From: Methylomarinovum caldicuralii
GTDB taxonomy: Bacteria; Pseudomonadota; Gammaproteobacteria; Methylococcales; Methylothermaceae
Assembly (NCBI RefSeq): GCF_033126985.1
Contig: NZ_AP024714.1
Span: 930,001-994,000, forward strand
Direction: 5' to 3'
DNA length: 64,000 nucleotides
Shown here: positions 1-64,000 of the stretch, one piece after another
Layout of the letters: every line of letters begins with the position of its first letter
Position numbering within the stretch: the first letter of the stretch is position 1
Translations under genes and position numbers: made by a program
The notes under the pieces: generated by a model
Database searches by the model: none
What the model saw: the letters and a program-made list of their open reading frames with translations, nothing else
Told to the model about the DNA's origin: nothing

Positions 1-1
1 G

Positions 2-556
2 CTGTGTCATTATCATCAGGGGACCTGCCGTGAGCCGGCCTGGGCCAGGGATAACTGCCTGCGTCCCCATGTGGTCTATCTGGCCAATTCCTCCGGCCTG
101 AAGGTGGGTATCACCCGCGCCGCCCAGATTCCCACCCGCTGGATCGACCAGGGTGCCACCCAGGCGCTGCCGATCCTGCAGGTGGGCGAGCGTCTGCTGG
201 CCGGGCGGGCGGAGGTGGCGTTGAAGCAGCATGTCAGCGACCGGACCCAGTGGCAGAAGATGCTCCGGGGCGCGGCGCCGGTCGTCGATCTGGCGGCCGA
301 GCGCGACCGCCTGCTGCAACTGGCAGCCGCCGAGCTGGCTGCGATCGGGGAGGGATTGGAGCGGCTGGCGGCGGCCGAGATCCACATCCGCTACCCGGTC
401 CTGCGCTATCCGGACAAGGTCAGATCCTTCAACTTCGACAAGCAGCCGCAGGTCACAGGTACCCTCACCGGCATCAAGGGCCAGTACCTGATCTTCGACA
501 CCGGCGTTATCAACATCCGCAAGTTCGCCGGTTACCGGATCGCGCTGGCGGCCTGA
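2..556 (+). CDS. DUF2797 family protein, 5' end outside window
   Basis: The frame is open from the left edge of the window, so the N-terminus lies upstream; the GTG at 71 is an internal codon, not a credible start. The visible part carries GTCREP near its beginning and SSGLKVGITR from about codon 30, both typical of DUF2797 proteins, which usually run to about 260-280 residues, so roughly a third is missing. The family's biochemical role is unknown; conserved Cys and His residues at the front suggest a metal site (inference). The 3' end overlaps the convergent comM/yifB gene by about 25 bases. Confidence 0.85.
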   Translation: MCHYHQGTCREPAWARDNCLRPHVVYLANSSGLKVGITRAAQIPTRWIDQGATQALPILQVGERLLAGRAEVALKQHVSDRTQWQKMLRGAAPVVDLAAERDRLLQLAAAELAAIGEGLERLAAAEIHIRYPVLRYPDKVRSFNFDKQPQVTGTLTGIKGQYLIFDTGVINIRKFAGYRIALAA

Positions 557-2064
557 GGCAGGGGACGGCGGTCGAGGCGGCGGTAGCCGATGGCCTCGCT
601 CACGTGTCTGACCCGCACTGTCTCGCTGCCGTCGAGATCGGCGATGGTGCGGGCGACCTTGAGGACGCGGTGCAGGGCCCGGTGGGACAGGCCCAAGCGT
701 TCGATGGCCTGCTGCAGCAGAGTCTGACCCTGGGGCTCCGGGAAGCAGAAGCGCTCGATGTCCGCCACCGGCAGGTGGGCGTTGAGACAGCCGCTGCGTG
801 CCAGGGCAATTTCCCGCGCGCGGATCACTTCCTCGCGCAGCTCGGCGCTGCTGCGTTCCCGTCCGGCGGAGAGCAGCAGGTCGCCGGATTGGCTGCCCAC
901 CTCCAGGTGCAGGTCGATGCGGTCGAGCAGCGGGCCGGAAAGGCGGTCCCGGTAACGCTGGATCTGCGTCGGGGTGCAGCGGCAGCGGTTGCCGGGGTCG
1001 CCGTGAAAGCCGCAGGGACAGGGGTTCATCGCTGCGATCAACTGGAAGCGGGCCGGAAATTCCACCTTGCGGGCGGCGCGGGAGAGGGTGATGCGCCCGC
1101 TTTCCAGCGGCTCGCGCAGGGTTTCCAGCACCTTGCGGCTGAATTCCGGAAGCTCGTCCAGGAACAGGACGCCGTGATGGGCCAGGGAAATCTCCCCGGG
1201 ACGCAGGGACGACCCCCCGCCGCCGCCCACCATCGCCGCCGCCGAGGCGCTGTGGTGGGGATGGCGGAACGGCGGCAGCCGCCAGCGGGCGGGATCGAAG
1301 GGCTGGCCGCTCACCGAAGCGATGGCGGCGCTTTCCAGGGCCTGATCCTCTTCCAGCAGCGGCAGCAGCGTCGGCAGGCGCTGGGCCAGCATCGACTTGC
1401 CGGAACCGGGCGGCCCCACCATCAGCAGGTTGTGTCCCCCGGCGGCGGCCACCTGCAGGGCGCGCTTGGCCTGGTAGTGACCGCGGACCTCGGCCAGATC
1501 GACAGGCCAGGCCGCCGCGATTGCCGGAGGCGCTGTCGCGGGCGGGAGGGACTCGCGCCCCTGCAGGTGGGCGCAGACGCCCAGCAGATGGTCGGCGCCG
1601 AACACGGCCAGGTCGTTCACCAGAGCGGCCTCGGCGGTGTTCGCCGCAGGCAGGATGAGATCGCGGCCGGCCCGGCGGCACCGCAGCGCCGCCGGCAGGG
1701 CGCCGCGGACCGGGCGCAGCTCGCCGCCGAGAGACAGTTCCCCCAGAAATTCGTAATCCGCCAGGCGGTCGCCGGGGAGCTGGCCGGAGGCGGCCAGAAT
1801 TCCCAGGGCGATGGCCAGATCGAAGCGGCCGCCCTCCTTGGGCAGATCGGCCGGGGCCAGGTTGACGGTGATGCGGCGGGCGGGGAATTCGAAGCCGCAG
1901 TTGACCAGGGCGGCGCGGACCCGGTCCTTGCTTTCCTTGACCGCGGTTTCCGGCAGGCCGACCAGGGACAGCCCCGGCAGGCCGTTGGCCAGATGCACCT
2001 CGACGCACACTTCCGGGGCGTCGATGCCGCTCTGCCCCCGGCTGTAAACCCGGGCGAGGTTCAT
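532..2064 (-). CDS. comM: YifB/ComM family Mg-chelatase-like AAA ATPase
   Basis: 510-residue protein, the usual family length. An N-terminal Lon-protease-like fold (residues about 1-170) precedes a Mg-chelatase-type AAA+ domain with Walker A GPPGSGKS at 217-224 and Walker B VLFLDE at 299-304, then a Cys cluster NPCPCG...RCRC (Cys 349, 351, 361, 363) seen in this family. ComM homologues are hexameric helicases that extend branch migration during integration of DNA taken up by natural transformation; the type IV pilus retraction genes pilT/pilU elsewhere in the window fit a competent lifestyle (inference). Transcribed away from ubiK with one base between them, so the two are probably co-transcribed (ubiK first). 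Confidence 0.93.
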   Translation of the reverse strand: MNLARVYSRGQSGIDAPEVCVEVHLANGLPGLSLVGLPETAVKESKDRVRAALVNCGFEFPARRITVNLAPADLPKEGGRFDLAIALGILAASGQLPGDRLADYEFLGELSLGGELRPVRGALPAALRCRRAGRDLILPAANTAEAALVNDLAVFGADHLLGVCAHLQGRESLPPATAPPAIAAAWPVDLAEVRGHYQAKRALQVAAAGGHNLLMVGPPGSGKSMLAQRLPTLLPLLEEDQALESAAIASVSGQPFDPARWRLPPFRHPHHSASAAAMVGGGGGSSLRPGEISLAHHGVLFLDELPEFSRKVLETLREPLESGRITLSRAARKVEFPARFQLIAAMNPCPCGFHGDPGNRCRCTPTQIQRYRDRLSGPLLDRIDLHLEVGSQSGDLLLSAGRERSSAELREEVIRAREIALARSGCLNAHLPVADIERFCFPEPQGQTLLQQAIERLGLSHRALHRVLKVARTIADLDGSETVRVRHVSEAIGYRRLDRRPLPQAASAIR

Positions 2065-2065
2065 G

Positions 2066-2320
2066 TCATTCGGGCTTGTCCAGTTGCTGTTCCAACTGCG
2101 CCAGCTGGTGTTCCAGGCGTTCCAGTTTTTCGCGGGTGCGTTTGAGCAGCTCGGCCTGAACTTCGAATTCCTCCCGGCTGACCAGGTTCATCTGGGAAAA
2201 GGCGCTTTGCAGGATGGCGCGGAAGTTCTTCTCCATGTCCTCGCGCAGATGCTGGAGGCCGGGGGGCAGCGCCTGGCTCAGGCGCTGGGCGAGTTCGTCG
2301 AGACGTTTGGGATCGAGCAT
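2066..2320 (-). CDS. ubiK: UbiK-type ubiquinone biosynthesis accessory factor (BMFP family)
   Basis: 84 residues, beginning MLDPKRLDELAQRL, with an amphipathic N-terminal half and a C-terminal coiled coil (about residues 45-84, heptads rich in Leu, Glu and Gln). This is the size and layout of YqiC/UbiK, a lipid-binding trimer that helps the cytosolic Ubi complex in aerobic ubiquinone synthesis. It lies directly upstream of comM on the same strand and is divergent from glnK, an arrangement common in gammaproteobacteria. The family assignment is solid; the role is inferred from the Escherichia coli and Salmonella proteins. Confidence 0.9.
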   Translation of the reverse strand: MLDPKRLDELAQRLSQALPPGLQHLREDMEKNFRAILQSAFSQMNLVSREEFEVQAELLKRTREKLERLEHQLAQLEQQLDKPE

Positions 2321-2380
2321 GAACAGAATTCTCCGTAAGGAAATGTTTCAAGCATAGCGCAACCCCTGCCGGCGGGCCAA

Positions 2381-2409
2381 TTGAGTTCACCGCGATTTTG
2401 CGGCATATT
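2381..2409 (+). promoter_or_regulatory. Candidate sigma-70 promoter of glnK
   Basis: TTGAGT (2381-2386) and CATATT (2404-2409) are separated by exactly 17 bases and would start transcription near 2416, about 22 bases before the glnK ATG. I looked for a sigma-54 site (TGGCAC-N5-TTGC) in the ubiK-glnK gap and saw none. Assigned by eye only. Confidence 0.4.
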
Positions 2410-2425
2410 GAAGCGTTGGCAATGA

Positions 2426-2776
<351 letters not shown>

Positions 2777-2783
2777 CGGATGC

Positions 2784-2813
2784 AAAAAGGCCGGCGGCGT
2801 CAGGCCGCCTTTT
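2784..2813. terminator. Bidirectional hairpin terminator between glnK and the MarR gene
   Basis: AAAAGGC pairs with GCCTTTT, and after a one-base bulge GGC pairs with GCC, giving about ten base pairs. A-rich and T-rich edges on each side let it stop transcription from both convergent genes. Its right half overlaps the last codons of the MarR-family gene. Confidence 0.6.
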
Positions 2814-3378
2814 CGCCCTCTTTTGCGGTAGGTAGGAATTCGCGGCAGATCTGCTGCAGGTGTCCGGCTTCCAGCGGCAGGCCGGTGAGGTCGCAGCGGT
2901 GGCCGGTTTCGGTTTCACGGAGATGCGCGCAGGTGCTACAGACGCCGAATGCTTTGTATTGGCGGGCAGCCTGCATTCCCTCCAGCAAAGCGGCCAGCCC
3001 CCGGGCCAGCTGTTCGCGCGCTTCCGGCGCCATGAAGCTCAGCCCTTGGTCCAGGGTCGCCGGCGGCAGGGAGGCGTCAACCACCGCCTTGCCCTTTTCG
3101 GTCAGAAACAGGTGGATGACACGGCGGTCCTGGGCATCCGGCACTTTCTCGATCAGTCCCTTGTTTTCCAGTACCGTCAGGGTCTGGGAGACCGTTCCCT
3201 TGGTCAGCCCCAGGTATTCGGTGACGGCCGCCGGAATGTTGCTGTGACGGTTGCAGATGCTGAGATAGTGGAGAATTTCCAGTTGTACCGGCTGGAGTTT
3301 GGCATCGCCCTGGCGGATCTCGGCGCGAAGCAGATTGCCGATACGCTCCAGATATTTGTAAACTTCAGCGGTCTTCAT
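2800..3378 (-). CDS. MarR-family regulator with C-terminal cysteine motif
   Basis: 192 residues from the ATG at 3378; another ATG two codons upstream (3384) is possible, but the GGAAG ribosome-binding site is better spaced for 3378. Residues about 28-110 form a MarR winged helix (GLTKGTVSQTLTVLENKGLIEK recognition region, DRRVIHLFLTEKGK wing). Unusually the protein continues into a Cys-containing tail, Cys147-x2-Cys150-x11-Cys162-x15-Cys178, which could bind a metal or iron-sulfur cluster or react with oxidants (inference). It is divergent from a cytochrome c gene with only about 30 bases between starts, so it probably controls itself and that cytochrome. No ligand can be named. Confidence 0.85.
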   Translation of the reverse strand: MKTAEVYKYLERIGNLLRAEIRQGDAKLQPVQLEILHYLSICNRHSNIPAAVTEYLGLTKGTVSQTLTVLENKGLIEKVPDAQDRRVIHLFLTEKGKAVVDASLPPATLDQGLSFMAPEAREQLARGLAALLEGMQAARQYKAFGVCSTCAHLRETETGHRCDLTGLPLEAGHLQQICREFLPTAKEGEKAA

Positions 3379-3413
3379 GTGCATGGGCTTCCATTGAGGA
3401 GGAGGAACGAACG

Positions 3414-3737
3414 ATGAGAAAAACCTTTTCCATTATAGCATTGATGGTCGGCGGCCTGTGGGGGAATGCCGCTCTTTGCGCCGATGCCGATGCGGGGCGG
3501 AAGATTTCCCAGAGCAAAGGCTGTGTCGGCTGTCACGGCGCCAATGGCATCAGTGCGCCGGGTACCTCCTATCCGAATCTTGCCGGCCAGAAAGCCCCCT
3601 ATCTGGAAAAGGCCCTGAAGGCTTACCGCGACAAGACCCGCCAGGCGCCGCTGATGAACGGGATGACCGCCGGCCTGAGCGATGCGGACATCGCCAATCT
3701 GGCGGCCTTTTACAACAGTTTGAAGCCCTGTCCCTGA
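3414..3737 (+). CDS. Class I c-type cytochrome (c553-like), periplasmic
   Basis: 107 residues with a cleavable Sec signal peptide (about 1-22, ending ...AALCA) and one haem-binding motif CVGCH (Cys37, Cys40, His41). The distal Met ligand is in PLMNGMT (Met81 or Met84), followed by the usual LSDADIANLAAFYNSL helix. Such small monohaem cytochromes shuttle electrons in the periplasm between a dehydrogenase or bc1 complex and an oxidase. A very strong GAGGAGGAGG ribosome-binding site precedes the ATG. The promoter must overlap the divergent MarR gene, which suggests shared control; the electron donor is unknown. Confidence 0.9.
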   Translation: MRKTFSIIALMVGGLWGNAALCADADAGRKISQSKGCVGCHGANGISAPGTSYPNLAGQKAPYLEKALKAYRDKTRQAPLMNGMTAGLSDADIANLAAFYNSLKPCP

Positions 3738-3769
3738 AACCCGGCTGAACGGGCGGCGCAGGCCGCCCG

Positions 3770-4630
3770 TCAGTCTTCCTCTCTTTCCGTCGCTTCCAGA
3801 AAGAAGTTGGGTGCGGCGAAGGCGGCGCGGTGGATGTCCAGATTGTAATAGCGGGTGGGGAAGGGCCTGCCCAGGATGTCCGCCTCCCTGGGGCTGCCGA
3901 TGGCCGTCTTGGCGGCCACCGTCCCGCTCCACCAGCCCGACGGGTACACCGGCTGGGGGAAAAACAGGGTCTTTACCTCCCGGAAGCCGGCGGCCTTCAT
4001 CGCCTTGCGCATCGGATGGAGAATGTGCGGGTGGAACAGCGGGGATTCGCTCTGCTGGATCAACAGGCCGTTGTCGCCCAGGCACCTGAGGCAGTCGCGG
4101 TAGAAGCCTTCCGTGAACAGCCCCTCACCCGGTCCCAGGGGATCGGTGCTGTCGACGATGATGACATCGACGCTGCCTGACGGCGCTTCCCGGACCCATT
4201 GGATGCCGTCCTCGAATTTCAACTGGGCGCGGGGATCGCCGTTAGCCTGGCACAGTTCCGGAAAGTACTCCTCGGAAAGGCGGGTGACGCGCTCGTCGAT
4301 CTCGATCTGGATGGCGCTTTCCACCTCCGGGTGCTTGAGCGTTTCCTGCAGGCTGCCGCAGTCGCCGCCGCCGATGATCCACACCCGTTTGGGGTCGGGA
4401 TGGCTGTAGAGCACCGGGTGGGTCATCATCTCGTGATAGAGGAAGTTGTCGCGGCTCGATAGCATGACGAAGCCGTCGATCACCATCAGGTTGCCGAAGC
4501 CGACGGTCTCGTAGATCTCGATTTTCTGGAACGGGGTCTGCTCCTCGTGCAGCTTGCGTGTGATCTTGAGGGAAAAGGCGCTGTGGTTGTCCTCGTCGAT
4601 CTCGGTGAACCAGCGGTTGGGCTCTAGCAT
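3770..4630 (-). CDS. speE: Polyamine aminopropyltransferase (spermidine synthase)
   Basis: 286 residues. The start is placed at the ATG at 4630, preceded by AAGGAGA, although the frame stays open far upstream. Motifs follow SpeE: EIYETVGFGNLMVIDG, the decarboxylated-SAM binding loop GGGDCG (87-92; most family members have GGGDGG), the acidic IEIDERV, and the catalytic DSTDP (160-164). It transfers an aminopropyl group from decarboxylated S-adenosylmethionine to putrescine. No SAM decarboxylase gene lies nearby. The Gly-to-Cys change in the loop is conservative in size and probably tolerated. It runs convergent with the cytochrome c gene and divergent from the formate dehydrogenase operon. Confidence 0.9.
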   Translation of the reverse strand: MLEPNRWFTEIDEDNHSAFSLKITRKLHEEQTPFQKIEIYETVGFGNLMVIDGFVMLSSRDNFLYHEMMTHPVLYSHPDPKRVWIIGGGDCGSLQETLKHPEVESAIQIEIDERVTRLSEEYFPELCQANGDPRAQLKFEDGIQWVREAPSGSVDVIIVDSTDPLGPGEGLFTEGFYRDCLRCLGDNGLLIQQSESPLFHPHILHPMRKAMKAAGFREVKTLFFPQPVYPSGWWSGTVAAKTAIGSPREADILGRPFPTRYYNLDIHRAAFAAPNFFLEATEREED

Positions 4631-4755
4631 GATCTCTCCTTGCGGAAAATGGAAATCGGCAAAGTTTGCTATATCGGGGAGAGGACTGCAAACGCCGTTG
4701 ACGTCGTGCCGCCGTGGCGGTTTAATGACGGCAAAAACCGAGGAGGAGTGCGCCG

Positions 4756-4932
4756 ATGAAACGCCGCCGCTTTCTGCAGACCCTGCTCGGGGCCGGAGGG
4801 GTTGCCGCCACCGCTGCAGCCCTGGGACAGCGCCGGGAGCAGGCTGTGGCTGAGACGGACGCGGAGAAGCCGTCCGGCTACCGCGAGACCGACCACGTCC
4901 GCCGCTACTATCAGACCGCGAGGGAAGCATGA
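4756..4932 (+). CDS. Formate dehydrogenase region TAT-signal peptide protein
   Basis: A 58-residue gene: MKRRRFLQTLLGAGG, an Ala-rich hydrophobic stretch, then a polar tail ending TDHVRRYYQTAREA. The twin-arginine-like RRRFLQ start and position immediately before the catalytic subunit match the small family known as the formate dehydrogenase region TAT target. Its stop overlaps the next ATG (ATGA), so the two are translationally coupled. The role is undetermined; a chaperone-like or structural part of the exported complex is plausible. An AGGAGGAG ribosome-binding site precedes the ATG. Confidence 0.85.
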   Translation: MKRRRFLQTLLGAGGVAATAAALGQRREQAVAETDAEKPSGYRETDHVRRYYQTAREA

Positions 4933-7775
4933 CCCTCAAGCGTCGTTCCCCCCAATCCATCGACCGCCGCACCTTCCTGCGGCGCACCTCCGTCACCGTC
5001 GGCGGCGCTTCCCTGGCCGCCGCCCTGCCGTTTAAGCTCATGCGCAAGGCCGAGGCCGAGGAGTCGGTCGCATCCCAGCCCGAAGTCAAACAGGTGCGCA
5101 GCGTCTGCACCCACTGCTCGGTGGGCTGCGGGGTGATCGCCGAGGTCCAAAACGGCGTCTGGGTGGGGCAGGAGCCGGCCTTCGAGCATCCCTTCAACCT
5201 CGGCGCCCACTGCGCCAAGGGGGCTTCGGTTCGTGACCACGGCCGCGGCGACAAGCGCCTCAAATATCCGCTGAAGAAAGTGAACGGCCGGTGGCGGCGC
5301 GTCACCTGGGAGCAGGCCATCGACGAGATCGGCGCCAAATTGCTGCAGATCCGCGAGGAATCCGGTCCCGATTCGGTCTACTGGCTCGGCTCCTCCAAGC
5401 ACAACAACGAGCAGGCCTACCTGCTGCGCAAGTTCGTCGCCCTGTGGGGGACCAACAACGTCGACCACCAGGCCCGCATCTGCCATTCCACTACCGTCGC
5501 CGGCGTCGCCAACACCTGGGGCTACGGGGCGATGACCAATTCCTACAACGACATCCACAACAGCCGCGCCATCCTCATCATCGGCGGCAATCCGGCCGAG
5601 GCCCATCCGGTGTCGATGCAGCACGTTTTCCGCGCCAAGGAAAAGGGCGCCCGCCTGATCGTGGTCGATCCCCGCTTCACCCGCACCGCCGCCCACGCCG
5701 ACCAGTACGTGCGCATCCGCCCCGGCGGCGATGTCGCCTTCGTCTACGGCCTGTTGTGGCACATCTTCGAGAACGGCTGGGAGGATGCCGATTTCATCCG
5801 TCGGCGGGTCTATGGCATGGAGGCGATCCGCGAAGAGGCGAAAAAGTGGCCGCCGAAGGAGGTGGAGCGGGTCTGCGGGGTGCCGGAGGAACAGGTGCAT
5901 CAGGTGGCCAAGACGCTGGCCGAAAACCGCCCCGGCACCGTGGTCTGGTGCATGGGCATCACCCAGCACCACCACGGCACCAACCAGACCCGCCTCCTGT
6001 GCATTCTCCAGCTGGCCCTGGGCAACATGGGGGTGGCCGGCGGCGGCACCAACATCTTCCGCGGCCACGACAACGTCCAGGGTGCCACCGACGTGGGGCC
6101 CAACGCCCACACCCTGCCCGGTTACTACGGCCTGTCGGAAGGGGCCTGGCGCCACTGGGCCCGGGTGTGGGGCCTGGACTACGACTGGCTGTCGTCCCGC
6201 TTCGACCCGGCCGAATACCCGGACGGCAAGGGCGGCAGAAGCCGGACCATGTTCATGCCCGGCATCCCGGTGTCGCGCTGGATCGACGGGGTGCTGGAGG
6301 ACAAGGCCAACCTGTCCCAGCGGGACAATCTCCGCGCCATGATCTTCTGGGGCCACGCCCCCAACAGCCAGACCCGCGGCCCGGAGATGAAGCGGGCCTT
6401 CGAGAAGCTGGACCTGTTGGTGGTCATCGACCCCTATCCCACGGTGTCGGCGGTGATGCACGAGCGCCAGAACGACACCTATCTGCTGCCCGCCTGCACC
6501 CAGTTCGAGACCCACGGTTCGGTGACCGCCTCCAACCGTTCGGTGCAGTGGCGCGATCAGGTGATCGAGCCGTTGTTCGAGTCCCAGCCCGATCACGTTA
6601 CTATGTACCGGCTGGCGAAAAAGCTGGGTTTCGCCGCCGAGCTGACCAGGAACATCCGCGTCGAGGGCGACGAGCCGGTGATCGAGGACATCCTGCGGGA
6701 GATCAACCGCGGCGCCTGGAGCATCGGTTACAGCGGCATCAGCCCCGAGCGCCTGAAAAGGCAGCAGCAGTACTGGCACACTTTCGACACCACCACTCTG
6801 AGGGCCGAGGGCGGCCCCTGCGACGGCGAATACTACGGCCTGCCCTGGCCCTGCTGGGGCAAACCGGAACTCAAGCATCCGGGCACGCCGATCCTCTACG
6901 ACCTGAGCAAGCCGGTGGCCGAGGGCGGGCTGCCGTTCCGGGCCCGCTTCGGGGTGGAACGCAACGGCGTCAGCCTGCTGGCCGAGGACAGCTACACCAA
7001 AGGCTCCGAGATCAAGGACGGCTATCCCGAATTCTCCGACAAGTTGCTGAAGAAGCTGGGCTGGTGGGACGACCTGACGCCGGAGGAAAAACGGCAGGCG
7101 GAAGGACGGAACTGGAAGACGGATCTTTCCGGCGGCATCCAGCGGGTGGCGATCGCCTACGGCTGCGCCCCTTACGGCAACGCCAAGGCCCGCTGCATCG
7201 TCTGGACCTTCCCCGATCCCGTCCCGGTTCACCGCGAGCCGATCTACACCCGCCGCCGCGATCTGGTCCAGGACTATCCCACCTATCCCGACCGCAAGCG
7301 TTTCTACCGCCTGCCGACCCGCTACCGTTCGCTCCAAGAGATCGATTTTTCCCGTGACTTCCCCCTGGTGATGACCTCCGGGCGCCTGGTGGAGTACGAA
7401 GGCGGGGGCGAAGAGACCCGTTCCAATCCCTGGCTGGCGGAACTGCAGCAGGAGATGTTCGTGGAAGTGCATCCGGCCGACGCCAACGATGCCGGCCTGC
7501 GCCACGGCGGCAAGGTCTGGGTCGAAGGGCCGGAGGGGGGACGCATCCTGGTGACGGCTTTCGTCACCCGCCGGGTGCCGCGGGGGACGGTGTTCATGCC
7601 GTTCCACTTCGGTGGCTGGTGGGAGGGAGTGGACCTCAAGCCCCGCTATCCCGAGGGCACCGCCCCTTACGTGCGCGGTGAGGCCTGCAACACGGTGTTC
7701 ACCTATGGTTATGACGCGGTCACCATGATGCAGGAGACCAAGGTGTCCCTGTGCCGGCTTAAGCGGGGAGGTTGA
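4929..7775 (+). CDS. fdhA: Formate dehydrogenase catalytic (alpha) subunit, Mo/W-bis-MGD, periplasmic
   Basis: 948 residues. A twin-arginine signal (DRRTFLRR, residues 12-19) precedes a [4Fe-4S] site Cys60-x2-Cys63-x3-Cys67...Cys95 and the molybdopterin oxidoreductase domains. The active-site segment is ARICHST, so residue 185 is Cys in place of the selenocysteine of E. coli FdnG, followed by the usual His186. The C-terminal dinucleotide-binding domain is complete. With the four-cluster beta subunit and the cytochrome b gamma subunit this makes a membrane-bound enzyme oxidising formate on the periplasmic side and feeding electrons to quinone. Bacteria that oxidise C1 compounds use formate oxidation as the final energy-yielding step (context inference). 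Confidence 0.95.
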   Translation: MTLKRRSPQSIDRRTFLRRTSVTVGGASLAAALPFKLMRKAEAEESVASQPEVKQVRSVCTHCSVGCGVIAEVQNGVWVGQEPAFEHPFNLGAHCAKGASVRDHGRGDKRLKYPLKKVNGRWRRVTWEQAIDEIGAKLLQIREESGPDSVYWLGSSKHNNEQAYLLRKFVALWGTNNVDHQARICHSTTVAGVANTWGYGAMTNSYNDIHNSRAILIIGGNPAEAHPVSMQHVFRAKEKGARLIVVDPRFTRTAAHADQYVRIRPGGDVAFVYGLLWHIFENGWEDADFIRRRVYGMEAIREEAKKWPPKEVERVCGVPEEQVHQVAKTLAENRPGTVVWCMGITQHHHGTNQTRLLCILQLALGNMGVAGGGTNIFRGHDNVQGATDVGPNAHTLPGYYGLSEGAWRHWARVWGLDYDWLSSRFDPAEYPDGKGGRSRTMFMPGIPVSRWIDGVLEDKANLSQRDNLRAMIFWGHAPNSQTRGPEMKRAFEKLDLLVVIDPYPTVSAVMHERQNDTYLLPACTQFETHGSVTASNRSVQWRDQVIEPLFESQPDHVTMYRLAKKLGFAAELTRNIRVEGDEPVIEDILREINRGAWSIGYSGISPERLKRQQQYWHTFDTTTLRAEGGPCDGEYYGLPWPCWGKPELKHPGTPILYDLSKPVAEGGLPFRARFGVERNGVSLLAEDSYTKGSEIKDGYPEFSDKLLKKLGWWDDLTPEEKRQAEGRNWKTDLSGGIQRVAIAYGCAPYGNAKARCIVWTFPDPVPVHREPIYTRRRDLVQDYPTYPDRKRFYRLPTRYRSLQEIDFSRDFPLVMTSGRLVEYEGGGEETRSNPWLAELQQEMFVEVHPADANDAGLRHGGKVWVEGPEGGRILVTAFVTRRVPRGTVFMPFHFGGWWEGVDLKPRYPEGTAPYVRGEACNTVFTYGYDAVTMMQETKVSLCRLKRGG

Positions 7776-7812
7776 GGCGCATGTGTGAGCAACTCTCAGC
7801 TGGGGGAGGATG

Positions 7813-7913
7813 GGGAAGGAAACCCGTTTTCCGTGGACGCCGTGAATCCTTCCCTGGAGGCTTGGACGCGGCCGTCCGGGCCGCGTACACCCCGGAAAAC
7901 GGGTTTCCTTCCC
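7813..7913 (-). repeat. Palindromic element copy 1 (core subtype A)
   Basis: A perfect 21-bp inverted repeat (7813-7833 with 7893-7913) encloses a 59-base core. In the reverse orientation the core carries an inner hairpin ACGCGGCC-CGGAC-GGCCGCGT followed by CCAAGCCTCCAGGGA and a second, weak stem. The core is homologous to copy 4 at 50.4 kb and more distantly to copies 2 and 3, but the arm sequence is its own. It lies between fdhA and fdhB, downstream of the fdhA stop, with no credible gene across it. Confidence 0.85.
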
Positions 7914-7938
7914 TGTCTCGGTACCGGGCTGTCGTTGG

Positions 7939-8040
7939 TGTGCCGGGAAAGGGGTGGAAGGGCGTACCCGGCCTGGACGGCCGGGTTTCGAGCCTACAGG
8001 GACGTACTTGCGGCGTCCCTGGAACCCCTTTCCCGGCACA
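7939..8040 (+). repeat. Palindromic element copy 2 (core subtype B)
   Basis: A perfect 17-bp inverted repeat (7939-7955 with 8024-8040) flanks a 68-base core with two internal hairpins: ACCCGGCC-TGGAC-GGCCGGGT and AGGGACG-(9 nt)-CGTCCCT. The core matches copy 3 with about one difference in nearly 60 bases, while the outer arms share no extended identity. It ends 15 bases before the fdhB ATG, so the structure sits just upstream of the ribosome-binding site and could affect fdhB translation or mRNA stability (inference). Confidence 0.85.
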
Positions 8041-8055
8041 GCAAGGGGGAGTCCC

Positions 8056-8670
8056 ATGGCGCGGATGAAGTTTCTCTGTGACGAGGAGCGCTGCATCGAA
8101 TGCAACGCCTGCGTCACCGCCTGCAAGAACGAGCACGAGGTGCCCTGGGGGGTCAACCGCCGCCGGGTGGTGACCCTCAACGACGGCCAGCCGGGGGAGA
8201 AATCCATCTCGGTGGCCTGCATGCACTGCTCCGACCCGCCCTGCGCCGCCGTCTGTCCGGTGGACTGCTTCCACATCACCGAAGACGGGGTGGTGCTGCA
8301 CGACAAGGATCTTTGCATCGGCTGCGGCTACTGCTTCTACGCCTGCCCCTTCGGCGCGCCCCAGTTCCCCCAGGACGGTGCCTTCGGGGTCCGGGGCAAG
8401 ATGGACAAGTGCACCTTCTGCGCCGGCGGTCCCGAGGAAGATCATTCCGAAGCCGAATTCGAGAAATACGGCCGCAACCGCTTGGCCGAGGGCAAGCTGC
8501 CGCTGTGCGCCGAGATGTGTTCCACCAAGGCGCTGCTGGCCGGCGACGGCGACGTCATCGCCGACATCTTCCGCGAGCGGGTGGTGCGCCGCGCCGACCG
8601 GGAGGAAGAACCGGCTCCGTCCAAGGCGCCGTGGGGCTGGGGGCAGGCTTACGGGGACAAGAAGCCATGA
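8056..8670 (+). CDS. fdhB: Formate dehydrogenase iron-sulfur (beta) subunit
   Basis: 204 residues from the ATG at 8056 (AAGGGGGAG ribosome-binding site); longer in-frame starts would read through the palindromic element and are rejected. Sixteen Cys occur in four groups: 13/16/19/23, 55/58/63/67, 87/90/93/97 and 119/122/151/155, enough for four [4Fe-4S] clusters, as in FdnH-type wires that carry electrons from the Mo centre to the haems of the gamma subunit. There is no C-terminal membrane anchor helix like that of E. coli FdnH. The stop overlaps the ATG of the following lipoprotein gene. Confidence 0.93.
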   Translation: MARMKFLCDEERCIECNACVTACKNEHEVPWGVNRRRVVTLNDGQPGEKSISVACMHCSDPPCAAVCPVDCFHITEDGVVLHDKDLCIGCGYCFYACPFGAPQFPQDGAFGVRGKMDKCTFCAGGPEEDHSEAEFEKYGRNRLAEGKLPLCAEMCSTKALLAGDGDVIADIFRERVVRRADREEEPAPSKAPWGWGQAYGDKKP

Positions 8671-8972
8671 AGTGGTGGGGAAGCGCTTTCGGTCATCTGG
8701 CTTCCGGGACGCCGCAAGTACGTCCCTGTAGGCTCGAAACCCGCCCGTCCAGGCCGGGTACGCCCTCCAGCCAGACGACCGAAGGCGCTTGGCGGCGCTG
8801 TGCCTTTACCCTTTTTCTGGGAGTGGTTGCCGGATTGACCGCCTGCGAGCGCCAGGCCGACCGGGTTTTCGACCGCAATCCCGAGTACGCCGGCAAGGCG
8901 GATGTCCACAAACACTACCCCGATGCCGCAACCCTGCGTAAACGGGCACTGATGGTACAGACGGACCGCTGA
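8667..8972 (+). CDS. Small lipoprotein in the fdh operon, carrying an in-frame palindromic insert
   Basis: 101 codons from an ATG overlapping the fdhB stop (ATGA). Codons 1-4 read MKWW; about codons 5-42 are encoded by palindromic element copy 3; the rest gives a hydrophobic segment and lipobox LTAC (Cys60), then a polar tail ending LRKRALMVQTDR. No internal ATG lies between the element and the lipobox. The ancestral product was probably a lipoprotein of roughly 60 residues whose signal peptide has been extended by the insertion. Whether the long leader is still processed is unknown. I do not recognise a named family; position argues for a periplasmic accessory of formate dehydrogenase. Confidence 0.65.
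   Translation: MKWWGSAFGHLASGTPQVRPCRLETRPSRPGTPSSQTTEGAWRRCAFTLFLGVVAGLTACERQADRVFDRNPEYAGKADVHKHYPDAATLRKRALMVQTDR
8681..8790 (-). repeat. Palindromic element copy 3 (core subtype B), inside a coding frame
   Basis: Arms 8681-8702 and 8769-8790 are complementary at 20 of 22 positions. The 66-base core, read on the minus strand, is almost identical to that of copy 2, including both internal stems, with one change that breaks a pair in the first stem. The element is free of stop codons in the lipoprotein frame. Ends are uncertain by one or two bases. Confidence 0.85.
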
Positions 8973-8973
8973 C

Positions 8974-9999
8974 ATGGCTACCGTGATGTCATCGACACGA
9001 AGCCGCAGACTCTGGCAGGTCACCGGGCTGGCCCTGTTGCTGCTGTCGGTGGGGCTGGTGGCGGCGACCGTCGACTGGAGCAACCCCCGCGCTGAGCTGT
9101 GGCGCCAGGTGCGCGAAGGGGTGGAAGGCTACAGCGCAGTGCGCGGTCTGGAAAGCGGCGAGCTGATCCAGGCTTCCGGCGAGGTCTGGCGCGGCTGGCG
9201 CAACGGGCCGCTGTCCTGGGCCGGGGGGCTGGTTCTCGGCGGCGTGGCGCTGGTTCTGGGACTGTTTCATCTGCTTCACGGTCCCCAGCGGCTGGAAAAG
9301 CCCCGCACCGGCATCAAGGTGCCGCGCTGGAGCCTGGGGGAGCGGGTGCTGCACTGGACCACCGCGACCCTGTTCATCGTCCTGAGTCTCACCGGCCTGA
9401 GCCTGCTCTACGGCCGCCGGCTGCTGATCCCCCTGATCGGCCACCAGACCTTCTCCGCCTATCTCGCCGTCGCCAAGTTCGCCCACAATCTCATCGGCCC
9501 CCTGTTCGTCGCCTGCCTGATCGTCATGGGTCTGATCTGGTTCCGCGACAATCTGTGGCAGCGGATTGACTGGGACTGGTTCAAGTCCTTCGGCGGCCTG
9601 TTCGGCGGCGGCCATCCCCACGCCGGGCGCATGAACGCCGGTGAGAAAGCCTGGTTCTGGCTGCTGATGACCGTGGGGGCGGTAGTGTCGGTCACCGGTT
9701 TGCTGCTCGACCTGCCCCTGTTCGGCCTCGAACGCGAGTCCCTGCAATTGAGCCACATCCTCCATGTGGCAGCAGCTCTGATCGTCATGGCCGCCGCCCT
9801 GGGGCACATCTACATCGGCACCGTGGGCACCGAGGGGGCGCTGGAAGGCATGATCTCAGGGAAGGTCGATCTGTCCTGGGTCCGGCAGCATCACGATCTG
9901 TGGCTGGAGGAATTGCAGCAGGCCGGCCGGCTTCCACGGCAGGGGGAACGCCCCAAGGTGGAGCGTCACGCCCACTTCTTCCGTCCGGACGCCGATTAG
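8974..9999 (+). CDS. fdhC: Formate dehydrogenase cytochrome b (gamma) subunit
   Basis: 341-residue integral membrane protein with about six hydrophobic segments (near residues 13-31, 79-98, 126-148, 168-190, 227-247, 258-282). The core resembles FdnI/FdoI: GERVLHWTTATLFIVLSLTGL and SHILHVAAALIVMAAALGHIYIG hold His residues suited to bind b haems and face quinone. It anchors the alpha-beta dimer and passes electrons to the quinone pool. An N-terminal extension of about 75 residues with one extra helix precedes the conserved region. It starts one base after the lipoprotein stop, so it belongs to the same operon. Confidence 0.9.
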   Translation: MATVMSSTRSRRLWQVTGLALLLLSVGLVAATVDWSNPRAELWRQVREGVEGYSAVRGLESGELIQASGEVWRGWRNGPLSWAGGLVLGGVALVLGLFHLLHGPQRLEKPRTGIKVPRWSLGERVLHWTTATLFIVLSLTGLSLLYGRRLLIPLIGHQTFSAYLAVAKFAHNLIGPLFVACLIVMGLIWFRDNLWQRIDWDWFKSFGGLFGGGHPHAGRMNAGEKAWFWLLMTVGAVVSVTGLLLDLPLFGLERESLQLSHILHVAAALIVMAAALGHIYIGTVGTEGALEGMISGKVDLSWVRQHHDLWLEELQQAGRLPRQGERPKVERHAHFFRPDAD

Positions 10000-10011
10000 C
10001 CGTTCATTGCG

Positions 10012-10026
10012 CCAGGCCAAGCCTGG
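10012..10026 (+). other. Small hairpin after the fdh operon
   Basis: CCAGGC-CAA-GCCTGG forms a perfect 6-bp stem 12 bases after the fdhC stop. It lacks a T-run, so it is a weak terminator at best. The group II intron begins about 47 bases further on. Confidence 0.4.
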
Positions 10027-10599
10027 AGAAGGAGGAAGTTATGTAGAAGGAAAGACATCGCTGAAACCTTCAGAGCGACCTGACAGGTGCAAGTCCTGTC
10101 CGGCCAAGGCTGGCCACCAGCCGGAACCGAGTGTTGCGTGGTCGAGGAGCGATCCCGACTGCGAAGCGTACACAGGGGGCCTGTAGGCCGCGTGATGGAG
10201 CCTCGAAAGTACGGAATGCGGAGCCGACGTTGTTGAACGGACGGAAGGCAACAGGGGTGGTGCTGTACTGGCCTGGCATCATCCCTCCGCCGGGGTCGAA
10301 GAGCGGGGCATGCAGGGCAAGGGTCGCCCAGGAACCTGGGAGGGCTCGATCACTCCTTGCGGGAAGAGCGGTGCGGGCGCCGTGTGAGAAAAGGCCCAGG
10401 CCCATCGGAGCGGTGTCCGGCCGATGGGAGCGAACGGGACACGAAGCAGGGTACCGGCGCGCGAAGGCGACGAAGCGCGCTGGGAAGGTGATCGAGCAAT
10501 CGGAGCCTGCCGATAGTACCTGGGAAGTCGGGGAACCTGCCCCAAGGGACCCGATGGAGGGAAGCGGCAGGTCGGACGATGGGGCTTTCGGAGGGACAG

Positions 10600-11913
10600 A
10601 TGGCCGGGACATCGAGCCAGGAGAACATCTCAACACGACAACGGAAGCTAGCGGAACTGGCCCGGATCGAACCGAAGCTGGAACTGACCACGATTGCCCA
10701 CCACATCGACGTGGTGTGGCTGGAAGAAGCCTGGCGGCGCACCCGCAAGGACGGGGCCGCCGGGGTGGACGGCGTGACTGCATCCCAATACGCAGCCGAC
10801 TTAGAGGAGAACCTGACGCGCCTGCTGGAACGGTTCAAGACCGGCCGGTATCGGGCGCCTGCGGTACGGCGCGTCCACCTGCCCAAGCCGGGAACGGGAA
10901 AGACCCGCCCGATCGGCATTCCCACGCTGGAAGACAAGGTGCTGCAACGGGCGGTGCTGATGGCGCTGGAACCCATCTTCGAGCAGGACTTTCTCGACTG
11001 CGCCTACGGGTTCCGGCCCGGACGCAGTGCCCACCAGGCCCTGGAGAGGCTATGGGGCGGGCTGATGGCCATGGGCGGTGGCTGGGTCATCGACCTGGAC
11101 ATCCAAAACTTCTTCGACGATGTGGACCGGGACCGGCTGCGGAACTTTCTGGGGCAGAGGGTGCGCGACGGCGTGATCTGCCGCGTGATCGGTAAATGGC
11201 TGAATGCCGGTGTCATGGAAGGCGGACAGCTTCACTACCCCGAACAAGGGACACCGCAAGGTGGGGTGATCTCCCCACTGCTGGCCAACCTCTACCTGCA
11301 TCACGTGCTCGACCTGTGGTTCGAGCAGACGGTCAAACCGCGACTGCAAGGCAGCGCCTTCGAAGTCCGGTTCGCCGACGATGCGGTCCTGGTGTTCAAA
11401 CGGGAAGAAGACGCCCGGCGGGTATTGGCCGTTCTGGGCAAGCGCCTGGCCAAATACGGCCTGCGCCTGCACCCGGACAAAACCCGCCTGCTCGACTTCA
11501 GAAAACCCGGACGGAAAGGCCAGAGCTTCCAATACCTGGGATTCACCCACTACTGGGGACGCTCAAGGAAAGGGCGTTGGGTCGTCAAACGCAAGACCGC
11601 CCAAGCCCGGCTCAGCCGCTCCCTGCAGGCGATCAACCACTGGTGCCGGATGCACCGCCACTGGCCGGTTGCAGACCAACAAGCGGCCCTGAGCCGCAAA
11701 CTCAAGGGGCATTATGCCTACTATGGGATCGTCGGCAACAGCCAATCGCTGGCCCGCTTCCTGTACGAGGTCAGACGGCGCTGGTACAAATGGTTGTCCC
11801 GCCGCAACCGGGAACGGATGAACTGGGACCATTTTGGGCGGCTGTACAAACGATACCCACTCCCCCCACCGCGCGTGGTTCACGGAATTGCCCGTTGCGT
11901 AGCGACGCCATAG
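10600..11913 (+). CDS. ltrA: Group II intron reverse transcriptase/maturase
   Basis: 437 residues from the ATG at 10600, chosen for its GGAGGG ribosome-binding site (an in-frame ATG at 10579 would add seven). The reverse transcriptase blocks are all present: KDGAAGVDGVT, RPIGIPTLEDKVLQRA, YGFRPGRSAHQAL, DLDIQNFFDDVD, GTPQGGVISPLLANLYLH, the catalytic FADD (Phe in place of the common Tyr), and YLGFTHYW. A maturase (thumb/X) region with HYAYYGIVGN follows, and the protein ends without an HNH endonuclease domain. Introns of this kind splice through the maturase and insert at single-stranded or structured DNA rather than by cleaving the second strand. Confidence 0.95.
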   Translation: MAGTSSQENISTRQRKLAELARIEPKLELTTIAHHIDVVWLEEAWRRTRKDGAAGVDGVTASQYAADLEENLTRLLERFKTGRYRAPAVRRVHLPKPGTGKTRPIGIPTLEDKVLQRAVLMALEPIFEQDFLDCAYGFRPGRSAHQALERLWGGLMAMGGGWVIDLDIQNFFDDVDRDRLRNFLGQRVRDGVICRVIGKWLNAGVMEGGQLHYPEQGTPQGGVISPLLANLYLHHVLDLWFEQTVKPRLQGSAFEVRFADDAVLVFKREEDARRVLAVLGKRLAKYGLRLHPDKTRLLDFRKPGRKGQSFQYLGFTHYWGRSRKGRWVVKRKTAQARLSRSLQAINHWCRMHRHWPVADQQAALSRKLKGHYAYYGIVGNSQSLARFLYEVRRRWYKWLSRRNRERMNWDHFGRLYKRYPLPPPRVVHGIARCVATP

Positions 11914-11919
11914 TCCGAG

Positions 11920-11952
11920 GAGCCGGATGCCTTAATCGGGCACGTCCGGATC
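11920..11952 (+). ncRNA. Group II intron domain V
   Basis: GAGCCGGATGC...GCACGTCCGGATC folds into the conserved catalytic hairpin: the AGC-type triad near the base (read here as GAGCC paired with GGATC), an internal bulge and a short terminal loop. It begins seven bases after the maturase stop and is followed by a GC-rich domain VI hairpin. Confidence 0.8.
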
Positions 11953-11984
11953 TGTGGGAACCGCGGGTGAGCAATCGCCCGCGG

Positions 11985-12347
11985 TCACCCGGCATCGGTT
12001 TCCTGCGCCTTGCCGTCCATGTCCTGCCAGTAGTGGGCCACCACGGCGAGATACACCAGCAGGACGATGACCGGGAACCAGAACAGCCACTGACTTCGGC
12101 CCTGGGGCACCGGGAACCATAGGATCCCGGCCAGCTTCAGCCCCCAGCCCACCAGGAACAGATAGACGCCCCAGCGGCGCATCTGCCACAGGCCGTAGCA
12201 GGAAATCAGCACCAGCGCGTTGCTGATCAGCCAGACGGCCGAGTACAGCCCCGGGATGACGAAGATCGCATACAGGGCGTTGAAGAATTTGGGCAGGGTC
12301 ATCGCCGCCACGGCAAAGCAAAGCAGGAAAATGGCTCTCGGTCGCAT
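11985..12347 (-). CDS. Small membrane protein, four helices, unknown function
   Basis: 120 residues, mostly hydrophobic, with four likely transmembrane segments (about 4-20, 28-52, 62-78, 87-106) and a short charged C-terminus MDGKAQETDAG. An AGGAG ribosome-binding site precedes the ATG at 12347. I do not recognise the family. The stop codon lies within or right beside the 3' end of the group II intron, so the last residues may have been changed by the insertion. It is divergent from the large scaffold gene that follows. Confidence 0.65.
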   Translation of the reverse strand: MRPRAIFLLCFAVAAMTLPKFFNALYAIFVIPGLYSAVWLISNALVLISCYGLWQMRRWGVYLFLVGWGLKLAGILWFPVPQGRSQWLFWFPVIVLLVYLAVVAHYWQDMDGKAQETDAG

Positions 12348-12468
12348 GTCGAAACTCCTGGTTGTGAATCGGATAACCGCCCGTTTGGCGGGAGTGGGCT
12401 AGAATTACTTGGGAAGCAGCGGGAGTCAATGGGTTTCACCGGATGCAGGCGGAGAGCGGTATGAACCG

Positions 12469-14340
12469 ATGAAGGATACGCCTTCCGTGCACTACGCCGA
12501 GATTCGCCGGCTCATTCCGCTGCACCTGCTGCCGCAGGAAAGTTGCAAACGATTGTGCAAAACGCTGGTTCCAAGGGAAGCATCGAGCGGGGAGATCCTG
12601 TTCGAACGGGGGGAGATCTCCCATGAGTGGGTTTATCTGCTCGAAGGCAGGGTTGCCCTCGAGGCCGGCGGCATCGTGATGGAAGAGCTCCAGGCCGGTG
12701 ACGACAACGCCCGTTTCCCCCTGGCGCATCAGAGCCCCCGTAAGGTGACGGCGCGCGCGCTCACGCCGCTTCGCTACATCCGTATCGACCCTCAGCGTAT
12801 CAAGCCGGCACTGCCGCAGGAAGAGACGAGGATGACAGACACCAAGCCCGGGAAAACGCAAGGCGACTGGATGACGCGGTTGTTGAAATCGCCGATCTTC
12901 CAACGGTTGCCGGCCAGCAACCTGCAAAAAATCCTGCAGCTGGAGGAGAAGGCCCTGGAGGCCGGCACGCCGGTGATCCTGCAGGGGGAGGTGGCCGACG
13001 GCGTCTTCATCCTCCGCTCCGGGCAGTGTGAGGTCAGCCGTCAGCCCCGTCCCGGCGGCAAGGTGTTCAAACTGGGAATCCTGAAGCCCGGAGACATGTT
13101 CGGGGAGGATGCGATCCTGTCCGGTCAGGCGCGGGCGGTCACGGTGACCATGGCGACCGACGGGGTCGTGTTGTGCCTTTCTCCGGAGCGATTCCGTCAA
13201 CTGGTCGCCGAGCCCGTGCTCGATTCGTTCAGTTTCGAAGCGGCCTTCCGCGAGGTGGAGCAGGGGGCGCAATGGCTGGACGTGCGCGACCCGGACCAGT
13301 TCCGGCAGCATCACATCCGCGGCAGTCTTAACATTCCTTTCTTTTCCCTGCGCATGCAATTGACCGGGCTGCAGCGGGGGCAGCGGTATATCACCGTTTC
13401 CGAAGACGGCCGCCTTGCCACTGCTGCTGCTTTTCTGCTGTTGAAGCACGGCTTCGAGGCCGCGGTGCTCGAAGGCGGATTGGGCAGTGTCCCCCCCAAG
13501 TGTCTGAACGGCGAGGTCCGGGAGGAGGCCGGGCAGGTCGAAGCGCCGGCACCGGTCGTGCCTCCGGAGGAGAAGGATGACCAGGCGCTGGAGGAATTGC
13601 AGCGGCACAACCGGCAGCTGCAGCAGCGGCTGGAAGACTTGGACGCCGAAAACCGGGACCTGTCGGCCCGATTGGCGTCCCAGGCAGAGGAAACCAAGGA
13701 GAAGGCGGCACTGGAAGCCGAGGCGGAAACCCTGCGCCGGCGGGTCGCCGAACTGGAGGCGGTCATCCGCGATTATTGCAAGGCCGCGGCCGAGATGGAG
13801 GGGGACGACCGGCTCCAGGCGCTGCAGACGGAATTGGAGATGGTGCGGGAGCAGGCCGAGGCCGATGTAGCGGCGATGCGCCGGCAGGTCGAGGCGCTGC
13901 GGGCCCGTTGCCGGGAGTTGGCGCAGGAAAGTGGTGAGGGCATGAGCTGGCATCCACCGGCGGATTGGACGGCTTTGGAGCCCGAGGATCTGCCGCTGCT
14001 CCAGCCCGCCCCCCAGGCCGATGGGGAAGCGGCTCGGCGTGGCTGGGTCGGACCGCTGCTGTGGACCCTGGTGGGCGCGCTGGCGAGCCTGGCGCTGCTG
14101 GGGATCGGGCTGCAGAGTGAAAGCGGCCGCCGCTGGCTGGCGCAGTGGCTCTGGGACGGCCAGGTGGCGGAGGAATCAGCGCCGGTGGCGCCGGAGCCGG
14201 AAGGGCAAACACAGCCGCCCGAAGACCAGGATCTTTTTGCCGCAGAACCGGGTGCGGTATCTCTGGACAAAGGCGGGAAGGAAGGTACGGCGACCGCCGG
14301 TGAGGCGCCGCCCGAGGAGGAAGACCTGTTCGCCGAATGA
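12469..14340 (+). CDS. Membrane-anchored tandem cNMP-binding / rhodanese-like / coiled-coil protein
   Basis: 623 residues from the ATG at 12469 (a TTG sixty bases earlier is open but unattractive). Order: a degenerate cyclic-nucleotide-binding fold (about 15-115), a better one (about 140-250) with the phosphate-cassette pattern FGEDAILSGQARAVTV, a rhodanese-like domain (about 255-340) beginning WLDVRDPDQFRQHHIRGSLNIP in which the catalytic Cys position reads Ser (VSEDGR), a long coiled coil (about 375-500), one transmembrane helix (about 527-551) and an acidic Pro-rich tail ending EEEDLFAE. The design suggests an inner-membrane signalling or scaffold protein that senses a nucleotide; no enzymatic rhodanese activity is expected. 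Partners are unknown. Confidence 0.8.
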   Translation: MKDTPSVHYAEIRRLIPLHLLPQESCKRLCKTLVPREASSGEILFERGEISHEWVYLLEGRVALEAGGIVMEELQAGDDNARFPLAHQSPRKVTARALTPLRYIRIDPQRIKPALPQEETRMTDTKPGKTQGDWMTRLLKSPIFQRLPASNLQKILQLEEKALEAGTPVILQGEVADGVFILRSGQCEVSRQPRPGGKVFKLGILKPGDMFGEDAILSGQARAVTVTMATDGVVLCLSPERFRQLVAEPVLDSFSFEAAFREVEQGAQWLDVRDPDQFRQHHIRGSLNIPFFSLRMQLTGLQRGQRYITVSEDGRLATAAAFLLLKHGFEAAVLEGGLGSVPPKCLNGEVREEAGQVEAPAPVVPPEEKDDQALEELQRHNRQLQQRLEDLDAENRDLSARLASQAEETKEKAALEAEAETLRRRVAELEAVIRDYCKAAAEMEGDDRLQALQTELEMVREQAEADVAAMRRQVEALRARCRELAQESGEGMSWHPPADWTALEPEDLPLLQPAPQADGEAARRGWVGPLLWTLVGALASLALLGIGLQSESGRRWLAQWLWDGQVAEESAPVAPEPEGQTQPPEDQDLFAAEPGAVSLDKGGKEGTATAGEAPPEEEDLFAE

Positions 14341-14356
14341 TGTCAGAGGCAAACGA

Positions 14357-14376
14357 AACCCCGCCGCGGCGGGGTT
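14357..14376. terminator. Bidirectional terminator hairpin
   Basis: AACCCCGCCG and CGGCGGGGTT form a perfect 20-base palindrome 16 bases after the scaffold gene's stop and 5 bases before the end of the convergent rpmG. The poly-U tail is weak on both sides, so efficiency is uncertain. Confidence 0.65.
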
Positions 14377-14381
14377 CGAGG

Positions 14382-14537
14382 TCATTTGATCTTGGCTTCC
14401 CGGAAGATCACGTGCTTGCGCACCACTGGATCGTACTTCTTGAATTCCAGTTTGTCCGGCGTGTTGCGCTTGTTCTTGGTGGTGGTGTAGTAGTAGCCGG
14501 TGCCGGCGCTGGACACCAGTTTGATCTTTTCGCGCAT
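14382..14537 (-). CDS. rpmG: 50S ribosomal protein L33
   Basis: 51 residues, reading [22 protein letters not shown] and ending REAKIK. This matches the zinc-free form of bL33, since the CxxC pairs of the zinc-type paralogue are absent. It follows rpmB on the same strand, the normal rpmB-rpmG operon. AAGGAG ribosome-binding site upstream. Confidence 0.97.
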
Positions 14538-14561
14538 GGCTTAACTCTCCTTATGGCCTGA

Positions 14562-14798
14562 TCAGATCTTGACGCCGCGCTGGCGCATTTCCGCAAGCAC
14601 GGTGTCGATGCCCTTCTTGTCGATGATGCGCATGCCCTGGCTGGAAACCCGCAGGCGCACCCAGCGACCCTCGCTTTCCACCCAGAACTTGCGGGTGTGC
14701 AGGTTCGGCAGGAAGCGGCGCTTGGTCTTGTTGTTGGCGTGGGAGACGTTGTTGCCGGTCATGGGACGTTTGCCCGTCACTTGACATACTCTGGACAT
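14562..14798 (-). CDS. rpmB: 50S ribosomal protein L28
   Basis: 78 residues: [33 protein letters not shown], then HTRKFWVES and [18 protein letters not shown], the standard bL28 sequence. First gene of the rpmB-rpmG pair and divergent from gshB. Part of the large ribosomal subunit near the peptidyl-tRNA exit region. Confidence 0.97.
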
Positions 14799-14922
14799 TT
14801 CTAAACCCCGATATACCCAGTCGATTCAAACGAGCAATTCTAGCGCAAGTTGGGGTGCGGAGCAAAAAACGGAAAGTGTTATCATGGAACGCCCCCGATC
14901 AACACGGAATGCGAACGAGACG

Positions 14923-15882
14923 ATGACCGCCGCGAGGATCAAGCTGGGGATCGTGATGGATCCGATCCAGAACATCAACATCCACAAGGACAGCAGCTTC
15001 GCCATGCTGCTGGAGGCCCAGGCGCGGGGCTGGGAACTCGCGTACATGGAACTGGGCGATATGTATCTGCGCGACGGCCGCACCTTCGCCCGCATGCGCC
15101 GTCTTGCGGTCAGGCGCGATCCACAACGCTGGTATGCGTTTGAGGACGAAACGGTGCAGCCCCTGGACTGCCTGGACGTGATCCTGATGCGCAAGGATCC
15201 GCCCTTCGACCAGGAATACATCTACGCCACCTATCTGCTCGAGTGCGCCGAACAAAAGGGGGTTCTGGTGGTCAACAAACCCCAGAGCCTGCGTGACGCC
15301 AACGAAAAGCTGTTCACCGCCTGGTTTCCCCAGTGCTGCGCCCCCACCCTGGTGGCCCGCGATCCGCAGCGTTTCCGCGCTTTCCTGGCCGAGCAGGGGG
15401 AAATCATCATGAAACCCCTGGACGGCATGGGCGGTGCCTCGATTTTCTACCTGCATCCGGCCGATCCCAATGTCAGTGTCATCCTCGAAACCATGACCCG
15501 CCACGGCAGCCGCTTCGTGATGGCCCAGCGCTATCTGCCCGAAATCAAGGACGGCGACAAACGCATCCTGCTGATCGATGGCGAGCCGGTTCCCTACGCT
15601 CTGGCGCGGATTCCCGCCCAAGGGGAACTGCGGGGCAATCTGGCCGCCGGCGGCCGGGCCGAGGGCCGGCCCCTGAGCGACCGCGACCGTTGGATCTGCA
15701 GCCAGGTGGGGCCGGAACTTAGCCGCCGTGGTCTGATCTTCGCCGGCATCGACGTGATCGGCGATTATCTCACCGAGATCAACGTCACCAGCCCCACCTG
15801 CATTCAGGAATTGGATAAACTATTTGGACTGAACCTCAGCGCCCAGTTGATGAACGAAATCGAGGCCCGTTTGTCCCCATGA
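14923..15882 (+). CDS. gshB: Glutathione synthetase
   Basis: 319 residues from the ATG at 14923, which puts IKLGIVMDPIQNINIHKDSS at the same distance from the start as in E. coli GshB; an ATG at 14884 with GGAAAG in front would add 13 residues. ATP-grasp signatures are present: LMRKDPPFDQEYIYATYLLE, IIMKPLDGMGGASIF (ATP-binding lysine and glycine loop), GDKRILLIDGEPV and the C-terminal EINVTSPTCIQELD. It joins gamma-glutamylcysteine and glycine. The stop overlaps the tonB start, opening a run of tightly spaced genes to pyrC'. Confidence 0.95.
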   Translation: MTAARIKLGIVMDPIQNINIHKDSSFAMLLEAQARGWELAYMELGDMYLRDGRTFARMRRLAVRRDPQRWYAFEDETVQPLDCLDVILMRKDPPFDQEYIYATYLLECAEQKGVLVVNKPQSLRDANEKLFTAWFPQCCAPTLVARDPQRFRAFLAEQGEIIMKPLDGMGGASIFYLHPADPNVSVILETMTRHGSRFVMAQRYLPEIKDGDKRILLIDGEPVPYALARIPAQGELRGNLAAGGRAEGRPLSDRDRWICSQVGPELSRRGLIFAGIDVIGDYLTEINVTSPTCIQELDKLFGLNLSAQLMNEIEARLSP

Positions 15883-16703
15883 CCCTGGATACCCGTTTCG
15901 GTAGTCCCGGTGACCGCCTCCTGGTGGCGCTCCTGGTCGCGCTGGTGCTGCACGCCGCGATCCTTTTCGGGGTGCGCTTCCGCTTGCCGACACCGCCGCC
16001 GGTACGGCGTACCCTGGACATCGAGCTGGTCTCCGAGGTCGATGGCCGGCGTCCCGAAAAGGCGGATTATCTGGCGAGTCACAGCAGCGACGGTGGCGCC
16101 AGAGAGCAGGCCCGCAGGCCGCAGCCGCCACCCCAAAGCCGCCCCCGCGGCGTGCCGCAGCCTCCGCCGCCGACACACTTGCGGCCACGCCGCGTGCTGA
16201 CCCGTCAGGCGGCGCCACAGGCGGTGACCCAGGCCCCGCGCCCCCAGCCACAGCCCAGCCACCGTCTCGATCCGGGGCTGCTGGCCCGGCAGATCGCCGA
16301 ACTGGACGTAAGGCCCCGTCGCAGCCTCCGCTTTGCCGGCGAGCGGGTGACGCCTATCGAGCGCATCCGGGCCCACAAATACGTCGCCGCCGCCTACGAA
16401 CGCGCCTGGCAGGAAAAGGTCGAACGTGTCGGCAAGCTCAACTATCCTGACGAAGCCCGGCGCAAGGGCCTGTCGGGAAAACTGCTGGTGAGTGTCTGGG
16501 TGGCCAAGGACGGAACGGTGAAGAAGATCAAGATCCGCCGTTCCTCCGGTTACAAGATTCTGGATGCGGCGGCGGTGCGGATCGTCCGCCTGGCCTCGCC
16601 GTTCGCGCCGTTTCCCAAGGAGCTGGCGCAGCAGACCGACGTGCTGGTGATCACCCGCACCTGGCGCTTCTTCAACGACAACGGCTTGGCCATGGGCCGC
16701 TGA
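15879..16703 (+). CDS. tonB: TonB family energy transducer
   Basis: 274 residues: one N-terminal transmembrane anchor (about 13-32), a long Pro/Arg/Gln-rich periplasmic linker (about 70-150) and a C-terminal TonB domain (about 185-270) with YPDEARRKGLSGKLLVSVWV and SSGYKILDAAAVRIVRLASPFAPFP. TonB proteins couple the ExbB-ExbD proton channel to outer-membrane receptors. No exbB/exbD or receptor lies here; the place between gshB and yqgE is the conserved one in gammaproteobacteria. The linker is rich in Arg rather than the Lys/Glu-Pro repeats of E. coli TonB. Confidence 0.9.
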   Translation: MTLDTRFGSPGDRLLVALLVALVLHAAILFGVRFRLPTPPPVRRTLDIELVSEVDGRRPEKADYLASHSSDGGAREQARRPQPPPQSRPRGVPQPPPPTHLRPRRVLTRQAAPQAVTQAPRPQPQPSHRLDPGLLARQIAELDVRPRRSLRFAGERVTPIERIRAHKYVAAAYERAWQEKVERVGKLNYPDEARRKGLSGKLLVSVWVAKDGTVKKIKIRRSSGYKILDAAAVRIVRLASPFAPFPKELAQQTDVLVITRTWRFFNDNGLAMGR

Positions 16704-16714
16704 AGGACAAAACC

Positions 16715-17281
16715 ATGACGACGCATACCGCTTTGACCGGACAGTTTCTCATCGCCATGCCGACCCTGGACGATCCCAATTTCGCCCACACGGTCACCTA
16801 CATCTGCCAGCACAGCGAGGAGGGAGCACTGGGGATCGTCATCTCCCGGCCGCTGGAGGACATGCGCCTCAAGGACATCCTGGCGTCGATGCAGATCGAG
16901 GCCGGGAACGAAGCCATCGCCGCCGAGCCGGTCTATTTCGGTGGTCCGGTGCAGCCGGAGCGCGGTTTCGTGCTGCATACTCCAGTGGGCGACTGGCACG
17001 GCACCCTTGCGGTCGACGACCGGGTGGGGTTGACCACCTCCCGAGACATCCTGGAGGCCATCGCCGCCGGCCGTGGACCGGAAAAGTTCCTCGTCGCCCT
17101 CGGTTACGCCGGCTGGGGTGCGGGCCAGCTGGAGCGGGAGATGCTCGAAAACGCCTGGCTCAACGTCAAGGCCGATATGGAGATCCTCTTCGACCTGCCG
17201 CCGGCGCAGCGCTGGAAGGCCGCCGCCGCCCGGCTGGGGATCGATCTCGACCGGATGTCGTCGCAAGTGGGACATGGCTGA
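16715..17281 (+). CDS. YqgE/AlgH family protein (UPF0301)
   Basis: 188 residues, full length for the family: FLIAMPTLDDPNFAHTVTYI, EEGALGIVISRPL, VYFGGPVQPERGFVLH and YAGWGAGQLEREMLENAW are its hallmark blocks. The molecular role is not settled; Pseudomonas AlgH is linked to alginate and stress regulation. It overlaps ruvX by eight bases, a pairing conserved across gammaproteobacteria. Confidence 0.95.
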   Translation: MTTHTALTGQFLIAMPTLDDPNFAHTVTYICQHSEEGALGIVISRPLEDMRLKDILASMQIEAGNEAIAAEPVYFGGPVQPERGFVLHTPVGDWHGTLAVDDRVGLTTSRDILEAIAAGRGPEKFLVALGYAGWGAGQLEREMLENAWLNVKADMEILFDLPPAQRWKAAAARLGIDLDRMSSQVGHG

Positions 17282-17708
17282 GGCGGAAACCTGGCTGGGC
17301 TTCGATTTCGGCACCCGCAGACTGGGGGTGGCCGTGGGCCAGCGCCTCACCGGCACCGCCTCCCCCCTGGAGACGATCCGTTCGGAGAAGAAGGCGGTGC
17401 GTTGGCAGGCGATCGACCGTCTGGTGCGGACCTGGCGGCCGGCCGGTTTCGTGGTGGGAATGGCGTATCAGGCCGACGGCAGCGACAATCCGGTGACCCC
17501 GCTGATGCGCAAGTTTTGCCGCCAGCTGGAAGGGCGGTATCATCGTCCCGTCCACGTGATGGACGAGTACCTGACCAGTTTCGAGTCCCGCCAGCTGTTG
17601 TTCGAGGAGGCGGGGCTGCGGGCCGGCAAGGTGCACCGCTACAACGACCAGGTCGCCGCCCGCCTGATCCTGCAGACCTGGCTCAACCATCAGGAGACGC
17701 CTGCGTGA
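17274..17708 (+). CDS. ruvX: Putative pre-16S rRNA nuclease / Holliday junction resolvase YqgF
   Basis: 144 residues with the RNase-H-like fold motifs: [15 protein letters not shown] (first catalytic Asp), [16 protein letters not shown], the [13 protein letters not shown] segment and a C-terminal [17 protein letters not shown] carrying the last acidic residue. YqgF trims 16S rRNA ends in E. coli; a resolvase role has also been proposed. The usual DG motif reads QADGSD. The stop overlaps the GTG of pyrR. Confidence 0.93.
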
Positions 17709-18217
17709 ATGCCGAAGCTTTGGACATCGATACCCTGTTGCAGAATCTGGCAGACTGCCTGCGCCGCCAGATCGAAACCCGCAGGTTGCGCGACCCGCTG
17801 CTCGTGGGCATCCATACCGGTGGGGTCTGGATCGCCGAGCGGCTGCGCGAGCGTCTGGGGATCGAGACCCCATTGGGACGGCTGAACATCGCCTTCTACC
17901 GCGACGACTTCTCCCGCATCGGCATGCACCCGGAGGTGCGCCCGAGCCAGCTGCCGAGCACCGAGAACCGCGACGTGATCCTGATCGACGACGTGCTCTA
18001 CACCGGTCGCACCATCCGTGCCGCCCTCAACGAGCTGTTCGACTACGGCCGCCCGCGCCAGGTGATCCTGGGGGTGCTGATCGAGCGCGACGGGCGGGAG
18101 CTGCCGATCCAGCCGGACTGCGTCGGCGGCCGCGTCTCTCTGGGACCCGATCAGCGCATCAAGCTGACCGGCCCCGACCCCCTGAAACTGGAGATTCACA
18201 CCGTCGAGGCCCCATGA
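17705..18217 (+). CDS. pyrR: Bifunctional pyr operon regulator / uracil phosphoribosyltransferase-like PyrR
   Basis: 170 residues from a GTG that overlaps the ruvX stop (GTGA). The PRPP-binding loop [18 protein letters not shown] is intact and the PyrR-type [16 protein letters not shown] and [12 protein letters not shown] segments are present. In Bacillus PyrR binds pyr mRNA and attenuates transcription; in Gram-negatives its regulatory role is less clear. It leads directly into pyrB (overlap at 18214). I saw no obvious attenuator hairpin upstream. Confidence 0.93.
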
Positions 18218-19173
18218 GCTGCGTCCTGCAACTGGACGCCGGCGGCCGGCTGCGCCATTTCCTCACCGTCGAGGGGCTGGGGCGGGACTGGCTCGAGCGT
18301 ATCATGGACACCGCCGAATCCTTCGAGAGCGTGGCCGTCCAGAAGGTCAAGAAAGTGCCGCTGCTGCGCGGCAAGACCGTGGTCAACCTGTTCTTCGAAA
18401 CCAGCACCCGCACCCGCACCACCTTCGAGCTGGCGGCCAAGCGCCTGTCGGCGGACGTGCTCAACATCAACGTGGCGGTTTCGGCCACCGCCAAGGGCGA
18501 AAGCCTGCTCGACACCATCCGCAATCTGGAGGCCATGGGGGTGGACATGTTCGTGGTGCGCCATGCCGAGAGCGGGGCGGCCCATTTCATCGCCCGCCAC
18601 GTCGCCCCCCACGTCAGCGTCATCAACGCCGGCGACGGCCGCCACGCCCATCCCACCCAGGCCATGCTCGACATGTTCACCATCCGCCGCCACAAGCGCG
18701 ACTTCTCCCGCCTGACCGTGGCCATCGTCGGCGACATCCTCCATTCCCGCGTCGCCCGTTCCCAGATCCATGCCCTCAACACCCTCGGCGCCCGGGAAGT
18801 CCGGGTGGTGGCGCCGCGGACGCTGCTGCCGGTGGCGGTGGAGCGCCTCGGGGTGCGCGTCTGCCACGATCTCGACGCAGGGCTGGAGGATGCCGATGTG
18901 GTCATCATGCTGCGGCTGCAGAAGGAGCGCATGCAGGGGGCGCTGCTGCCGAGCGAGCGGGAATTCTTCCGCTGTTTCGGGCTGACCGCCGCCCGGCTGC
19001 GGCGGGCCAGGCCCGATTGTCTGGTGATGCATCCCGGCCCCATCAACCGCGGGGTCGAGATCGCCTCGGAGGTGGCCGACTGCAGCCGCTCGGTGATTCT
19101 GGAACAGGTGGGCCACGGCATCGCCATCCGCATGGCGGTGATGGCGCTGACTCTGGGAGCGGTGCAGGGATGA
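18214..19173 (+). CDS. pyrB: Aspartate carbamoyltransferase catalytic subunit
   Basis: 319 residues. Carbamoyl-phosphate site [19 protein letters not shown], the loop [16 protein letters not shown] (lysine inserted from the neighbouring subunit), [12 protein letters not shown] and [12 protein letters not shown] mark the aspartate family of transcarbamylases. It catalyses the committed step of pyrimidine synthesis. As in Pseudomonas, the next gene encodes a dihydroorotase-like protein without metal ligands, so the enzyme is probably a PyrB-PyrC' dodecamer rather than a PyrB-PyrI complex; no pyrI is present. Confidence 0.97.
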
Positions 19174-20444
19174 AGCTCGCCATCGTCAACGGCCTGGTGT
19201 GCGACCCGGTCGCCGAAACCCTGACGCCCGGCGGGGTCTGGATCGCCGAGGGCAAGATCGTCGCCACAGGTTCGCCGCCGCCCGATTTCACCCCGCAACG
19301 GGAGCTGGACGCGCGCGGTGGCGTCATCGCTCCCGGTCTCATCGACCTCAGCGTTTGCCTGCGGGAGCCGGGTTTCGAGGCCAAGGGCACCATCGCCAGC
19401 GAAACCCGCGCCGCAGCGGCCGGCGGCGTCACCACCGTCTGCGCCCTGCCGGAGACCCAGCCGGTGGCGGACACCCCGGCGGTCATCGAGCTGATCCGCG
19501 AACGCGCCGAACATGCCGCCCGGGCCAGGGTGGTGCCGGTGGGGGCGCTGACCTGCGGGCTGGGGGGCGAGCGTCTGAGCGAGATGCATGCATTGGGCGA
19601 GGCCGGCTGCCGTGCCGTCGGCAACGCCGGCCGGCCGCTGGCCAATCCCCTGGTCTGGCGCCGGGCGCTGGAATACGCCGCCACCTACGGTCTGACCGTG
19701 TTCGTCCGCCCCCAGGATCCCTGGCTGGCGGCGGGCGGCTGCGCCCACGAAGGGGAGGTGGCGACCCGGCTGGGACTGCCGGGTATCCCGGCGAGCGCGG
19801 AAACGGTGGCGGTGGCGCAGATCCTGGCGCTGGTGGCCGACAGCGGCGCCCGGGTGCATTTCTCCTGCCTGAGCACCGCCCGGGCGGCGGCGATGATCGG
19901 GGCCGCCGCCACGGACGGCCTGCCGGTCAGCTGCGATGTGGCCGCCCACCAGTTGCATCTGACCGAACAGGCGCTGGAAGGCTTCGACGCCAGTGTCCAT
20001 CTGGCGCCGCCGCTGCGCACCCTGGCCGACCGCGACGGGCTGCGCCGGGCCCTGGCCGAGGGGACGGTGACGGCGGTCTGCTCCGATCACCGCCCCCACG
20101 AGGAAGATGCCAAGCTGGACGTTTTCGCCGCCACCGAACCGGGAGCCGCCGGCCTGGAGACCTTGTTGCCGCTGGTGCTGGCCCTGGTGGACGAGGGTGT
20201 CCTGACGCTGCCCCGGGCCCTGGCCCGGCTGACCATGGGCCCGGCCGGGGTGCTGGGGCTGGAGGGCGGACGGTTGCAGCCGGGCGCTCCGGCCGATGTG
20301 ATCGTCATCGATACCGAGGCCCGCTGGCCCATCGATGCCGACCACTGGTACAGCCGCGGCCGCAACACCCCGTTCTGGGGCCAAACCCTGAAGGGAAAAG
20401 TGCGTTACACCCTGGTGGACGGCCGCATCGTCCATCCCGGCTGA
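19170..20444 (+). CDS. pyrX: Dihydroorotase-like structural subunit PyrC' (metal ligands lost)
   Basis: 424 residues of the amidohydrolase fold. In active dihydroorotases the first metal site reads DxHxHLREPG; here it is [10 protein letters not shown], so both His are gone. The positions normally holding HxED and further His ligands are also altered (FVRPQDP), although [10 protein letters not shown] near residue 310 persists. Such proteins hold the aspartate transcarbamylase together in Pseudomonas and relatives, and the true dihydroorotase is encoded elsewhere. Start overlaps the pyrB stop. The end is three bases from the convergent pilU. Confidence 0.93.
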
Positions 20445-20446
20445 GA

Positions 20447-21571
20447 TCAGTCGTCCTCCTCCACCAGCCGCATCTTGTCTTCGCCGGGCGCGTAACGGTC
20501 GAGGTCGCCGCTTTCCCCCAGTTTGATCATCAGCCGCACCTCGTTGCGCGAGTCGGCGGCGGCCAGGGCGTCCTCGTAGCTGATCTTGCCGGCCTTGTAG
20601 AGATCGTAGAGGCACTGGTCGAAGGTCTGCATCCCCTGTTCGCGCGAGCGCTTCATCAGGTCCTTGAGCTTGTGGACCTCGCCCTTGCGGATCAGGTCCG
20701 AGGCCAGCGGGGTGTTGATGAGGATCTCCACCGCCGGATAGCGGCCCTCGCCGTCGGCGCGGCGGATCAGCTGCTGGGCCACGATGGCCTTGAGGTTGAG
20801 GGACAGGTCCATGAACAGCTGGCTGTGCATGTCCTCGGGGAAGAAGTGCAGGATGCGGTCGATGGCTTGGTTGGCGTTGTTGGCGTGCAGAGTGGACAGG
20901 CACAGATGCCCGGTTTCGGCGAAGGTGATGGCGTGCTGCATGGTTTCCCGGGTGCGGATCTCGCCGATGAGGATCACGTCCGGGGCCTGGCGCAGGGTGT
21001 TCTTCAGCGCCACCTCGTAGGATTCGGTGTCGGTGCCCACCTCGCGCTGGGTGACGATGCAGCCGGCGTGCTGGTGGGTGTACTCGATCGGGTCCTCGAT
21101 GGTGATGATGTGCCCGGAGCTGTTGTGGTTGCGGTATTTGAGCATCGCCGCCAGGGAGGTGGACTTGCCGGTGCCGGTGGCGCCGACGAAGATGATGAGA
21201 CCGCGTTTGGTCATTGCCAGCTCCTTAAGGATCGGCGGCAGGTTCAGCTCCTCCACGTCAGGGATGTAATCCTGGATGCGCCGGATCACCATCGCCGGGC
21301 TGTTGCGTTGGTAGTAGGCGCTGACGCGGAAGCGGGCCAGGTTCTCCATGGCGATGGCGAAGTTGCACTCGCGGGCGTTTTCGAACTCGTCCCGCTGGCG
21401 CGAGTCCATGGTGCTGAGCACCAGCTCGCGCGCCATCGGTTCGCTGAGGGACTTGGGGCTGATGGGCTCCAGCCTGCCGTTGACCTTGATGCACGGCGGC
21501 CGGCCGGCGATCACGAACAGGTCCGAGGCCTTCTTGTGCACCATCAGGGTGAGCATGGATTCCACGTTCAT
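20447..21571 (-). CDS. pilU: Type IV pilus retraction ATPase PilU
   Basis: 374 residues of the PilT/PilU secretion-ATPase family: N-terminal PAS-like region (ASDLFVIAGRPPCIKVNG), Walker A VGATGTGKST, Asp box TIEDPIEYTHQH, Walker B ILIGEIRTRETM and His box ETGHLCLSTLHANNANQAIDRI. The C-terminal AIRNLIRE motif of PilT is replaced by LASDLIRKGEV, and there is an acidic tail, both PilU-like. PilU assists PilT in pulling back pili for twitching, surface sensing and DNA uptake. It follows pilT by eleven bases. Confidence 0.93.
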   Translation of the reverse strand: MNVESMLTLMVHKKASDLFVIAGRPPCIKVNGRLEPISPKSLSEPMARELVLSTMDSRQRDEFENARECNFAIAMENLARFRVSAYYQRNSPAMVIRRIQDYIPDVEELNLPPILKELAMTKRGLIIFVGATGTGKSTSLAAMLKYRNHNSSGHIITIEDPIEYTHQHAGCIVTQREVGTDTESYEVALKNTLRQAPDVILIGEIRTRETMQHAITFAETGHLCLSTLHANNANQAIDRILHFFPEDMHSQLFMDLSLNLKAIVAQQLIRRADGEGRYPAVEILINTPLASDLIRKGEVHKLKDLMKRSREQGMQTFDQCLYDLYKAGKISYEDALAAADSRNEVRLMIKLGESGDLDRYAPGEDKMRLVEEDD

Positions 21572-21582
21572 GGCCGCCTCCC

Positions 21583-22617
21583 TCAGAACGCCGCCTTGTT
21601 GACGGCCTTGGTGCGGGCGGTCTGGCGCGAGATGACGCCCTTGTCCACCAGTTCCTGCAGGTGCTGGTCGAGGGTCTGCATGCCGTCCTTGCGTCCGGTC
21701 TGGATCGCCGAGTACATCTGCGCCACCTTGTCCTCGCGGATCAGGTTGCGGATCGCCGGGGTTCCGACCATGATCTCCCAGGCGGCGGTCCTGCCGCCGC
21801 CGATCTTCTTCAGCAGGGTCTGGGCGATGACCGCCTGCAGGGATTCCGACAGCATCGAACGGATCATGGCTTTTTCCGCCGCCGGGAACACGTCGATGAT
21901 ACGGTCGATGGTCTTGGCCGCCGACGAGGTGTGCAGGGTGCCGAACACCAGATGGCCGGTCTCGGCCGCGGTCAGGGCCAGGCGGATGGTTTCCAGGTCG
22001 CGCATTTCCCCCACCAGGATCACGTCCGGGTCCTCGCGCAGCGCCGATCTCAAGGCTTCGTTGAATCCGAGGGTGTCACGGTGGACCTCGCGCTGGTTGA
22101 TGAGGGATTTCTTGCTCTGATGGACGAATTCGATCGGATCCTCGACGGTGAGGATGTGGGAATAATTGTTGGAGTTGATGTAGTCGATCATCGCCGCCAG
22201 GGTGGTGGACTTACCGGAGCCGGTCGGGCCGGTCACCAGGATCAGGCCGCGGGGTTTCTGGGTCACTTCGCGGAAGAACGGCGGGCAGCCCAGATCCTCC
22301 AGGGTCAGCACCTTGGAGGGGATGGTGCGGAACACCGCCGCCGCGCCCCGGTCCTGATGGAAGGCGTTGACACGGAAACGGGCCACCCCGGGCAGCTCGA
22401 AGGAAAAGTCGGTTTCCAGGTATTCCTCGTAATCGCGCCGCTGTTTGTCGTTCATGATGTCGTAAACTAGCGCGTGGACCTCCTTGTGCTCCAATGGCGG
22501 CACGTTGATGCGGCGGATGTCGCCGTCAACGCGAATCATCGGTGGCAGGCCGGCGGAGAGGTGGAGGTCGGAGGCATTGTTCTTGACGGAAAAGGCGAGC
22601 AGTTCGGCGATGTCCAT
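21583..22617 (-). CDS. pilT: Type IV pilus twitching motility ATPase PilT
   Basis: 344 residues, full length. Walker A VTGPTGSGKSTTLA, Asp box TVEDPIEFVHQS, Walker B VILVGEMRDLETI, His box ETGHLVFGTLHTSSAAKTIDRI and the PilT-specific AIRNLIRE near the C-terminus are all present. PilT is the hexameric motor that depolymerises pilin during retraction. It is divergent from yggS, the conserved neighbour in many gammaproteobacteria, and co-transcribed with pilU. Confidence 0.96.
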   Translation of the reverse strand: MDIAELLAFSVKNNASDLHLSAGLPPMIRVDGDIRRINVPPLEHKEVHALVYDIMNDKQRRDYEEYLETDFSFELPGVARFRVNAFHQDRGAAAVFRTIPSKVLTLEDLGCPPFFREVTQKPRGLILVTGPTGSGKSTTLAAMIDYINSNNYSHILTVEDPIEFVHQSKKSLINQREVHRDTLGFNEALRSALREDPDVILVGEMRDLETIRLALTAAETGHLVFGTLHTSSAAKTIDRIIDVFPAAEKAMIRSMLSESLQAVIAQTLLKKIGGGRTAAWEIMVGTPAIRNLIREDKVAQMYSAIQTGRKDGMQTLDQHLQELVDKGVISRQTARTKAVNKAAF

Positions 22618-22645
22618 GAATCACTCCTCAGCGCAGTCGGGTCGG

Positions 22646-23347
22646 ATGAATACCGGCAAGTATAGTTCAGAATCTCCGCTGGCCCAGCGTTTGGCCCGGA
22701 TCCGGCGGCGGATCGGTGAAGCCCTTCACGCCGCCGGCAGACAGGACGATGTGACCCTGGTGGCGGTGGGCAAGACCTGGCCTGCGGGGGCATTGCTGGA
22801 AGCCTGGCGGCTGGGGATACGCCACTTCGGCGAGAACTATCTCCAGGAGGCCCTGGCCAAGCAGCAGGCCCTGGGGCACTGCGACATCACCTGGCATTTC
22901 ATCGGCCCGATCCAGTCCAACAAGACCCGCGCCATCGCCACCCATTTTCACTGGGTCCACACCGTGGACCGGCTCAAGATCGCCCGCCGCCTCAGCCAGC
23001 AGCGGCCCGAATGGCTGGCGCCGCTCAATGTCTGCATCCAGGTCAACGTCAGCGGTGAGGCGAGCAAGGCCGGCGTGGCCCCGGAAGCGGCCGCCGAACT
23101 GGCCGCCGCCATCCGGGAGCTGCCGAATCTGCGCCTGCGGGGGTTGATGACGATTCCGGCGCCGGCCGCTGACTTCGACGCGCAACGGCGGCCTTTCCGG
23201 CAGCTGCGGCAGCTGCGGGACGCGCTGGGGTTGGAGGACCTGTCGATGGGGATGTCCGCAGATCTGGAGGCGGCGGTTCAGGAAGGCGCCACCCTGGTGC
23301 GGATCGGTTCCGCGCTGTTCGGTCCGCGGCAACCCCGGCGCGGATGA
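22646..23347 (+). CDS. yggS: YggS family pyridoxal-phosphate homeostasis protein
   Basis: 233 residues from the ATG at 22646. A racemase-like TIM barrel with the PLP lysine in LVAVGKTWP (usually AVSKT), GENYLQEA, WHFIGPIQSNK (usually GHLQSNK), VNVSGEASKAG, GLMTIP and SMGMSADLEAAVQEGATLVRIGSALFG. YggS binds PLP without enzymatic turnover and balances vitamin B6 and amino-acid pools. Divergent from pilT and convergent with the small gene that follows. Confidence 0.94.
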   Translation: MNTGKYSSESPLAQRLARIRRRIGEALHAAGRQDDVTLVAVGKTWPAGALLEAWRLGIRHFGENYLQEALAKQQALGHCDITWHFIGPIQSNKTRAIATHFHWVHTVDRLKIARRLSQQRPEWLAPLNVCIQVNVSGEASKAGVAPEAAAELAAAIRELPNLRLRGLMTIPAPAADFDAQRRPFRQLRQLRDALGLEDLSMGMSADLEAAVQEGATLVRIGSALFGPRQPRRG

Positions 23348-23351
23348 AACC

Positions 23352-23699
23352 CTATTCCTCGAAGTAGGGTTCGTCGAGCAGTCGGATTCCGGCTTCCTTC
23401 AGGCGGCGATAGTCCTCCTTGAGAAAGCCGTTGGCGAGATTGCGGTTGATGAGGGTTTCCTCCGGATCCTCGGTGGGAAAACCGAGCACATAGACCCGGT
23501 CGACGACGTGATCCCCGTCACCGGCGCGAAATATGAAACGGGCCCCCAGCAGGTAGCCTTCCTGTTCCTCCAGGATGTCCAGATCCGGATGGACCTTCAG
23601 GGTGATCGGTCGCTTGGCCAGCTGGACCTTGGCGACGAGCTTGAGGCCGCGTTTGGCGTGGGCGATGGCTTCGTCCAGGGTACGGATTTTGACGGTCAT
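23352..23699 (-). CDS. Conserved hypothetical protein, 115 residues
   Basis: A soluble, acidic protein starting MTVKIRTLDEAIAHAKRGLKLVAKVQ and ending LLDEPYFEE, with a beta-rich middle (GYLLGARFIFRAGDGDHVVDRVYVLGF). No cysteines, no signal peptide and no family I recognise. Its start overlaps the end of the large sugar-dehydratase gene by four bases, so the two are translationally coupled and may share a role in surface polysaccharide metabolism (inference only). Confidence 0.75.
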   Translation of the reverse strand: MTVKIRTLDEAIAHAKRGLKLVAKVQLAKRPITLKVHPDLDILEEQEGYLLGARFIFRAGDGDHVVDRVYVLGFPTEDPEETLINRNLANGFLKEDYRRLKEAGIRLLDEPYFEE

Positions 23700-25582
23700 G
23701 AATGGGTTCTCCTACGATTGGGATGGGTCGGGATCGATTCACTCGAGGGTTCTTCCGGGCGGTATTCAGGCACCAGGGTCTGGAGCAGGACGTAGAGCTG
23801 GGGAACGTCGAATTCCTGGCAGGCGCTGTGGATTTGGGCCAGCAGCTTGACGATGATTTTCGGATCGCAGGCAGGCGCGCTGGCCTGTTTCAATTTTTCA
23901 TAGGGCGTGGGCTGAAGATCCTCCTCGGGATAGAACAGTTCTTCGTGCAGCTTTTCGCCAGGGCGCAGACCGATGTATTCGATGGCGATATCGATGCCCG
24001 GCCGTTTGCCGCTGAGCAGGATCATCTGCTCCGCCAGGTAGCGGATACTGACGGGCTGGCCCATGTCCAGGACGAAAATTTCCCCCCCCTGACCCAGAGC
24101 GGCCGCCTGCATGATCAGTTGGCAGGCCTCGGGGATGGTCATGAAGAAACGGGTGATTTCCGGATGCGTGACCGTCACCGGGCCGCCGTTGGCGATCTGT
24201 TCCCGGAACAGGGGCACCACGCTGCCGGCGGAATCGAGCACGTTGCCGAAACGCACGGTGACGAAACGGGTTTTCTGTAACAGGTTGAAACTCTGGCAGA
24301 TGACCTCCGCTCCCCGTTTGGTCGCCCCCATCACGTTGGTGGGATGGACCGCTTTGTCGGTGGAAACCAGCACGAATTTATCGACCCCGTGTTCGACTGC
24401 AAGCTCGGCGAGCCTGGCGGTGCCCAGCACATTGTTGTGAACCGCCTCCCTGATCTGGCTTTCCAGCAGCGGGACGTGTTTGTAGGCGGCGGTGTGGAAA
24501 ATCACCTCGGGCCGATACTTCACCAGGACCTCTCTGACCGCCACCTTGTCTGTGACGTCGCCCAGAACGGGAATGATCTCGGTGGATTCGAAGTGTTCCC
24601 GCAAGGTGCGCTCGATGCGGTACAGATTGTATTCGCAACGCTCGAAGAGGATCAGGCGGCCGATGGGAAGATTGGCCAGCTGGCGGCAAAGTTCGGCGCC
24701 GATCGATCCGCCGCCGCCGGTCACCAGTACAGTCTTGGTCGCCAGGTGGCGGTGGATTGAAGGCCAGTCGAGACGGGTGGGTTCGCGTCCCAGCAGGTCC
24801 TCGATGCTGACGGGGCGGAGCGTTTTCTTGGAGATGGGCTGATTCCGGTTCAGGCGTTCCCGCGGCGAGGGAAGGGTCAGAAAAGGGACGCCGGCCTGTT
24901 CGCAGTGGGCGATGATCCGGCGCATCTGGGCATCGCTGGCCGAGGGAATGGCGATCAGCACGGTTTCGATGTGGTAGCGCCGGACCAGATAAGGAATCTG
25001 GCTGCAGGGACCGACGACCCGGATGCCCCGCATCTCCCGTCCCAGTTTGTGGGGATTGTCGTCCACCAGGGCGACGGGACGGTACTCCGGGGCGCTGTCC
25101 TGCAGCAAATCGCGGATCAGCATGTAACCGGCCTGTCCGGCGCCGACCACCAGGGCCCGCTTGCCGCTGTCCGGTTCACGGTGGCTGTCTTTTTTCAGGC
25201 GGTAAATCAGGCGGGGAACGCTGACCGCCAAAAACAGCAGCAAGGCGTAGAGCACCGGAATCGCCGCCGGCAAGGGGTGCGGAGGCGGTTGGATATAACC
25301 GGCTGCGCCGACAAGACCTGCGCCCATCAGGGTGGCTTTGCCGATCTGAAGCAGATCCGGCGTGGAGGCGAAACGCCAAAGGCTGCGGTAGAGCTGAAAC
25401 TGATAAAAAATCGTACCCTGGAGGCAAGCGACCCAGGGGAGCCAATGCAGGGCCTGGTTCTGCAGCGGCGGAGGCACCGGATGCAAGTCGTTATGGAGCC
25501 AGTAGGCGCCCAGCCAAGCCAGGGCGACCATGATCAGATCGTGGATGAAGACCAGCCAGGCTCTGCGTAATACGGTGGGCAC
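23696..25582 (-). CDS. Membrane-bound nucleotide-sugar dehydratase, CapD/WbpM/PglF type
   Basis: 628 residues: about four N-terminal transmembrane helices (about 8-28, 43-60, 78-98, 108-127), a Rossmann-like CoA-binding-type domain (ALVVGAGQAGYMLIRDLL), then an extended SDR domain with NAD motif VLVTGGGGSIGAELCRQL and FHTAAYKHVPLLE. The catalytic segment reads TNVMGATKR, with Met in place of the usual Tyr, as in WbpM and FlaA1-type 4,6-dehydratases. These convert UDP-GlcNAc to a 4-keto-6-deoxy sugar, the first step to QuiNAc/FucNAc-type sugars for O-antigen, capsule or glycoproteins. No glycosyltransferase lies next to it. Confidence 0.93.
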   Translation of the reverse strand: MPTVLRRAWLVFIHDLIMVALAWLGAYWLHNDLHPVPPPLQNQALHWLPWVACLQGTIFYQFQLYRSLWRFASTPDLLQIGKATLMGAGLVGAAGYIQPPPHPLPAAIPVLYALLLFLAVSVPRLIYRLKKDSHREPDSGKRALVVGAGQAGYMLIRDLLQDSAPEYRPVALVDDNPHKLGREMRGIRVVGPCSQIPYLVRRYHIETVLIAIPSASDAQMRRIIAHCEQAGVPFLTLPSPRERLNRNQPISKKTLRPVSIEDLLGREPTRLDWPSIHRHLATKTVLVTGGGGSIGAELCRQLANLPIGRLILFERCEYNLYRIERTLREHFESTEIIPVLGDVTDKVAVREVLVKYRPEVIFHTAAYKHVPLLESQIREAVHNNVLGTARLAELAVEHGVDKFVLVSTDKAVHPTNVMGATKRGAEVICQSFNLLQKTRFVTVRFGNVLDSAGSVVPLFREQIANGGPVTVTHPEITRFFMTIPEACQLIMQAAALGQGGEIFVLDMGQPVSIRYLAEQMILLSGKRPGIDIAIEYIGLRPGEKLHEELFYPEEDLQPTPYEKLKQASAPACDPKIIVKLLAQIHSACQEFDVPQLYVLLQTLVPEYRPEEPSSESIPTHPNRRRTHS

Positions 25583-25682
25583 GCGGTATCTCCGTTGTAT
25601 TTAAGCGACAAGTCCGTGTCGGTTCAGTGTATGGACCGGGGCGTTCGCACGCGCTCTGAAAGCAGGCATGCGTGAAAGATTA

Positions 25683-25699
25683 TGACAAAACATTTGTCA
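25683..25699. promoter_or_regulatory. Operator-like palindrome upstream of the beta-barrel gene
   Basis: TGACAAA-ACA-TTTGTCA is a perfect 7+3+7 inverted repeat in an AT-rich patch of an otherwise GC-rich region. Its right arm contains the -35 hexamer of the promoter described next, so a dimeric regulator bound here would block RNA polymerase. The regulator is not identified. Confidence 0.55.
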
Positions 25700-25722
25700 G
25701 CATGAAAGTTGTCTGCTACATT
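25694..25722 (+). promoter_or_regulatory. Sigma-70 promoter of the outer-membrane protein gene
   Basis: TTGTCA (25694-25699) and TACATT (25717-25722) are separated by exactly 17 bases. Transcription would start near 25729 and give a leader of about 65 bases containing a small hairpin TTGCT-TTTT-AGCAA (25740-25753) before the GGGGAGG ribosome-binding site. Confidence 0.6.
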
Positions 25723-25793
25723 GAACTCCCGCGTGGATGTTGCTTTTTAGCAAAGGTAGATCACAACAACTCCGTCAAAAGGGGAGGATGACA

Positions 25794-26654
25794 ATGAAAA
25801 AACTGACCAAAGCCCTGATGGCCGGCTCCGTGGCCGCCGCAACCGCCCTGGCGCCGGTGGCCCAGGCACACGAGCATCACGGCGGCGCCGACGCCCGCAT
25901 CCGCATGCTGGAGGAACAGCTGCAGCTGCTGAAGCAGGAACTGGCCGATCTCAAGGCCCATTCCCAGATGCATCACGAGAAGGTGATGGAGCTGGAGGAA
26001 TGGAAGGAACAGGCCGGCGCCGGAGGCGCAGCCGGTGAAAGCATGATCTTCTTCCGCGGCGGTTATGCGCGGGCGATGAGCGACCGCGCCAAGGACGTGC
26101 TGCCTTCGACCGATTCTAGCGCCGCAAAGGGCCAGAATGGTTTCTACGTCGGCGCCGGCTTCGAGCACACCCTAAGCCGTGACCTGTTCGGCATGACCGA
26201 AGGGACGATCCTGGAAGGGACCGACCTGCTCGGCGAAGTGATGTTTGAATACAAGCGCTTCGCCCGGGGAAGCGGTTTGTTGACGGATAGCGACCAGGGT
26301 GTGGTGGTGACTCAGCTGGCTCCGACGAAGACTGCGGAAACCTCCACAGTGACCCAATTCACCCTGACCGCCGCCCCCAAGATCAAGTTCATGCGCGGCA
26401 GCATGATCCGGCCGTGGATCATTCCGGTGGGTCTGGGCATCCATGTCATCAGCCCGCCCTCCGACGGGGTGACGGTGCTCAATCCGGGCCTGGTGTTCGG
26501 CGCCGGTGCCGATGTCGACGTCTTCAAGAACGTCGTGATCGGTGCCGACTTCCGTTACCACGTCACGCCCGGCAACGACAGCAGCCTGAATGGCGTCGAG
26601 GATACCGACACCGACGGCCTGACCGCCGGTGGTTACGTGGGCTTCAAGTTCTGA
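25794..26654 (+). CDS. Outer-membrane beta-barrel protein with N-terminal coiled coil
   Basis: 286 residues from the ATG at 25794 (GGGGAGG six bases upstream). A Sec signal peptide (about 1-24, ending APVAQA) is followed by a His-rich HEHHGG stretch, a short coiled coil (about 35-65) and a Gly/aromatic beta-barrel of alternating strands (FYVGAGFEHTL, LVFGAGADVDVF, VVIGADFRYHV) that ends in Phe (GGYVGFKF), the usual insertion signal for the Bam complex. It looks like an OprF/OmpW-sized porin or structural protein, but no named family is clear. A dedicated promoter, operator and strong terminator show an independently controlled, probably abundant product. Confidence 0.8.
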   Translation: MKKLTKALMAGSVAAATALAPVAQAHEHHGGADARIRMLEEQLQLLKQELADLKAHSQMHHEKVMELEEWKEQAGAGGAAGESMIFFRGGYARAMSDRAKDVLPSTDSSAAKGQNGFYVGAGFEHTLSRDLFGMTEGTILEGTDLLGEVMFEYKRFARGSGLLTDSDQGVVVTQLAPTKTAETSTVTQFTLTAAPKIKFMRGSMIRPWIIPVGLGIHVISPPSDGVTVLNPGLVFGAGADVDVFKNVVIGADFRYHVTPGNDSSLNGVEDTDTDGLTAGGYVGFKF

Positions 26655-26676
26655 GCCATTTCCGCTCGGTATCGGG

Positions 26677-26705
26677 AAGGGGGCCGCAAGGCCCCTTTCT
26701 TTTTG
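26677..26705 (+). terminator. Rho-independent terminator of the beta-barrel gene
   Basis: AAGGGGGCC and GGCCCCTTT form a GC-rich stem around a GCAA-type loop, directly followed by TCTTTTT. It lies 22 bases after the stop codon and is the clearest intrinsic terminator in the window. Confidence 0.85.
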
Positions 26706-26721
26706 GATTACAATATCCGCC

Positions 26722-27669
26722 ATGAAAACCCTGTATCCGCCCATCGAACCCTACGCCAGCCATTGGCTCGAGGCCGACGGCCACCGCATCTACTACGAGG
26801 AGTGCGGCAATCCGGAAGGGCTGCCGGTGCTGTTTCTCCACGGCGGGCCCGGTTCGGGCTGCCGGCCGGACCACCGCCGGTTCTTCGATCCGGCCCGTTG
26901 GCGCATCGTCCTTCTCGACCAGCGCGGCAGCGGCCGCAGCGAGCCCCAGGGGGAGCTGCGCGACAACGACACCGGCAAGCTGCTGGAGGACCTGGAGGCG
27001 ATCCGCACCCGCCTGGGCATCGCCCGCTGGGCGGTGTCCGGCGGCTCCTGGGGGGCGGCCCTCGCCCTGCTGTACGCCCAGAAACACCCCGAGCGGGTGC
27101 TGGGGCTGATCCTCAGGGGCGTGTTCCTGGCCCGGCCTTACGATCTCGACTGGTTCATCCGCGACGGGGTCAAGCGCATCTACCCCGATCACTGGCACCA
27201 GCTGGTCAGCAGCCTGCCGGTTTCGGGCTGGAACGATCTGATCCAGGGGATGTACAAGGCGGTCACCGGCGGCAACGAGGCCCTGCAGCACCGGGTCGTC
27301 GAAGCCTGGACCCGCTGGAGCAGCGCGGTGACCCTGGGGCGCGACTTCGATCCCGGCAAGCTGCCCGCTCCCGAGTCCGTCCTGCCCAAGGTCAAGATCG
27401 AGCTCCACTACGCCGCCCACCGCTATTTTCTCGACGACAACCGCATCCTCCACGACTGCCGCTACATCCGCCACATTCCCGCCACCATCGTCCACGGTCG
27501 CTGGGATCTGGTCTGTCCGCTGGAGGCCGCCTTCGTCCTCAAGCGCCAGCTGCCGGGGGCGGAACTTCGGGTGCTGGAGAACGCCGGGCACATCGCCGCC
27601 GGGGAGGAGATGATCGACGCTCTGGTGGATGCCGCCGACCGCCTGGCCGAGCGCCTGAGCGCCTCATGA
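26722..27669 (+). CDS. pip: Proline iminopeptidase
   Basis: 315 residues, alpha/beta hydrolase of peptidase family S33. Oxyanion region LFLHGGPGSGC, DQRGSGRS, nucleophile elbow SGGSWGAALAL (Ser within GGSWG), acid in HGRWDLVCP and His in ENAGHIA match Xanthomonas-type proline iminopeptidases, which release N-terminal proline from small peptides. No ribosome-binding site is visible before the ATG, and it starts shortly after the preceding terminator. The stop overlaps ubiX. Confidence 0.93.
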   Translation: MKTLYPPIEPYASHWLEADGHRIYYEECGNPEGLPVLFLHGGPGSGCRPDHRRFFDPARWRIVLLDQRGSGRSEPQGELRDNDTGKLLEDLEAIRTRLGIARWAVSGGSWGAALALLYAQKHPERVLGLILRGVFLARPYDLDWFIRDGVKRIYPDHWHQLVSSLPVSGWNDLIQGMYKAVTGGNEALQHRVVEAWTRWSSAVTLGRDFDPGKLPAPESVLPKVKIELHYAAHRYFLDDNRILHDCRYIRHIPATIVHGRWDLVCPLEAAFVLKRQLPGAELRVLENAGHIAAGEEMIDALVDAADRLAERLSAS

Positions 27670-28235
27670 AAAAACGCCTCGTCGTCGCCCTCACCGGCGC
27701 CACCGGCGCCGTCTACGGCGTCCGCATCCTCCAGCTGCTGCGGCCGCTGCCGGCGTGGGAAACCCATCTCATCGTCTCCCGCGCCGGGGTGATGAACCTG
27801 CATCACGAGCTGGGCATGAAGAAACCCCAGGTGCAGGCGCTGGCCGACGTCCACTACGACATCGATGACATCGCCGCCGCCATCGCCAGCGGCGCCTTCC
27901 GGGTCGATGGCATGGTGGTGGCGCCCTGCTCCATGAAGACCCTGGCGGCCATCGCCCACGGCTTCGGCGACAATCTCATCAGCCGCGCCGCCGACGTCAC
28001 CCTCAAGGAGCGCCGCCCCCTGGTGCTGGTGCCCCGCGAGACCCCCCTGAACCTGGCCCATCTGCGCAACATGACCGCGGTGACGGAAATGGGCGGCATC
28101 GTCTTCCCTCCGCTGCCGGCCTTCTACGGCCGCAACAAGACCCTGGCGGAGATGATCGACGAGAGCGTCGGCCGCATTCTCGGCTTCTTCGGCATCGAGA
28201 TCGACGGGCTGGTAGAATCCTGGGAAGGTCTGTAG
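27666..28235 (+). CDS. ubiX: Flavin prenyltransferase UbiX
   Basis: 189 residues. FMN-binding segments LTGATGAVYGVRIL, APCSMKTLAAIAHG and the phosphate/dimethylallyl site LVLVPRETPLNLAHLRNM are characteristic. UbiX prenylates FMN with dimethylallyl phosphate to give the cofactor of UbiD, the decarboxylase of ubiquinone biosynthesis. The ATG overlaps the pip stop (ATGA), so the genes are coupled without an evident functional link. Confidence 0.96.
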   Translation: MKKRLVVALTGATGAVYGVRILQLLRPLPAWETHLIVSRAGVMNLHHELGMKKPQVQALADVHYDIDDIAAAIASGAFRVDGMVVAPCSMKTLAAIAHGFGDNLISRAADVTLKERRPLVLVPRETPLNLAHLRNMTAVTEMGGIVFPPLPAFYGRNKTLAEMIDESVGRILGFFGIEIDGLVESWEGL

Positions 28236-28248
28236 CGGAGGAAAGCCC

Positions 28249-28806
28249 ATGGCCCAAACCGCCAAACGCCACGTCACCTACGAGGACATCCTCAACCTGC
28301 CGGAGAATCTGGTCGGCGAGATTATTGGCGGCGCGCTCTACACCCAGCCGCGGCCGGCGCCGAAACACGCCTGGAGCCATTCGGTTCTGGGGGGAAGCCT
28401 TGGAGAAGCCTACGGCTGGGGCAGCGGCGGCCCCGGCGGCTGGTGGATCATCGACGAGCCGGAGCTGCACATCGGCGGCGACATCCTGGTGCCCGACCTG
28501 GCCGGCTGGCGGCGCGAGCGGATGCCGGCGCTGCCGGAGACCGCCTGGTTCGAACTGGCGCCCGACTGGGTCTGCGAGGTGCTGTCCCCCTCCACCGCCC
28601 GCATCGACCGCAGCCTGAAGATGCCGCGCTACGCCCGCTGGGGCATGCCCCATCTGTGGCTGGTGGACCCGTCGCTGCGGACGCTGGAGGTTTACGCCCT
28701 GGAGCAGGGCCGCTGGTGTGTGCTGACGACCCTCAAGGACGACGACCCGGTGCGTCAGCCGCCCTTCGAGGCGGTCGAATTTCCCCTGGACCGGCTCTGG
28801 GCCTGA
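28249..28806 (+). CDS. Uma2 family putative restriction-like endonuclease (DUF820)
   Basis: 185 residues with the PD-(D/E)xK-like pattern of the Uma2 family: [76 protein letters not shown]. Family members are abundant in cyanobacteria and scattered in other bacteria; their biological role is unproven. A GGAGGAAAG ribosome-binding site follows ubiX by a few bases. The 3' end overlaps bioA by 52 bases on the opposite strand. A second Uma2 gene lies near 41.5 kb. Confidence 0.88.
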
Positions 28807-30080
28807 GCCAGCACCCGGCAGATGCCTGCGGTCAGCGTCGCCAGGTCCGCATCGTCCATCACGTAGGCCGGCATGGTATAGACCAGCTTGCCGAAAGGCC
28901 GCAGCCAGATCCCGGCCTCGACGAACTTTGGCGTGATCTGCGCCAGGTCCACCGGTTCGGTCGTCTCCACCACCCCGATCGCCCCCAGAACGCGCACATC
29001 CGCTACCTCCGGAAGCGCCCGGCAGGGCGACAGCCCGGCGCGCAGGCCGGCCTCGATCCGCCGCACCTCGGCCTGCCAGTCCGATTCCAGCAGCAGGTCG
29101 ATGCTGGCCGCCGCGACCGCGCAGGCGAGGGGATTGGCCATGAAGGTGGGGCCGTGCATCAGACAACCCGCCTCGCTGCAGCGCAGGGTATCGGCCACTG
29201 CCGCGGTGGTCAGGGTGGCGGCCAGGGTCAGGTAACCGCCGGTCAGGGCCTTGCCGAGACAGAGGATGTCCGGGGCGATGCCGGCGTGCTCGCAGGCGAA
29301 CCGTTTACCCGTGCGGCCGAAGCCGGTGGCGATCTCGTCGGCGATCAACAGCACGCCGTGTTCGTCGCACAGCCGCCGCGCCCCGCGCAGGTATTCGGGA
29401 TGATAGAACCACATCCCCCCGGCGCCCTGGACGATCGGTTCCAGGATCAGCCCCGCCAGTTCGTCGTGGTGGCGCGCCAGCAGGGCGGCCAGGGGTTCCA
29501 GGTCCGCCGGGTTCCAGGGATCGTGGAAGCGGCAGGCCGGCCGCGGGGCGAACCGCTGCTGCGCCAGCAGGCCGGAAAACAGGGTGTGCATGCCGGTGAC
29601 CGGGTCGCACACTGACATGGCGCCGAAGGTGTCGCCGTGATAGCCGCCGCGCAGGGCCAGAAAGCGGCGCTTTTCCGGCCGGCCGCGGGCCCGCCAGTAC
29701 TGCAGCGCCATCTTCAGGGCTACCTCCACCGCCACCGAGCCGGAATCGCTGAAGAACACCTTCTCCAGCGGCGCCGGGGTCAGGTCCACCAGCCGTCGGC
29801 CCAGTTCCACGGCCGGGGCGTGGGTCAGGCCGCCGAACATGACATGGGCCATCTGCGCCAGCTGCTCCCGGGCGGCGGCGTTGAGGCGTGGGTGGTTGTA
29901 GCCGTGGATCACGCACCACCACGAGGCCATGCCGTCGATCAGTGCCCGGCCGTCGGCCAGGTGCAGGCGCACCCCCTCGGCGCGCGCCACCGGCCACACC
30001 GGATAGTGGGGCGGCAGGGTGCTGTAGGGATGCCACAGATGCGCGCGGTCGAAGGCGAGGGCGGCGTTCCAGGCGCTCAC
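28755..30080 (-). CDS. bioA: Adenosylmethionine-8-amino-7-oxononanoate aminotransferase
   Basis: 441 residues from a GTG at 30080 that overlaps the ppx stop (GTGA); a longer frame upstream only reads through ppx. Class III aminotransferase: [75 protein letters not shown] and PLP lysine in [13 protein letters not shown]. It makes 7,8-diaminopelargonate in biotin synthesis using SAM as amino donor. Other bio genes are not adjacent, which is common in this class. Confidence 0.94.
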
Positions 30081-31591
30081 AGCTCGATGTCGATGGGATG
30101 ACCCAGGGCCTTTTCGGCGATGTCCTTCTGCCGCAGGGCGGCCCAGCGTTCCAGCAGCAGGTCGCCCTTGCCGAGGCAGCGGATCTCGATGCGCTTGCCG
30201 TCGAAGTGGCAATGGATTTCCGCCACCCCGCCGCGGCGTTCCTTGTCGAAGGCGATGGCCAGCCGCAGCAGCGCCGTCAGTTTGAGCCAGCGTTCCCGCG
30301 CAGCCTTGTCCAGCGGCGCCAGCAGCGCGTCGTCCCCGTCCGGCAGTTTCTTGCGCTGGCAGCGCACCACCAGGGCGAAAAGTCGCTGCTCGGCGTTGCT
30401 GATGCCCAGCATCGGCATGGCGCTGAGCAGATAGTGGGCGTGGCGGTGATGGCCGTCGGGGCGGACAAAGATGCCAATCTCGTGCAGCAGCGCCGCCAGT
30501 TCCAGCAGCAGGCGGTCGCGGGCCGGCAGGCCGTGGACGGGGGTGAGCTGGTCGAACAGCTGCAGGGCCAGGCGGCGCACCTGGTCGGCGTGTTCCCGGT
30601 CCACGCGGTACTTGCGCGCCACCGAGGCGGCCCAGGCCAGGGCGTCCTGATGGGCGTTGCCGCGGCGGCGCTGGAGCAGGTCCAGCAGCGCCCCCTCCGC
30701 CAGCCCCACGCCGGGGATCAGCAGATCCGGCTTGCCCACCAGCTTGAGCACCTGCCGCAGCACGTGGCTGGCGGGGATGATGACGTCGGCCCGGTCCGGG
30801 CGCAGCTTGAGCTGTTCCAGCCGTTCCTCGTAGCTCAGCGCGTCCAGGCGCTTGCACAGGGCCTTGAGCTGGCCGTACCTGAGGCGCTTGGGGGAGCCTG
30901 TGTCCAGCAGCTGCCGCCCCAGCTGCCCCAGGGCCTCGATGTTGCCGCCGGTGCCGACGGCGATGTCGATGGGGGCGCCGTCCACCAGTTCGCGGATCTT
31001 GCCGGCGTTGGCGTCGAAGAATTCGTCCAGCAGGCGGACGAAGCGCTTCTGGTCCTCGCCGCCGAAGCGCGACAGCAGCCGCACCGTGCCCATCTTCAGG
31101 CTTTCCAGCGCCGTCACCTGCCCCCGCGCCAGCACCACGAACTCGACGCTGCCGCCGCCGATGTCGATGAGGAAGGCGTTGCGCTTCTCCAGCTCCGGGA
31201 GCGCGTGGCGCACCGCCAGGGAAATCAGCCGCGCCTCCTCGGTGCCGGAGATGACCTCGATGACGATGCCGGTTTCCGCCTTCACCTGCTCGATCAGCAC
31301 CTGGCGGTTTTCCGCCTCGCGCATGGCGCTGGTGGCGATGGCGCGCACCTGGGTCAGGGGGACGTGCTTGCGTTCCAGCAGTTGGCGGAAGTCGTGGAAG
31401 GTCTCCAGGGCGCGGGCGAGGGTGTCCTCGCCGAGACGTCCCCGGCCGAAGGCGTCCTGTCCCAGCCGCACCGGGGCGCGGATGGCCTCGATGACGTCGA
31501 GGCGGCCGCCGTGCCCCAGCGCGCCCACGCGCAGGCGGACGGCGTTGGAGCCGATGTCGATGACGGCGTGGAGGGGGGAGGATTCGGGCAT
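30077..31591 (-). CDS. ppx: Exopolyphosphatase / guanosine pentaphosphatase (Ppx/GppA)
   Basis: 504 residues: ASKHA phosphatase N-terminal half ([30 protein letters not shown] phosphate loops, [10 protein letters not shown]) and a C-terminal HD-like region with LLHEIG and [10 protein letters not shown]. It removes terminal phosphate from polyphosphate chains or converts pppGpp to ppGpp; the sequence alone does not tell which. No polyphosphate kinase gene is nearby. Upstream of bioA in a two-gene unit. Confidence 0.92.
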
Positions 31592-31641
31592 GAATGAACT
31601 CCGTCAGGTCCGGGTGCCAGAGTATAAGGGGTTTGCCGCCG

Positions 31642-31941
31642 TCAGGCTGCGATCACGGTCAGCTTGCAACCCAAGGCCCGGCATACCTTGATGATGATGT
31701 CCATCTTGGGAGAATTGCCTGGTTGCAGGGCGCGATACAGCGTTTCCCGGCTGATGCCGGCTTCCCGAGCGATTTCCGTCATGCCGCGCGCCTTGGCGAC
31801 GACGCCCAAAGCCTGGGCCAGTTCCGCCGGATCGCCTTCTTCCAGTACGGCAGCCAGATAGGCAGCGATGTCCTTCCGGTCTTTGAGGTGTTCCGCCGGG
31901 TCGAAAACAGGCAATTCGTGGATTTTGATGGGATCGTTCAT
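31642..31941 (-). CDS. Addiction-module antitoxin, HTH type
   Basis: 99 residues: an N-terminal region [35 protein letters not shown] and a Cro/C1-type helix-turn-helix [41 protein letters not shown]. This is the antidote half of the RelE/HigB-like addiction modules with toxin listed next; it starts three bases after the toxin stop. Toxin-before-antitoxin order is the HigBA arrangement. It should bind the toxin and repress the shared promoter. Confidence 0.9.
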
Positions 31942-31944
31942 GAG

Positions 31945-32241
31945 TCATTCCTCTAGACGTTGGGCCAGCTCGATGGCTTTGGCGATATCCGTTGCCTGAG
32001 TGGATTTGTCGCCGCCACCGAGCATGACGATCAGCGCATTACCGCATTGAGCGTAATACATGCGCCATCCCGGGCCGAAGTGTTCCCGCATTGCAAACAC
32101 GCCATGGCCGATGGACCGGACATCCCCCAAATTCCCCCGGGCGGCCCGCTCCAGACGCCGGATCAGGCGGGCTTTTGCCTGATGATCCCTGAGACCGTCC
32201 AGCCAAGCGGCAAATTCATCGGTGCGTTTGATTCGATACAT
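31945..32241 (-). CDS. RelE/HigB-like toxin
   Basis: 98 residues from the ATG at 32241 (MYRIKRTDEFAAWLDGLRD); an ATG eight codons upstream is also open. The body RIKRTDEFAAWL, RLERAARGNLGDVRSIG, MREHFGPGWRMYYAQ and MLGGGDKSTQATDIAKA matches the phage-derived Gp49-like/HigB mRNA interferase family. These toxins cut mRNA on the ribosome when the antitoxin is lost. First gene of the pair; no ribosome-binding site of normal spacing is visible. Confidence 0.9.
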   Translation of the reverse strand: MYRIKRTDEFAAWLDGLRDHQAKARLIRRLERAARGNLGDVRSIGHGVFAMREHFGPGWRMYYAQCGNALIVMLGGGDKSTQATDIAKAIELAQRLEE

Positions 32242-32323
32242 GCCCCCATTGTAATCGATCGCCATCAGCCGTTGCAGGACGGGGCGGCGATTTCCCGGCG
32301 GGCGGTGGAAAAGCGCCCCGGCC

Positions 32324-32350
32324 TAAAGTTTTTTCTCCGCAGGTCGCTAA
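32324..32350 (+). promoter_or_regulatory. Sigma-28 (FliA) promoter of fliC
   Basis: TAAAGTTT (32324-32331), exactly 11 bases, then GTCGCTAA (32343-32350), against the consensus TAAAGTTT-N11-GCCGATAA: the -35 box is perfect and the -10 box differs at two positions. It lies about 50 bases before the fliC ATG and indicates late-class flagellar expression. Confidence 0.9.
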
Positions 32351-32398
32351 CGGGAGTGAACGCGATTCGTCCATGAGAATACGTAGGAGGAAACTCTC

Positions 32399-34561
32399 AT
32401 GCCCAGCATCATCAACACCAACATCATGGCCCTCAACACCCAGCGTCATCTCAACAAGACCGAAGGCATGCTGAGCCAGGCCATGGAACGTCTGTCCTCG
32501 GGGCTGCGCATCAACAGCGCCGCGGACGATTCGGCCGGGCTGGCCATCGCCACCCGTTTCGACGCCCAGGCCCGCGGTCTGACCGTGGCCATGCGCAACG
32601 CCGGCGACGGCGTCTCCATGACCCAGACCGCCGAGGGGGCGCTGTCCAGCATCACCGACAACCTGCAGCGGCTGCGCGAGCTGGCGTTGCAGTCGGCCAA
32701 CGCCACCAACACCGACAGCGACCGCGCCTCCCTCAACGCCGAGGCCCAGCAGCTCATCGACGAGATCCAGCGCGTGGCCGAGCAGACCCACTTCAACGGC
32801 ACCAAGCTCCTCGACGGCAGCTTCGGCAAGAAGGTGCTGCAGATAGGCGCCAACGCTGGCGAAACCTTCGAACTCAGCATCGGCAAGATGACCACCGACA
32901 AGCTCGGGGCCGGTCAGAGCGCCGGGGTGTCGGCGGTCGGAACCGACAACGCCTTCGCGAACGGCGACCTGATCATCAACGGGGTGGCCATCGGCACCTC
33001 CCTGGCCAGTGACGACACTGCCTCAACCAACAATGCAGCCGCCAGCGCCATCGCCAAGGCAGCGGCGATCAACCGCGTCTCCGACCAGACCGGCGTGACC
33101 GCCAAGGTCAACGCCAATACCGTGGCCGGAAGCTCGATGATAGGGGCTGCTTTATCCGGGTCGATTACGTTGAACGGTGTCACCATCAGCAACATTGAGA
33201 CCAGCACCGATACTGTGGCCACCCGCCAGGCGGTTGTGACCGCGATCAACGCGGTCAAGGACCAGACCGGGGTGGAGGCGATCGACACCGGCCAGGATTC
33301 CACCGGCATCACCCTGAAGGCCGCCGACGGTCGCAATATCCAGATCGCATTTAATACGGTGACCGCCGCTGCCACTGGCTTGGCCGGTGCTGACACCTAT
33401 GAGGGCAGCATCACCCTGGTCTCCACCAACGGCCAGCCGATCAAGATCGAGGCCGGCACCAATGGCGAGTCGGGGTTGCAAAATACCGGTCTGATCGCCG
33501 GAACCTATGACGGCAACGTGGCGGCGGTATCGAACCTGGATGGTAAATCAGTTAGCGCTCAAGCAAGCGCTATCAGTGCGACCGATGGAAGCACGGGCCA
33601 AGATGCCGCGCTCAACGACGGCGACCTGGTGATCAACGGCGTGGCCATCCAGGCGGCCCAGGCCATCGACGACACTGCCTCCGATACCACCGCCAACTCC
33701 AGCATCAAGGAAGCCAGCGCCATCGCCATCGCCGCCGCGATCAACAAGGCCAGCGACGCCACCGGGGTGACGGCGACCGCCGATGCCAACGTGGTGGAAG
33801 CCACCAGCTCGAGTACTGCGGAAACTGCCGGTCAGTCCATTCAGGTGTACATTAACAACGTGGCCACTGCGGCGATCGTTTCGGTGAATGACCTTGACAA
33901 GGACCGTGCCGCCACGGCCGCCGCCATCAACGCCATCGCCGATCAGACCGGCGTGACCGCTGAGGACACCGGTGAGGGCATCCGATTGACTGCCGCCGAT
34001 GGCCGCAATATCAGCATCGTTGTAGATGAGAATGGGGGAGGTACCGCCGCCAACTTCGGTCTGACTGGGATCGCCACCGACTCCGATGTGGCCGCCAATA
34101 CCTTCGCGGCTACGGCGCAAACCTACTACTCCACCGTGACCCTGCACTCGGCCAAGGAAATCGACATCCAGGCAGGGATCAACGGCAAGGCGGCGCTGGA
34201 GAACCTCAACTTCCGCGCCGGCACTTATGGCGGGGCGGAAAGCGGCCAGTTCCTCAAGGACGTGGACCTGTCCACGGTGGACGGCGCCAACAAGGCCCTG
34301 GAGGCCATCGGCAATGCCCTGGAGACCATCAACAGCCAGCGCGGCGAGCTGGGGGCGGTGCAGAACCGGCTCGAGGCCACCATCGAGAACGTCCAGATCA
34401 CCCGCGACAACCTGACCGCCTCCAAGTCGCGGATCATGGACGCCGACTTCGCCGCCGAGACCGCCCAGCTGGCCAAGGCCCAGGTGATGCAGCAGGCCGG
34501 GATGGCGATGCTCGCCCAGGCCAAGCAGGCCCCGCAGCAGGTGCTGTCGCTGCTGCGGTAA
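32399..34561 (+). CDS. fliC: Flagellin, enlarged by a duplicated central module
   Basis: 720 residues, well above the 280-500 usual for flagellins. The N-terminal D0/D1 (SIINTNIMALNTQRHLNKTEG, LSSGLRINSAADDSAGLAIA) and C-terminal D1/D0 (ENVQITRDNLTASKSRIMDADFA, ending QQVLSLLR) are canonical. Between them two related blocks, about residues 187-375 and 406-613, both run NGDLIINGVAI-type, AAAIN..SD.TGVTA, TAINA..DQTGV, ADGRNI and RAGTYGG-like motifs of flagellin-IN repeats. This surface-exposed region thickens the filament and is a likely recombination and glycosylation zone. A strong GGAGG ribosome-binding site and a sigma-28 promoter drive it. Confidence 0.95.
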   Translation: MPSIINTNIMALNTQRHLNKTEGMLSQAMERLSSGLRINSAADDSAGLAIATRFDAQARGLTVAMRNAGDGVSMTQTAEGALSSITDNLQRLRELALQSANATNTDSDRASLNAEAQQLIDEIQRVAEQTHFNGTKLLDGSFGKKVLQIGANAGETFELSIGKMTTDKLGAGQSAGVSAVGTDNAFANGDLIINGVAIGTSLASDDTASTNNAAASAIAKAAAINRVSDQTGVTAKVNANTVAGSSMIGAALSGSITLNGVTISNIETSTDTVATRQAVVTAINAVKDQTGVEAIDTGQDSTGITLKAADGRNIQIAFNTVTAAATGLAGADTYEGSITLVSTNGQPIKIEAGTNGESGLQNTGLIAGTYDGNVAAVSNLDGKSVSAQASAISATDGSTGQDAALNDGDLVINGVAIQAAQAIDDTASDTTANSSIKEASAIAIAAAINKASDATGVTATADANVVEATSSSTAETAGQSIQVYINNVATAAIVSVNDLDKDRAATAAAINAIADQTGVTAEDTGEGIRLTAADGRNISIVVDENGGGTAANFGLTGIATDSDVAANTFAATAQTYYSTVTLHSAKEIDIQAGINGKAALENLNFRAGTYGGAESGQFLKDVDLSTVDGANKALEAIGNALETINSQRGELGAVQNRLEATIENVQITRDNLTASKSRIMDADFAAETAQLAKAQVMQQAGMAMLAQAKQAPQQVLSLLR

Positions 34562-34590
34562 GGCAGGCCGGCAACTTCGACCACAGCCCA

Positions 34591-34617
34591 GGGACGGGCC
34601 CGTTTCGGGTCCGTCCC
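34591..34617 (+). terminator. Hairpin between fliC and fliD
   Basis: GGGACGGGCCCG and CGGGTCCGTCCC pair (one mismatch) around a TTT loop, 30 bases after the fliC stop. No T-run follows directly, so it may stabilise the abundant fliC mRNA or only attenuate read-through into fliD. Confidence 0.55.
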
Positions 34618-34638
34618 CTTGCCGTTTGAGGAGGCATC

Positions 34639-36687
34639 ATGGCGACCATCACATCCACCGGACTCGGCTCCGGTCTCGACATCCAGAACATCGTCACCAG
34701 CCTGGTGGACGCCGAGCGCAAGCCGACCGAGGCCCGCATCCAGCGCCAGCAGGATCAGATCCAGGCCCAGCTGTCGGCCCTCGGCCAGCTCAAGAGCGAC
34801 CTGGGGGAGATGGACGCGGCCCTTGGCAAGCTCAAGTCGCCGATCTTCTGGCAGCGGCACCAGACCAGTTCCAGCAACGAAGCGGTGGTGACCGCCACCG
34901 CCGGCGCCGTGGCCCGTGAAGGGCAGTACCAGGTGACGGTGAACCAGACCGCCCAGGCCCACGCAGTGGCCTCCGGAACCTTCTCCTCGGTGGACGAGGT
35001 GGTGGGGGGCGGAACGCTCACCATCCGCTTCGGCACCTGGAGTTACGACGCCGACGGCAATCCCACCACGTTTGCCGCCGCTGCGGGCGGCGCCGCCCAG
35101 TCCCTCACCATCGACACCAGCAACAACACCCTGTCCGGCATCCGGGAGGCCATCAACGACGCCGGCGTCGGGGTGCGGGCCTCCATCGTCAACGACGGCA
35201 GCGGCTTCCGGCTGGTGCTGACTTCGGAACGGACCGGCGCCGGCAACGCCCTGGAGGTCAGCGTCAGCGACAGCGACGGCAACGACACCGACGCCGCCGG
35301 CCTGTCGCGGCTGGCGTTCAACGCCTCGGCCCACAATATGACCCAGACCCTGGCCGGGCGCGACGCCGAGCTGGAGGTGGACGGCATCGCCGTCACCTCG
35401 CCCACCAACCTGGTCACCGGCGTCATCGACGGGGTGACCCTCAATCTCAAGAGCGCCGCCCCCGGTTCCACCGTGACCGTGGGCGTTTCTCTCGACGACG
35501 AGGCGATCACCGAAGCGATGCAGGGCTTCGTGGACGCCTACAACCAGTTCCGCGCCCACGCGACCGAGGCCACCGCCTTCGACAAGGAGCAGAACGTGGC
35601 CGCCCCGCTGCTGGGCGACAGCACCGTCCGCTCGGTGAACACCCAGCTGCGGCGCCTGATCGGCCAGGTGGTGCCGGGGCTGGAGGACGCCGGCATCCGC
35701 TCCCTGGCGGACGTGGGACTGAGCACCAACAAGGACACCGGGCAATTGTCCCTGGACACGGCCAAGTTCAAGGCCATGCTCCACGACCATCCCCGGGAGA
35801 TGCAGGCCCTGTTCGCCACCCGCGGCGACACCAGCGACGCCCAGATCCGCTATTTCGGCGCCACTCCCAAGACCCGGGCCGGCACCTATGCGGTCGAGGT
35901 GACCGCCCTGGCGACCCAGGGGCATTTCGACGGCGCATCGGTGCTGCCGGCGGATTTCGCCGCGACCCCACTGGTGATCGACGCCGACAACGACGAGTTC
36001 ACCGTCGAGGTGGACGGCGTCCGCTCCGGCCCCATCCAGCTGACCCAGGGCAGCTACGCCTCCGGCGACGACCTGGCGCGCGAGATCCAGAACCGCATCA
36101 ACGACGATGCCGCCCTCAAGGCCGCCGCCCGCCACGTGGAGGTCAGCTACGACAGCGCCAACGCCCGTTTCGTGCTCACTTCCTCGACCTACGGCAGCAG
36201 CTCTCAGGTTTCCTTCGCCGCGGTCGATAACAACACTGCCGGCACCCTGGGCTTCTCGGTGGCCGCCGGCACCGCCGGCACCGATGCGGCGGGAAAGATC
36301 AACGGGGTGGCGGCCGAGGGCAAGGGGCAGTTCCTCATCGGCGCCGAGGGCGACGCCAGCGAGGGGCTGCAGGTCAAGGTGCTGGGCGGGGCCCTGGGGG
36401 AGCGCGGCAGTGTGACCCTGATCCGCGGGGTGGCCGATCGCCTCGACGACCTGCTCAAGCGGTTGACCGGCAGCGGCGGCTCCCTGGCCGACAAGATGGA
36501 CGGGCTCAACAGCCGCCTCGACAAGCTCAATCAGGAAAAGCACAAGCTCGACGACCGCATGCAGCGGCTGGAGGCAATGTACCTGAAGAAATTCAACGCG
36601 ATGGACGCCCTGGTGGCCCAGTTCAAGAGCACCGGGGACTTTCTCACCCAGCAGCTCAAGGCGCTGGAACCGAAGAGTGACAATTGA
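34639..36687 (+). CDS. fliD: Flagellar filament cap protein FliD
   Basis: 682 residues. The N-terminal FliD domain (STGLGSGLDIQNIVTSLVDAERKP) and C-terminal coiled region (LDDLLKRLTGSGGSLADKMDGLNSRLDKLNQE, YLKKFNAMDALVAQFKST) are typical; the middle carries flagellin-hook-IN-like repeats and is longer than in E. coli FliD (about 470 residues), which parallels the enlarged flagellin. FliD sits at the filament tip and folds incoming flagellin. A GAGGAGG ribosome-binding site precedes the ATG. Confidence 0.95.
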   Translation: MATITSTGLGSGLDIQNIVTSLVDAERKPTEARIQRQQDQIQAQLSALGQLKSDLGEMDAALGKLKSPIFWQRHQTSSSNEAVVTATAGAVAREGQYQVTVNQTAQAHAVASGTFSSVDEVVGGGTLTIRFGTWSYDADGNPTTFAAAAGGAAQSLTIDTSNNTLSGIREAINDAGVGVRASIVNDGSGFRLVLTSERTGAGNALEVSVSDSDGNDTDAAGLSRLAFNASAHNMTQTLAGRDAELEVDGIAVTSPTNLVTGVIDGVTLNLKSAAPGSTVTVGVSLDDEAITEAMQGFVDAYNQFRAHATEATAFDKEQNVAAPLLGDSTVRSVNTQLRRLIGQVVPGLEDAGIRSLADVGLSTNKDTGQLSLDTAKFKAMLHDHPREMQALFATRGDTSDAQIRYFGATPKTRAGTYAVEVTALATQGHFDGASVLPADFAATPLVIDADNDEFTVEVDGVRSGPIQLTQGSYASGDDLAREIQNRINDDAALKAAARHVEVSYDSANARFVLTSSTYGSSSQVSFAAVDNNTAGTLGFSVAAGTAGTDAAGKINGVAAEGKGQFLIGAEGDASEGLQVKVLGGALGERGSVTLIRGVADRLDDLLKRLTGSGGSLADKMDGLNSRLDKLNQEKHKLDDRMQRLEAMYLKKFNAMDALVAQFKSTGDFLTQQLKALEPKSDN

Positions 36688-36707
36688 CGAAATCGAGGAG
36701 AGACGAC

Positions 36708-37133
36708 ATGTACGCAACGGCAGGCAACGCAGCGCTGAAACAGTATCAGCAGGTGGGCGCCGAAGGCCAAGTGGCCGACGCCGACGGCCACCGGCTGGTG
36801 ATGCTGCTGTTCGAAGGCGCCCTGGAACGCATCAACGCCGCCCGCGCCGCCCTGGAGGCCGGCAATCTGGCGCGCAAGGGCGAGCTGATCGGCAAGGCGG
36901 TGACCATTCTCGGCGGTCTGCGGGAAACCCTGGACTTCGAAGCTGGCGGCGAAGTGGCGGAAAATCTCGACCGGCTTTATGACTACATGCAGCGCCGGCT
37001 GCTCGAGGCCCACGTCAAGAACCGGCCCGAACTGATGCAGGAGGTGGCCGGGCTGCTGCGTCCGCTGGCCGAAGCCTGGGCGGCAATGCCCGAGGAGGCC
37101 CGCCGGATGCCGCTGCCGAACGACCGGATTTGA
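36708..37133 (+). CDS. fliS: Flagellin export chaperone FliS
   Basis: 141 residues: YATAGNAALKQYQQVG, DGHRLVMLLFEGALERINAARAAL, GGEVAENLDRLYDYMQRRLLEAHVKN, the four-helix FliS pattern. It keeps flagellin monomers unpolymerised in the cytoplasm until secretion. Start at the ATG at 36708 with GAGGAG upstream. Order fliC-fliD-fliS-flaG is that of polar flagellates such as Pseudomonas, except that flaG follows rather than precedes fliD. Confidence 0.93.
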   Translation: MYATAGNAALKQYQQVGAEGQVADADGHRLVMLLFEGALERINAARAALEAGNLARKGELIGKAVTILGGLRETLDFEAGGEVAENLDRLYDYMQRRLLEAHVKNRPELMQEVAGLLRPLAEAWAAMPEEARRMPLPNDRI

Positions 37134-37161
37134 GAGACGGCCCTACACGGAGGACAGAACC

Positions 37162-37521
37162 ATGAACGTCGAAACGCTGATGAACCCCTATCCACCCACA
37201 TCACCCGCCGCCAAGCCGGCCACCGGGCATACGGGGACAAATCCGGCGACTTCCAAGCCCGCAGGGGAGCGGCAGGCCGAGGCCGCCCCGGAGCCGGAAC
37301 AACTGGAAGAGGCGGTCAAGCAGATCAACGACTATCTGCAGACGGTGCAGCGCAATCTGGAGTTTTCCATCGACCGGGACACCCACAAGGTGGTGGTCAA
37401 GGTGCTGGATGCCGAAAGCGGGGAGGTGGTGCGGCAGATTCCCCCCAAATCGGCCCTGGAGTTGGCCAAGGCCATGAAGGAAAGCAAGGAGGAAGGTCTG
37501 CTGTTCGCACAGCGGGTCTGA
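37162..37521 (+). CDS. flaG: FlaG family protein
   Basis: 119 residues: a variable Pro/Ala-rich N-terminal half, then AVKQINDYLQTVQRNLEFSIDRDTHKVVVKVLDAESGEVVRQIPP, the FlaG domain. FlaG affects filament length in Pseudomonas and Campylobacter; the mechanism is not fully known. Preceded by GGAGGAC. Confidence 0.93.
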   Translation: MNVETLMNPYPPTSPAAKPATGHTGTNPATSKPAGERQAEAAPEPEQLEEAVKQINDYLQTVQRNLEFSIDRDTHKVVVKVLDAESGEVVRQIPPKSALELAKAMKESKEEGLLFAQRV

Positions 37522-37531
37522 GGGCGTTTGC

Positions 37532-37828
37532 ATGACGGACTTGGATGAAGCGCTGCGGCTGACGGCCGCGATGGCGGAAAAGGCGGAAGCGGCGGACTTC
37601 GAGCCCCTGGAGGCGCTCAAATCCCGCCGGGACGCTATGCTGCGCCGGGCGCTGGCGGGGGAGGAGGGGTCCCGCCGGGAGCGGTATGCGGCACTGTGCC
37701 GGATCCGGGAACTGGACGCAAGGATCGTCGCCGTCCTGGAACAGGAGCGGGATCAGGCCGCCGCTGCCCTGCGCCGGCTGCGCAGCCGGCATCAGGCGGT
37801 TTCCCGGTATCTTGCCAGCGGAGCGTGA
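37532..37828 (+). CDS. Small helical flagellar protein, FliT-like
   Basis: 98 residues, highly charged and almost wholly alpha-helical (Ala/Arg/Glu-rich heptads), beginning MTDLDEALRLTAAMAEKAEA. Position behind flaG and size suit a FliT-type export chaperone (for FliD) or a flagellar protein of unknown function. Sequence identity to FliT cannot be judged by eye, so the call is by context. Confidence 0.6.
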   Translation: MTDLDEALRLTAAMAEKAEAADFEPLEALKSRRDAMLRRALAGEEGSRRERYAALCRIRELDARIVAVLEQERDQAAAALRRLRSRHQAVSRYLASGA

Positions 37829-37833
37829 ACCCG

Positions 37834-38091
37834 ATGCCGGAAGCCGATCTGTCCCACCTGGAACGTCTCAACCGCCAGTTGCTCGACTGCGCCGCCGCCG
37901 GCCGCTGGGACGAGCTGCGACAACTGGCGCGCGAACGGCAGGCGTTGCTGCAGGCCCTGCTGCGCCGCACCGAAGGACAGGAAGCCGCCGCCTGGATCCA
38001 GCGGGCCGTGGCGGTGGACCGGACGATCATCCGCCTGAGACTTCGCCGTCGTCATCGGATGCCGGTCGAGTTCAGGCACGCCGCAAGATGA
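37834..38091 (+). CDS. Second small helical protein of the flagellar operon
   Basis: 85 residues, MPEADLSHLERLNRQLLDCAAAGRWDELRQLARERQALLQALL, a two- to three-helix, Arg/Leu-rich protein like FliT in pattern (the W-D-E-L-x-x-L-x-x-x-R motif is common in FliT-type chaperones). It follows the previous gene within a few bases and ends the operon, overlapping the convergent CcsA-like gene by 20 bases. Context-based. Confidence 0.6.
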   Translation: MPEADLSHLERLNRQLLDCAAAGRWDELRQLARERQALLQALLRRTEGQEAAAWIQRAVAVDRTIIRLRLRRRHRMPVEFRHAAR

Positions 38092-38866
38092 GCTCCAGCA
38101 CCAGCTTGCTGCCGAAGTAAGCCAGCAGCAGCGCCGCGAACCCCCCCAGCGTCCAGCGGATCGCCGTCTTGCCGCGCCAGCCGTGGCGCCAGCGTCCCCA
38201 CAGCAACAGCCCGAACACCCCCCACGACAGGATCGACAGCACCGTCTTGTGCACCAGGTGCTGGGCGAACAGATCCTCCACGAACATCAGCCCCGTCAGC
38301 AGCGAGGCGCTGAGCAACACGAACCCCACCCCGATCAGCTGAAACAGAAACGTTTCCATCGCCTGCAGCGGCGGCAGCGAACGCACGAAACGCCCCGGAT
38401 GCTTGTGGCGCAGCTGCCAGTCCTGCCAGGCCAGCAGGACGGCCTGGAAGGCGGCGACGTTGAGCAGGCTGAAGGCCAGAATCGACACCAGGATGTGCAG
38501 CTGCATCCCCGGCGACAGCGTGGCGAGGGGATGCACTTCGGCGGGAAACGCCAGTCTAAGCAGCAGTGTAAGCGCCGCCAGCGGCAGGACCGCCAGCCCC
38601 AGCTTGTCAAGAGGTTTGCCCAGAGCGGCGGTGAGGAATAGCAGCACGATCATCCAGCTGATCAGGGCGGCGGTATTGAAGAAGCTGAGATCGAGCCCCG
38701 CGGGCGTCAGCAGGATGTTCCCCAGGGCGATGCCGTGCAGCACCGCGCCGATGGCGGTGGCCGCCAGCACCGTCCAGCGGCTGGCGGCCGGATGCAGCAG
38801 CCGCCAGAATCCGACGAGATAAGCGGCGATTGCGCCGCCGGCAACGATCATGGTCCAATTCGCCAA
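38072..38866 (-). CDS. CcsA/YpjD-like cytochrome c assembly membrane protein
   Basis: 264 residues with about eight hydrophobic segments and the haem-handling-type features of the CcsA/CcmC family in its middle: LHILVSILAFSLLNVAAFQAVLLAWQ and HLVHKTVLSILSWGVFGLLLWGR with conserved His. The E. coli homologue YpjD also sits beside ffh, exactly as here. Its role is undefined; a link to cytochrome c or haem export is presumed from the family. Preceded by AGGAGG. Confidence 0.88.
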   Translation of the reverse strand: MANWTMIVAGGAIAAYLVGFWRLLHPAASRWTVLAATAIGAVLHGIALGNILLTPAGLDLSFFNTAALISWMIVLLFLTAALGKPLDKLGLAVLPLAALTLLLRLAFPAEVHPLATLSPGMQLHILVSILAFSLLNVAAFQAVLLAWQDWQLRHKHPGRFVRSLPPLQAMETFLFQLIGVGFVLLSASLLTGLMFVEDLFAQHLVHKTVLSILSWGVFGLLLWGRWRHGWRGKTAIRWTLGGFAALLLAYFGSKLVLELILRRA

Positions 38867-38928
38867 TGGTTTCCTCCTTACTCACTCTGGCATAATACCC
38901 GACATTCTATTGCAGGTGACAGTACGCC

Positions 38929-40293
38929 ATGTTTGACAATCTGACCGAACGCCTTACCAAGACCCTCAAGACCATCCGCGGCCAGGGCCGCCTGACCGAG
39001 GACAACATCAAGGACACCCTGCGCGAGGTGCGCATGGCCCTGCTGGAGGCCGATGTCGCCCTGCCGGTGGTCAAGGCCTTCATCGACCGGGTGCGCGAGC
39101 GCGCCTTGGGACAGGAGGTCCAGGCCAGCCTGACGCCGGGGCAGGCATTCGTCAAGATCGTCAACCAGGAACTGGTGGATGTCATGGGCGGGGCCAGCGA
39201 AGGCCTCGACCTGGCCACCCAGCCGCCGGCGGTGATCCTGATGGCCGGCCTGCAGGGGGCGGGCAAGACCACCACCGTGGCCAAGCTGGCGCGCTGGCTC
39301 AAGGACAATCAGAAGAAGAAGGTCGCGGTGGTCAGTGCCGACGTTTACCGCCCGGCCGCCATCGAGCAGCTGAAAACCCTGGCCGAAGATGTCGGCGTCG
39401 AGTTCATTCCCTCGTCGCCGGAGGAGCAGCCGGTGGAGATCGCCAAAAAGGCCGTCGAACACGCCCGCAGGAAACTGCTGGATGCGGTCATCATCGACAC
39501 CGCCGGCCGTCTCCACATCGACGAGGACATGATGCGGGAGATCCAGGCCATCCACGCGGCGGTCAATCCGGTCGAGACCCTGTTCGTGGTGGACAGCATG
39601 ACCGGCCAGGACGCCGCCAACACCGCCAAGGCCTTCCACGACGCCCTGCCGCTCACCGGCGTGGTGCTGACCAAGGCCGACGGCGACGCCCGGGGCGGGG
39701 CAGCGCTGTCGATCCGCCACATCACCGGCAAGCCGATCAAGTTCATCGGCACCGGCGAGAAGACCGACGCCCTCGAGCTGTTCCACCCGGACCGCATCGC
39801 CTCGCGCATCCTCGGCATGGGCGACGTCCTCAGCCTGATCGAGGAGGTCGAGCGCAAGATCGACAAGGGCAAGGCGGAGAAATTCGTCAACAAGCTCCAG
39901 AAGGGCAAGGGCTTCGATCTGGAGGACATGCGCGAGCAGCTTATGCAGCTCAACAAGATGGGCGGCGTCTCCAAGCTCCTCGACAAACTGCCGGGCATGG
40001 GCGAGCTGCCCAAGAACGTCAAACAGAACATCGACGACCGCGACATCGACCGCCAGATCGCCATCATCAATTCCATGACCCCCCATGAGCGCCGCTTCCC
40101 GGCGGTCATCAACACCTCACGCAAGCGCCGCATCGCCAGGGGGGCGGGGATGCAGGTGCAGGACGTCAACCGCCTGCTGAAGCAGTACAACCAGATGCAG
40201 AAGATGATGAAGAAGATGAAAAAGATGAAGGGCTTCGGCAAAGGCGGCTTCCCAGGCATGCCCGGCGGCGGGATGCCGAAGCTGCCGTTCTGA
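38929..40293 (+). CDS. ffh: Signal recognition particle protein Ffh
   Basis: 454 residues. N domain, G domain with GLQGAGKTTTVAKLA, DVYRPAAIEQL, DTAGRLHIDEDMM and TKADGDARGGAALS, then a Met-rich M domain ending MPGGGMPKLPF that binds 4.5S RNA and signal sequences. It targets nascent membrane proteins to FtsY and SecYEG. No 4.5S RNA gene was noticed in the window. Confidence 0.97.
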   Translation: MFDNLTERLTKTLKTIRGQGRLTEDNIKDTLREVRMALLEADVALPVVKAFIDRVRERALGQEVQASLTPGQAFVKIVNQELVDVMGGASEGLDLATQPPAVILMAGLQGAGKTTTVAKLARWLKDNQKKKVAVVSADVYRPAAIEQLKTLAEDVGVEFIPSSPEEQPVEIAKKAVEHARRKLLDAVIIDTAGRLHIDEDMMREIQAIHAAVNPVETLFVVDSMTGQDAANTAKAFHDALPLTGVVLTKADGDARGGAALSIRHITGKPIKFIGTGEKTDALELFHPDRIASRILGMGDVLSLIEEVERKIDKGKAEKFVNKLQKGKGFDLEDMREQLMQLNKMGGVSKLLDKLPGMGELPKNVKQNIDDRDIDRQIAIINSMTPHERRFPAVINTSRKRRIARGAGMQVQDVNRLLKQYNQMQKMMKKMKKMKGFGKGGFPGMPGGGMPKLPF

Positions 40294-40303
40294 GGGGATG
40301 GGC

Positions 40304-40525
40304 ATGGCTGAAGCGAATCTTGAGCTGCTGATGCAGATGGTGCAGAAAGTCCTCGACAATCAGCGCGAGATGCGCGAGGACATCCGCGAAATCAAAAGCC
40401 GGTTGGGGCGGCTGGAGAGCGATGTGGCCAGCCTGCACGGTTTTCTGGCGGAGCAGTCCATCCGCATGGACCGTTTCGGCGACCGGCTGGAACGGGTCGA
40501 GCGGCGTCTGGAACTGCGGGACTGA
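40304..40525 (+). CDS. Small coiled-coil protein between ffh and moaA
   Basis: 73 residues from the ATG at 40304 (GAGGGG six bases upstream): AEANLELLMQMVQKVLDNQREMREDIREIKSRLGRLESDVASL, continuous heptads with no other domain. It resembles short coiled-coil proteins annotated as hypothetical in many proteobacteria. Codon use and a good ribosome-binding site support it as real. Function unknown. Confidence 0.7.
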   Translation: MAEANLELLMQMVQKVLDNQREMREDIREIKSRLGRLESDVASLHGFLAEQSIRMDRFGDRLERVERRLELRD

Positions 40526-40535
40526 AGGCTGACCC

Positions 40536-41516
40536 ATGCTCATCGACTGTTTCGGCCGCCGCATCACCTATCTGCGCCTGTCGGTCACCGACCGCTGCGA
40601 TCTGCGCTGCCGCTACTGCATGGCCGAGGACATGACTTTTCTGCCCCGGGCCCAGATCCTCACCCTGGAGGAGCTTTACACCCTGGCCCGGGTGTTCGTG
40701 GGACTGGGGGTGGAGAAGATCCGCGTCACCGGTGGCGAGCCGCTGGTGCGGCGGGGGGGGCTGAATCTGATCGAGGATCTGGGCAGGCTGCCGCTGCGGG
40801 AGCTGACCCTGACCACCAACGGCATGCGTCTGGCCGAGTGCGCCAGGCGGCTGGCGGCGGCTGGCGTCCGGCGCCTCAACGTCAGCCTCGACAGCCTCGA
40901 TCCTAAGCGCTTCCGCCGTATCACCCGGGTCGGCGACCTGGAGCAGGTGCTACAAGGTATCGAGGCGGCGCGCCGGGCCGGTTTCCAGCGCATCAAGCTC
41001 AACACCGTGGTGCTCAAGGGCGTCAACCACGACGAGACCACCGCTCTGGTGCGCTTCGCCGTCGACCGCGGCCTAGACATCAGCTTCATCGAGGAAATGC
41101 CCCTGGGGGTGATCGGCGACCACGACCGCGCCGCGGCCTTCTACGCTTCCGATCAGGTGCGGGCCGATCTGGAAAGGCATTTCGAGCTGCTTCCCACCAC
41201 CGAGCGCACCGGCGGGCCGTCGCGCTACTGGCGGGTGGCCGGCAGCGACACCCGGGTCGGCTTCATCTCCCCCCACAGCCACAATTTCTGCGGCGACTGC
41301 AACCGGGTGCGCCTGACCGTGGAAGGGCGTCTGCTGCTGTGCCTGGGCAACGAGCATTCCCTGGACCTGCGCCGGATCCTGCGGCGCTGGCCCGGCGACG
41401 AGGACCGGCTGCGCCGGGCCATCCGCGAGGCCATCGGGCGCAAGCCGGAGCGTCATCATTTCGATCTGCGCGAGCAGCCGGTGATCCTGCGGCATATGAA
41501 TCACACCGGAGGCTGA
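40536..41516 (+). CDS. moaA: GTP 3',8-cyclase MoaA
   Basis: 326 residues. Radical SAM cluster Cys21-x3-Cys25-x2-Cys28 (CDLRCRYC), VTGGEPLVRRG, the second cluster NFCGDCNRVRLT...LCLG and a C-terminal Gly-Gly. It makes the first intermediate of molybdenum cofactor synthesis from GTP, a cofactor needed by the formate dehydrogenase in this window. No other moa/moe genes adjoin it; the GG tail is needed for activity in characterised MoaA. Confidence 0.96.
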   Translation: MLIDCFGRRITYLRLSVTDRCDLRCRYCMAEDMTFLPRAQILTLEELYTLARVFVGLGVEKIRVTGGEPLVRRGGLNLIEDLGRLPLRELTLTTNGMRLAECARRLAAAGVRRLNVSLDSLDPKRFRRITRVGDLEQVLQGIEAARRAGFQRIKLNTVVLKGVNHDETTALVRFAVDRGLDISFIEEMPLGVIGDHDRAAAFYASDQVRADLERHFELLPTTERTGGPSRYWRVAGSDTRVGFISPHSHNFCGDCNRVRLTVEGRLLLCLGNEHSLDLRRILRRWPGDEDRLRRAIREAIGRKPERHHFDLREQPVILRHMNHTGG

Positions 41517-41517
41517 A

Positions 41518-42099
41518 ATGGGCGTGCCGGAAGTACAGCGACGTTACACCTATGCCGATTATCTCACCTGGCCCGAGAACGAGCGTTGGGAGCTGATCGA
41601 CGGCGTTGCCTACGACATGTCGCCGGCCCCGACGCGCCGCCATCAGGAAATCGTGGTGGAAATCTGCCGTCAATTCGCCAATCAGCTGGCGGACCGGCGA
41701 TGTCGGGTTTATGTCGCCCCTTTCGACGTGCGCCTGGGGGCGCCGGGATTGGCCGATGACGAGATCGATACCGTAGTGCAGCCGGACGTGAGCGTCTGGT
41801 GCGATCCGTCCAAGTTGGACGAGCGGGGGGCCAGGGGCGCGCCGGATTTGGCGGTGGAAGTGCTCTCGCCCCATACTGCGGCCAAGGATCTCACCGTCAA
41901 GCGCGAACTCTATGCCCGGGTTGGGGTGGTGGAATACTGGACCATCGAACCGCTGGACCGGGTGCTGATGATCTGGCGTCTGGAAGGGAATGGTTACGGT
42001 GCCCCGCACATCACGGGGCTAAAAGGCGTGATGGCGAGCCGGATTGCCGGGTTGCAATTGGATTTGGATTTGTTGGCAAGCGTATTGGAGGACCTGTGA
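41518..42099 (+). CDS. Uma2 family putative endonuclease (DUF820), second copy
   Basis: 193 residues, TYADYLTWPENERWELIDGVAYDM, VVQPDVSVWCDPSKLD, DLAVEVLSPHTAAKDLTVKRELYARVGVVEYWTIEP, closer to the family consensus than the copy at 28.2 kb and not a recent duplicate of it. Active-site-like D...E-x-L/V-S...K pattern is complete. It lies between moaA and aceE; its stop overlaps the aceE GTG. Family function unproven. Confidence 0.9.
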   Translation: MGVPEVQRRYTYADYLTWPENERWELIDGVAYDMSPAPTRRHQEIVVEICRQFANQLADRRCRVYVAPFDVRLGAPGLADDEIDTVVQPDVSVWCDPSKLDERGARGAPDLAVEVLSPHTAAKDLTVKRELYARVGVVEYWTIEPLDRVLMIWRLEGNGYGAPHITGLKGVMASRIAGLQLDLDLLASVLEDL

Positions 42100-44789
42100 C
42101 TGAGAGGAATTTGGACCCCCGCGGCCTGTCCGGGGCGCGACTGATCCAGGACAACGATCCCCAGGAAACCCGCGAGTGGCTCGAGGCGCTGGAGGCGGTG
42201 ATCCGCCACGCCGGTCCCAAGCGGGCCCACTATCTGATCGAGCGTCTGATCGACCAGGCCCGCCAGGCCGGGGTCGCCATTCCCTATTCCGCCACCACGC
42301 CCTACATCAACACCATCCCCGCGGAACTGGAGCCGAGCTATCCGGGCGATCTGGACCTGGAGCGGCGTATCCGCTCCTTCGTGCGCTGGAACGCCATGGC
42401 CATGGTGGTGCGGGCCAACCGCCGTTCCACCGAATACGGCGGCCACATCGCCAGTTACGCTTCGGCGGCGACCCTGTACGAGGTGGGCTTCAACCATTTC
42501 TTCCGCGCCCCCAACGAGAACTTCGGCGGCGATCTGGTGTTCTTCCAGGGCCACGCCTCGCCGGGGATGTACGCCCGCGCCTTCCTCGAAGGGCGGCTGA
42601 GCGAGGAACAGCTGGCCAACTTCCGCAGCGAGGTCGCCGGCAACGGCCTGTCCTCCTACCCCCATCCGTGGCTGATGCCCGATTTCTGGCAGTTCCCCAC
42701 CGTCTCCATGGGGCTGGGGCCGCTGATGGCCATCTATCAGGCCCGCTTCATGCGCTATCTCCACGACCGCGAGCTGGCCGACACCTCGGGCCGCAAGGTC
42801 TGGTGCTTCTGCGGCGACGGCGAGATGGACGAGCCGGAGTCGGTCGGCGCCCTGTCCCTGGCCGGGCGCGAGCGTCTCGACAATCTGATCTTCGTCGTCA
42901 ACTGCAACCTCCAGCGCCTCGACGGCCCGGTGCGCGGTGACGGCAAGATCATCCAGGAGCTGGAAAGCCTGTTCCGCGGCGCCGGCTGGAACGTCATCAA
43001 AGTGATTTGGGGCTCGCGCTGGGATCCGCTCCTGGCCCGCGACACCCAAGGCCTCCTGAAGAAACGCATGGAGGAGGTGGTCGACGGCGAATACCAGACC
43101 TACAAGGCCAAGGACGGGGCCTACGTGCGCCAGCACTTTTTCGGCAAGTACCCGGAGCTGCTGGAGATGGTCAAGGACATGTCCGACGAGCAAATCTTCC
43201 GCCTCGACCGCGGCGGCCACGATCCCAGAAAGATCTATGCCGCCTACGACCGGGCGGTGAAGCACGTCGGTCAGCCGACGGTGATCCTGGCCAAGACCAT
43301 CAAGGGTTACGGCATGGGCGAGGCCGGCGAGGGCCGCATGGGCGCCCACCAGCAGAAGAAGCTGGAGGAGAAGGCCCTGCGTCAGTTCCGCGACCGCTTC
43401 GAAATCCCCATCCCTGACGACAAGCTGCTGGAGACGCCCTTCTACAAGCCCTCCGAAGACAGCGAGGTGATGCGCTACCTGCACGAGCGCCGCCGCGCCC
43501 TGGGTGGATACCTGCCCCAGCGCCGGCGCCAGTCATCGGTGTTCCTCTCCCTCCCCGACGACAAGCCCTACGATTTCGCTTTCAAGGGCACCGGAGAGCG
43601 CGAGATGTCCACCACCATGGTCTTCGTGCGCCTGCTGGCGGCCTTGATGCGCGACCGCCGCTTCGGCAGGCACGTGGTGCCCATCGTTCCCGACGAGGCC
43701 CGCACCTTCGGCATGGAAGGGCTGTTCCGCCAGTACGGCATCTATTCCCACGTGGGGCAGTTGTTCGAGCCGGAGGACGCCGGGCAGATCAACTACTACC
43801 GCGAGGACAGGAAGGGGCAGGTGCTGGAGGAGGGCATCTGCGAAGCCGGCGCCATGGCCGACTGGATCGCCGCCGCCACCTCCTACAGCAACCACGATCT
43901 GCCGATGGTGCCGTTCTACATCTATTATTCGATGTTCGGCTACCAGCGCGTCGGCGATCTGTGCTGGGCTGCCGGCGACATGCAGGCCCGCGGTTTCCTG
44001 GTGGGTGGCACCGCCGGGCGCACCACCCTGGCCGGGGAGGGGCTGCAGCACCAGGACGGCCACAACCTCCACTTCTTCTCCGCCGTCCCCAACTGCATCG
44101 CCTACGATCCCTGCTTCGGCTACGAGCTGGCGGTCATCATCCGCGACGGGCTCAAACGCATCATCGGCAACGGCGAGAACGTCTATTATTACCTGACGGT
44201 GATGAACGAGAATTACCCCCATCCGCCGATGCCGGAAGGGGTGGAGGCGGGCATCCTCAAGGGCATGTACCGCATCGTCAGCGGCGGCGATCAGGCCCGG
44301 GTGCAGCTCTTAGGCAGCGGCACCATCCTGCGCGAGGTGATGGCCGCCGCCGAACTGCTGCAGCAGGATTTCGGCATTGCCGCCGACGTCTGGAGCGTTA
44401 CCAGCTTCTCCGAGCTGCACCGCGACGGCGTCCAGGCCGAGCGCTGGAATCAGCGTCATCCTGCCGAGGCGCCGAAAAAGCCCTACGTCACCGAATGCCT
44501 GGAAAAGGCGCCCGGACCGGTAGTGGCGGCGACCGACTACATCCGCAGCCATGCCGAGCAGATCCGCGCCTTCGTCCCGCAGCGCTATGTCACCCTCGGA
44601 ACCGACGGCTACGGCCGCAGCGACACCCGCAAGGCCCTGCGTTACTTCTTCGAGGTGGACCGCCACGCGGTGGCGCTGGCCGCCCTCAAGGCGCTGGCCG
44701 ACGAGGGCAATGTCGAGGCCGGGGTGGTGCGACAGGCCATCGACCGCTACGGCATCGATCCGGAAAAACCGTTCCCGCCGACGGTGTGA
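42096..44789 (+). CDS. aceE: Pyruvate dehydrogenase E1 component, homodimeric type
   Basis: 897 residues from a GTG overlapping the previous stop (GTGA). The thiamine-diphosphate motif GDGEMDEPESVGAL...NLIFVVNCN, the N-terminal PYSATTPYINTIP and GHASPGMYARAFLEGRL, and the C-terminal VTSFSELHRDG and TLGTDGYGRSDTR belong to the alpha2 E1 of the proteobacterial complex. It decarboxylates pyruvate and acetylates the lipoyl group of AceF. aceE-aceF-lpd form one operon; no PdhR regulator gene is present. Confidence 0.97.
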   Translation: MTERNLDPRGLSGARLIQDNDPQETREWLEALEAVIRHAGPKRAHYLIERLIDQARQAGVAIPYSATTPYINTIPAELEPSYPGDLDLERRIRSFVRWNAMAMVVRANRRSTEYGGHIASYASAATLYEVGFNHFFRAPNENFGGDLVFFQGHASPGMYARAFLEGRLSEEQLANFRSEVAGNGLSSYPHPWLMPDFWQFPTVSMGLGPLMAIYQARFMRYLHDRELADTSGRKVWCFCGDGEMDEPESVGALSLAGRERLDNLIFVVNCNLQRLDGPVRGDGKIIQELESLFRGAGWNVIKVIWGSRWDPLLARDTQGLLKKRMEEVVDGEYQTYKAKDGAYVRQHFFGKYPELLEMVKDMSDEQIFRLDRGGHDPRKIYAAYDRAVKHVGQPTVILAKTIKGYGMGEAGEGRMGAHQQKKLEEKALRQFRDRFEIPIPDDKLLETPFYKPSEDSEVMRYLHERRRALGGYLPQRRRQSSVFLSLPDDKPYDFAFKGTGEREMSTTMVFVRLLAALMRDRRFGRHVVPIVPDEARTFGMEGLFRQYGIYSHVGQLFEPEDAGQINYYREDRKGQVLEEGICEAGAMADWIAAATSYSNHDLPMVPFYIYYSMFGYQRVGDLCWAAGDMQARGFLVGGTAGRTTLAGEGLQHQDGHNLHFFSAVPNCIAYDPCFGYELAVIIRDGLKRIIGNGENVYYYLTVMNENYPHPPMPEGVEAGILKGMYRIVSGGDQARVQLLGSGTILREVMAAAELLQQDFGIAADVWSVTSFSELHRDGVQAERWNQRHPAEAPKKPYVTECLEKAPGPVVAATDYIRSHAEQIRAFVPQRYVTLGTDGYGRSDTRKALRYFFEVDRHAVALAALKALADEGNVEAGVVRQAIDRYGIDPEKPFPPTV

Positions 44790-44842
44790 AAGGGTAGAGT
44801 GAGCGCATAATAACCACAAGATCATCGAAAAAGGGGTAACGA

Positions 44843-46138
44843 GTGAGCCAGATCAAGGAAATCAGCGTCCCGCCGTTGGGAGATGTGGACGCCGTCGATG
44901 TCATCGAAGTGCTGGTCCAGCCCGGCGACACCGTGGCCAAGGACGATCCGCTGATCACCCTGGAGAGCGACAAGGCCACCATGGAGGTGCCCTCGTCGGA
45001 GGCGGGGGTGGTCAAGGAGGTGCTGGTCAAGGTGGGGGACAAGGTCAAGGAAGGCGATCCCATCGTCCGCCTGGAGGCGAGCGAGGCGGAGGAAGCCGAA
45101 GCCGCGCCACCCGCCAAGGAAGAAGAAGCCAAGGCCCCGGCCGCCGCGCCGGAGGTCCAGGCCCCCGTCTCCGAAGCGGCACCGCTGCCGGCCCCCGAAC
45201 CCGAACCTGCACCGCCGCCTGCCGCAGCCCCGGCCGCCGAACTGCCCTACGCCAGCCCGTCGGTGCGGCGCTTCGCCCGCAGCCTGGGGGTGGATCTGTC
45301 CCAGGTGCGCGGCAGCGGGCCCAAGGGCCGGATTCTGCGTGAGGACGTGGAGCGCTACGTCAAGTCCCGCCTGCAGGGGGCGCCGGCGGCGGGTGCCGCG
45401 CCGGGAATCCCGCCGGTTCCGGAAGTGGATTTCACCAAGTTCGGGCCGGTGGAAAGACAGCCGTTGTCGCGGATCAAACGCCGCAGCGGTCCCCACCTGC
45501 AGCGGGCCTGGCTCAACGCCCCCAAGGTGACCCAGCACCACGACGTGGACATCACCGAGCTGGAGAATTTCCGCCAGTCCCTCAAACCGGAGGCGGAAAA
45601 GCGCGGCATCAAGCTGACGCCGCTGGCCTTCGTGTTGCGGGCGCTGCCGGTGGTGCTGAAGGAATTCCCCCAGTTCAACGCTTCCCTGGCGCCGGACGGC
45701 GAAACCCTGATTCTCAAACGCTATTGTCACATCGGCGTCGCCGTGGCCACGCCGGACGGGCTGGTGGTGCCGGTGATCCGCGACGTGGACCGCAAGGGCG
45801 TGTGGGAACTGGCCGGGGAGCTGGCCGATGTCAGCGCCCGTGCCCGCGCCGGCAAGCTCGGGCCCAACGATCTCCAGGGGGGCTGCTTCTCGGTGTCCAG
45901 CCTCGGCGGCATCGGCGGGGGGCACTTCACCCCCATCGTCAACGTGCCGGAGGTGGCCATTCTGGGGCTGTCACGGGCGCGGATGCAGCCGGTGTGGAAC
46001 GGCGGTGAATTCGAGCCGCGAGTGATGCTGCCCATCTCCCTGTCTTATGATCACCGGGTGATCGACGGCGCCGAGGGGGCGCAGTTTGTGGTCCGCTTCG
46101 GTCAACTGCTCTGCGATTTGCGCCAGTTGGTGCTGTGA
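44843..46138 (+). CDS. aceF: Dihydrolipoamide acetyltransferase (PDH E2)
   Basis: 431 residues from a GTG at 44843 (AAGGGG upstream). One lipoyl domain (lysine in ESDKATMEVPS, about residue 43), an Ala/Pro/Glu-rich linker, the peripheral subunit-binding domain (YASPSVRRFARSLGVDLSQV, GRILREDV) and the catalytic domain with SYDHRVIDGAEGAQF holding the active His and Asp. E. coli AceF has three lipoyl domains, so this is a short form. It forms the 24-mer core accepting acetyl groups from AceE and passing them to CoA. Confidence 0.96.
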   Translation: MSQIKEISVPPLGDVDAVDVIEVLVQPGDTVAKDDPLITLESDKATMEVPSSEAGVVKEVLVKVGDKVKEGDPIVRLEASEAEEAEAAPPAKEEEAKAPAAAPEVQAPVSEAAPLPAPEPEPAPPPAAAPAAELPYASPSVRRFARSLGVDLSQVRGSGPKGRILREDVERYVKSRLQGAPAAGAAPGIPPVPEVDFTKFGPVERQPLSRIKRRSGPHLQRAWLNAPKVTQHHDVDITELENFRQSLKPEAEKRGIKLTPLAFVLRALPVVLKEFPQFNASLAPDGETLILKRYCHIGVAVATPDGLVVPVIRDVDRKGVWELAGELADVSARARAGKLGPNDLQGGCFSVSSLGGIGGGHFTPIVNVPEVAILGLSRARMQPVWNGGEFEPRVMLPISLSYDHRVIDGAEGAQFVVRFGQLLCDLRQLVL

Positions 46139-46158
46139 GGGAGAGGGAGGAAAAAAAC

Positions 46159-47571
46159 ATGACGATCGAAACCGAAGTCCTGGTCATCGGCGCCGGCCCC
46201 GGCGGTTACACGGCGGCCTTCCGCGCTGCCGATCTGGGCAAGAAAGTGACCCTGGTGGAACGCTTCCCGGTGCTGGGGGGCGTGTGTCTCAACGTCGGCT
46301 GCATTCCCTCCAAGGCCCTGCTGCACCTGGCGGAGCTGATCTATCAGGCCGGGGACGCGGCCGCCAAAGGCATCGATTTCGGCGCCCCGAAGATCGACCT
46401 CAACAAGGTGCGGGCCTGGAAGGAACGGGTGGTCAAGACTCTCAACACCGGCCTGGCCGGTCTGGCCAAGCAGCGCCAGGTCCAGGTGGTGCAGGGGGTG
46501 GCCAAGTTCGTCTCCCCCCACGAGGTCGAAGTGGAAGGCCCTGAAGGCAGCGAAACCATCCGTTTCCAGAACGCCATCATCGCCGCCGGTTCCCGCCCGG
46601 TGCAGCTGCCCGGTTTCCCTGACGATCCGCGGATCATGGATTCCACGGATGCGCTGGCGCTGGAGGAGGTTCCCGGCCATCTGCTGGTGGTGGGGGCGGG
46701 TGTCATCGGTCTGGAAATGGCCTGTGTCTATCATGCCCTGGGGGCGAAGATCTCGGTGGTGGAGCTGGCGGACCAGATCCTGCCGGGGACCGATCCGGAG
46801 CTGATCCGGCCGCTGCTGCAGACCATCACCAAGCGCTACGAGAACATCTGGCTCCGCTCCAAAGTGACCGGGGTCGAGGCCGGGGCGGACGGCCTGACGG
46901 TCCGTTTCGAGGGGGAGGGGGTGCCGGATCAGGCCCGCTTCGACCGCCTCCTGGTGGCGGTGGGACGCCGCCCCAACAGCGACCGCCTCAATCTGGCCGC
47001 CGCCGGCATCGACACCGACGAGCGCGGCCTCATCCCGGTGGACGAGCAGATGCGCACCCAGGTGCCGCACATCTACGCCATCGGCGACCTCGTGCCGGGG
47101 CCGATGCTGGCCCACAAGGCCAGCCACGAGGGCAAGATCGCCGCCGAGGTCATCGCCGGCGAGAAAGTGGCCTTCCAGGCCCTGACCATCCCGGCGGTGG
47201 CCTACACCGACCCGGAGGTGGCCTGGATGGGCAGGAGCGAGGCCGAGCTGAAGGAAGCCGGCATCGAATACGACAAGGCGGTGTTTCCCTGGGCCGCCAG
47301 CGGCCGCGCCCTGGCGATGGGGCGGCGCGAGGGGCTCACCAAGCTGCTGTGCGACAGGAAGACCCGCCGGATTCTGGGTGCCGGCATCACCGGGCCCCAC
47401 GCCGGCGAGCTGATTTCCGAGGCCGTGCTGGCGCTGGAGATGGGGGCCGATGCCGAGGATCTGGCCCTGACCATCCATCCCCATCCGACCCTGTCGGAGA
47501 CGCTGATGTTCGCCGCCGAGATACTCGAGGGTACCATCACCGATCTGTATCTGGGCGGCAAGAAAAAATGA
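46159..47571 (+). CDS. lpdA: Dihydrolipoyl dehydrogenase (PDH E3)
   Basis: 470 residues from the ATG at 46159 with GGGAGG upstream. FAD motif VIGAGPGGYTAAFRAADLG, redox disulfide GGVCLNVGCIPSK, NAD motif VVGAGVIGLEMACVYHALG, AIGDLVPGPMLAHKASHEG and the C-terminal HPHPTLSET His-Glu pair. It reoxidises the dihydrolipoyl group of AceF with NAD. There is no N-terminal lipoyl extension as seen in Neisseria-type E3. The last codons overlap the next ATG. Confidence 0.97.
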   Translation: MTIETEVLVIGAGPGGYTAAFRAADLGKKVTLVERFPVLGGVCLNVGCIPSKALLHLAELIYQAGDAAAKGIDFGAPKIDLNKVRAWKERVVKTLNTGLAGLAKQRQVQVVQGVAKFVSPHEVEVEGPEGSETIRFQNAIIAAGSRPVQLPGFPDDPRIMDSTDALALEEVPGHLLVVGAGVIGLEMACVYHALGAKISVVELADQILPGTDPELIRPLLQTITKRYENIWLRSKVTGVEAGADGLTVRFEGEGVPDQARFDRLLVAVGRRPNSDRLNLAAAGIDTDERGLIPVDEQMRTQVPHIYAIGDLVPGPMLAHKASHEGKIAAEVIAGEKVAFQALTIPAVAYTDPEVAWMGRSEAELKEAGIEYDKAVFPWAASGRALAMGRREGLTKLLCDRKTRRILGAGITGPHAGELISEAVLALEMGADAEDLALTIHPHPTLSETLMFAAEILEGTITDLYLGGKKK

Positions 47572-48365
47572 ATCTGGCGGAATTGCCCACGGTCGCGCTG
47601 CGTTGCCAGCATTTCGGCGAGTCCGGTCCGCCGTTGATGATCCTCCACGGCCTGTTCGGCGCCGGCCGCAACTGGTATTCCCTGGCCCGCAAGCTGGCGG
47701 ATGAATGCCAGCTCCACGTCCCCGATCTGCGGGGACACGGGGAATCGCCCCAGGTGGGGCCCATCGATTATCCCCACATGGCCGCAGACGTCCTCGCCCT
47801 GATGGATCGTGAAGGATTGGCCTCCGCCAGCCTGCTGGGGCACAGCATGGGCGGCAAGGTGGCCATGACCCTGGCGCTGCACCATCCGGAGCGGGTCGAA
47901 AAGCTGATCGTGGTGGACATCGCCCCGGTGCAGTACAGCCACAATTTCGACCACGTCATCGCCGCCCTGCGGGCCCTGCCCCTGGAGCGGATCCACAGCC
48001 GCCGCGAGGCGGAAGCGTGGCTCAATCAGCACCTGGACAATCCGCTGGTGTGCCAGTTTCTGCTCCAGAATCTGGTGGCCGACGATCACCGCTACCGCTG
48101 GCGCATCGACCTCGACCTCATCGCCGAGGCGCTGCCGGGCATTGTCGGCTTCCCCCTAGACGACCAGGTCAGGCCGTTCGAGGGGCCGACCCTGTTCATC
48201 GCCGGCGGTCGCTCGGAATACCTCAAGCCCCAGTACCACCAGGCCATCCGCACCCTGTTCCCCAACGCCCGCATCCAGACCATCGCCAACGCCGGCCACT
48301 GGGTCCACAGCGACGAGCCCGAGGTCTTCCTAGACGTGGTGCGCTGCTTCCTGCGGGAGGCATGA
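47568..48365 (+). CDS. Alpha/beta hydrolase, YbfF-like esterase
   Basis: 265 residues: LHGLFGAGRNWYSLARKL, PDLRGHGESP, nucleophile elbow GHSMGGKVAMTLAL, late His in ANAGHWVHSDEP. The pattern follows the YbfF acyl-CoA/ester hydrolases of gammaproteobacteria. It overlaps the lpdA stop by four bases and so is expressed with the pyruvate dehydrogenase genes; whether it acts on a thioester related to that complex is speculation. Confidence 0.88.
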   Translation: MNLAELPTVALRCQHFGESGPPLMILHGLFGAGRNWYSLARKLADECQLHVPDLRGHGESPQVGPIDYPHMAADVLALMDREGLASASLLGHSMGGKVAMTLALHHPERVEKLIVVDIAPVQYSHNFDHVIAALRALPLERIHSRREAEAWLNQHLDNPLVCQFLLQNLVADDHRYRWRIDLDLIAEALPGIVGFPLDDQVRPFEGPTLFIAGGRSEYLKPQYHQAIRTLFPNARIQTIANAGHWVHSDEPEVFLDVVRCFLREA

Positions 48366-48431
48366 GCCGACGCCATTAAAGCCGCGTCCCTTCCCGCCGC
48401 TAACCTCGGTGGGAATGCGGAAAGCGGCGAC

Positions 48432-49598
48432 ATGCGTATTTGGATCTGGCTCGGTTTGTTGTGGAGCGGTTGGGTGGCGGCGGAGGTGTATCAACCCTCG
48501 CCGCTGACCGCCGGCTGGCATCTGGAAACAGGGAAGCTGTTTTGCCGCCTGAGTCAGACGGTCGAAGATCTGGGAACGGTGGCCTTCGAGCAGCGGGCCG
48601 GCAAGCCGCTGCGTTTCTGGTTGCAATTGGCACACGAACCCCGGGTGGTGGACGCCGGCCTTCAGATCCATCCCGCACCCTGGCAGCACCGTTACCTGCC
48701 CGGTCGGCGTTACGCCGTCGACCGCATCGAAACGGCGGGAACCTTGGGCCGGCGCCTGGTGGTGGAAGGGGCTGTCGCCGAGCAGATGCTGGCGGCGGTG
48801 CATGCAGGCCGCTTTCCCCGCTTCGATTACCGCCGCCCCTGGGGAAACGTGCTCAGCGAGGCCCAGGTCAGCGTGTCGGCGGTGCGGTTCTGGGAGCGCT
48901 ATCCCGATTTTCAGAACTGCCGCGCCAAGCTGCCGCCCTACAGTCTGGATGACTTCACAGATCTGCAGTATTACTTCCGCGAGCAGCAGGTAGAGCTGCC
49001 GCCGGCGGCCCGTACCCGCCTGTCCCAGCTGGCGGATCTGCTCCAGCGGCTGGGCAAGGGGCAGGTGGTGGTCAGGAACGTCACCGCCGGGGCCGGCAAG
49101 GCGGCCGAAAGCTGGTTCCGGAAGCGGTTTCTCCGGGTGCGGCGCTGGCTTCAGTCCCAGGGGCTGACGGCCGATTGGGTCACTACCGGCAAGGCCCGCG
49201 GCAAACCGGTGGTGGAGATCCGCCTGTTCGGCCCCGAGGGGTTGCGCCTGTACCACTACGGCCGCCGCCAGAGCCGGCTCACGGCCGCCCAGCGCCGCCG
49301 GCTCGATCTGTTGGCCCGTTATGTCAACGAATTCTTTCCCGGCCAGCTCGTCATCCACGGTTACAGCGACGGTGCCCGCTGGCGCAGCGAGCGCACCAAT
49401 CTGGCGCTGTCGCGCCGCTGGGCCGAGCGCATCCGTGATTATCTGGCCGGACGCGGGGTGGCGCCGCAGCGGATGACGGTCAAGGCCTGGGGATCGCGCC
49501 ACCGGGTCGCCAGCAATTTGACCAAAGCCGGGCAGGCCAAGAACCGGAGAGTGTGGATCGATTTCGACGAGAGGCCGTTACCGGGCGCCGGGCGCTGA
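48432..49598 (+). CDS. motY: MotY-like flagellar stator-associated protein with tandem OmpA-like domains
   Basis: 388 residues with a signal peptide (about 1-17). The N-terminal domain (LFCRLSQTVEDLGTVAFEQ, PPYSLDDFTDLQYYF) follows MotY of Vibrio and Pseudomonas, and AARTRLSQLADLL begins the usual peptidoglycan-binding domain. In normal MotY (about 290 residues) the protein ends after one such domain; here a first, degenerate copy (about 190-270) is followed by a second with LVIHGYSDGARWRSERTNLALSRRWAERI and AKNRRVWIDF. It would form part of the T-ring around the basal body that holds stators. It is not linked to the filament operon 11 kb away. Confidence 0.85.
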   Translation: MRIWIWLGLLWSGWVAAEVYQPSPLTAGWHLETGKLFCRLSQTVEDLGTVAFEQRAGKPLRFWLQLAHEPRVVDAGLQIHPAPWQHRYLPGRRYAVDRIETAGTLGRRLVVEGAVAEQMLAAVHAGRFPRFDYRRPWGNVLSEAQVSVSAVRFWERYPDFQNCRAKLPPYSLDDFTDLQYYFREQQVELPPAARTRLSQLADLLQRLGKGQVVVRNVTAGAGKAAESWFRKRFLRVRRWLQSQGLTADWVTTGKARGKPVVEIRLFGPEGLRLYHYGRRQSRLTAAQRRRLDLLARYVNEFFPGQLVIHGYSDGARWRSERTNLALSRRWAERIRDYLAGRGVAPQRMTVKAWGSRHRVASNLTKAGQAKNRRVWIDFDERPLPGAGR

Positions 49599-50366
49599 TC
49601 CGGCTTCGAGCCAGGATCTGGCCAGGGCCAGATCTTCGGGGGTGTCGATGTCCACCGCCGCCTCCGGGTGTTCCAGAATCACGAAACGGACCCGGATGCC
49701 GAGCTTCTTTTCCACCTGTCGGGCCACCTCTGCGGTGGTCAGCCGGCCCAGCAGATAACGCACCAGCGTGACCGCCCCCAGTTCCCGGATGAGGCGCCAG
49801 GGGCGTTTGCGCTGTTGTTCCAGACGGCGCCAGAAGTGGACGAACTCCCGTCCTTTGGGGGTGAGAAAGGCGAACAGATTGCAGGTGCAGAAGGGGCCGT
49901 CGGCGAAGCGCAGGGCGGTGCGCCGCACGCCTGGAAAGCGCCGGACCACCAGCCGATGCGGGACCAGGCCGACGGCCAGATCGACGCCGCTGTCCTGGGC
50001 GCGGCGGCAGAATTCCGTGAACACTGCGGAATCGGGAAAGGCCAGGTCCGAGGTGGTCAGCAGCACCGGCTGCCGGGGCGGGACGGTTTCCATGCCGCGC
50101 CAGGCGCTGAGGGAGGGGGAAGCGGCGGGCGGCAGCCAGCGCAGGGGTTTGATGCTGTTTAAGGCGTGCCGGCGCCAGATGGTTTCGGCCGGCCCGACGA
50201 GGACGATGGCCTCGATGAGCGGGCAGCCTTCCAGGGCCGCCAGCACCCGCGCCAGCAAGGGGGCGCCGGCGAGCGGCACCAGGCTCTTGCAGGGAGCCCC
50301 GGCGGCCGCGGCGACCGGGTTGGCCCGTTCACGGTCGGCGGCGAGAACGACAGCGTGCCAGTTCAT
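49578..50366 (-). CDS. Nucleotidyltransferase (MobA/GlmU-like), sphingolipid cluster
   Basis: 262 residues. N-terminal sugar-nucleotidyltransferase pattern WHAVVLAADRER...KSLVPLAGAPLLARVLAAL, LLTTSDLAFPD in place of the catalytic Asp motif, and a C-terminal VDIDTPEDLALARSWL. Family members load NTPs onto sugars, phospho-alcohols or molybdopterin. Placed upstream of the GNAT gene in a ceramide cluster, it may activate a polar head group for the sphingolipid (inference). The 3' end overlaps motY by 21 bases, convergently. Confidence 0.75.
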   Translation of the reverse strand: MNWHAVVLAADRERANPVAAAAGAPCKSLVPLAGAPLLARVLAALEGCPLIEAIVLVGPAETIWRRHALNSIKPLRWLPPAASPSLSAWRGMETVPPRQPVLLTTSDLAFPDSAVFTEFCRRAQDSGVDLAVGLVPHRLVVRRFPGVRRTALRFADGPFCTCNLFAFLTPKGREFVHFWRRLEQQRKRPWRLIRELGAVTLVRYLLGRLTTAEVARQVEKKLGIRVRFVILEHPEAAVDIDTPEDLALARSWLEAGSAPGAR

Positions 50367-50377
50367 GGTGCCGGTGA

Positions 50378-50482
50378 GCGGGCCGGGATGCCGCTTTTCG
50401 GGGTGTATACGGCCCGGACGGCCGTGTCCAAGTCCCCAGGGACGGGTTCACGACGTCCCCGAAAAGCGGTGTTCCGGCCCGC
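50378..50482 (+). repeat. Palindromic element copy 4 (core subtype A)
   Basis: Arms 50378-50403 and 50457-50482 are complementary at 23 of 26 positions. The 53-base core has ATACGGCC-CGGAC-GGCCGTGT (one G-T pair) and GGGACG-(9 nt)-CGTCCC stems and is homologous to the reverse strand of copy 1. It occupies the gap between the GNAT gene and the nucleotidyltransferase gene, so it would be in their common transcript. Confidence 0.85.
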
Positions 50483-50508
50483 TGACGGAGGTGATGCGGG
50501 TGGGAAAT

Positions 50509-51639
50509 TCATGCCAGCGACTTCTGGTAGATCCGGTAACGTTTGTCGATCCCGGCCCCCAGGCTTTCGATGATGCCGCGGATGCGCCGGTTGTCCTCCA
50601 GAATCCACGACAGCTCCATGAACCGCATCCCGTGGCGCAGTACCGGCTCGCGCAGGGCATCCACCAGCAGATAGGCGATGGCGGCGCCCATCAGGCTCTG
50701 GCGCTGGGATTTGCGGATGCCCATCAGGATCACCCGGCCGCTGTCGGGCGGCTGGGATTTCCAGCGCCACAGCAGTTTGAGCCAGTTGAGCGGCAGCAGG
50801 CGGCCGTCGAGCCCGGCCAGCAGCTGGTTCAGGTTGGGAATGGCGACGATCATCCCCACCGCCTCGCCCCGGTATTCAGCGATCTGGACGAAGTCGTCGG
50901 CGACGATGTGTTTGAGCGTCCCGGCCATTTCCGCGAATTCTTCCCGGGTGAAGGGCACGAAGCCCCAGTTGTCGGACCAGGCGTCGTTGAAGATGTCGCG
51001 CAGCAGCTCGAATTCCTCCAGCAGGCGCCGGCGCCTGAGGGGACGGACCCGGATTTCCCCGGCCGCCTTGGCCGCCAGCCGCCGGACTGCGGCGGAAAAT
51101 TCGACATCGGTTTCGAGACGGTAGGCAAGCAGATCCTTGGCCTTGGCATAACCGAGGGCTTCGATCCGGTCGGCGTAATAGGGCGGGTTGTAGGGCATCA
51201 TCACCATCGGCGGCTTGTCGAAGCCTTCCACCAGCAGCCCGCAGTCGTGGTTGATGGAGAGGTTGAACGGCCCCCGCACCGCCGTCATCCCCGCCTCCCG
51301 CAGCCAGGTTTCCGCCTGTCCCAGCAGGGCCTCGAACACCGCCGGATCGTCGACGGCCTCGAGCAGGCCGAAAAAGCCGGTCCGGTCATCGTGCCGCTCC
51401 AGATAGAGCCGGTCGATCTGGGCGCTGATGCGGCCCACCGGTTCCCCGTCGCGCAGCGCCAGCCAGCCCTGCCAGCGGGCGTGGCGGAAATAGGGATTCT
51501 GCGGGGAAAGATGCTGGCGGCGTTCCAGCTCCAGGGGGGCGATCCAGTGGGGGTTGCCGCCGTGGAGGCGGTGGGGGAGACGGAGGAACCGTGTCAGATC
51601 CTTGGGATGGGTGACGGGAAGTAATCGCAGGGTGGTCAC
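50509..51639 (-). CDS. GNAT-fold acyltransferase, candidate bacterial ceramide synthase
   Basis: 376 residues; an N-terminal region FLRLPHRLHGGNPHWIAPLELERRQHLSP and a GNAT-like C-terminal half (FVQIAEYRGEAVGMIVAIPN, MGIRKSQRQSLMGAAIAYLLV, MELSWILEDNRRIRGIIESLGA). Proteins of this class, annotated as N-acetyltransferases of about 380 residues, sit next to serine palmitoyltransferase in many Gram-negatives, and one such protein in Caulobacter crescentus acylates the long-chain base to ceramide. That role is proposed here from context and family resemblance. Divergent from the ligase-spt operon; precedes the nucleotidyltransferase gene on its strand. Confidence 0.8.
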   Translation of the reverse strand: MTTLRLLPVTHPKDLTRFLRLPHRLHGGNPHWIAPLELERRQHLSPQNPYFRHARWQGWLALRDGEPVGRISAQIDRLYLERHDDRTGFFGLLEAVDDPAVFEALLGQAETWLREAGMTAVRGPFNLSINHDCGLLVEGFDKPPMVMMPYNPPYYADRIEALGYAKAKDLLAYRLETDVEFSAAVRRLAAKAAGEIRVRPLRRRRLLEEFELLRDIFNDAWSDNWGFVPFTREEFAEMAGTLKHIVADDFVQIAEYRGEAVGMIVAIPNLNQLLAGLDGRLLPLNWLKLLWRWKSQPPDSGRVILMGIRKSQRQSLMGAAIAYLLVDALREPVLRHGMRFMELSWILEDNRRIRGIIESLGAGIDKRYRIYQKSLA

Positions 51640-51757
51640 GGACGGGGTGTTGTATCGTTGCCTTAATGAGACGGTTGATTGTTTATTAGCAACAGGCTAT
51701 CCTTGAGGCCAAGTATTTCGGTGACCTTCACGGGGTGCTCAGGGCTTTGCCCCGTGC

Positions 51758-51787
51758 TTGTCTCCGAATTGACGTCGGTGCTATGAT
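51758..51787 (+). promoter_or_regulatory. Candidate promoter of the ceramide operon
   Basis: TTGTCT (51758-51763), 18 bases, then TATGAT (51782-51787), in the 270-base AT-rich gap between the divergent GNAT and ligase genes. The start would be near 51794 with a leader of about 115 bases. A hairpin CACGGGG...CCCCGTG (51729-51757) lies just upstream. The rest of the gap shows no gene. Confidence 0.45.
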
Positions 51788-51908
51788 GTTTTTTACCCAT
51801 AGGTTACCTGGCTTTCGCGTGAAAGCAACCAAAAACGACAGATAACAAGGACACCTGCCTTCGCTGTTGTTGCGAAACGCCAACCGGTTTTTATGGGCGG
51901 ATTGAAAC

Positions 51909-53675
51909 GTGAATGAAACAGGGGAGAGGCTCTTGGGTGCTCAAGCTACGCCTACCGAGAATACGTTGCCGCTGCGGCGGGCAGATTTTTCGACTTTAGC
52001 CGACGCGCTGGATTACGCCGCGCAGGGGCAGACCGGCTGCAACTTCTACAACGGCCGTGGGGAGCTGTACGAGGTTCTGCCGTATTCCAAACTGCGAGAG
52101 CAGGCCCTCGAGCTGGCCCGGCGTCTGGCCGGACTGGGGCTGCCGCGGGAGTCGCGTCTCGCTCTGGTGGCGGAGACCACCCCGGATTTCCTCCGCTTCT
52201 TCTTCGCCTGTCAATACGCCGGTCTGGTGCCGGTGCCGTTGCCCATCCCTTTCAGCCTCGGCAGCCACGAGGCTTACGTGCGCCAACTGCGGGCGATGCT
52301 GCAAAGCTGCCTTCCGGCGCTGGCGATGGCGCCGGTCAGTTTCATCTCCTTCCTCACCGAGGCTGCGGCAGGGCTCGATCTCGAGTTTTTCGGCGCCCCG
52401 GAGGATTTCTACCGCCTGCCCTACGGCAACGCCGAACCGAAGCCGCTCGAGCCCGATGAACTGGCCTACCTCCAGTACACCTCCGGAAGCACCCGCTTTC
52501 CGCGCGGGGTCATGATCCGCCAGGCGGCGGTGATGGACAACCTGGCGGGAATCGCCCAGCACGGTGTCGATCTGCGTCCCGGGGACCGGGCGGTGTCCTG
52601 GCTGCCGTTCTACCACGACATGGGGCTGGTGGGGCTGATGCTGACGCCGGTGGCGTCCCAGGTGTCGGTCGATTACCTGGGAACCCGCGAGTTCGCCATG
52701 CGGCCGCGTCAGTGGCTGGCGCTGATGTCCAGGAACAAGGCGACGATTTCCTTCGGACCGCCGTTCGGTTACGAGCTGTGCACCCGCCGCCTGCGTCCCG
52801 GGGAGGCGGCCAAGTTCGATCTGAGCGCCTGGCGGGTGGCCGGCGTGGGGGCGGAGATGATCCGCACCGAAACCTTAAACCATTTCGCCGAGGCACTGGC
52901 GCCGGCGGGTTTCCGCGAAGAAGCGTTCCTGCCCTGCTACGGCATGGCCGAATGTTCCCTGGCCGTCTCCTTTGCGCCGTTGGCCGAGGGGGTCAAGGTC
53001 GATCGGGTCGACGGGGAAGTTCTGGCTCTGGAGGGGCGGGCGGTTCCGACCGGGGACGCCGAGCGGGTCAACGAATTCGTCGACTGCGGCGTGCTGCTGC
53101 CCAGTTTCGAGATGCGGATTCTCGATGCCGACGGCAACGAGGTGGGCGAGCGCCGCATCGGCACCATCCACCTGCGCGGCCCGAGCGTGATGTCCGGCTA
53201 TTTTGAGGATCCGGAAACCACCGAGGCGGTGCTTTCCAATGACGGCTGGCTCAATACCGGCGACCTCGGCTACGTGGCCGATGGTCGCTTGTACCTGACC
53301 GGGCGGGCCAAGGATCTCATCATCGTCAACGGCCGCAACATCTGGCCGCAGGATCTGGAATATCTCGCCCACCGCCAGCCCGAGGTGCGTCCCGGTGACG
53401 CCCTGGCCTTCGGGGTGCCGGATGCGGACGGCGACCGGGTCATCCTGGTGGTACAGTGCCGCGAGACCGACGAGGCCAAACGCGCCGATCTGGTGCGGCG
53501 CATCCGCTCCCAGGTGCAGGCGGAGATCGGTGTCGACTGCACCGTGGAGCTGGTGCCGTTGCACACCCTGCCGCGGACGTCCTCTGGCAAGCTGTCGCGT
53601 TCCAAGGCCCGGGAAAATTACATCACCCAGCACGGCCTGGTCCAGTCCAAGGGGCAGCGTGCTGCCGCCCTCTGA
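51909..53675 (+). CDS. Fatty acyl-AMP/acyl-ACP ligase of the sphingolipid cluster
   Basis: 588 residues from a GTG. ANL-superfamily adenylation motifs: YTSGSTRFPRGVMI (P-loop), LPFYHDMGLVGLML, PCYGMAECSLAVSFAP, GWLNTGDLGYVADGRLYLTGRAKDLIIVNGRNIWPQDLE and LPRTSSGKLSRSKAREN with the catalytic Lys. The HDMGL and GRNIWPQD signatures are those of fatty-acyl-AMP ligases that load an acyl carrier protein instead of CoA. Together with the small ACP downstream it would supply the acyl-ACP substrate for serine palmitoyltransferase, as the acyl-ACP synthetase does in Caulobacter. First gene of a five-gene operon. Confidence 0.9.
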   Translation: MNETGERLLGAQATPTENTLPLRRADFSTLADALDYAAQGQTGCNFYNGRGELYEVLPYSKLREQALELARRLAGLGLPRESRLALVAETTPDFLRFFFACQYAGLVPVPLPIPFSLGSHEAYVRQLRAMLQSCLPALAMAPVSFISFLTEAAAGLDLEFFGAPEDFYRLPYGNAEPKPLEPDELAYLQYTSGSTRFPRGVMIRQAAVMDNLAGIAQHGVDLRPGDRAVSWLPFYHDMGLVGLMLTPVASQVSVDYLGTREFAMRPRQWLALMSRNKATISFGPPFGYELCTRRLRPGEAAKFDLSAWRVAGVGAEMIRTETLNHFAEALAPAGFREEAFLPCYGMAECSLAVSFAPLAEGVKVDRVDGEVLALEGRAVPTGDAERVNEFVDCGVLLPSFEMRILDADGNEVGERRIGTIHLRGPSVMSGYFEDPETTEAVLSNDGWLNTGDLGYVADGRLYLTGRAKDLIIVNGRNIWPQDLEYLAHRQPEVRPGDALAFGVPDADGDRVILVVQCRETDEAKRADLVRRIRSQVQAEIGVDCTVELVPLHTLPRTSSGKLSRSKARENYITQHGLVQSKGQRAAAL

Positions 53676-53678
53676 AGC

Positions 53679-54611
53679 GTGACGGCCCCGGCGCCTTTGA
53701 TCGCGCTGACCGGTGCCAGCGGCTTCATCGGCCGCTGGATCGCCCGCCATCTGGTTGCCGCCGGATGGCGGGTTCGCGTTTTGGTGCGCCCCGGCTCCGA
53801 GTCCAGGCTGCCCGCCGGTCTTCCACTGCTGCGGCACCGGGGCACGTTGACCGCACCGGAGGGGCTGGCGGCCTTCGTCGCCGGCGCGCAGGCGGTGGTT
53901 CACTGCGCCGGGCAGGTGCGCGGCATCACGCCGGCGGATTTCGAGGCCGTCAACGTCGCCGGAACCCGGCATCTGGCCGCTGCCGCCGCCAGAGCGAAGG
54001 TGCGCCGTTTCGTGCTGATTTCGTCCCTGGCGGCCCGGGAGCCCCATTTGTCTCCTTATGCCGCCAGCAAGCGCGCGGGGGAGGAGGTGATTTCAGCGTT
54101 CGGCCAGGCGTTCTCGTCTTTGGCGCTGCGGCCGCCGGCGGTGTACGGGCCCGGTGACCGGGAGATGCGTCCGTTGTTGGAGGCGATGGCGCGGGGCTGG
54201 ATTCCCGTCCTAAGCGATCTGAGTGCCCGTTTCTCCCTGCTCTACGTCGAGGATCTGGCCCGGGCGGTGGCGGCGGCGGTGCGGAGCGACGCCGAGGGGG
54301 TGTTCGAACTGGACGACGGCCGTCCCGGCGGTTACGGCTGGCACGAGGTGCAGGCCATCGCCGCCGCCTACCGTCAGGGGAAGGCCCGTCTGCTGCCAGT
54401 GCCCGAAGCCTGGTTACGGACCGTGGCCAGGATCAGCCTGGGCCTTGCCAGGCTGAGCGGGCGCCTGCCGATGCTGACCCCGGCCAAGGTCAACGAGTTA
54501 CGCCACCCGGACTGGGTGTGCGACAATACCCGGATCTGTCAGGTCCTCGACTGGCGTCCCCAGGTGGATTTCGCCACCGGGTTGCCCCGGACCCTGGCGT
54601 CACCGGCTTGA
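53679..54611 (+). CDS. cerR: NAD-dependent epimerase/dehydratase, candidate ceramide reductase
   Basis: 310 residues from a GTG four bases after the ligase stop. Extended-SDR features: IALTGASGFIGRWIARHL, VVHCAGQVRG, VNVAGTRHLAAAA, active-site YAASKRAGEEV (Tyr and Lys) and ALRPPAVYGPGD. In Caulobacter an enzyme of this class encoded in the spt cluster reduces the 3-keto group of the ceramide precursor; the same step is proposed here from position and family. Acting on a lipid rather than a nucleotide sugar cannot be shown from sequence alone. Confidence 0.82.
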   Translation: MTAPAPLIALTGASGFIGRWIARHLVAAGWRVRVLVRPGSESRLPAGLPLLRHRGTLTAPEGLAAFVAGAQAVVHCAGQVRGITPADFEAVNVAGTRHLAAAAARAKVRRFVLISSLAAREPHLSPYAASKRAGEEVISAFGQAFSSLALRPPAVYGPGDREMRPLLEAMARGWIPVLSDLSARFSLLYVEDLARAVAAAVRSDAEGVFELDDGRPGGYGWHEVQAIAAAYRQGKARLLPVPEAWLRTVARISLGLARLSGRLPMLTPAKVNELRHPDWVCDNTRICQVLDWRPQVDFATGLPRTLASPA

Positions 54612-54631
54612 ACTGCAACGACCGACATGCC

Positions 54632-54877
54632 ATGAAGACCTATCAACAAGTACTCGAAGAACTGCTGCAGACTCTCCGCACTCTGGTCCCCCAGGCGACG
54701 GAGATCGACGAGGACACCGAACTGGTGGGAAGCCTCGGCCTCGATTCCATGAAGGTGATGAACCTGCTCCAGGAAGTCGAGGACCATTTCGACGTCTCGA
54801 TTCCCCTGAATGTGCTCCCGGACGTGCGCACCGTCGGCGATCTGGCCCGCAAGATCCACCAGCAGCTGCAGGATTGA
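54632..54877 (+). CDS. Dedicated acyl carrier protein of the sphingolipid cluster
   Basis: 81 residues, acidic four-helix ACP with the 4'-phosphopantetheine attachment site in GSLGLDSMKVMNLLQEVED (Ser in LGLDSM). It differs from the housekeeping AcpP, whose site is ELGADSLDTVE. Standing between the reductase and spt, it is the presumed carrier of the acyl chain delivered to serine palmitoyltransferase, the AcpR of Caulobacter. Its stop overlaps the spt ATG. Confidence 0.92.
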   Translation: MKTYQQVLEELLQTLRTLVPQATEIDEDTELVGSLGLDSMKVMNLLQEVEDHFDVSIPLNVLPDVRTVGDLARKIHQQLQD

Positions 54878-56073
54878 TGAATCTCCTCGACAAGTTCAGG
54901 CCGCTCCAGGAGACCCGCAACCAGCTCAAGGCCCTCGGCGCCGACCCCTTCAACGTGGTGGTGGAGAAGATCCTTTCGCCCACCGAGGCGATCGTCAACG
55001 GTCACCGGGTGATCCTGGCCGGCACCAACAATTATCTGGGGCTGACCTTCCATCCCGAGTGCATCGAAGCGGCGGTCCGGGCGCTCCGCGAGGAAGGCTG
55101 CGGCACCACCGGTTCGCGCATGGCCAACGGCAACTACGCCGATCACCAGGCGCTGGAGCGGGAGTTCGCCGAATTTTACGGGCTTCCCTACGGCGTGGTG
55201 TTTTCCGCCGGTTACTTGGCCAATCTGGCGCTGCTCTCCACCCTGCCGGGGGCGGACGACGTCATTCTGATCGACGCCGACTGTCACGCCAGCATCTACG
55301 ACGGCTGCAAGATGAGCGCCGCCGAGGTGATCCGCTTCCGCCACAACGATGTCGCCGATCTGGACAAGCGCCTGCGCCGGCTCAAGGACCGCGCCCGGCG
55401 CGCCCTGGTGGTGGTGGAAGGGATCTACAGCATGTTCGGTGACCGCGCCCCCCTGCGGGAGATCGTCGAGGTCAAGGACCGCTACGGCGCCTTCCTCATG
55501 GTGGACGAGGCCCATTCCCTCGGGGTGCTGGGCGAGCAGGGCCGGGGACTGGTGGAGGCGGAAGGGGTGATCGAACGGACGGACTTCATCGTCGGCACCT
55601 TCAGCAAGAGCCTGGGTGCCATCGGCGGCTACTGCGTCAGCCCCCACCAGGCCCTCGACACCCTGCGTTACGCCGCCCGGCCCTACATCTTCACCGCTTC
55701 CTCCTCACCGGCCCAGATCGCTTCCACCCGGGTCGCCCTGCACCTGCTGCGGGACGGCCGGGAACTGCGCCGGCGTCTGTGGGACAACGCCGAGCGTTTC
55801 TACGACGGCCTCAAGGCGCTGGGCTGCACCCTGGGCCCGCAGCTCAGCCCGGTGGTGCCGGTGATTCTGAGCGAGGACCGGGGCGATTCGCTGGCGCTGT
55901 GGAAGGCGCTGCTCGAACGCGGCGTGTACGTCAACCTGGTGATGCCGCCGGCCACCCCCGACCACCGCTGCCTGCTGCGCTGCAGCATGAGCGCCGCCCA
56001 CACGCCGGCGCAGATCGACCGCCTGCTCGACACCTTCGCCCAAGTGTTCGCCGCCCACGGCCTGACCGCCTGA
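54877..56073 (+). CDS. spt: Serine palmitoyltransferase
   Basis: 398 residues from the ATG at 54877. It is an alpha-oxoamine synthase with the PLP lysine in GTFSKSLGAIGG and the blocks CGTTGSR, HASIYDGC, VDEAHSLG, RPYIFTAS and YVNLVMPPATP-RCSMSAAHTPAQI. The last three, especially RPYIFTAS and PPATP before a C-terminal RCS-x-x-x-HTPAQI, recall the soluble Sphingomonas enzyme rather than KBL or BioF. It condenses L-serine with an acyl thioester to 3-ketosphinganine, the first step of sphingolipid synthesis. The neighbouring ACP suggests acyl-ACP as donor. Confidence 0.92.
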   Translation: MNLLDKFRPLQETRNQLKALGADPFNVVVEKILSPTEAIVNGHRVILAGTNNYLGLTFHPECIEAAVRALREEGCGTTGSRMANGNYADHQALEREFAEFYGLPYGVVFSAGYLANLALLSTLPGADDVILIDADCHASIYDGCKMSAAEVIRFRHNDVADLDKRLRRLKDRARRALVVVEGIYSMFGDRAPLREIVEVKDRYGAFLMVDEAHSLGVLGEQGRGLVEAEGVIERTDFIVGTFSKSLGAIGGYCVSPHQALDTLRYAARPYIFTASSSPAQIASTRVALHLLRDGRELRRRLWDNAERFYDGLKALGCTLGPQLSPVVPVILSEDRGDSLALWKALLERGVYVNLVMPPATPDHRCLLRCSMSAAHTPAQIDRLLDTFAQVFAAHGLTA

Positions 56074-57803
56074 TGCGCCTGCTGCTCCGCTTCCTGCGCG
56101 CCTATCCCCACCAGAGCCTGATCGTGCTGGTCGCTCTGGTGCTGGCCGGTCTGGTGGAAGGCGTGAGCATGACTGCGCTGCTGCCGATGCTGAGTTCGGT
56201 GGTGGAAAGCGGCGGTGCGCTGGAAATGGAGGCCGACGGCAAAGCGGCCTATCTCCTTAAGGCATTGCAATGGGTGGGTCTGCCCCTGACCCTGGGGGTG
56301 CTGATCGTCGTCCTGGTGGTGGGCACGGTGTTGCGCAGCGGATTGGTGCTGGTGGCCAAGAAGTACGTCGGTTACACCATCGCCCAGGTGGCGACGGATC
56401 TGCGCCTGCAGCTGCTCGACGCCCTGCTCAAGGCCAAGTGGAACTTCTACCTTGGATTGCCGCTGGGGACGCTGGCCAACGCCATGTCCACGGAGCCCAA
56501 CCGGGCGTCGATGGCGTATTTTCACGGCACCAACATGCTGGCCGCCGCCATTCAGGCGTTCGCCTACGTGGCGGTGGCGCTGACGGTCTCCTGGACGGCG
56601 ACGCTGGCTTATCTGGGCGGGGCGGTGGTGGTCCTGGCCATCCTGCAGTTCTTCGTGCGCATGGCAAAAAAGGCCGGCAAACGCCAGACCCGGGTGCTCA
56701 AAGCCCTGCTGCGCCAATTGACCGATTGCCTGCAGTCGGTCAAGCCGCTCAAGGCCATGGGCCGGGAGGAGCTGGCCGACCGCGTGATCGCCAGCGAAAC
56801 CAAGCGCCTCAACAAAGCGCTGCAGAAGGAAGTGTTGAGCAAGGAAGCGCTGAAGGCGGTGCAGGGCCCGGCATTCCTGGGGCTGGTCAGCGGCGGTTTC
56901 TACGTCGGTTACGTGCTGTGGCACATGCCGACGGCCGAGGTGATGGTGCTGCTGATCCTGCTCAGCCGGGTGCTGTCGGCCATGGGCCGGATGCAGCGCA
57001 TGCACCAGAACATGGTCAGCTGCGAAAGCGCCTACTGGTCCCTGCTCGGCACCATCGAGGAGGCACGGCGCGCGGTCGAGCCGACCGGGGGCGAGCGCCG
57101 GCCGACCTTGTCCCGGGGCATCGCGCTGGAGGATGTCCATTTCGCCTACAAGCGCCGCCCGGTGCTGCAGGGGTTGTCTTTGGTCATTCCCGCCGGGGAG
57201 CTGACGGCCCTGATCGGTTTTTCCGGCGCCGGCAAGACCACGGTGGTGGATCTGGTCACCGGCCTGCTTCGTCCCCAAAGCGGGCGGATTCTCATCGACG
57301 GCGTCGATCTAGTCGAAATCGATCTCCATGCCTGGCGGCGCCTGATCGGTTACGTGCCCCAGGAGAACCTGCTGCTGCACGACACCGTTCTCACCAATGT
57401 CACTTTCGGTGATCCCGGGCTCACCGCAGCCGATGCCGAGTGGGCCCTGAAGGCGGCGGGCGCCTGGGAGTTCGTCAGCCGTCTGCCGGAGGGGATGCAG
57501 ACGGTCGTGGGCGAGCGCGGCGCGCGGCTGTCCGGCGGTCAGCGCCAGCGCATCATGATCGCCCGCGCCCTGGCGCACCGGCCCAGACTGCTGATTCTCG
57601 ACGAGGCCACCAGCGCCCTCGATCCCGAAACCCAGCGCGCCATCTGCCGCACCCTGCAGGATCTGAAACAGGCGTACGCGCTGACCATTCTGGCCATTTC
57701 CCACCAGCCCAGCATCGTCGAAATCGCCGACCGCGTCTATCAGCTGGAGAAGGGGAAGGCGCGTCTGCTGGAGGCCCCCAAGGCGGTCGCCGTCCTCGGT
57801 TAG
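56073..57803 (+). CDS. ABC transporter, MsbA-like lipid exporter, sphingolipid cluster
   Basis: 576 residues: a six-helix transmembrane domain (about 1-320) fused to an ATPase domain with Walker A IGFSGAGKTTVVDL, Q-loop YVPQENLLLHDT, signature LSGGQRQRIMIARAL, Walker B LLILDEATSALD and H-loop AISHQPSIVEIA. The half-size fusion and coupling to spt (overlapping stop and start) make flipping of ceramide or a ceramide derivative across the inner membrane the likely job. It could instead be an unrelated lipid or peptide exporter. Its end overlaps the convergent Hsp70 gene by four bases. Confidence 0.87.
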   Translation: MRLLLRFLRAYPHQSLIVLVALVLAGLVEGVSMTALLPMLSSVVESGGALEMEADGKAAYLLKALQWVGLPLTLGVLIVVLVVGTVLRSGLVLVAKKYVGYTIAQVATDLRLQLLDALLKAKWNFYLGLPLGTLANAMSTEPNRASMAYFHGTNMLAAAIQAFAYVAVALTVSWTATLAYLGGAVVVLAILQFFVRMAKKAGKRQTRVLKALLRQLTDCLQSVKPLKAMGREELADRVIASETKRLNKALQKEVLSKEALKAVQGPAFLGLVSGGFYVGYVLWHMPTAEVMVLLILLSRVLSAMGRMQRMHQNMVSCESAYWSLLGTIEEARRAVEPTGGERRPTLSRGIALEDVHFAYKRRPVLQGLSLVIPAGELTALIGFSGAGKTTVVDLVTGLLRPQSGRILIDGVDLVEIDLHAWRRLIGYVPQENLLLHDTVLTNVTFGDPGLTAADAEWALKAAGAWEFVSRLPEGMQTVVGERGARLSGGQRQRIMIARALAHRPRLLILDEATSALDPETQRAICRTLQDLKQAYALTILAISHQPSIVEIADRVYQLEKGKARLLEAPKAVAVLG

Positions 57804-60559
57804 GCGATCAGTTTCAGTCCCGGTGGCAGGGCTTCGCCGAACAGGCGCTGTTCGTCCTCCGCCGACAGCTCCACCACCTCGCTCACCATCGCGATCCACG
57901 AAGCCGGCGCCTTGGCCTGTTTGAGCCGGGCGATGACGGCCTCGCGCAGCTGAGGGTCCACGTCGCGGCTGCGGTCGCCGCAGCGCCGCGCCAGCAGGGC
58001 GGCGGCAAAGCCCAACAGCGGTCGTTTCCGGAAATCCATCGTCAGCAGTTGCCGCAGCCAGTCCTCCACTTCCTCGCGGGGGACGCAGTTGTGGGCGCTG
58101 CCGTAGAAGGGCATCCGGCTTCCCACCCGTCCCAGGGCCCAGGCGGTCTGTTCCGGTTCCCGGGGATTCTGCAGGCGTTTGAGCAGCCAGCGGCCCAGTT
58201 CGGTCTTGGTGCTTGCGGGCAGGTGCTCCAGCACCGCCGCCAGGCGGACGATGTTTTCGTAGCTGCGCTGCTTGCTCAAGGTGGCGAGCTTGCCCTTGCG
58301 GGATTTGACCGGATCGAGGTAGTCGCGAATGTCGGCGTAGAGGGTTTCCTGGGCATGGGCGGGGAGACCGCCGGCGAGGCGGCGCCAGAAGGTCCACCAC
58401 TCGGCCCAGTTCTGGATCACGTTGACGAACTGGAGTCCCGCGGCATACAGGGGCCAGAGCTGATCGATGCGCCAGTCGTCCAGGGGATAACCGAAGCCGG
58501 GACGCAGGCAGAAACCGGTCAGGCCCAGCCAGGCGCGCTCGTGTTCGGCGCTGCGGCGGCGGAACCTGCGTCCTTCCACCAGCGCATCGGCCAGCTCCCG
58601 CAGCAGGGGCATGTCCCAGCGCTGCCGCGGTCCCAGACGCTTTTCCAGTTCCGCGCGCAGGCTTTTGACCAGCCTGGGGGAAACGTCCCGGGATTTCTTG
58701 CCGAAGACCTGGCGGATCAGTCCCAAGGCCTCCTCCAGGTGGGGATGGGAAGCGTCCTGAAGCTTGTGGCTGAGGGGTTGGCGGCGCAGTTCGAAGGTCA
58801 GCTGCCAGCGCTTTTCCGGATCGTCCACGGCGACGCAGTCCAGTTCCAGGGTGCCAACTTCGGTGAGTCGGGCGGCGAGGCGGACCTGAATCTCGCCCTG
58901 GTCTTCCCCGGCCAGCGCCAGCACCAGCGGGGGCAGGGAGGTGAAGCGCTCGCTGTCCAAGGGCAGGACCTCCCCCGGGACGGGGGTGATGTCGTCGCTG
59001 GTAGCGACCAGATGGAAGCGTACCGGACGGCCCAGGCGCAGCGCGAACCGGCGGTCCTGGAGGAGGATTTCCCGCTCCTCCTCGGCGCCGCGGGGCAGCA
59101 GGCATACTCCCTGGGGCTGACCGGTTTCGCTTTCCACCACCAGAAAGTAACTGCGGGGCGAGCCGCCGCCGATCCTGGGTTGCAGCCCGCGGCGGGCCAG
59201 GCCGTAGGCGACCGCCCCGGCGGCGACGGCGAAATCCGGATGGGGATTGTCGAGCCGGCGGATGGGCGTCCGTCCCCAGCGGGAAACCACCGCCAGCAGG
59301 CGTTCGGTGATGACCGGGCTCAGGAACACCCCGCCGTTGAGGAGAATGGCGTCAGGGACCGGTTCGGCCGCCTCGTCTCCCAACGCCTGAGCAGCGGCCC
59401 GGCGGTGGTGGCTGAGGAAGGCGGCGATGTGGCGGGTGACCGCCGGATCGGCCACATAGGGCAGGCCGAATTCCACCAGGCCGCTGCGGACCCCTTCCGG
59501 GTGATCCCGGAGCGAGACTTCGGGGAAGAAGCCGTCGAGGACGATGCGGCGGACCTCCTCGCGGGTGAAAGTGACCGAGCGGGCCGCGCCGATCAGCCTG
59601 CGGCCGCCGCCGAGGACGGTGACCGTGGCGCTGTCGGGGCTGTCTGTGGCCAGCAGGCGCTCCTTGGCCAGGCGGCACTGTTCCACCAGCTGGGCGAACT
59701 CGGCCGGGGACAGTTTGTGGCCCTGGTCGAGCAGGTGTTCCTCGGCCAGATGCGCGAGCATCAGGTCGATGTTGTCGCCTCCCAGGAGCAGATGGTCGCC
59801 GATGCCGATGCGGGTCAGTTCGGGCTGGCCGTCGCCGGGAGCGATGGCGATCAGGGTCAGGTCGGTGGTGCCGCCGCCCAGATCCACCACCAGCAGCAGG
59901 CGGCGGTCGGCGATGGGGGACAGATCGCCGCGGTGGCGGTGGAGCCAGTCGTAACACACCGCCTGGGGTTCCTCCAGCAGGCGGATGCGGGAAAGACCGG
60001 CCTGGCGGGCTGCCTCCACGGTCAGCGTGCGGGCGGCCTCGTCGAAGGAGGCCGGCACGGTGATGACGACCTCCTGGTTCTCCAGCGGGTGGTCGGGGAA
60101 GCGGTAGTTCCAGGCGCCGCGTACGTGGGCCAGGTAACTGGCGCTGGCGGTCAGGGGGGAAACCTTGGGCACCTCCGGCGGCGATCCCCAGGGCAGGATG
60201 TCGGCCAGACGGTCGACCCCCTCGTTGCACAGCCAGCTCTTGGCGCTGGTGACCAGGCGGCCGAGGGATTTGGCCCCCAGGCGGCGGGCCAGTTCGCCGA
60301 TCACGGGGTGCGGCACCGGGTCGCCGATGTCCACCGGCGGCCAGGGCAGGCGGATTTCCTCCGGGTTCAGCTCCCCTTCCGCTGGATGATAGCGCACCGA
60401 GGGCAGCAGCGGCCGCTCCGCCAGTTCCCCGGGGGCGATGAGCTGGGGAATGGCGAAGCGTTCCATCGGCGCCTCGGTGCCGCGGGACAGGTCGGTGTAG
60501 GCGACCAGGGTGTGGGTGGTGCCCAGGTCGATGCCGACCAGATAGCGGGGGTTGGCCAT
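57800..60559 (-). CDS. Hsp70-like protein with long C-terminal domain (DUF3731 type)
   Basis: 919 residues, far longer than DnaK (about 640). The actin-like ATPase core is intact: YLVGIDLGTTHTLVAY (phosphate 1), LLLVVDLGGGTTDLTLIAI (phosphate 2), ILLNGGVF (adenosine), with TVPASFDEAARTLTVEAAR and LLEEPQAVCYDWL. Instead of a DnaK substrate-binding domain and lid, about 450 residues of helical, Trp-rich sequence follow (WAEWWTFWRRLAGGL, LARRCGDRSRDVDPQL), which I recall as the DUF3731 architecture. Clients and co-chaperones are unknown. Last gene of a three-gene operon with a second Hsp70 and a DUF2760 protein. Confidence 0.9.
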   Translation of the reverse strand: MANPRYLVGIDLGTTHTLVAYTDLSRGTEAPMERFAIPQLIAPGELAERPLLPSVRYHPAEGELNPEEIRLPWPPVDIGDPVPHPVIGELARRLGAKSLGRLVTSAKSWLCNEGVDRLADILPWGSPPEVPKVSPLTASASYLAHVRGAWNYRFPDHPLENQEVVITVPASFDEAARTLTVEAARQAGLSRIRLLEEPQAVCYDWLHRHRGDLSPIADRRLLLVVDLGGGTTDLTLIAIAPGDGQPELTRIGIGDHLLLGGDNIDLMLAHLAEEHLLDQGHKLSPAEFAQLVEQCRLAKERLLATDSPDSATVTVLGGGRRLIGAARSVTFTREEVRRIVLDGFFPEVSLRDHPEGVRSGLVEFGLPYVADPAVTRHIAAFLSHHRRAAAQALGDEAAEPVPDAILLNGGVFLSPVITERLLAVVSRWGRTPIRRLDNPHPDFAVAAGAVAYGLARRGLQPRIGGGSPRSYFLVVESETGQPQGVCLLPRGAEEEREILLQDRRFALRLGRPVRFHLVATSDDITPVPGEVLPLDSERFTSLPPLVLALAGEDQGEIQVRLAARLTEVGTLELDCVAVDDPEKRWQLTFELRRQPLSHKLQDASHPHLEEALGLIRQVFGKKSRDVSPRLVKSLRAELEKRLGPRQRWDMPLLRELADALVEGRRFRRRSAEHERAWLGLTGFCLRPGFGYPLDDWRIDQLWPLYAAGLQFVNVIQNWAEWWTFWRRLAGGLPAHAQETLYADIRDYLDPVKSRKGKLATLSKQRSYENIVRLAAVLEHLPASTKTELGRWLLKRLQNPREPEQTAWALGRVGSRMPFYGSAHNCVPREEVEDWLRQLLTMDFRKRPLLGFAAALLARRCGDRSRDVDPQLREAVIARLKQAKAPASWIAMVSEVVELSAEDEQRLFGEALPPGLKLIA

Positions 60560-60562
60560 GGG

Positions 60563-62623
60563 TTACTTTTTGAACGGCCAGAAACCGGCCTTGCGCTCCC
60601 GCTCTTCCCGTTCCTCGGCGGTCTCCTCCCGGGGCGGTGCTGCTCCGGCGGGCGTTTCTTCCGCCGGTGTCTCTGCCGCCGTTTCCTCGGATTCCGACTC
60701 GGCCGGCGGGGTTTCCTCCACCGCTTCGGCGATCACCGCCTCCGACACCGGCGATTCCGGCGCCTGGGGCTGGGCCGGCAGTTCCTGGCCGCGGACGTCG
60801 AATTCGATCTTCCAGCGTTCGCCGGTATCCTTGGCCACCGCCTCGAGGCGCAAGGTGCCGACTTCGGTATAGGTGGCAACCAGGTTCACCGGCACCACTT
60901 CACCGGGCTTGCGGTTCTCCGGCGGCAGGGTGATCTCGATTTCCGCCAGCTCCTGGATTTCGTCCTCGGACCACTGGTCGATCAGGGCGCCGACCGGGTC
61001 GTCGCGGCGCACGGTGGATGCGAAGAAGCGGAACCGCACGGGCTCGCCCACCACCAGGCCGAATTCGTAGGGGGGCAGGGGGGCTTCGGTGCCTTCCTCC
61101 ATGCCGAAGGGAGCGACGCACAGCAGCCGGATCGGCGGCGGGAAGCCGGGAACCGCCGGCATGGCGCTTTCGACGCCCACGTAGTAGGTGGCCGCGGTGC
61201 CGCCGCGGATCCTGACCCCGCCGCCCAGGCGCACGTAGCTGTAATAGGCCGCGCCGCGGGCCACCGCCAGGTCCAGGTCGGCCCCTTCCAGCAGCCGGGC
61301 CTCCGGGGCGCCGTCGGTCTGCAGCCAGTGGTTGACCGCCTCCAGCACCCGCTGGGCGAGAATGTCGGCCTTGAACACCCCGCCGTTGAGCAGGATGGCC
61401 GAGGGATGGATGAAGCGGGCGCCTTCAGGGACGCTGACGTCCTTCAGCTCGTCCACCGCCCCCACCTGGCGGGTGAGGAAGTGGGCCAGATGGACGGTGA
61501 TGCGGGCATCCTGGGCGTAGGGCAGCCCCAAGGTGGTCAGGCCGGTGCGCGGGCGCGAGACCGGTTTTTCGTCGATGGAAACGATGGGGAAGAAGCCGTC
61601 GATCAGGGTGCGCTGGACTTCCTCGCGGGTCAGCTCCGTGCGCAGGGTGCCGCCGATGAGTTTGGAACCACGGCTGGGCACCACCACCGGCACCGCCTGC
61701 AGCTCGGGATCGGCCAGCAGCTTCTCCTTGGCTTCGCGGCAGCCGTGGGTCAGGGCATGGATCTGCCAGGGGTCGAGGCGTTTGCCCTCCTGCTCCAGCT
61801 TCATCTTCACCACGTAGGCCAGGGCCAGGTCCATGTTGTCGCCGCCCAGGAGGATGTGGTCGCCGACGGCCACGCGTTCCAGCTGCAGATTGCCGTCTTC
61901 CTCGGTGACGGCGATGAGCGACAGGTCGGTGGTGCCGCCGCCCACGTCCACCACCAGGATGATGTCGCCCACGTGGACCTTTTCGCGCCACTGCCCTTCG
62001 CTGAGCTGGATCCAGCTGTACAGGGCCGCCTGGGGTTCCTCCAGCAGTACCGCCTGCGCCAGGCCCGCCTCGCGGGCGGCTTCGGCAGTCAGCTCGCGGG
62101 CGGCCGGGTCGAAGGAAGCGGGGACGGTGAGGACCAAATGCTGTTCCTCCAGAGGCGCGTCCGGATGGAGATGGTTCCAGGCGTCGCGCATGTGCTGGAG
62201 GTACTCCAAAGAGGCCTGATAGGGCGATACCCGCGGGACTTCCTCCGGAGCCTCGATGGGCAGGAAGGCTTCCTTGGGATTGACCCCGGCGTGGCACAGC
62301 CAGCTCTTGGCGCTTGAAACCAGGCGGATCGGGGTCTTGCTGCCCAGCTCGCGGGCGAGGACCCCGACGATGTGTTCGACGTTCTCGCGCCAGGGCAGCA
62401 CCCTGTCTTCCGGCCGCAGTTCGTCCGGATGGGGCAGATACAGGAAGGAAGGCAGCTGACGCCGTTCCTCCACCTCCCCCGGGGCGATCAGCTGGGGGAT
62501 GCCCATGGGTTCGACCGGCGCCAGATCGCGGTCGCACTTTTCCAGGTCGGTCCAGGCGACCACGCTGTTGGTGGTGCCCAAGTCGATGCCGACGGCGTAG
62601 CGTTTGTCGTTCTGATCGCTCAT
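60563..62623 (-). CDS. Hsp70 family protein, paralogue with acidic tail
   Basis: 686 residues. ATPase core with YAVGIDLGTTNSVVAW, IILVVDVGGGTTDLSLIAV, AILLNGGVFKADI; close to its neighbour in the first 420 residues, so the two arose by duplication and then diverged. The C-terminal part has a beta-rich region (VNLVATYTEVGTLRLEAV, shared with the neighbour) and an Ala/Glu/Pro-rich acidic tail ending GFWPFKK. It is neither DnaK nor HscA by length and tail. Its ATG overlaps the stop of the DUF2760 gene and its stop lies three bases from the next ATG. Confidence 0.9.
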   Translation of the reverse strand: MSDQNDKRYAVGIDLGTTNSVVAWTDLEKCDRDLAPVEPMGIPQLIAPGEVEERRQLPSFLYLPHPDELRPEDRVLPWRENVEHIVGVLARELGSKTPIRLVSSAKSWLCHAGVNPKEAFLPIEAPEEVPRVSPYQASLEYLQHMRDAWNHLHPDAPLEEQHLVLTVPASFDPAARELTAEAAREAGLAQAVLLEEPQAALYSWIQLSEGQWREKVHVGDIILVVDVGGGTTDLSLIAVTEEDGNLQLERVAVGDHILLGGDNMDLALAYVVKMKLEQEGKRLDPWQIHALTHGCREAKEKLLADPELQAVPVVVPSRGSKLIGGTLRTELTREEVQRTLIDGFFPIVSIDEKPVSRPRTGLTTLGLPYAQDARITVHLAHFLTRQVGAVDELKDVSVPEGARFIHPSAILLNGGVFKADILAQRVLEAVNHWLQTDGAPEARLLEGADLDLAVARGAAYYSYVRLGGGVRIRGGTAATYYVGVESAMPAVPGFPPPIRLLCVAPFGMEEGTEAPLPPYEFGLVVGEPVRFRFFASTVRRDDPVGALIDQWSEDEIQELAEIEITLPPENRKPGEVVPVNLVATYTEVGTLRLEAVAKDTGERWKIEFDVRGQELPAQPQAPESPVSEAVIAEAVEETPPAESESEETAAETPAEETPAGAAPPREETAEEREERERKAGFWPFKK

Positions 62624-63276
62624 AGCTCCACCTCCGCCGGGGCGAGGATGTCAACCCGATGGCCTTCCGACAGCTGCGGCAGCTTCACCTTGACGGCGTG
62701 CCAGCCGCGGTGGACGAGCACGCCCTGGAACGGGGGCTCGCCGACGATGTTGCCGGTGAGGCGGATCTCCGCCGGGTCGAAGCCCTTGGGAATGGTGATG
62801 CGGGTGCCTTCCTCCTCGGGGCGCACCGGCTCGATGTCGAAGTGCTCGTGAAGCACCTTGCGGCAGCCTTCGTGGACGATGCGGGCGGCCGCCCCCACGT
62901 CGGCATCGGAATAGGCGCTGATGTCTTCTTCGAGGAAATCGAGCAGGCGGGCCTCGCTCTGGAACAGTCCCAGAAGCTGCAGGGCGGCGTCCGGGGTGGG
63001 TTCGCGCAGGATGACCGGTTTGGGGGGCGGGGCCGGTTTTTCCGCCTTTTTCTCCTCGCGGACCGCCGCGGGCGGCGGGGTTGGAGCGGGCGTGGGTTTT
63101 TCCACCACCTTTTCGATCATCTGGGGCTGGGCCGGGGCAGCGCTGCGGCGCAGCAGCACCAGCACGGCGACGGTCAGCACCAGAACCAACAGAAACAGTG
63201 TCACGATAAATGCGATCCCCAGGATCAGATGGAGCGCGTCCAGGGTCTGGGGCAGCAGGGAAATGTCGATGTTCAT
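62620..63276 (-). CDS. DUF2760 membrane protein of the Hsp70 operon
   Basis: 218 residues: an N-terminal transmembrane segment (about 17-43), a Pro/Glu/Lys-rich linker (about 50-95) and a soluble domain (PDAALQLLGLFQSEARLLDFLEEDISAYSDADVGAAARIVHEGCRKVL, VLVHRGWHAVKVKLP) that I recognise as DUF2760. The helix would place the soluble domain at the inner membrane, possibly recruiting the two Hsp70 proteins that follow. First gene of the operon; no J-domain or nucleotide-exchange factor is present. Confidence 0.88.
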   Translation of the reverse strand: MNIDISLLPQTLDALHLILGIAFIVTLFLLVLVLTVAVLVLLRRSAAPAQPQMIEKVVEKPTPAPTPPPAAVREEKKAEKPAPPPKPVILREPTPDAALQLLGLFQSEARLLDFLEEDISAYSDADVGAAARIVHEGCRKVLHEHFDIEPVRPEEEGTRITIPKGFDPAEIRLTGNIVGEPPFQGVLVHRGWHAVKVKLPQLSEGHRVDILAPAEVEL

Positions 63277-63329
63277 GCCTCTTCAAGCCTGTCGTTATGA
63301 TTGGGGAGCCTCACTGGGGCGGAATTGTA

Positions 63330-63752
63330 TCATTCCCCCGCCTGCCGGGCTGCCCGCGCCTGGGCTTCCACCGCCATGAGATTGCGCAGCACGAAACGCG
63401 CCGCCTGGGTGCGCTTGCGTTTGAGATAGCGGCGGGTGATGCGGGGATCGACACCCTCGGCGTCGAAGGCGGTGCGGATCGGCTGCAGGCGTTTCTCACA
63501 GCGGCGCAGCAGCGCCTGGGTTTCGTAGCGGGAGTCGCCGCCCCGGTAGCGGTAATGCATCAGCTCGTCCTGAATGCAGCCAAAGTAATCGCGGCTGGCG
63601 GCCATCGCCGTCTGCTTGGTTTCCTCCTGAAGCGTGCTGGGGTTCCATTGCTTCGCCGGTTCTGCCTTCGCCTGCGTGGGCGGTTGGCTCTCGGGCGTAC
63701 CGGCACAGGCGGCCAGCTGCGCCATCAGGGTGAACAGCATGTACCGTATCAT
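63330..63752 (-). CDS. Small putative lipoprotein, unknown function
   Basis: 140 residues. A short signal with lipobox LAAC (Cys16) precedes a polar, helical mature part with two further Cys (FGCIQDELMHYRYRG and LLRRCEKRL) that might form a disulfide. AAGGAGG precedes the ATG with good spacing. I do not recognise the family. Nothing convincing was found between this gene and the right window edge (63753-64000), apart from an unsupported 62-codon frame. Confidence 0.7.
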   Translation of the reverse strand: MIRYMLFTLMAQLAACAGTPESQPPTQAKAEPAKQWNPSTLQEETKQTAMAASRDYFGCIQDELMHYRYRGGDSRYETQALLRRCEKRLQPIRTAFDAEGVDPRITRRYLKRKRTQAARFVLRNLMAVEAQARAARQAGE

Positions 63753-64000
63753 CCGCTACACCTCCTTGGCGAAAGACGCTTGAGGGAGAAATGGGTATGA
63801 CGCTCCCGGCCAGGCTTCAGGGCCGGGGAAGCGGCTCAATAAAATCGATCGCGGCTTATTATGACACGATCTTCCTGTCTCTTCGCCGGTTAGGCTGGAT
63901 CTGCCTTTGCGCAGAGCAGGATGGGGAGGGATCGGGGAACAGAATCTGGAAGGTTCGCGTCAGTTCTGTTCCGGGATGAGGTTCTTTGTTACAGTGGTGG

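Follow-up and report, generated by a model that had tools for sequence, protein, structure and literature searches.

The seven genes at positions 49578-57803 of the window, a stretch of 64,000 nucleotides from Methylomarinovum caldicuralii IT-9T, are best read as the part of a phosphosphingolipid pathway that supplies the ceramide backbone, a reading to which we give a probability of about three in four. Its parts differ in strength: that the cluster makes a ceramide backbone is very probable, that a phosphosphingolipid head group is added is likely, and that the ABC exporter encoded at the end of the cluster acts on the sphingolipid is slightly less likely than that. The direct basis is gene content, gene order, family membership and co-occurrence, from which we infer the reactions in this organism, a hot-vent methanotroph available as a cultured type strain.

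The predicted ceramide core and its gene order

The earlier note had placed seven open reading frames in this span, and all seven were found, with the families given for them borne out by domain searches or predicted fold. The genes for a nucleotidyltransferase and a tandem-GNAT acyltransferase lie on one side, and divergent from them are those for a ligase, a short-chain dehydrogenase/reductase (SDR), an acyl carrier protein (ACP), a serine palmitoyltransferase (SPT) and an ABC exporter. Between the two units is an intergenic region of 269 bp (51640..51908, without strand) that is presumed to hold the promoters of both; a search of the locus for promoters and terminators returned nothing above shuffled sequences, the one sigma-70-like match being at 51758-51787 (+). 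The full order is found on a single contig in eight genomes of the genus, counting this one, and two further draft genomes are consistent with it across split contigs, so the arrangement is not a matter of chance. The G+C content of the locus (0.66-0.68) is similar to that of the remainder of the window and therefore gives no sign of recent transfer.

The first gene of the forward unit encodes a fatty acyl-AMP/ACP ligase of the AasR type (51909..53675, +). The protein has an AMP-binding domain, matches the fatty acyl-AMP ligase model NCBIfam NF006624 (PRK09192) with 833 bits against a cut-off of 600, and is 49% identical to the ligase adjoining spt in Escherichia coli. It would charge the dedicated ACP with a free fatty acid. 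This ACP is an AcpR-type protein (54632..54877, +; Pfam PP-binding, E=1.9e-12; start corrected to ATG 54632) in which the phosphopantetheine serine lies within a DSM motif (DS being residues 38-39).

The SPT (54877..56073, +) scores 617 bits against the NCBI serine palmitoyltransferase model NF047599, for which the cut-off is 500 bits, and its closest structure in the PDB is 2x8u, a bacterial SPT (E=1e-125). The FSKS lysine and the DEAH, HASIY, PPATP and LLRCS motifs are present; alignment to 2x8u and a motif check show that the PLP lysine, its His and Asp partners, the PATP loop and the LLRCS arginine are kept. ATG 54877, which overlaps the ACP stop codon as TGATG, is a more likely start than TTG 54874. 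With acpR immediately upstream and aasR nearby the gene has the context of a Rhodobacteria-type SPT, and its sequence predicts a proteobacterial enzyme of that type that would make 3-oxosphinganine from serine and acyl-AcpR.

The tandem-GNAT N-acyltransferase of the bCerS/YghO type (50509..51639, −) matched no Pfam family in the domain search. Its predicted fold is a tandem GNAT (pLDDT 86) with a PDB match to 5kf1 (E=7e-15), and the protein shares 46% identity with the yghO product at the E. coli spt locus and 40-45% with proteins encoded at the corresponding position in alphaproteobacteria. Its gene and the SPT gene are distributed over nearly the same genomes. Fold model and sequence likeness point to a ceramide synthase, which would N-acylate the long-chain base, here 3-oxosphinganine. 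The product would then be reduced to (dihydro)ceramide by the remaining core protein, an extended SDR of the NAD-dependent epimerase family and CerR type (53679..54611, +; Pfam Epimerase, E=2.5e-31), a putative oxo-ceramide/3-oxosphinganine reductase with the motifs GASGFIG and YAASK and 42% identity to the SDR of the E. coli cluster.

This ceramide core is of an already known kind, as in Caulobacter and E. coli. The yghO-spt cluster of E. coli (aasR, cerR, acpR, spt and yghO in B/BL21) has the identical five-gene divergent order and orientation, its proteins are 42-54% identical to those described here, and spt is present in 4,000 of 5,426 complete E. coli genomes. The proposal of a Caulobacter-type backbone cluster, made up of SPT, dedicated ACP, acyl-ACP ligase, reductase and GNAT ceramide synthase together with an exporter, is upheld by families, synteny and fold. 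Its occurrence in gammaproteobacteria is not new, since E. coli has the core in the same order and the SPT of its strain BL21 has been assayed with acyl-AcpR (PMC9386255), and since clusters with ceramide and head-group genes have been published for the gammaproteobacteria Azotobacter vinelandii and Pseudomonas luteola and for the betaproteobacterium Nitrosomonas eutropha (PMC11324152).

The ABC exporter

The last gene of the forward unit (56073..57803, +) encodes a type IV ABC exporter half-transporter (ABC_membrane and ABC_tran domains) that has the Walker A, LSGGQ and Walker B motifs. It starts at ATG 56073, which overlaps the SPT stop, and not at the mechanical open reading frame start at 55779. 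The protein is the least explained of the cluster and may be a new part, a candidate sphingolipid flippase that would carry either ceramide or phosphorylated ceramide across the inner membrane. In 2024 it was stated in the field that no bacterial sphingolipid flippase or transporter had been identified (PMC11087976).

Eight genomes from five further families also carry the gene inside their sphingolipid cluster. Across 369 gammaproteobacterial species, 17 have both the clade of this exporter and the GNAT gene, one has the exporter only, seven the GNAT gene only and 344 neither, a co-occurrence with p=7e-23 when the counts are treated as independent, which phylogenetically they are not. The protein scores below every curated cut-off seen (292 against 725 bits for HepA, 239 against 602 for MsbA).

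A different explanation is that the protein resembles MsbA or HepA in function, serving the general export of lipid A or polysaccharide, and that its place downstream of spt is accidental. The protein shares with MsbA, HepA and PglK the half-transporter build of fused membrane and ATPase domains, these being lipid-exporter relatives, and its sequence is of the MsbA/HepA kind. No protein of the complete genome passes the MsbA cut-off, so some exporter must replace MsbA, and in several genomes, about half of those having both the exporter and the GNAT gene, the exporter gene lies apart from the cluster. However, three other proteins of this genome outscore it on the MsbA model (358, 332 and 295 bits, compared with 238), so that it ranks only fourth, and its clade is missing from 344 of the 345 species that lack the GNAT gene, and most of these are presumably LPS makers. 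Unlike MsbA, HepA and PglK, the cluster-linked copies form a single supported clade tied to the sphingolipid genes and distinct from the other exporters of the M. caldicuralii genome, albeit on long branches. We therefore regard a general exporter as unlikely, and the protein as a good candidate for the ceramide flippase; a gene class that tracks the ceramide genes in at least 11 families of Gammaproteobacteria offers a direct candidate for that role.

Other clusters hold other candidate or flippase-like proteins. Where M. caldicuralii has the ABC exporter, the candidate in Caulobacter is CC_1166; a flippase-like protein is found in the alphaproteobacterial cluster, YghQ in that of E. coli and a YghQ-like one in a further genome (G501). 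The authors of PMC11324152 report no CC_1166 flippase ortholog in the clusters of A. vinelandii, P. luteola and N. eutropha, and their text describes no ABC exporter of the present kind in them. No strict rule by which a cluster has one or the other of ABC exporter and MOP flippase could be established when MOP proteins were sought with a crude hydrophobicity screen, and in one family (f163) the cluster is present without this ABC gene or any MOP flippase visible to that screen.

Putative head-group genes and the probable lipid product

The remaining gene of the cluster encodes a MobA/IspD-like nucleotidyltransferase (49578..50366, −; Pfam NTP_transf_3, E=3.5e-11). Its predicted fold (pLDDT 91.6) is closest to PDB 2dpw (E=1.6e-18), followed by the CTP-using IspD, and resembles GlmU too. 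Throughout, genes are equated with named Caulobacter genes by gene order and families. In clusters of alpha-, beta- and gammaproteobacteria the immediate neighbour of this gene is the GNAT gene, and a CpgD-like gene often follows. In the same way Caulobacter CC_1153, which is required for ceramide di-phosphoglycerate, adjoins cerS (CC_1154; PMC11324152). The M. caldicuralii gene is therefore not the extra gene it had been taken for, but CC_1153-like by gene order, and would serve in head-group activation.

The Caulobacter crescentus region CC_1168-CC_1152 shares the ceramide core and the nucleotidyltransferase gene beside cerS, whereas the CpgA/C/D-like, phosphoesterase and LptF2/G2 genes that are also shared lie elsewhere in M. 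caldicuralii, where the set is split over three loci. The description of the cluster as complete consequently stands for the backbone and fails for the genes for the head group and outer-membrane transport. The second locus (G000:C1:1282356-1289652), kept in most genomes of the genus, holds a second LptF/LptG pair (G000:C1:1282356-1284550; PF03739) and genes for a phosphoesterase, a CpgC-like protein, a sulfotransferase, an OlsC-like hydroxylase and an ELM1-like protein. The CpgC-like call reflects homology to the alphaproteobacterial cluster gene, the Tam41 Pfam match being below cut-off. CpgA- and CpgD-like genes form a third locus at about 2416500-2420922, adjoined by a glycosyltransferase gene. 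In E. coli the cluster is adjoined by a second LptF/LptG pair, a YghQ-like flippase-type gene and genes for P-loop kinases (yghS, yghT and a third), and the stretch read contains neither a nucleotidyltransferase of this kind nor an ABC exporter.

These two further loci, with LptF/LptG and the CpgA/C/D-like genes, make it probable that the pathway yields a phosphosphingolipid of the phosphoglycerate type destined for the outer membrane; among the genes of a CPG/CPG2 pathway, the CpgA-, CpgC- and CpgD-like ones and that for the CC_1153-like nucleotidyltransferase are present. The four encoded enzymes would build the head group, and the second LptF/LptG pair would move the lipid to the outer membrane. 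The major polar lipids listed for the type strain are unknown phospholipids and an unknown aminophospholipid (PMC10950024). If the reading is true, methanotrophs would count among the probable producers of sphingolipids, a point relevant to the use of lipids as biomarkers of methane oxidation.

An alphaproteobacterial CpgB query found no CpgB-type ceramide kinase in 10 genomes of the genus. The sole DAGK_cat match in the genome was rejected as a ceramide kinase, being a GGDGT-type protein that we read as an NAD kinase. A kinase-free route might, for example, use the CpgA-like CDP-alcohol phosphotransferase to move phosphoglycerate from CDP-glycerate directly to ceramide. The wider proposal, that such exporters are dedicated inner-membrane sphingolipid flippases replacing the MOP type in much of Gammaproteobacteria and that this genus makes its phosphosphingolipid without a CpgB-type kinase, is speculative and we hold it to be doubtful. 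The missing kinase, the GlmU likeness of the nucleotidyltransferase fold and the glycosyltransferase gene of the third locus would suit an intact pathway that ends in ceramide or a glycosphingolipid, the nucleotidyltransferase activating a sugar phosphate in place of phosphoglycerate. Against this, the genome carries genes resembling those for CpgA, CpgC and CpgD as well as the second LptFG pair, and CpgD of Caulobacter acts as a phosphoglycerate cytidylyltransferase (PMC12275187); we consider such an endpoint improbable beside a phosphoglycerate-type lipid. That the oxoamine synthase serves a non-ceramide lipid through some other product (an amino-ketone or a 1-deoxy- or sulfono-lipid base, for instance) is very unlikely: the family is mechanistically broad, with KBL, BioF, ALAS, CAI-1 synthase and cysteate acyltransferase among the matches, and the second locus has its sulfotransferase gene, but the SPT model is far ahead of every other, BioF included (344 bits), the PATP loop and LLRCS agree with solved SPTs, and the accompanying ACP, ligase, SDR and GNAT protein are the known ceramide set.

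Layout of the locus and its ceramide core

The earlier note had placed seven genes for ceramide synthesis and export at window positions 49578-57803, and on reading the sequence all seven were found in that span. The forward strand carries a tightly packed unit in the order AasR-type ligase, CerR-type SDR, AcpR-type ACP, serine palmitoyltransferase (SPT) and ABC exporter, with joints of 3 bp (ligase/SDR) and 20 bp (SDR/ACP) and TGATG overlaps at ACP/SPT and SPT/ABC. The reverse strand carries the gene for a GNAT protein, a bCerS/YghO-type candidate ceramide synthase, followed by a nucleotidyltransferase. The SPT scores above the NCBI equivalog cut-off and retains the SPT motifs. The stop of the ABC gene overlaps by 4 bp a convergent Hsp70-like gene, one of a tandem pair (window 57800-62623) that adjoins the cluster in most genus genomes. 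A gene for a MotY_N and OmpA domain protein (window 48432-49598), also conserved in most of the genus, precedes the nucleotidyltransferase and is convergent with it, overlapping by about 20 bp.

The full seven-gene order lies on a single contig in eight genomes of the genus, with mostly the same flanks, and two draft genomes hold fragments consistent with it. A profile search placed SPT above the cut-off in 12 of 301 genomes of the order, and among 61 relatives searched the GNAT protein is almost confined to SPT-bearing genomes. The SPT match of one compared genome, G501 (L223:13890-15055), is split into 13890-14117 and 14126-15055, a pattern that would fit a frameshift or a mis-assembly. E. 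coli has the core as yghO-ligase-SDR-ACP-spt, and acyl-AcpR was used in published assays of SPT from E. coli BL21 and from S. wittichii (PMC9386255). This locus thus adds a new member to a known kind of ceramide core. An spt match is present in 4,000 of 5,426 complete E. coli genomes, about three quarters; at the E. coli locus read out (L032), spt neighbours the glc operon and its GNAT partner is yghO.

Linkage of the ABC exporter

Work on Caulobacter assigns SPT and bCerS to the cytoplasm and CerR to the periplasm, and reports that no flippase is known (PMC11087976). Among 369 gammaproteobacterial species queried with the window proteins, GNAT (E<=1e-20) occurs in 24, ABC (E<=1e-75) in 18 and both in 17 (Fisher p=7e-23); by family, ABC is present in 11 of the 16 bearing GNAT. 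The sole species with ABC and no GNAT, G308, is represented by a genome 75% complete that also lacks a clear SPT. In eight genomes (G562, G546, G420, G635, G427, G504, G434 and G380) the ABC gene is part of the sphingolipid cluster or borders it, adjoining SPT, LptG2 or GNAT; in the remaining genomes with both genes it lies outside. In a tree, the cluster-linked ABC proteins share a single clade (100/99), separate from three other M. caldicuralii exporters, with the caution that the outer branches are long. No protein of the complete M. caldicuralii genome reaches the NCBI MsbA cut-off, the best (G000:C1:676056-677783) scoring 358 bits against 602. Within the literature searched, which takes in only a minority of subscription journals, no paper names this exporter.

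Probable head-group genes and a three-locus split

Clusters in alpha-, beta- and gammaproteobacteria have the nucleotidyltransferase gene directly adjoining that for GNAT, often with a CpgD-like gene next, and an alphaproteobacterial locus, L082 (spt, cpgC, cpgB, cpgA, phosphoesterase, lptF2, lptG2, cerS, nucleotidyltransferase), nearly repeats the published Caulobacter order. Because of this adjacency and order we take the window protein as CC_1153-like; its predicted fold is closest to 2dpw and the CTP-using IspD. Loss of CC_1153 in Caulobacter abolishes ceramide di-phosphoglycerate (PMC11324152).

Searching the M. caldicuralii genome with cluster genes of other bacteria revealed two additional loci. 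The second (G000:C1:1282356-1289652) encodes LptF2, LptG2, a metallophosphoesterase, a CpgC-like protein (weak Tam41), a sulfotransferase, an OlsC-like acyl hydroxylase and an ELM1-like protein. The third (G000:C1, about 2416500-2420922) encodes a glycosyltransferase, a CpgA-like CDP-alcohol phosphotransferase, a CpgD-like nucleotidyltransferase and a putative TagF-like protein without Pfam or NCBIfam match. Homology search of the genome found no CpgB-type kinase, and since the sphingolipid clusters of G562 and G546, examined as clusters alone, likewise show none, its lack may not be confined to one genus. The sulfotransferase and hydroxylase genes (L166:12335-14186; G000:C1:1286334-1288185) adjoin the CpgC-like gene in most genus genomes and in G562 (L212), and their products may sulfate and 2-hydroxylate the lipid. 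A long ORF beside an apbC/mrp-like gene (L167:2836-4809) reads as a dCTP deaminase split by an intein-like HNH insert.

The observation in the earlier note is confirmed and its interpretation supported in part only: the core is known. A linked exporter, genes split over three loci and the lack of a CpgB-type kinase make it a variant that merits a lipid extract.

Proposed pathway and host lipids

From the observed gene content and linkage we infer enzyme activities, step order, cargo and lipid structure. The AasR-type ligase, AcpR, SPT, GNAT protein and SDR would make (dihydro)ceramide, and the ABC protein would flip it or a phosphorylated form. A phosphoglycerate-like head group would be built via nucleotidyltransferases and CDP-alcohol chemistry, and the second LptF/LptG would move the lipid outward.

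M. caldicuralii IT-9T (2,694,844 bp, single contig) and its nearest relative, M. tepidoasis IN45T (chromosome 2,421,873 bp), are both Methylothermaceae methanotrophs, and the major polar lipids of IT-9T are listed as an aminophospholipid and phospholipids of unknown identity (PMC10950024). A tie between these lipids and sphingolipids can only be hypothesised, because IN45T, which has the same locus, contains mainly phosphatidylserine plus several unknown phospholipids (PMC10950024).
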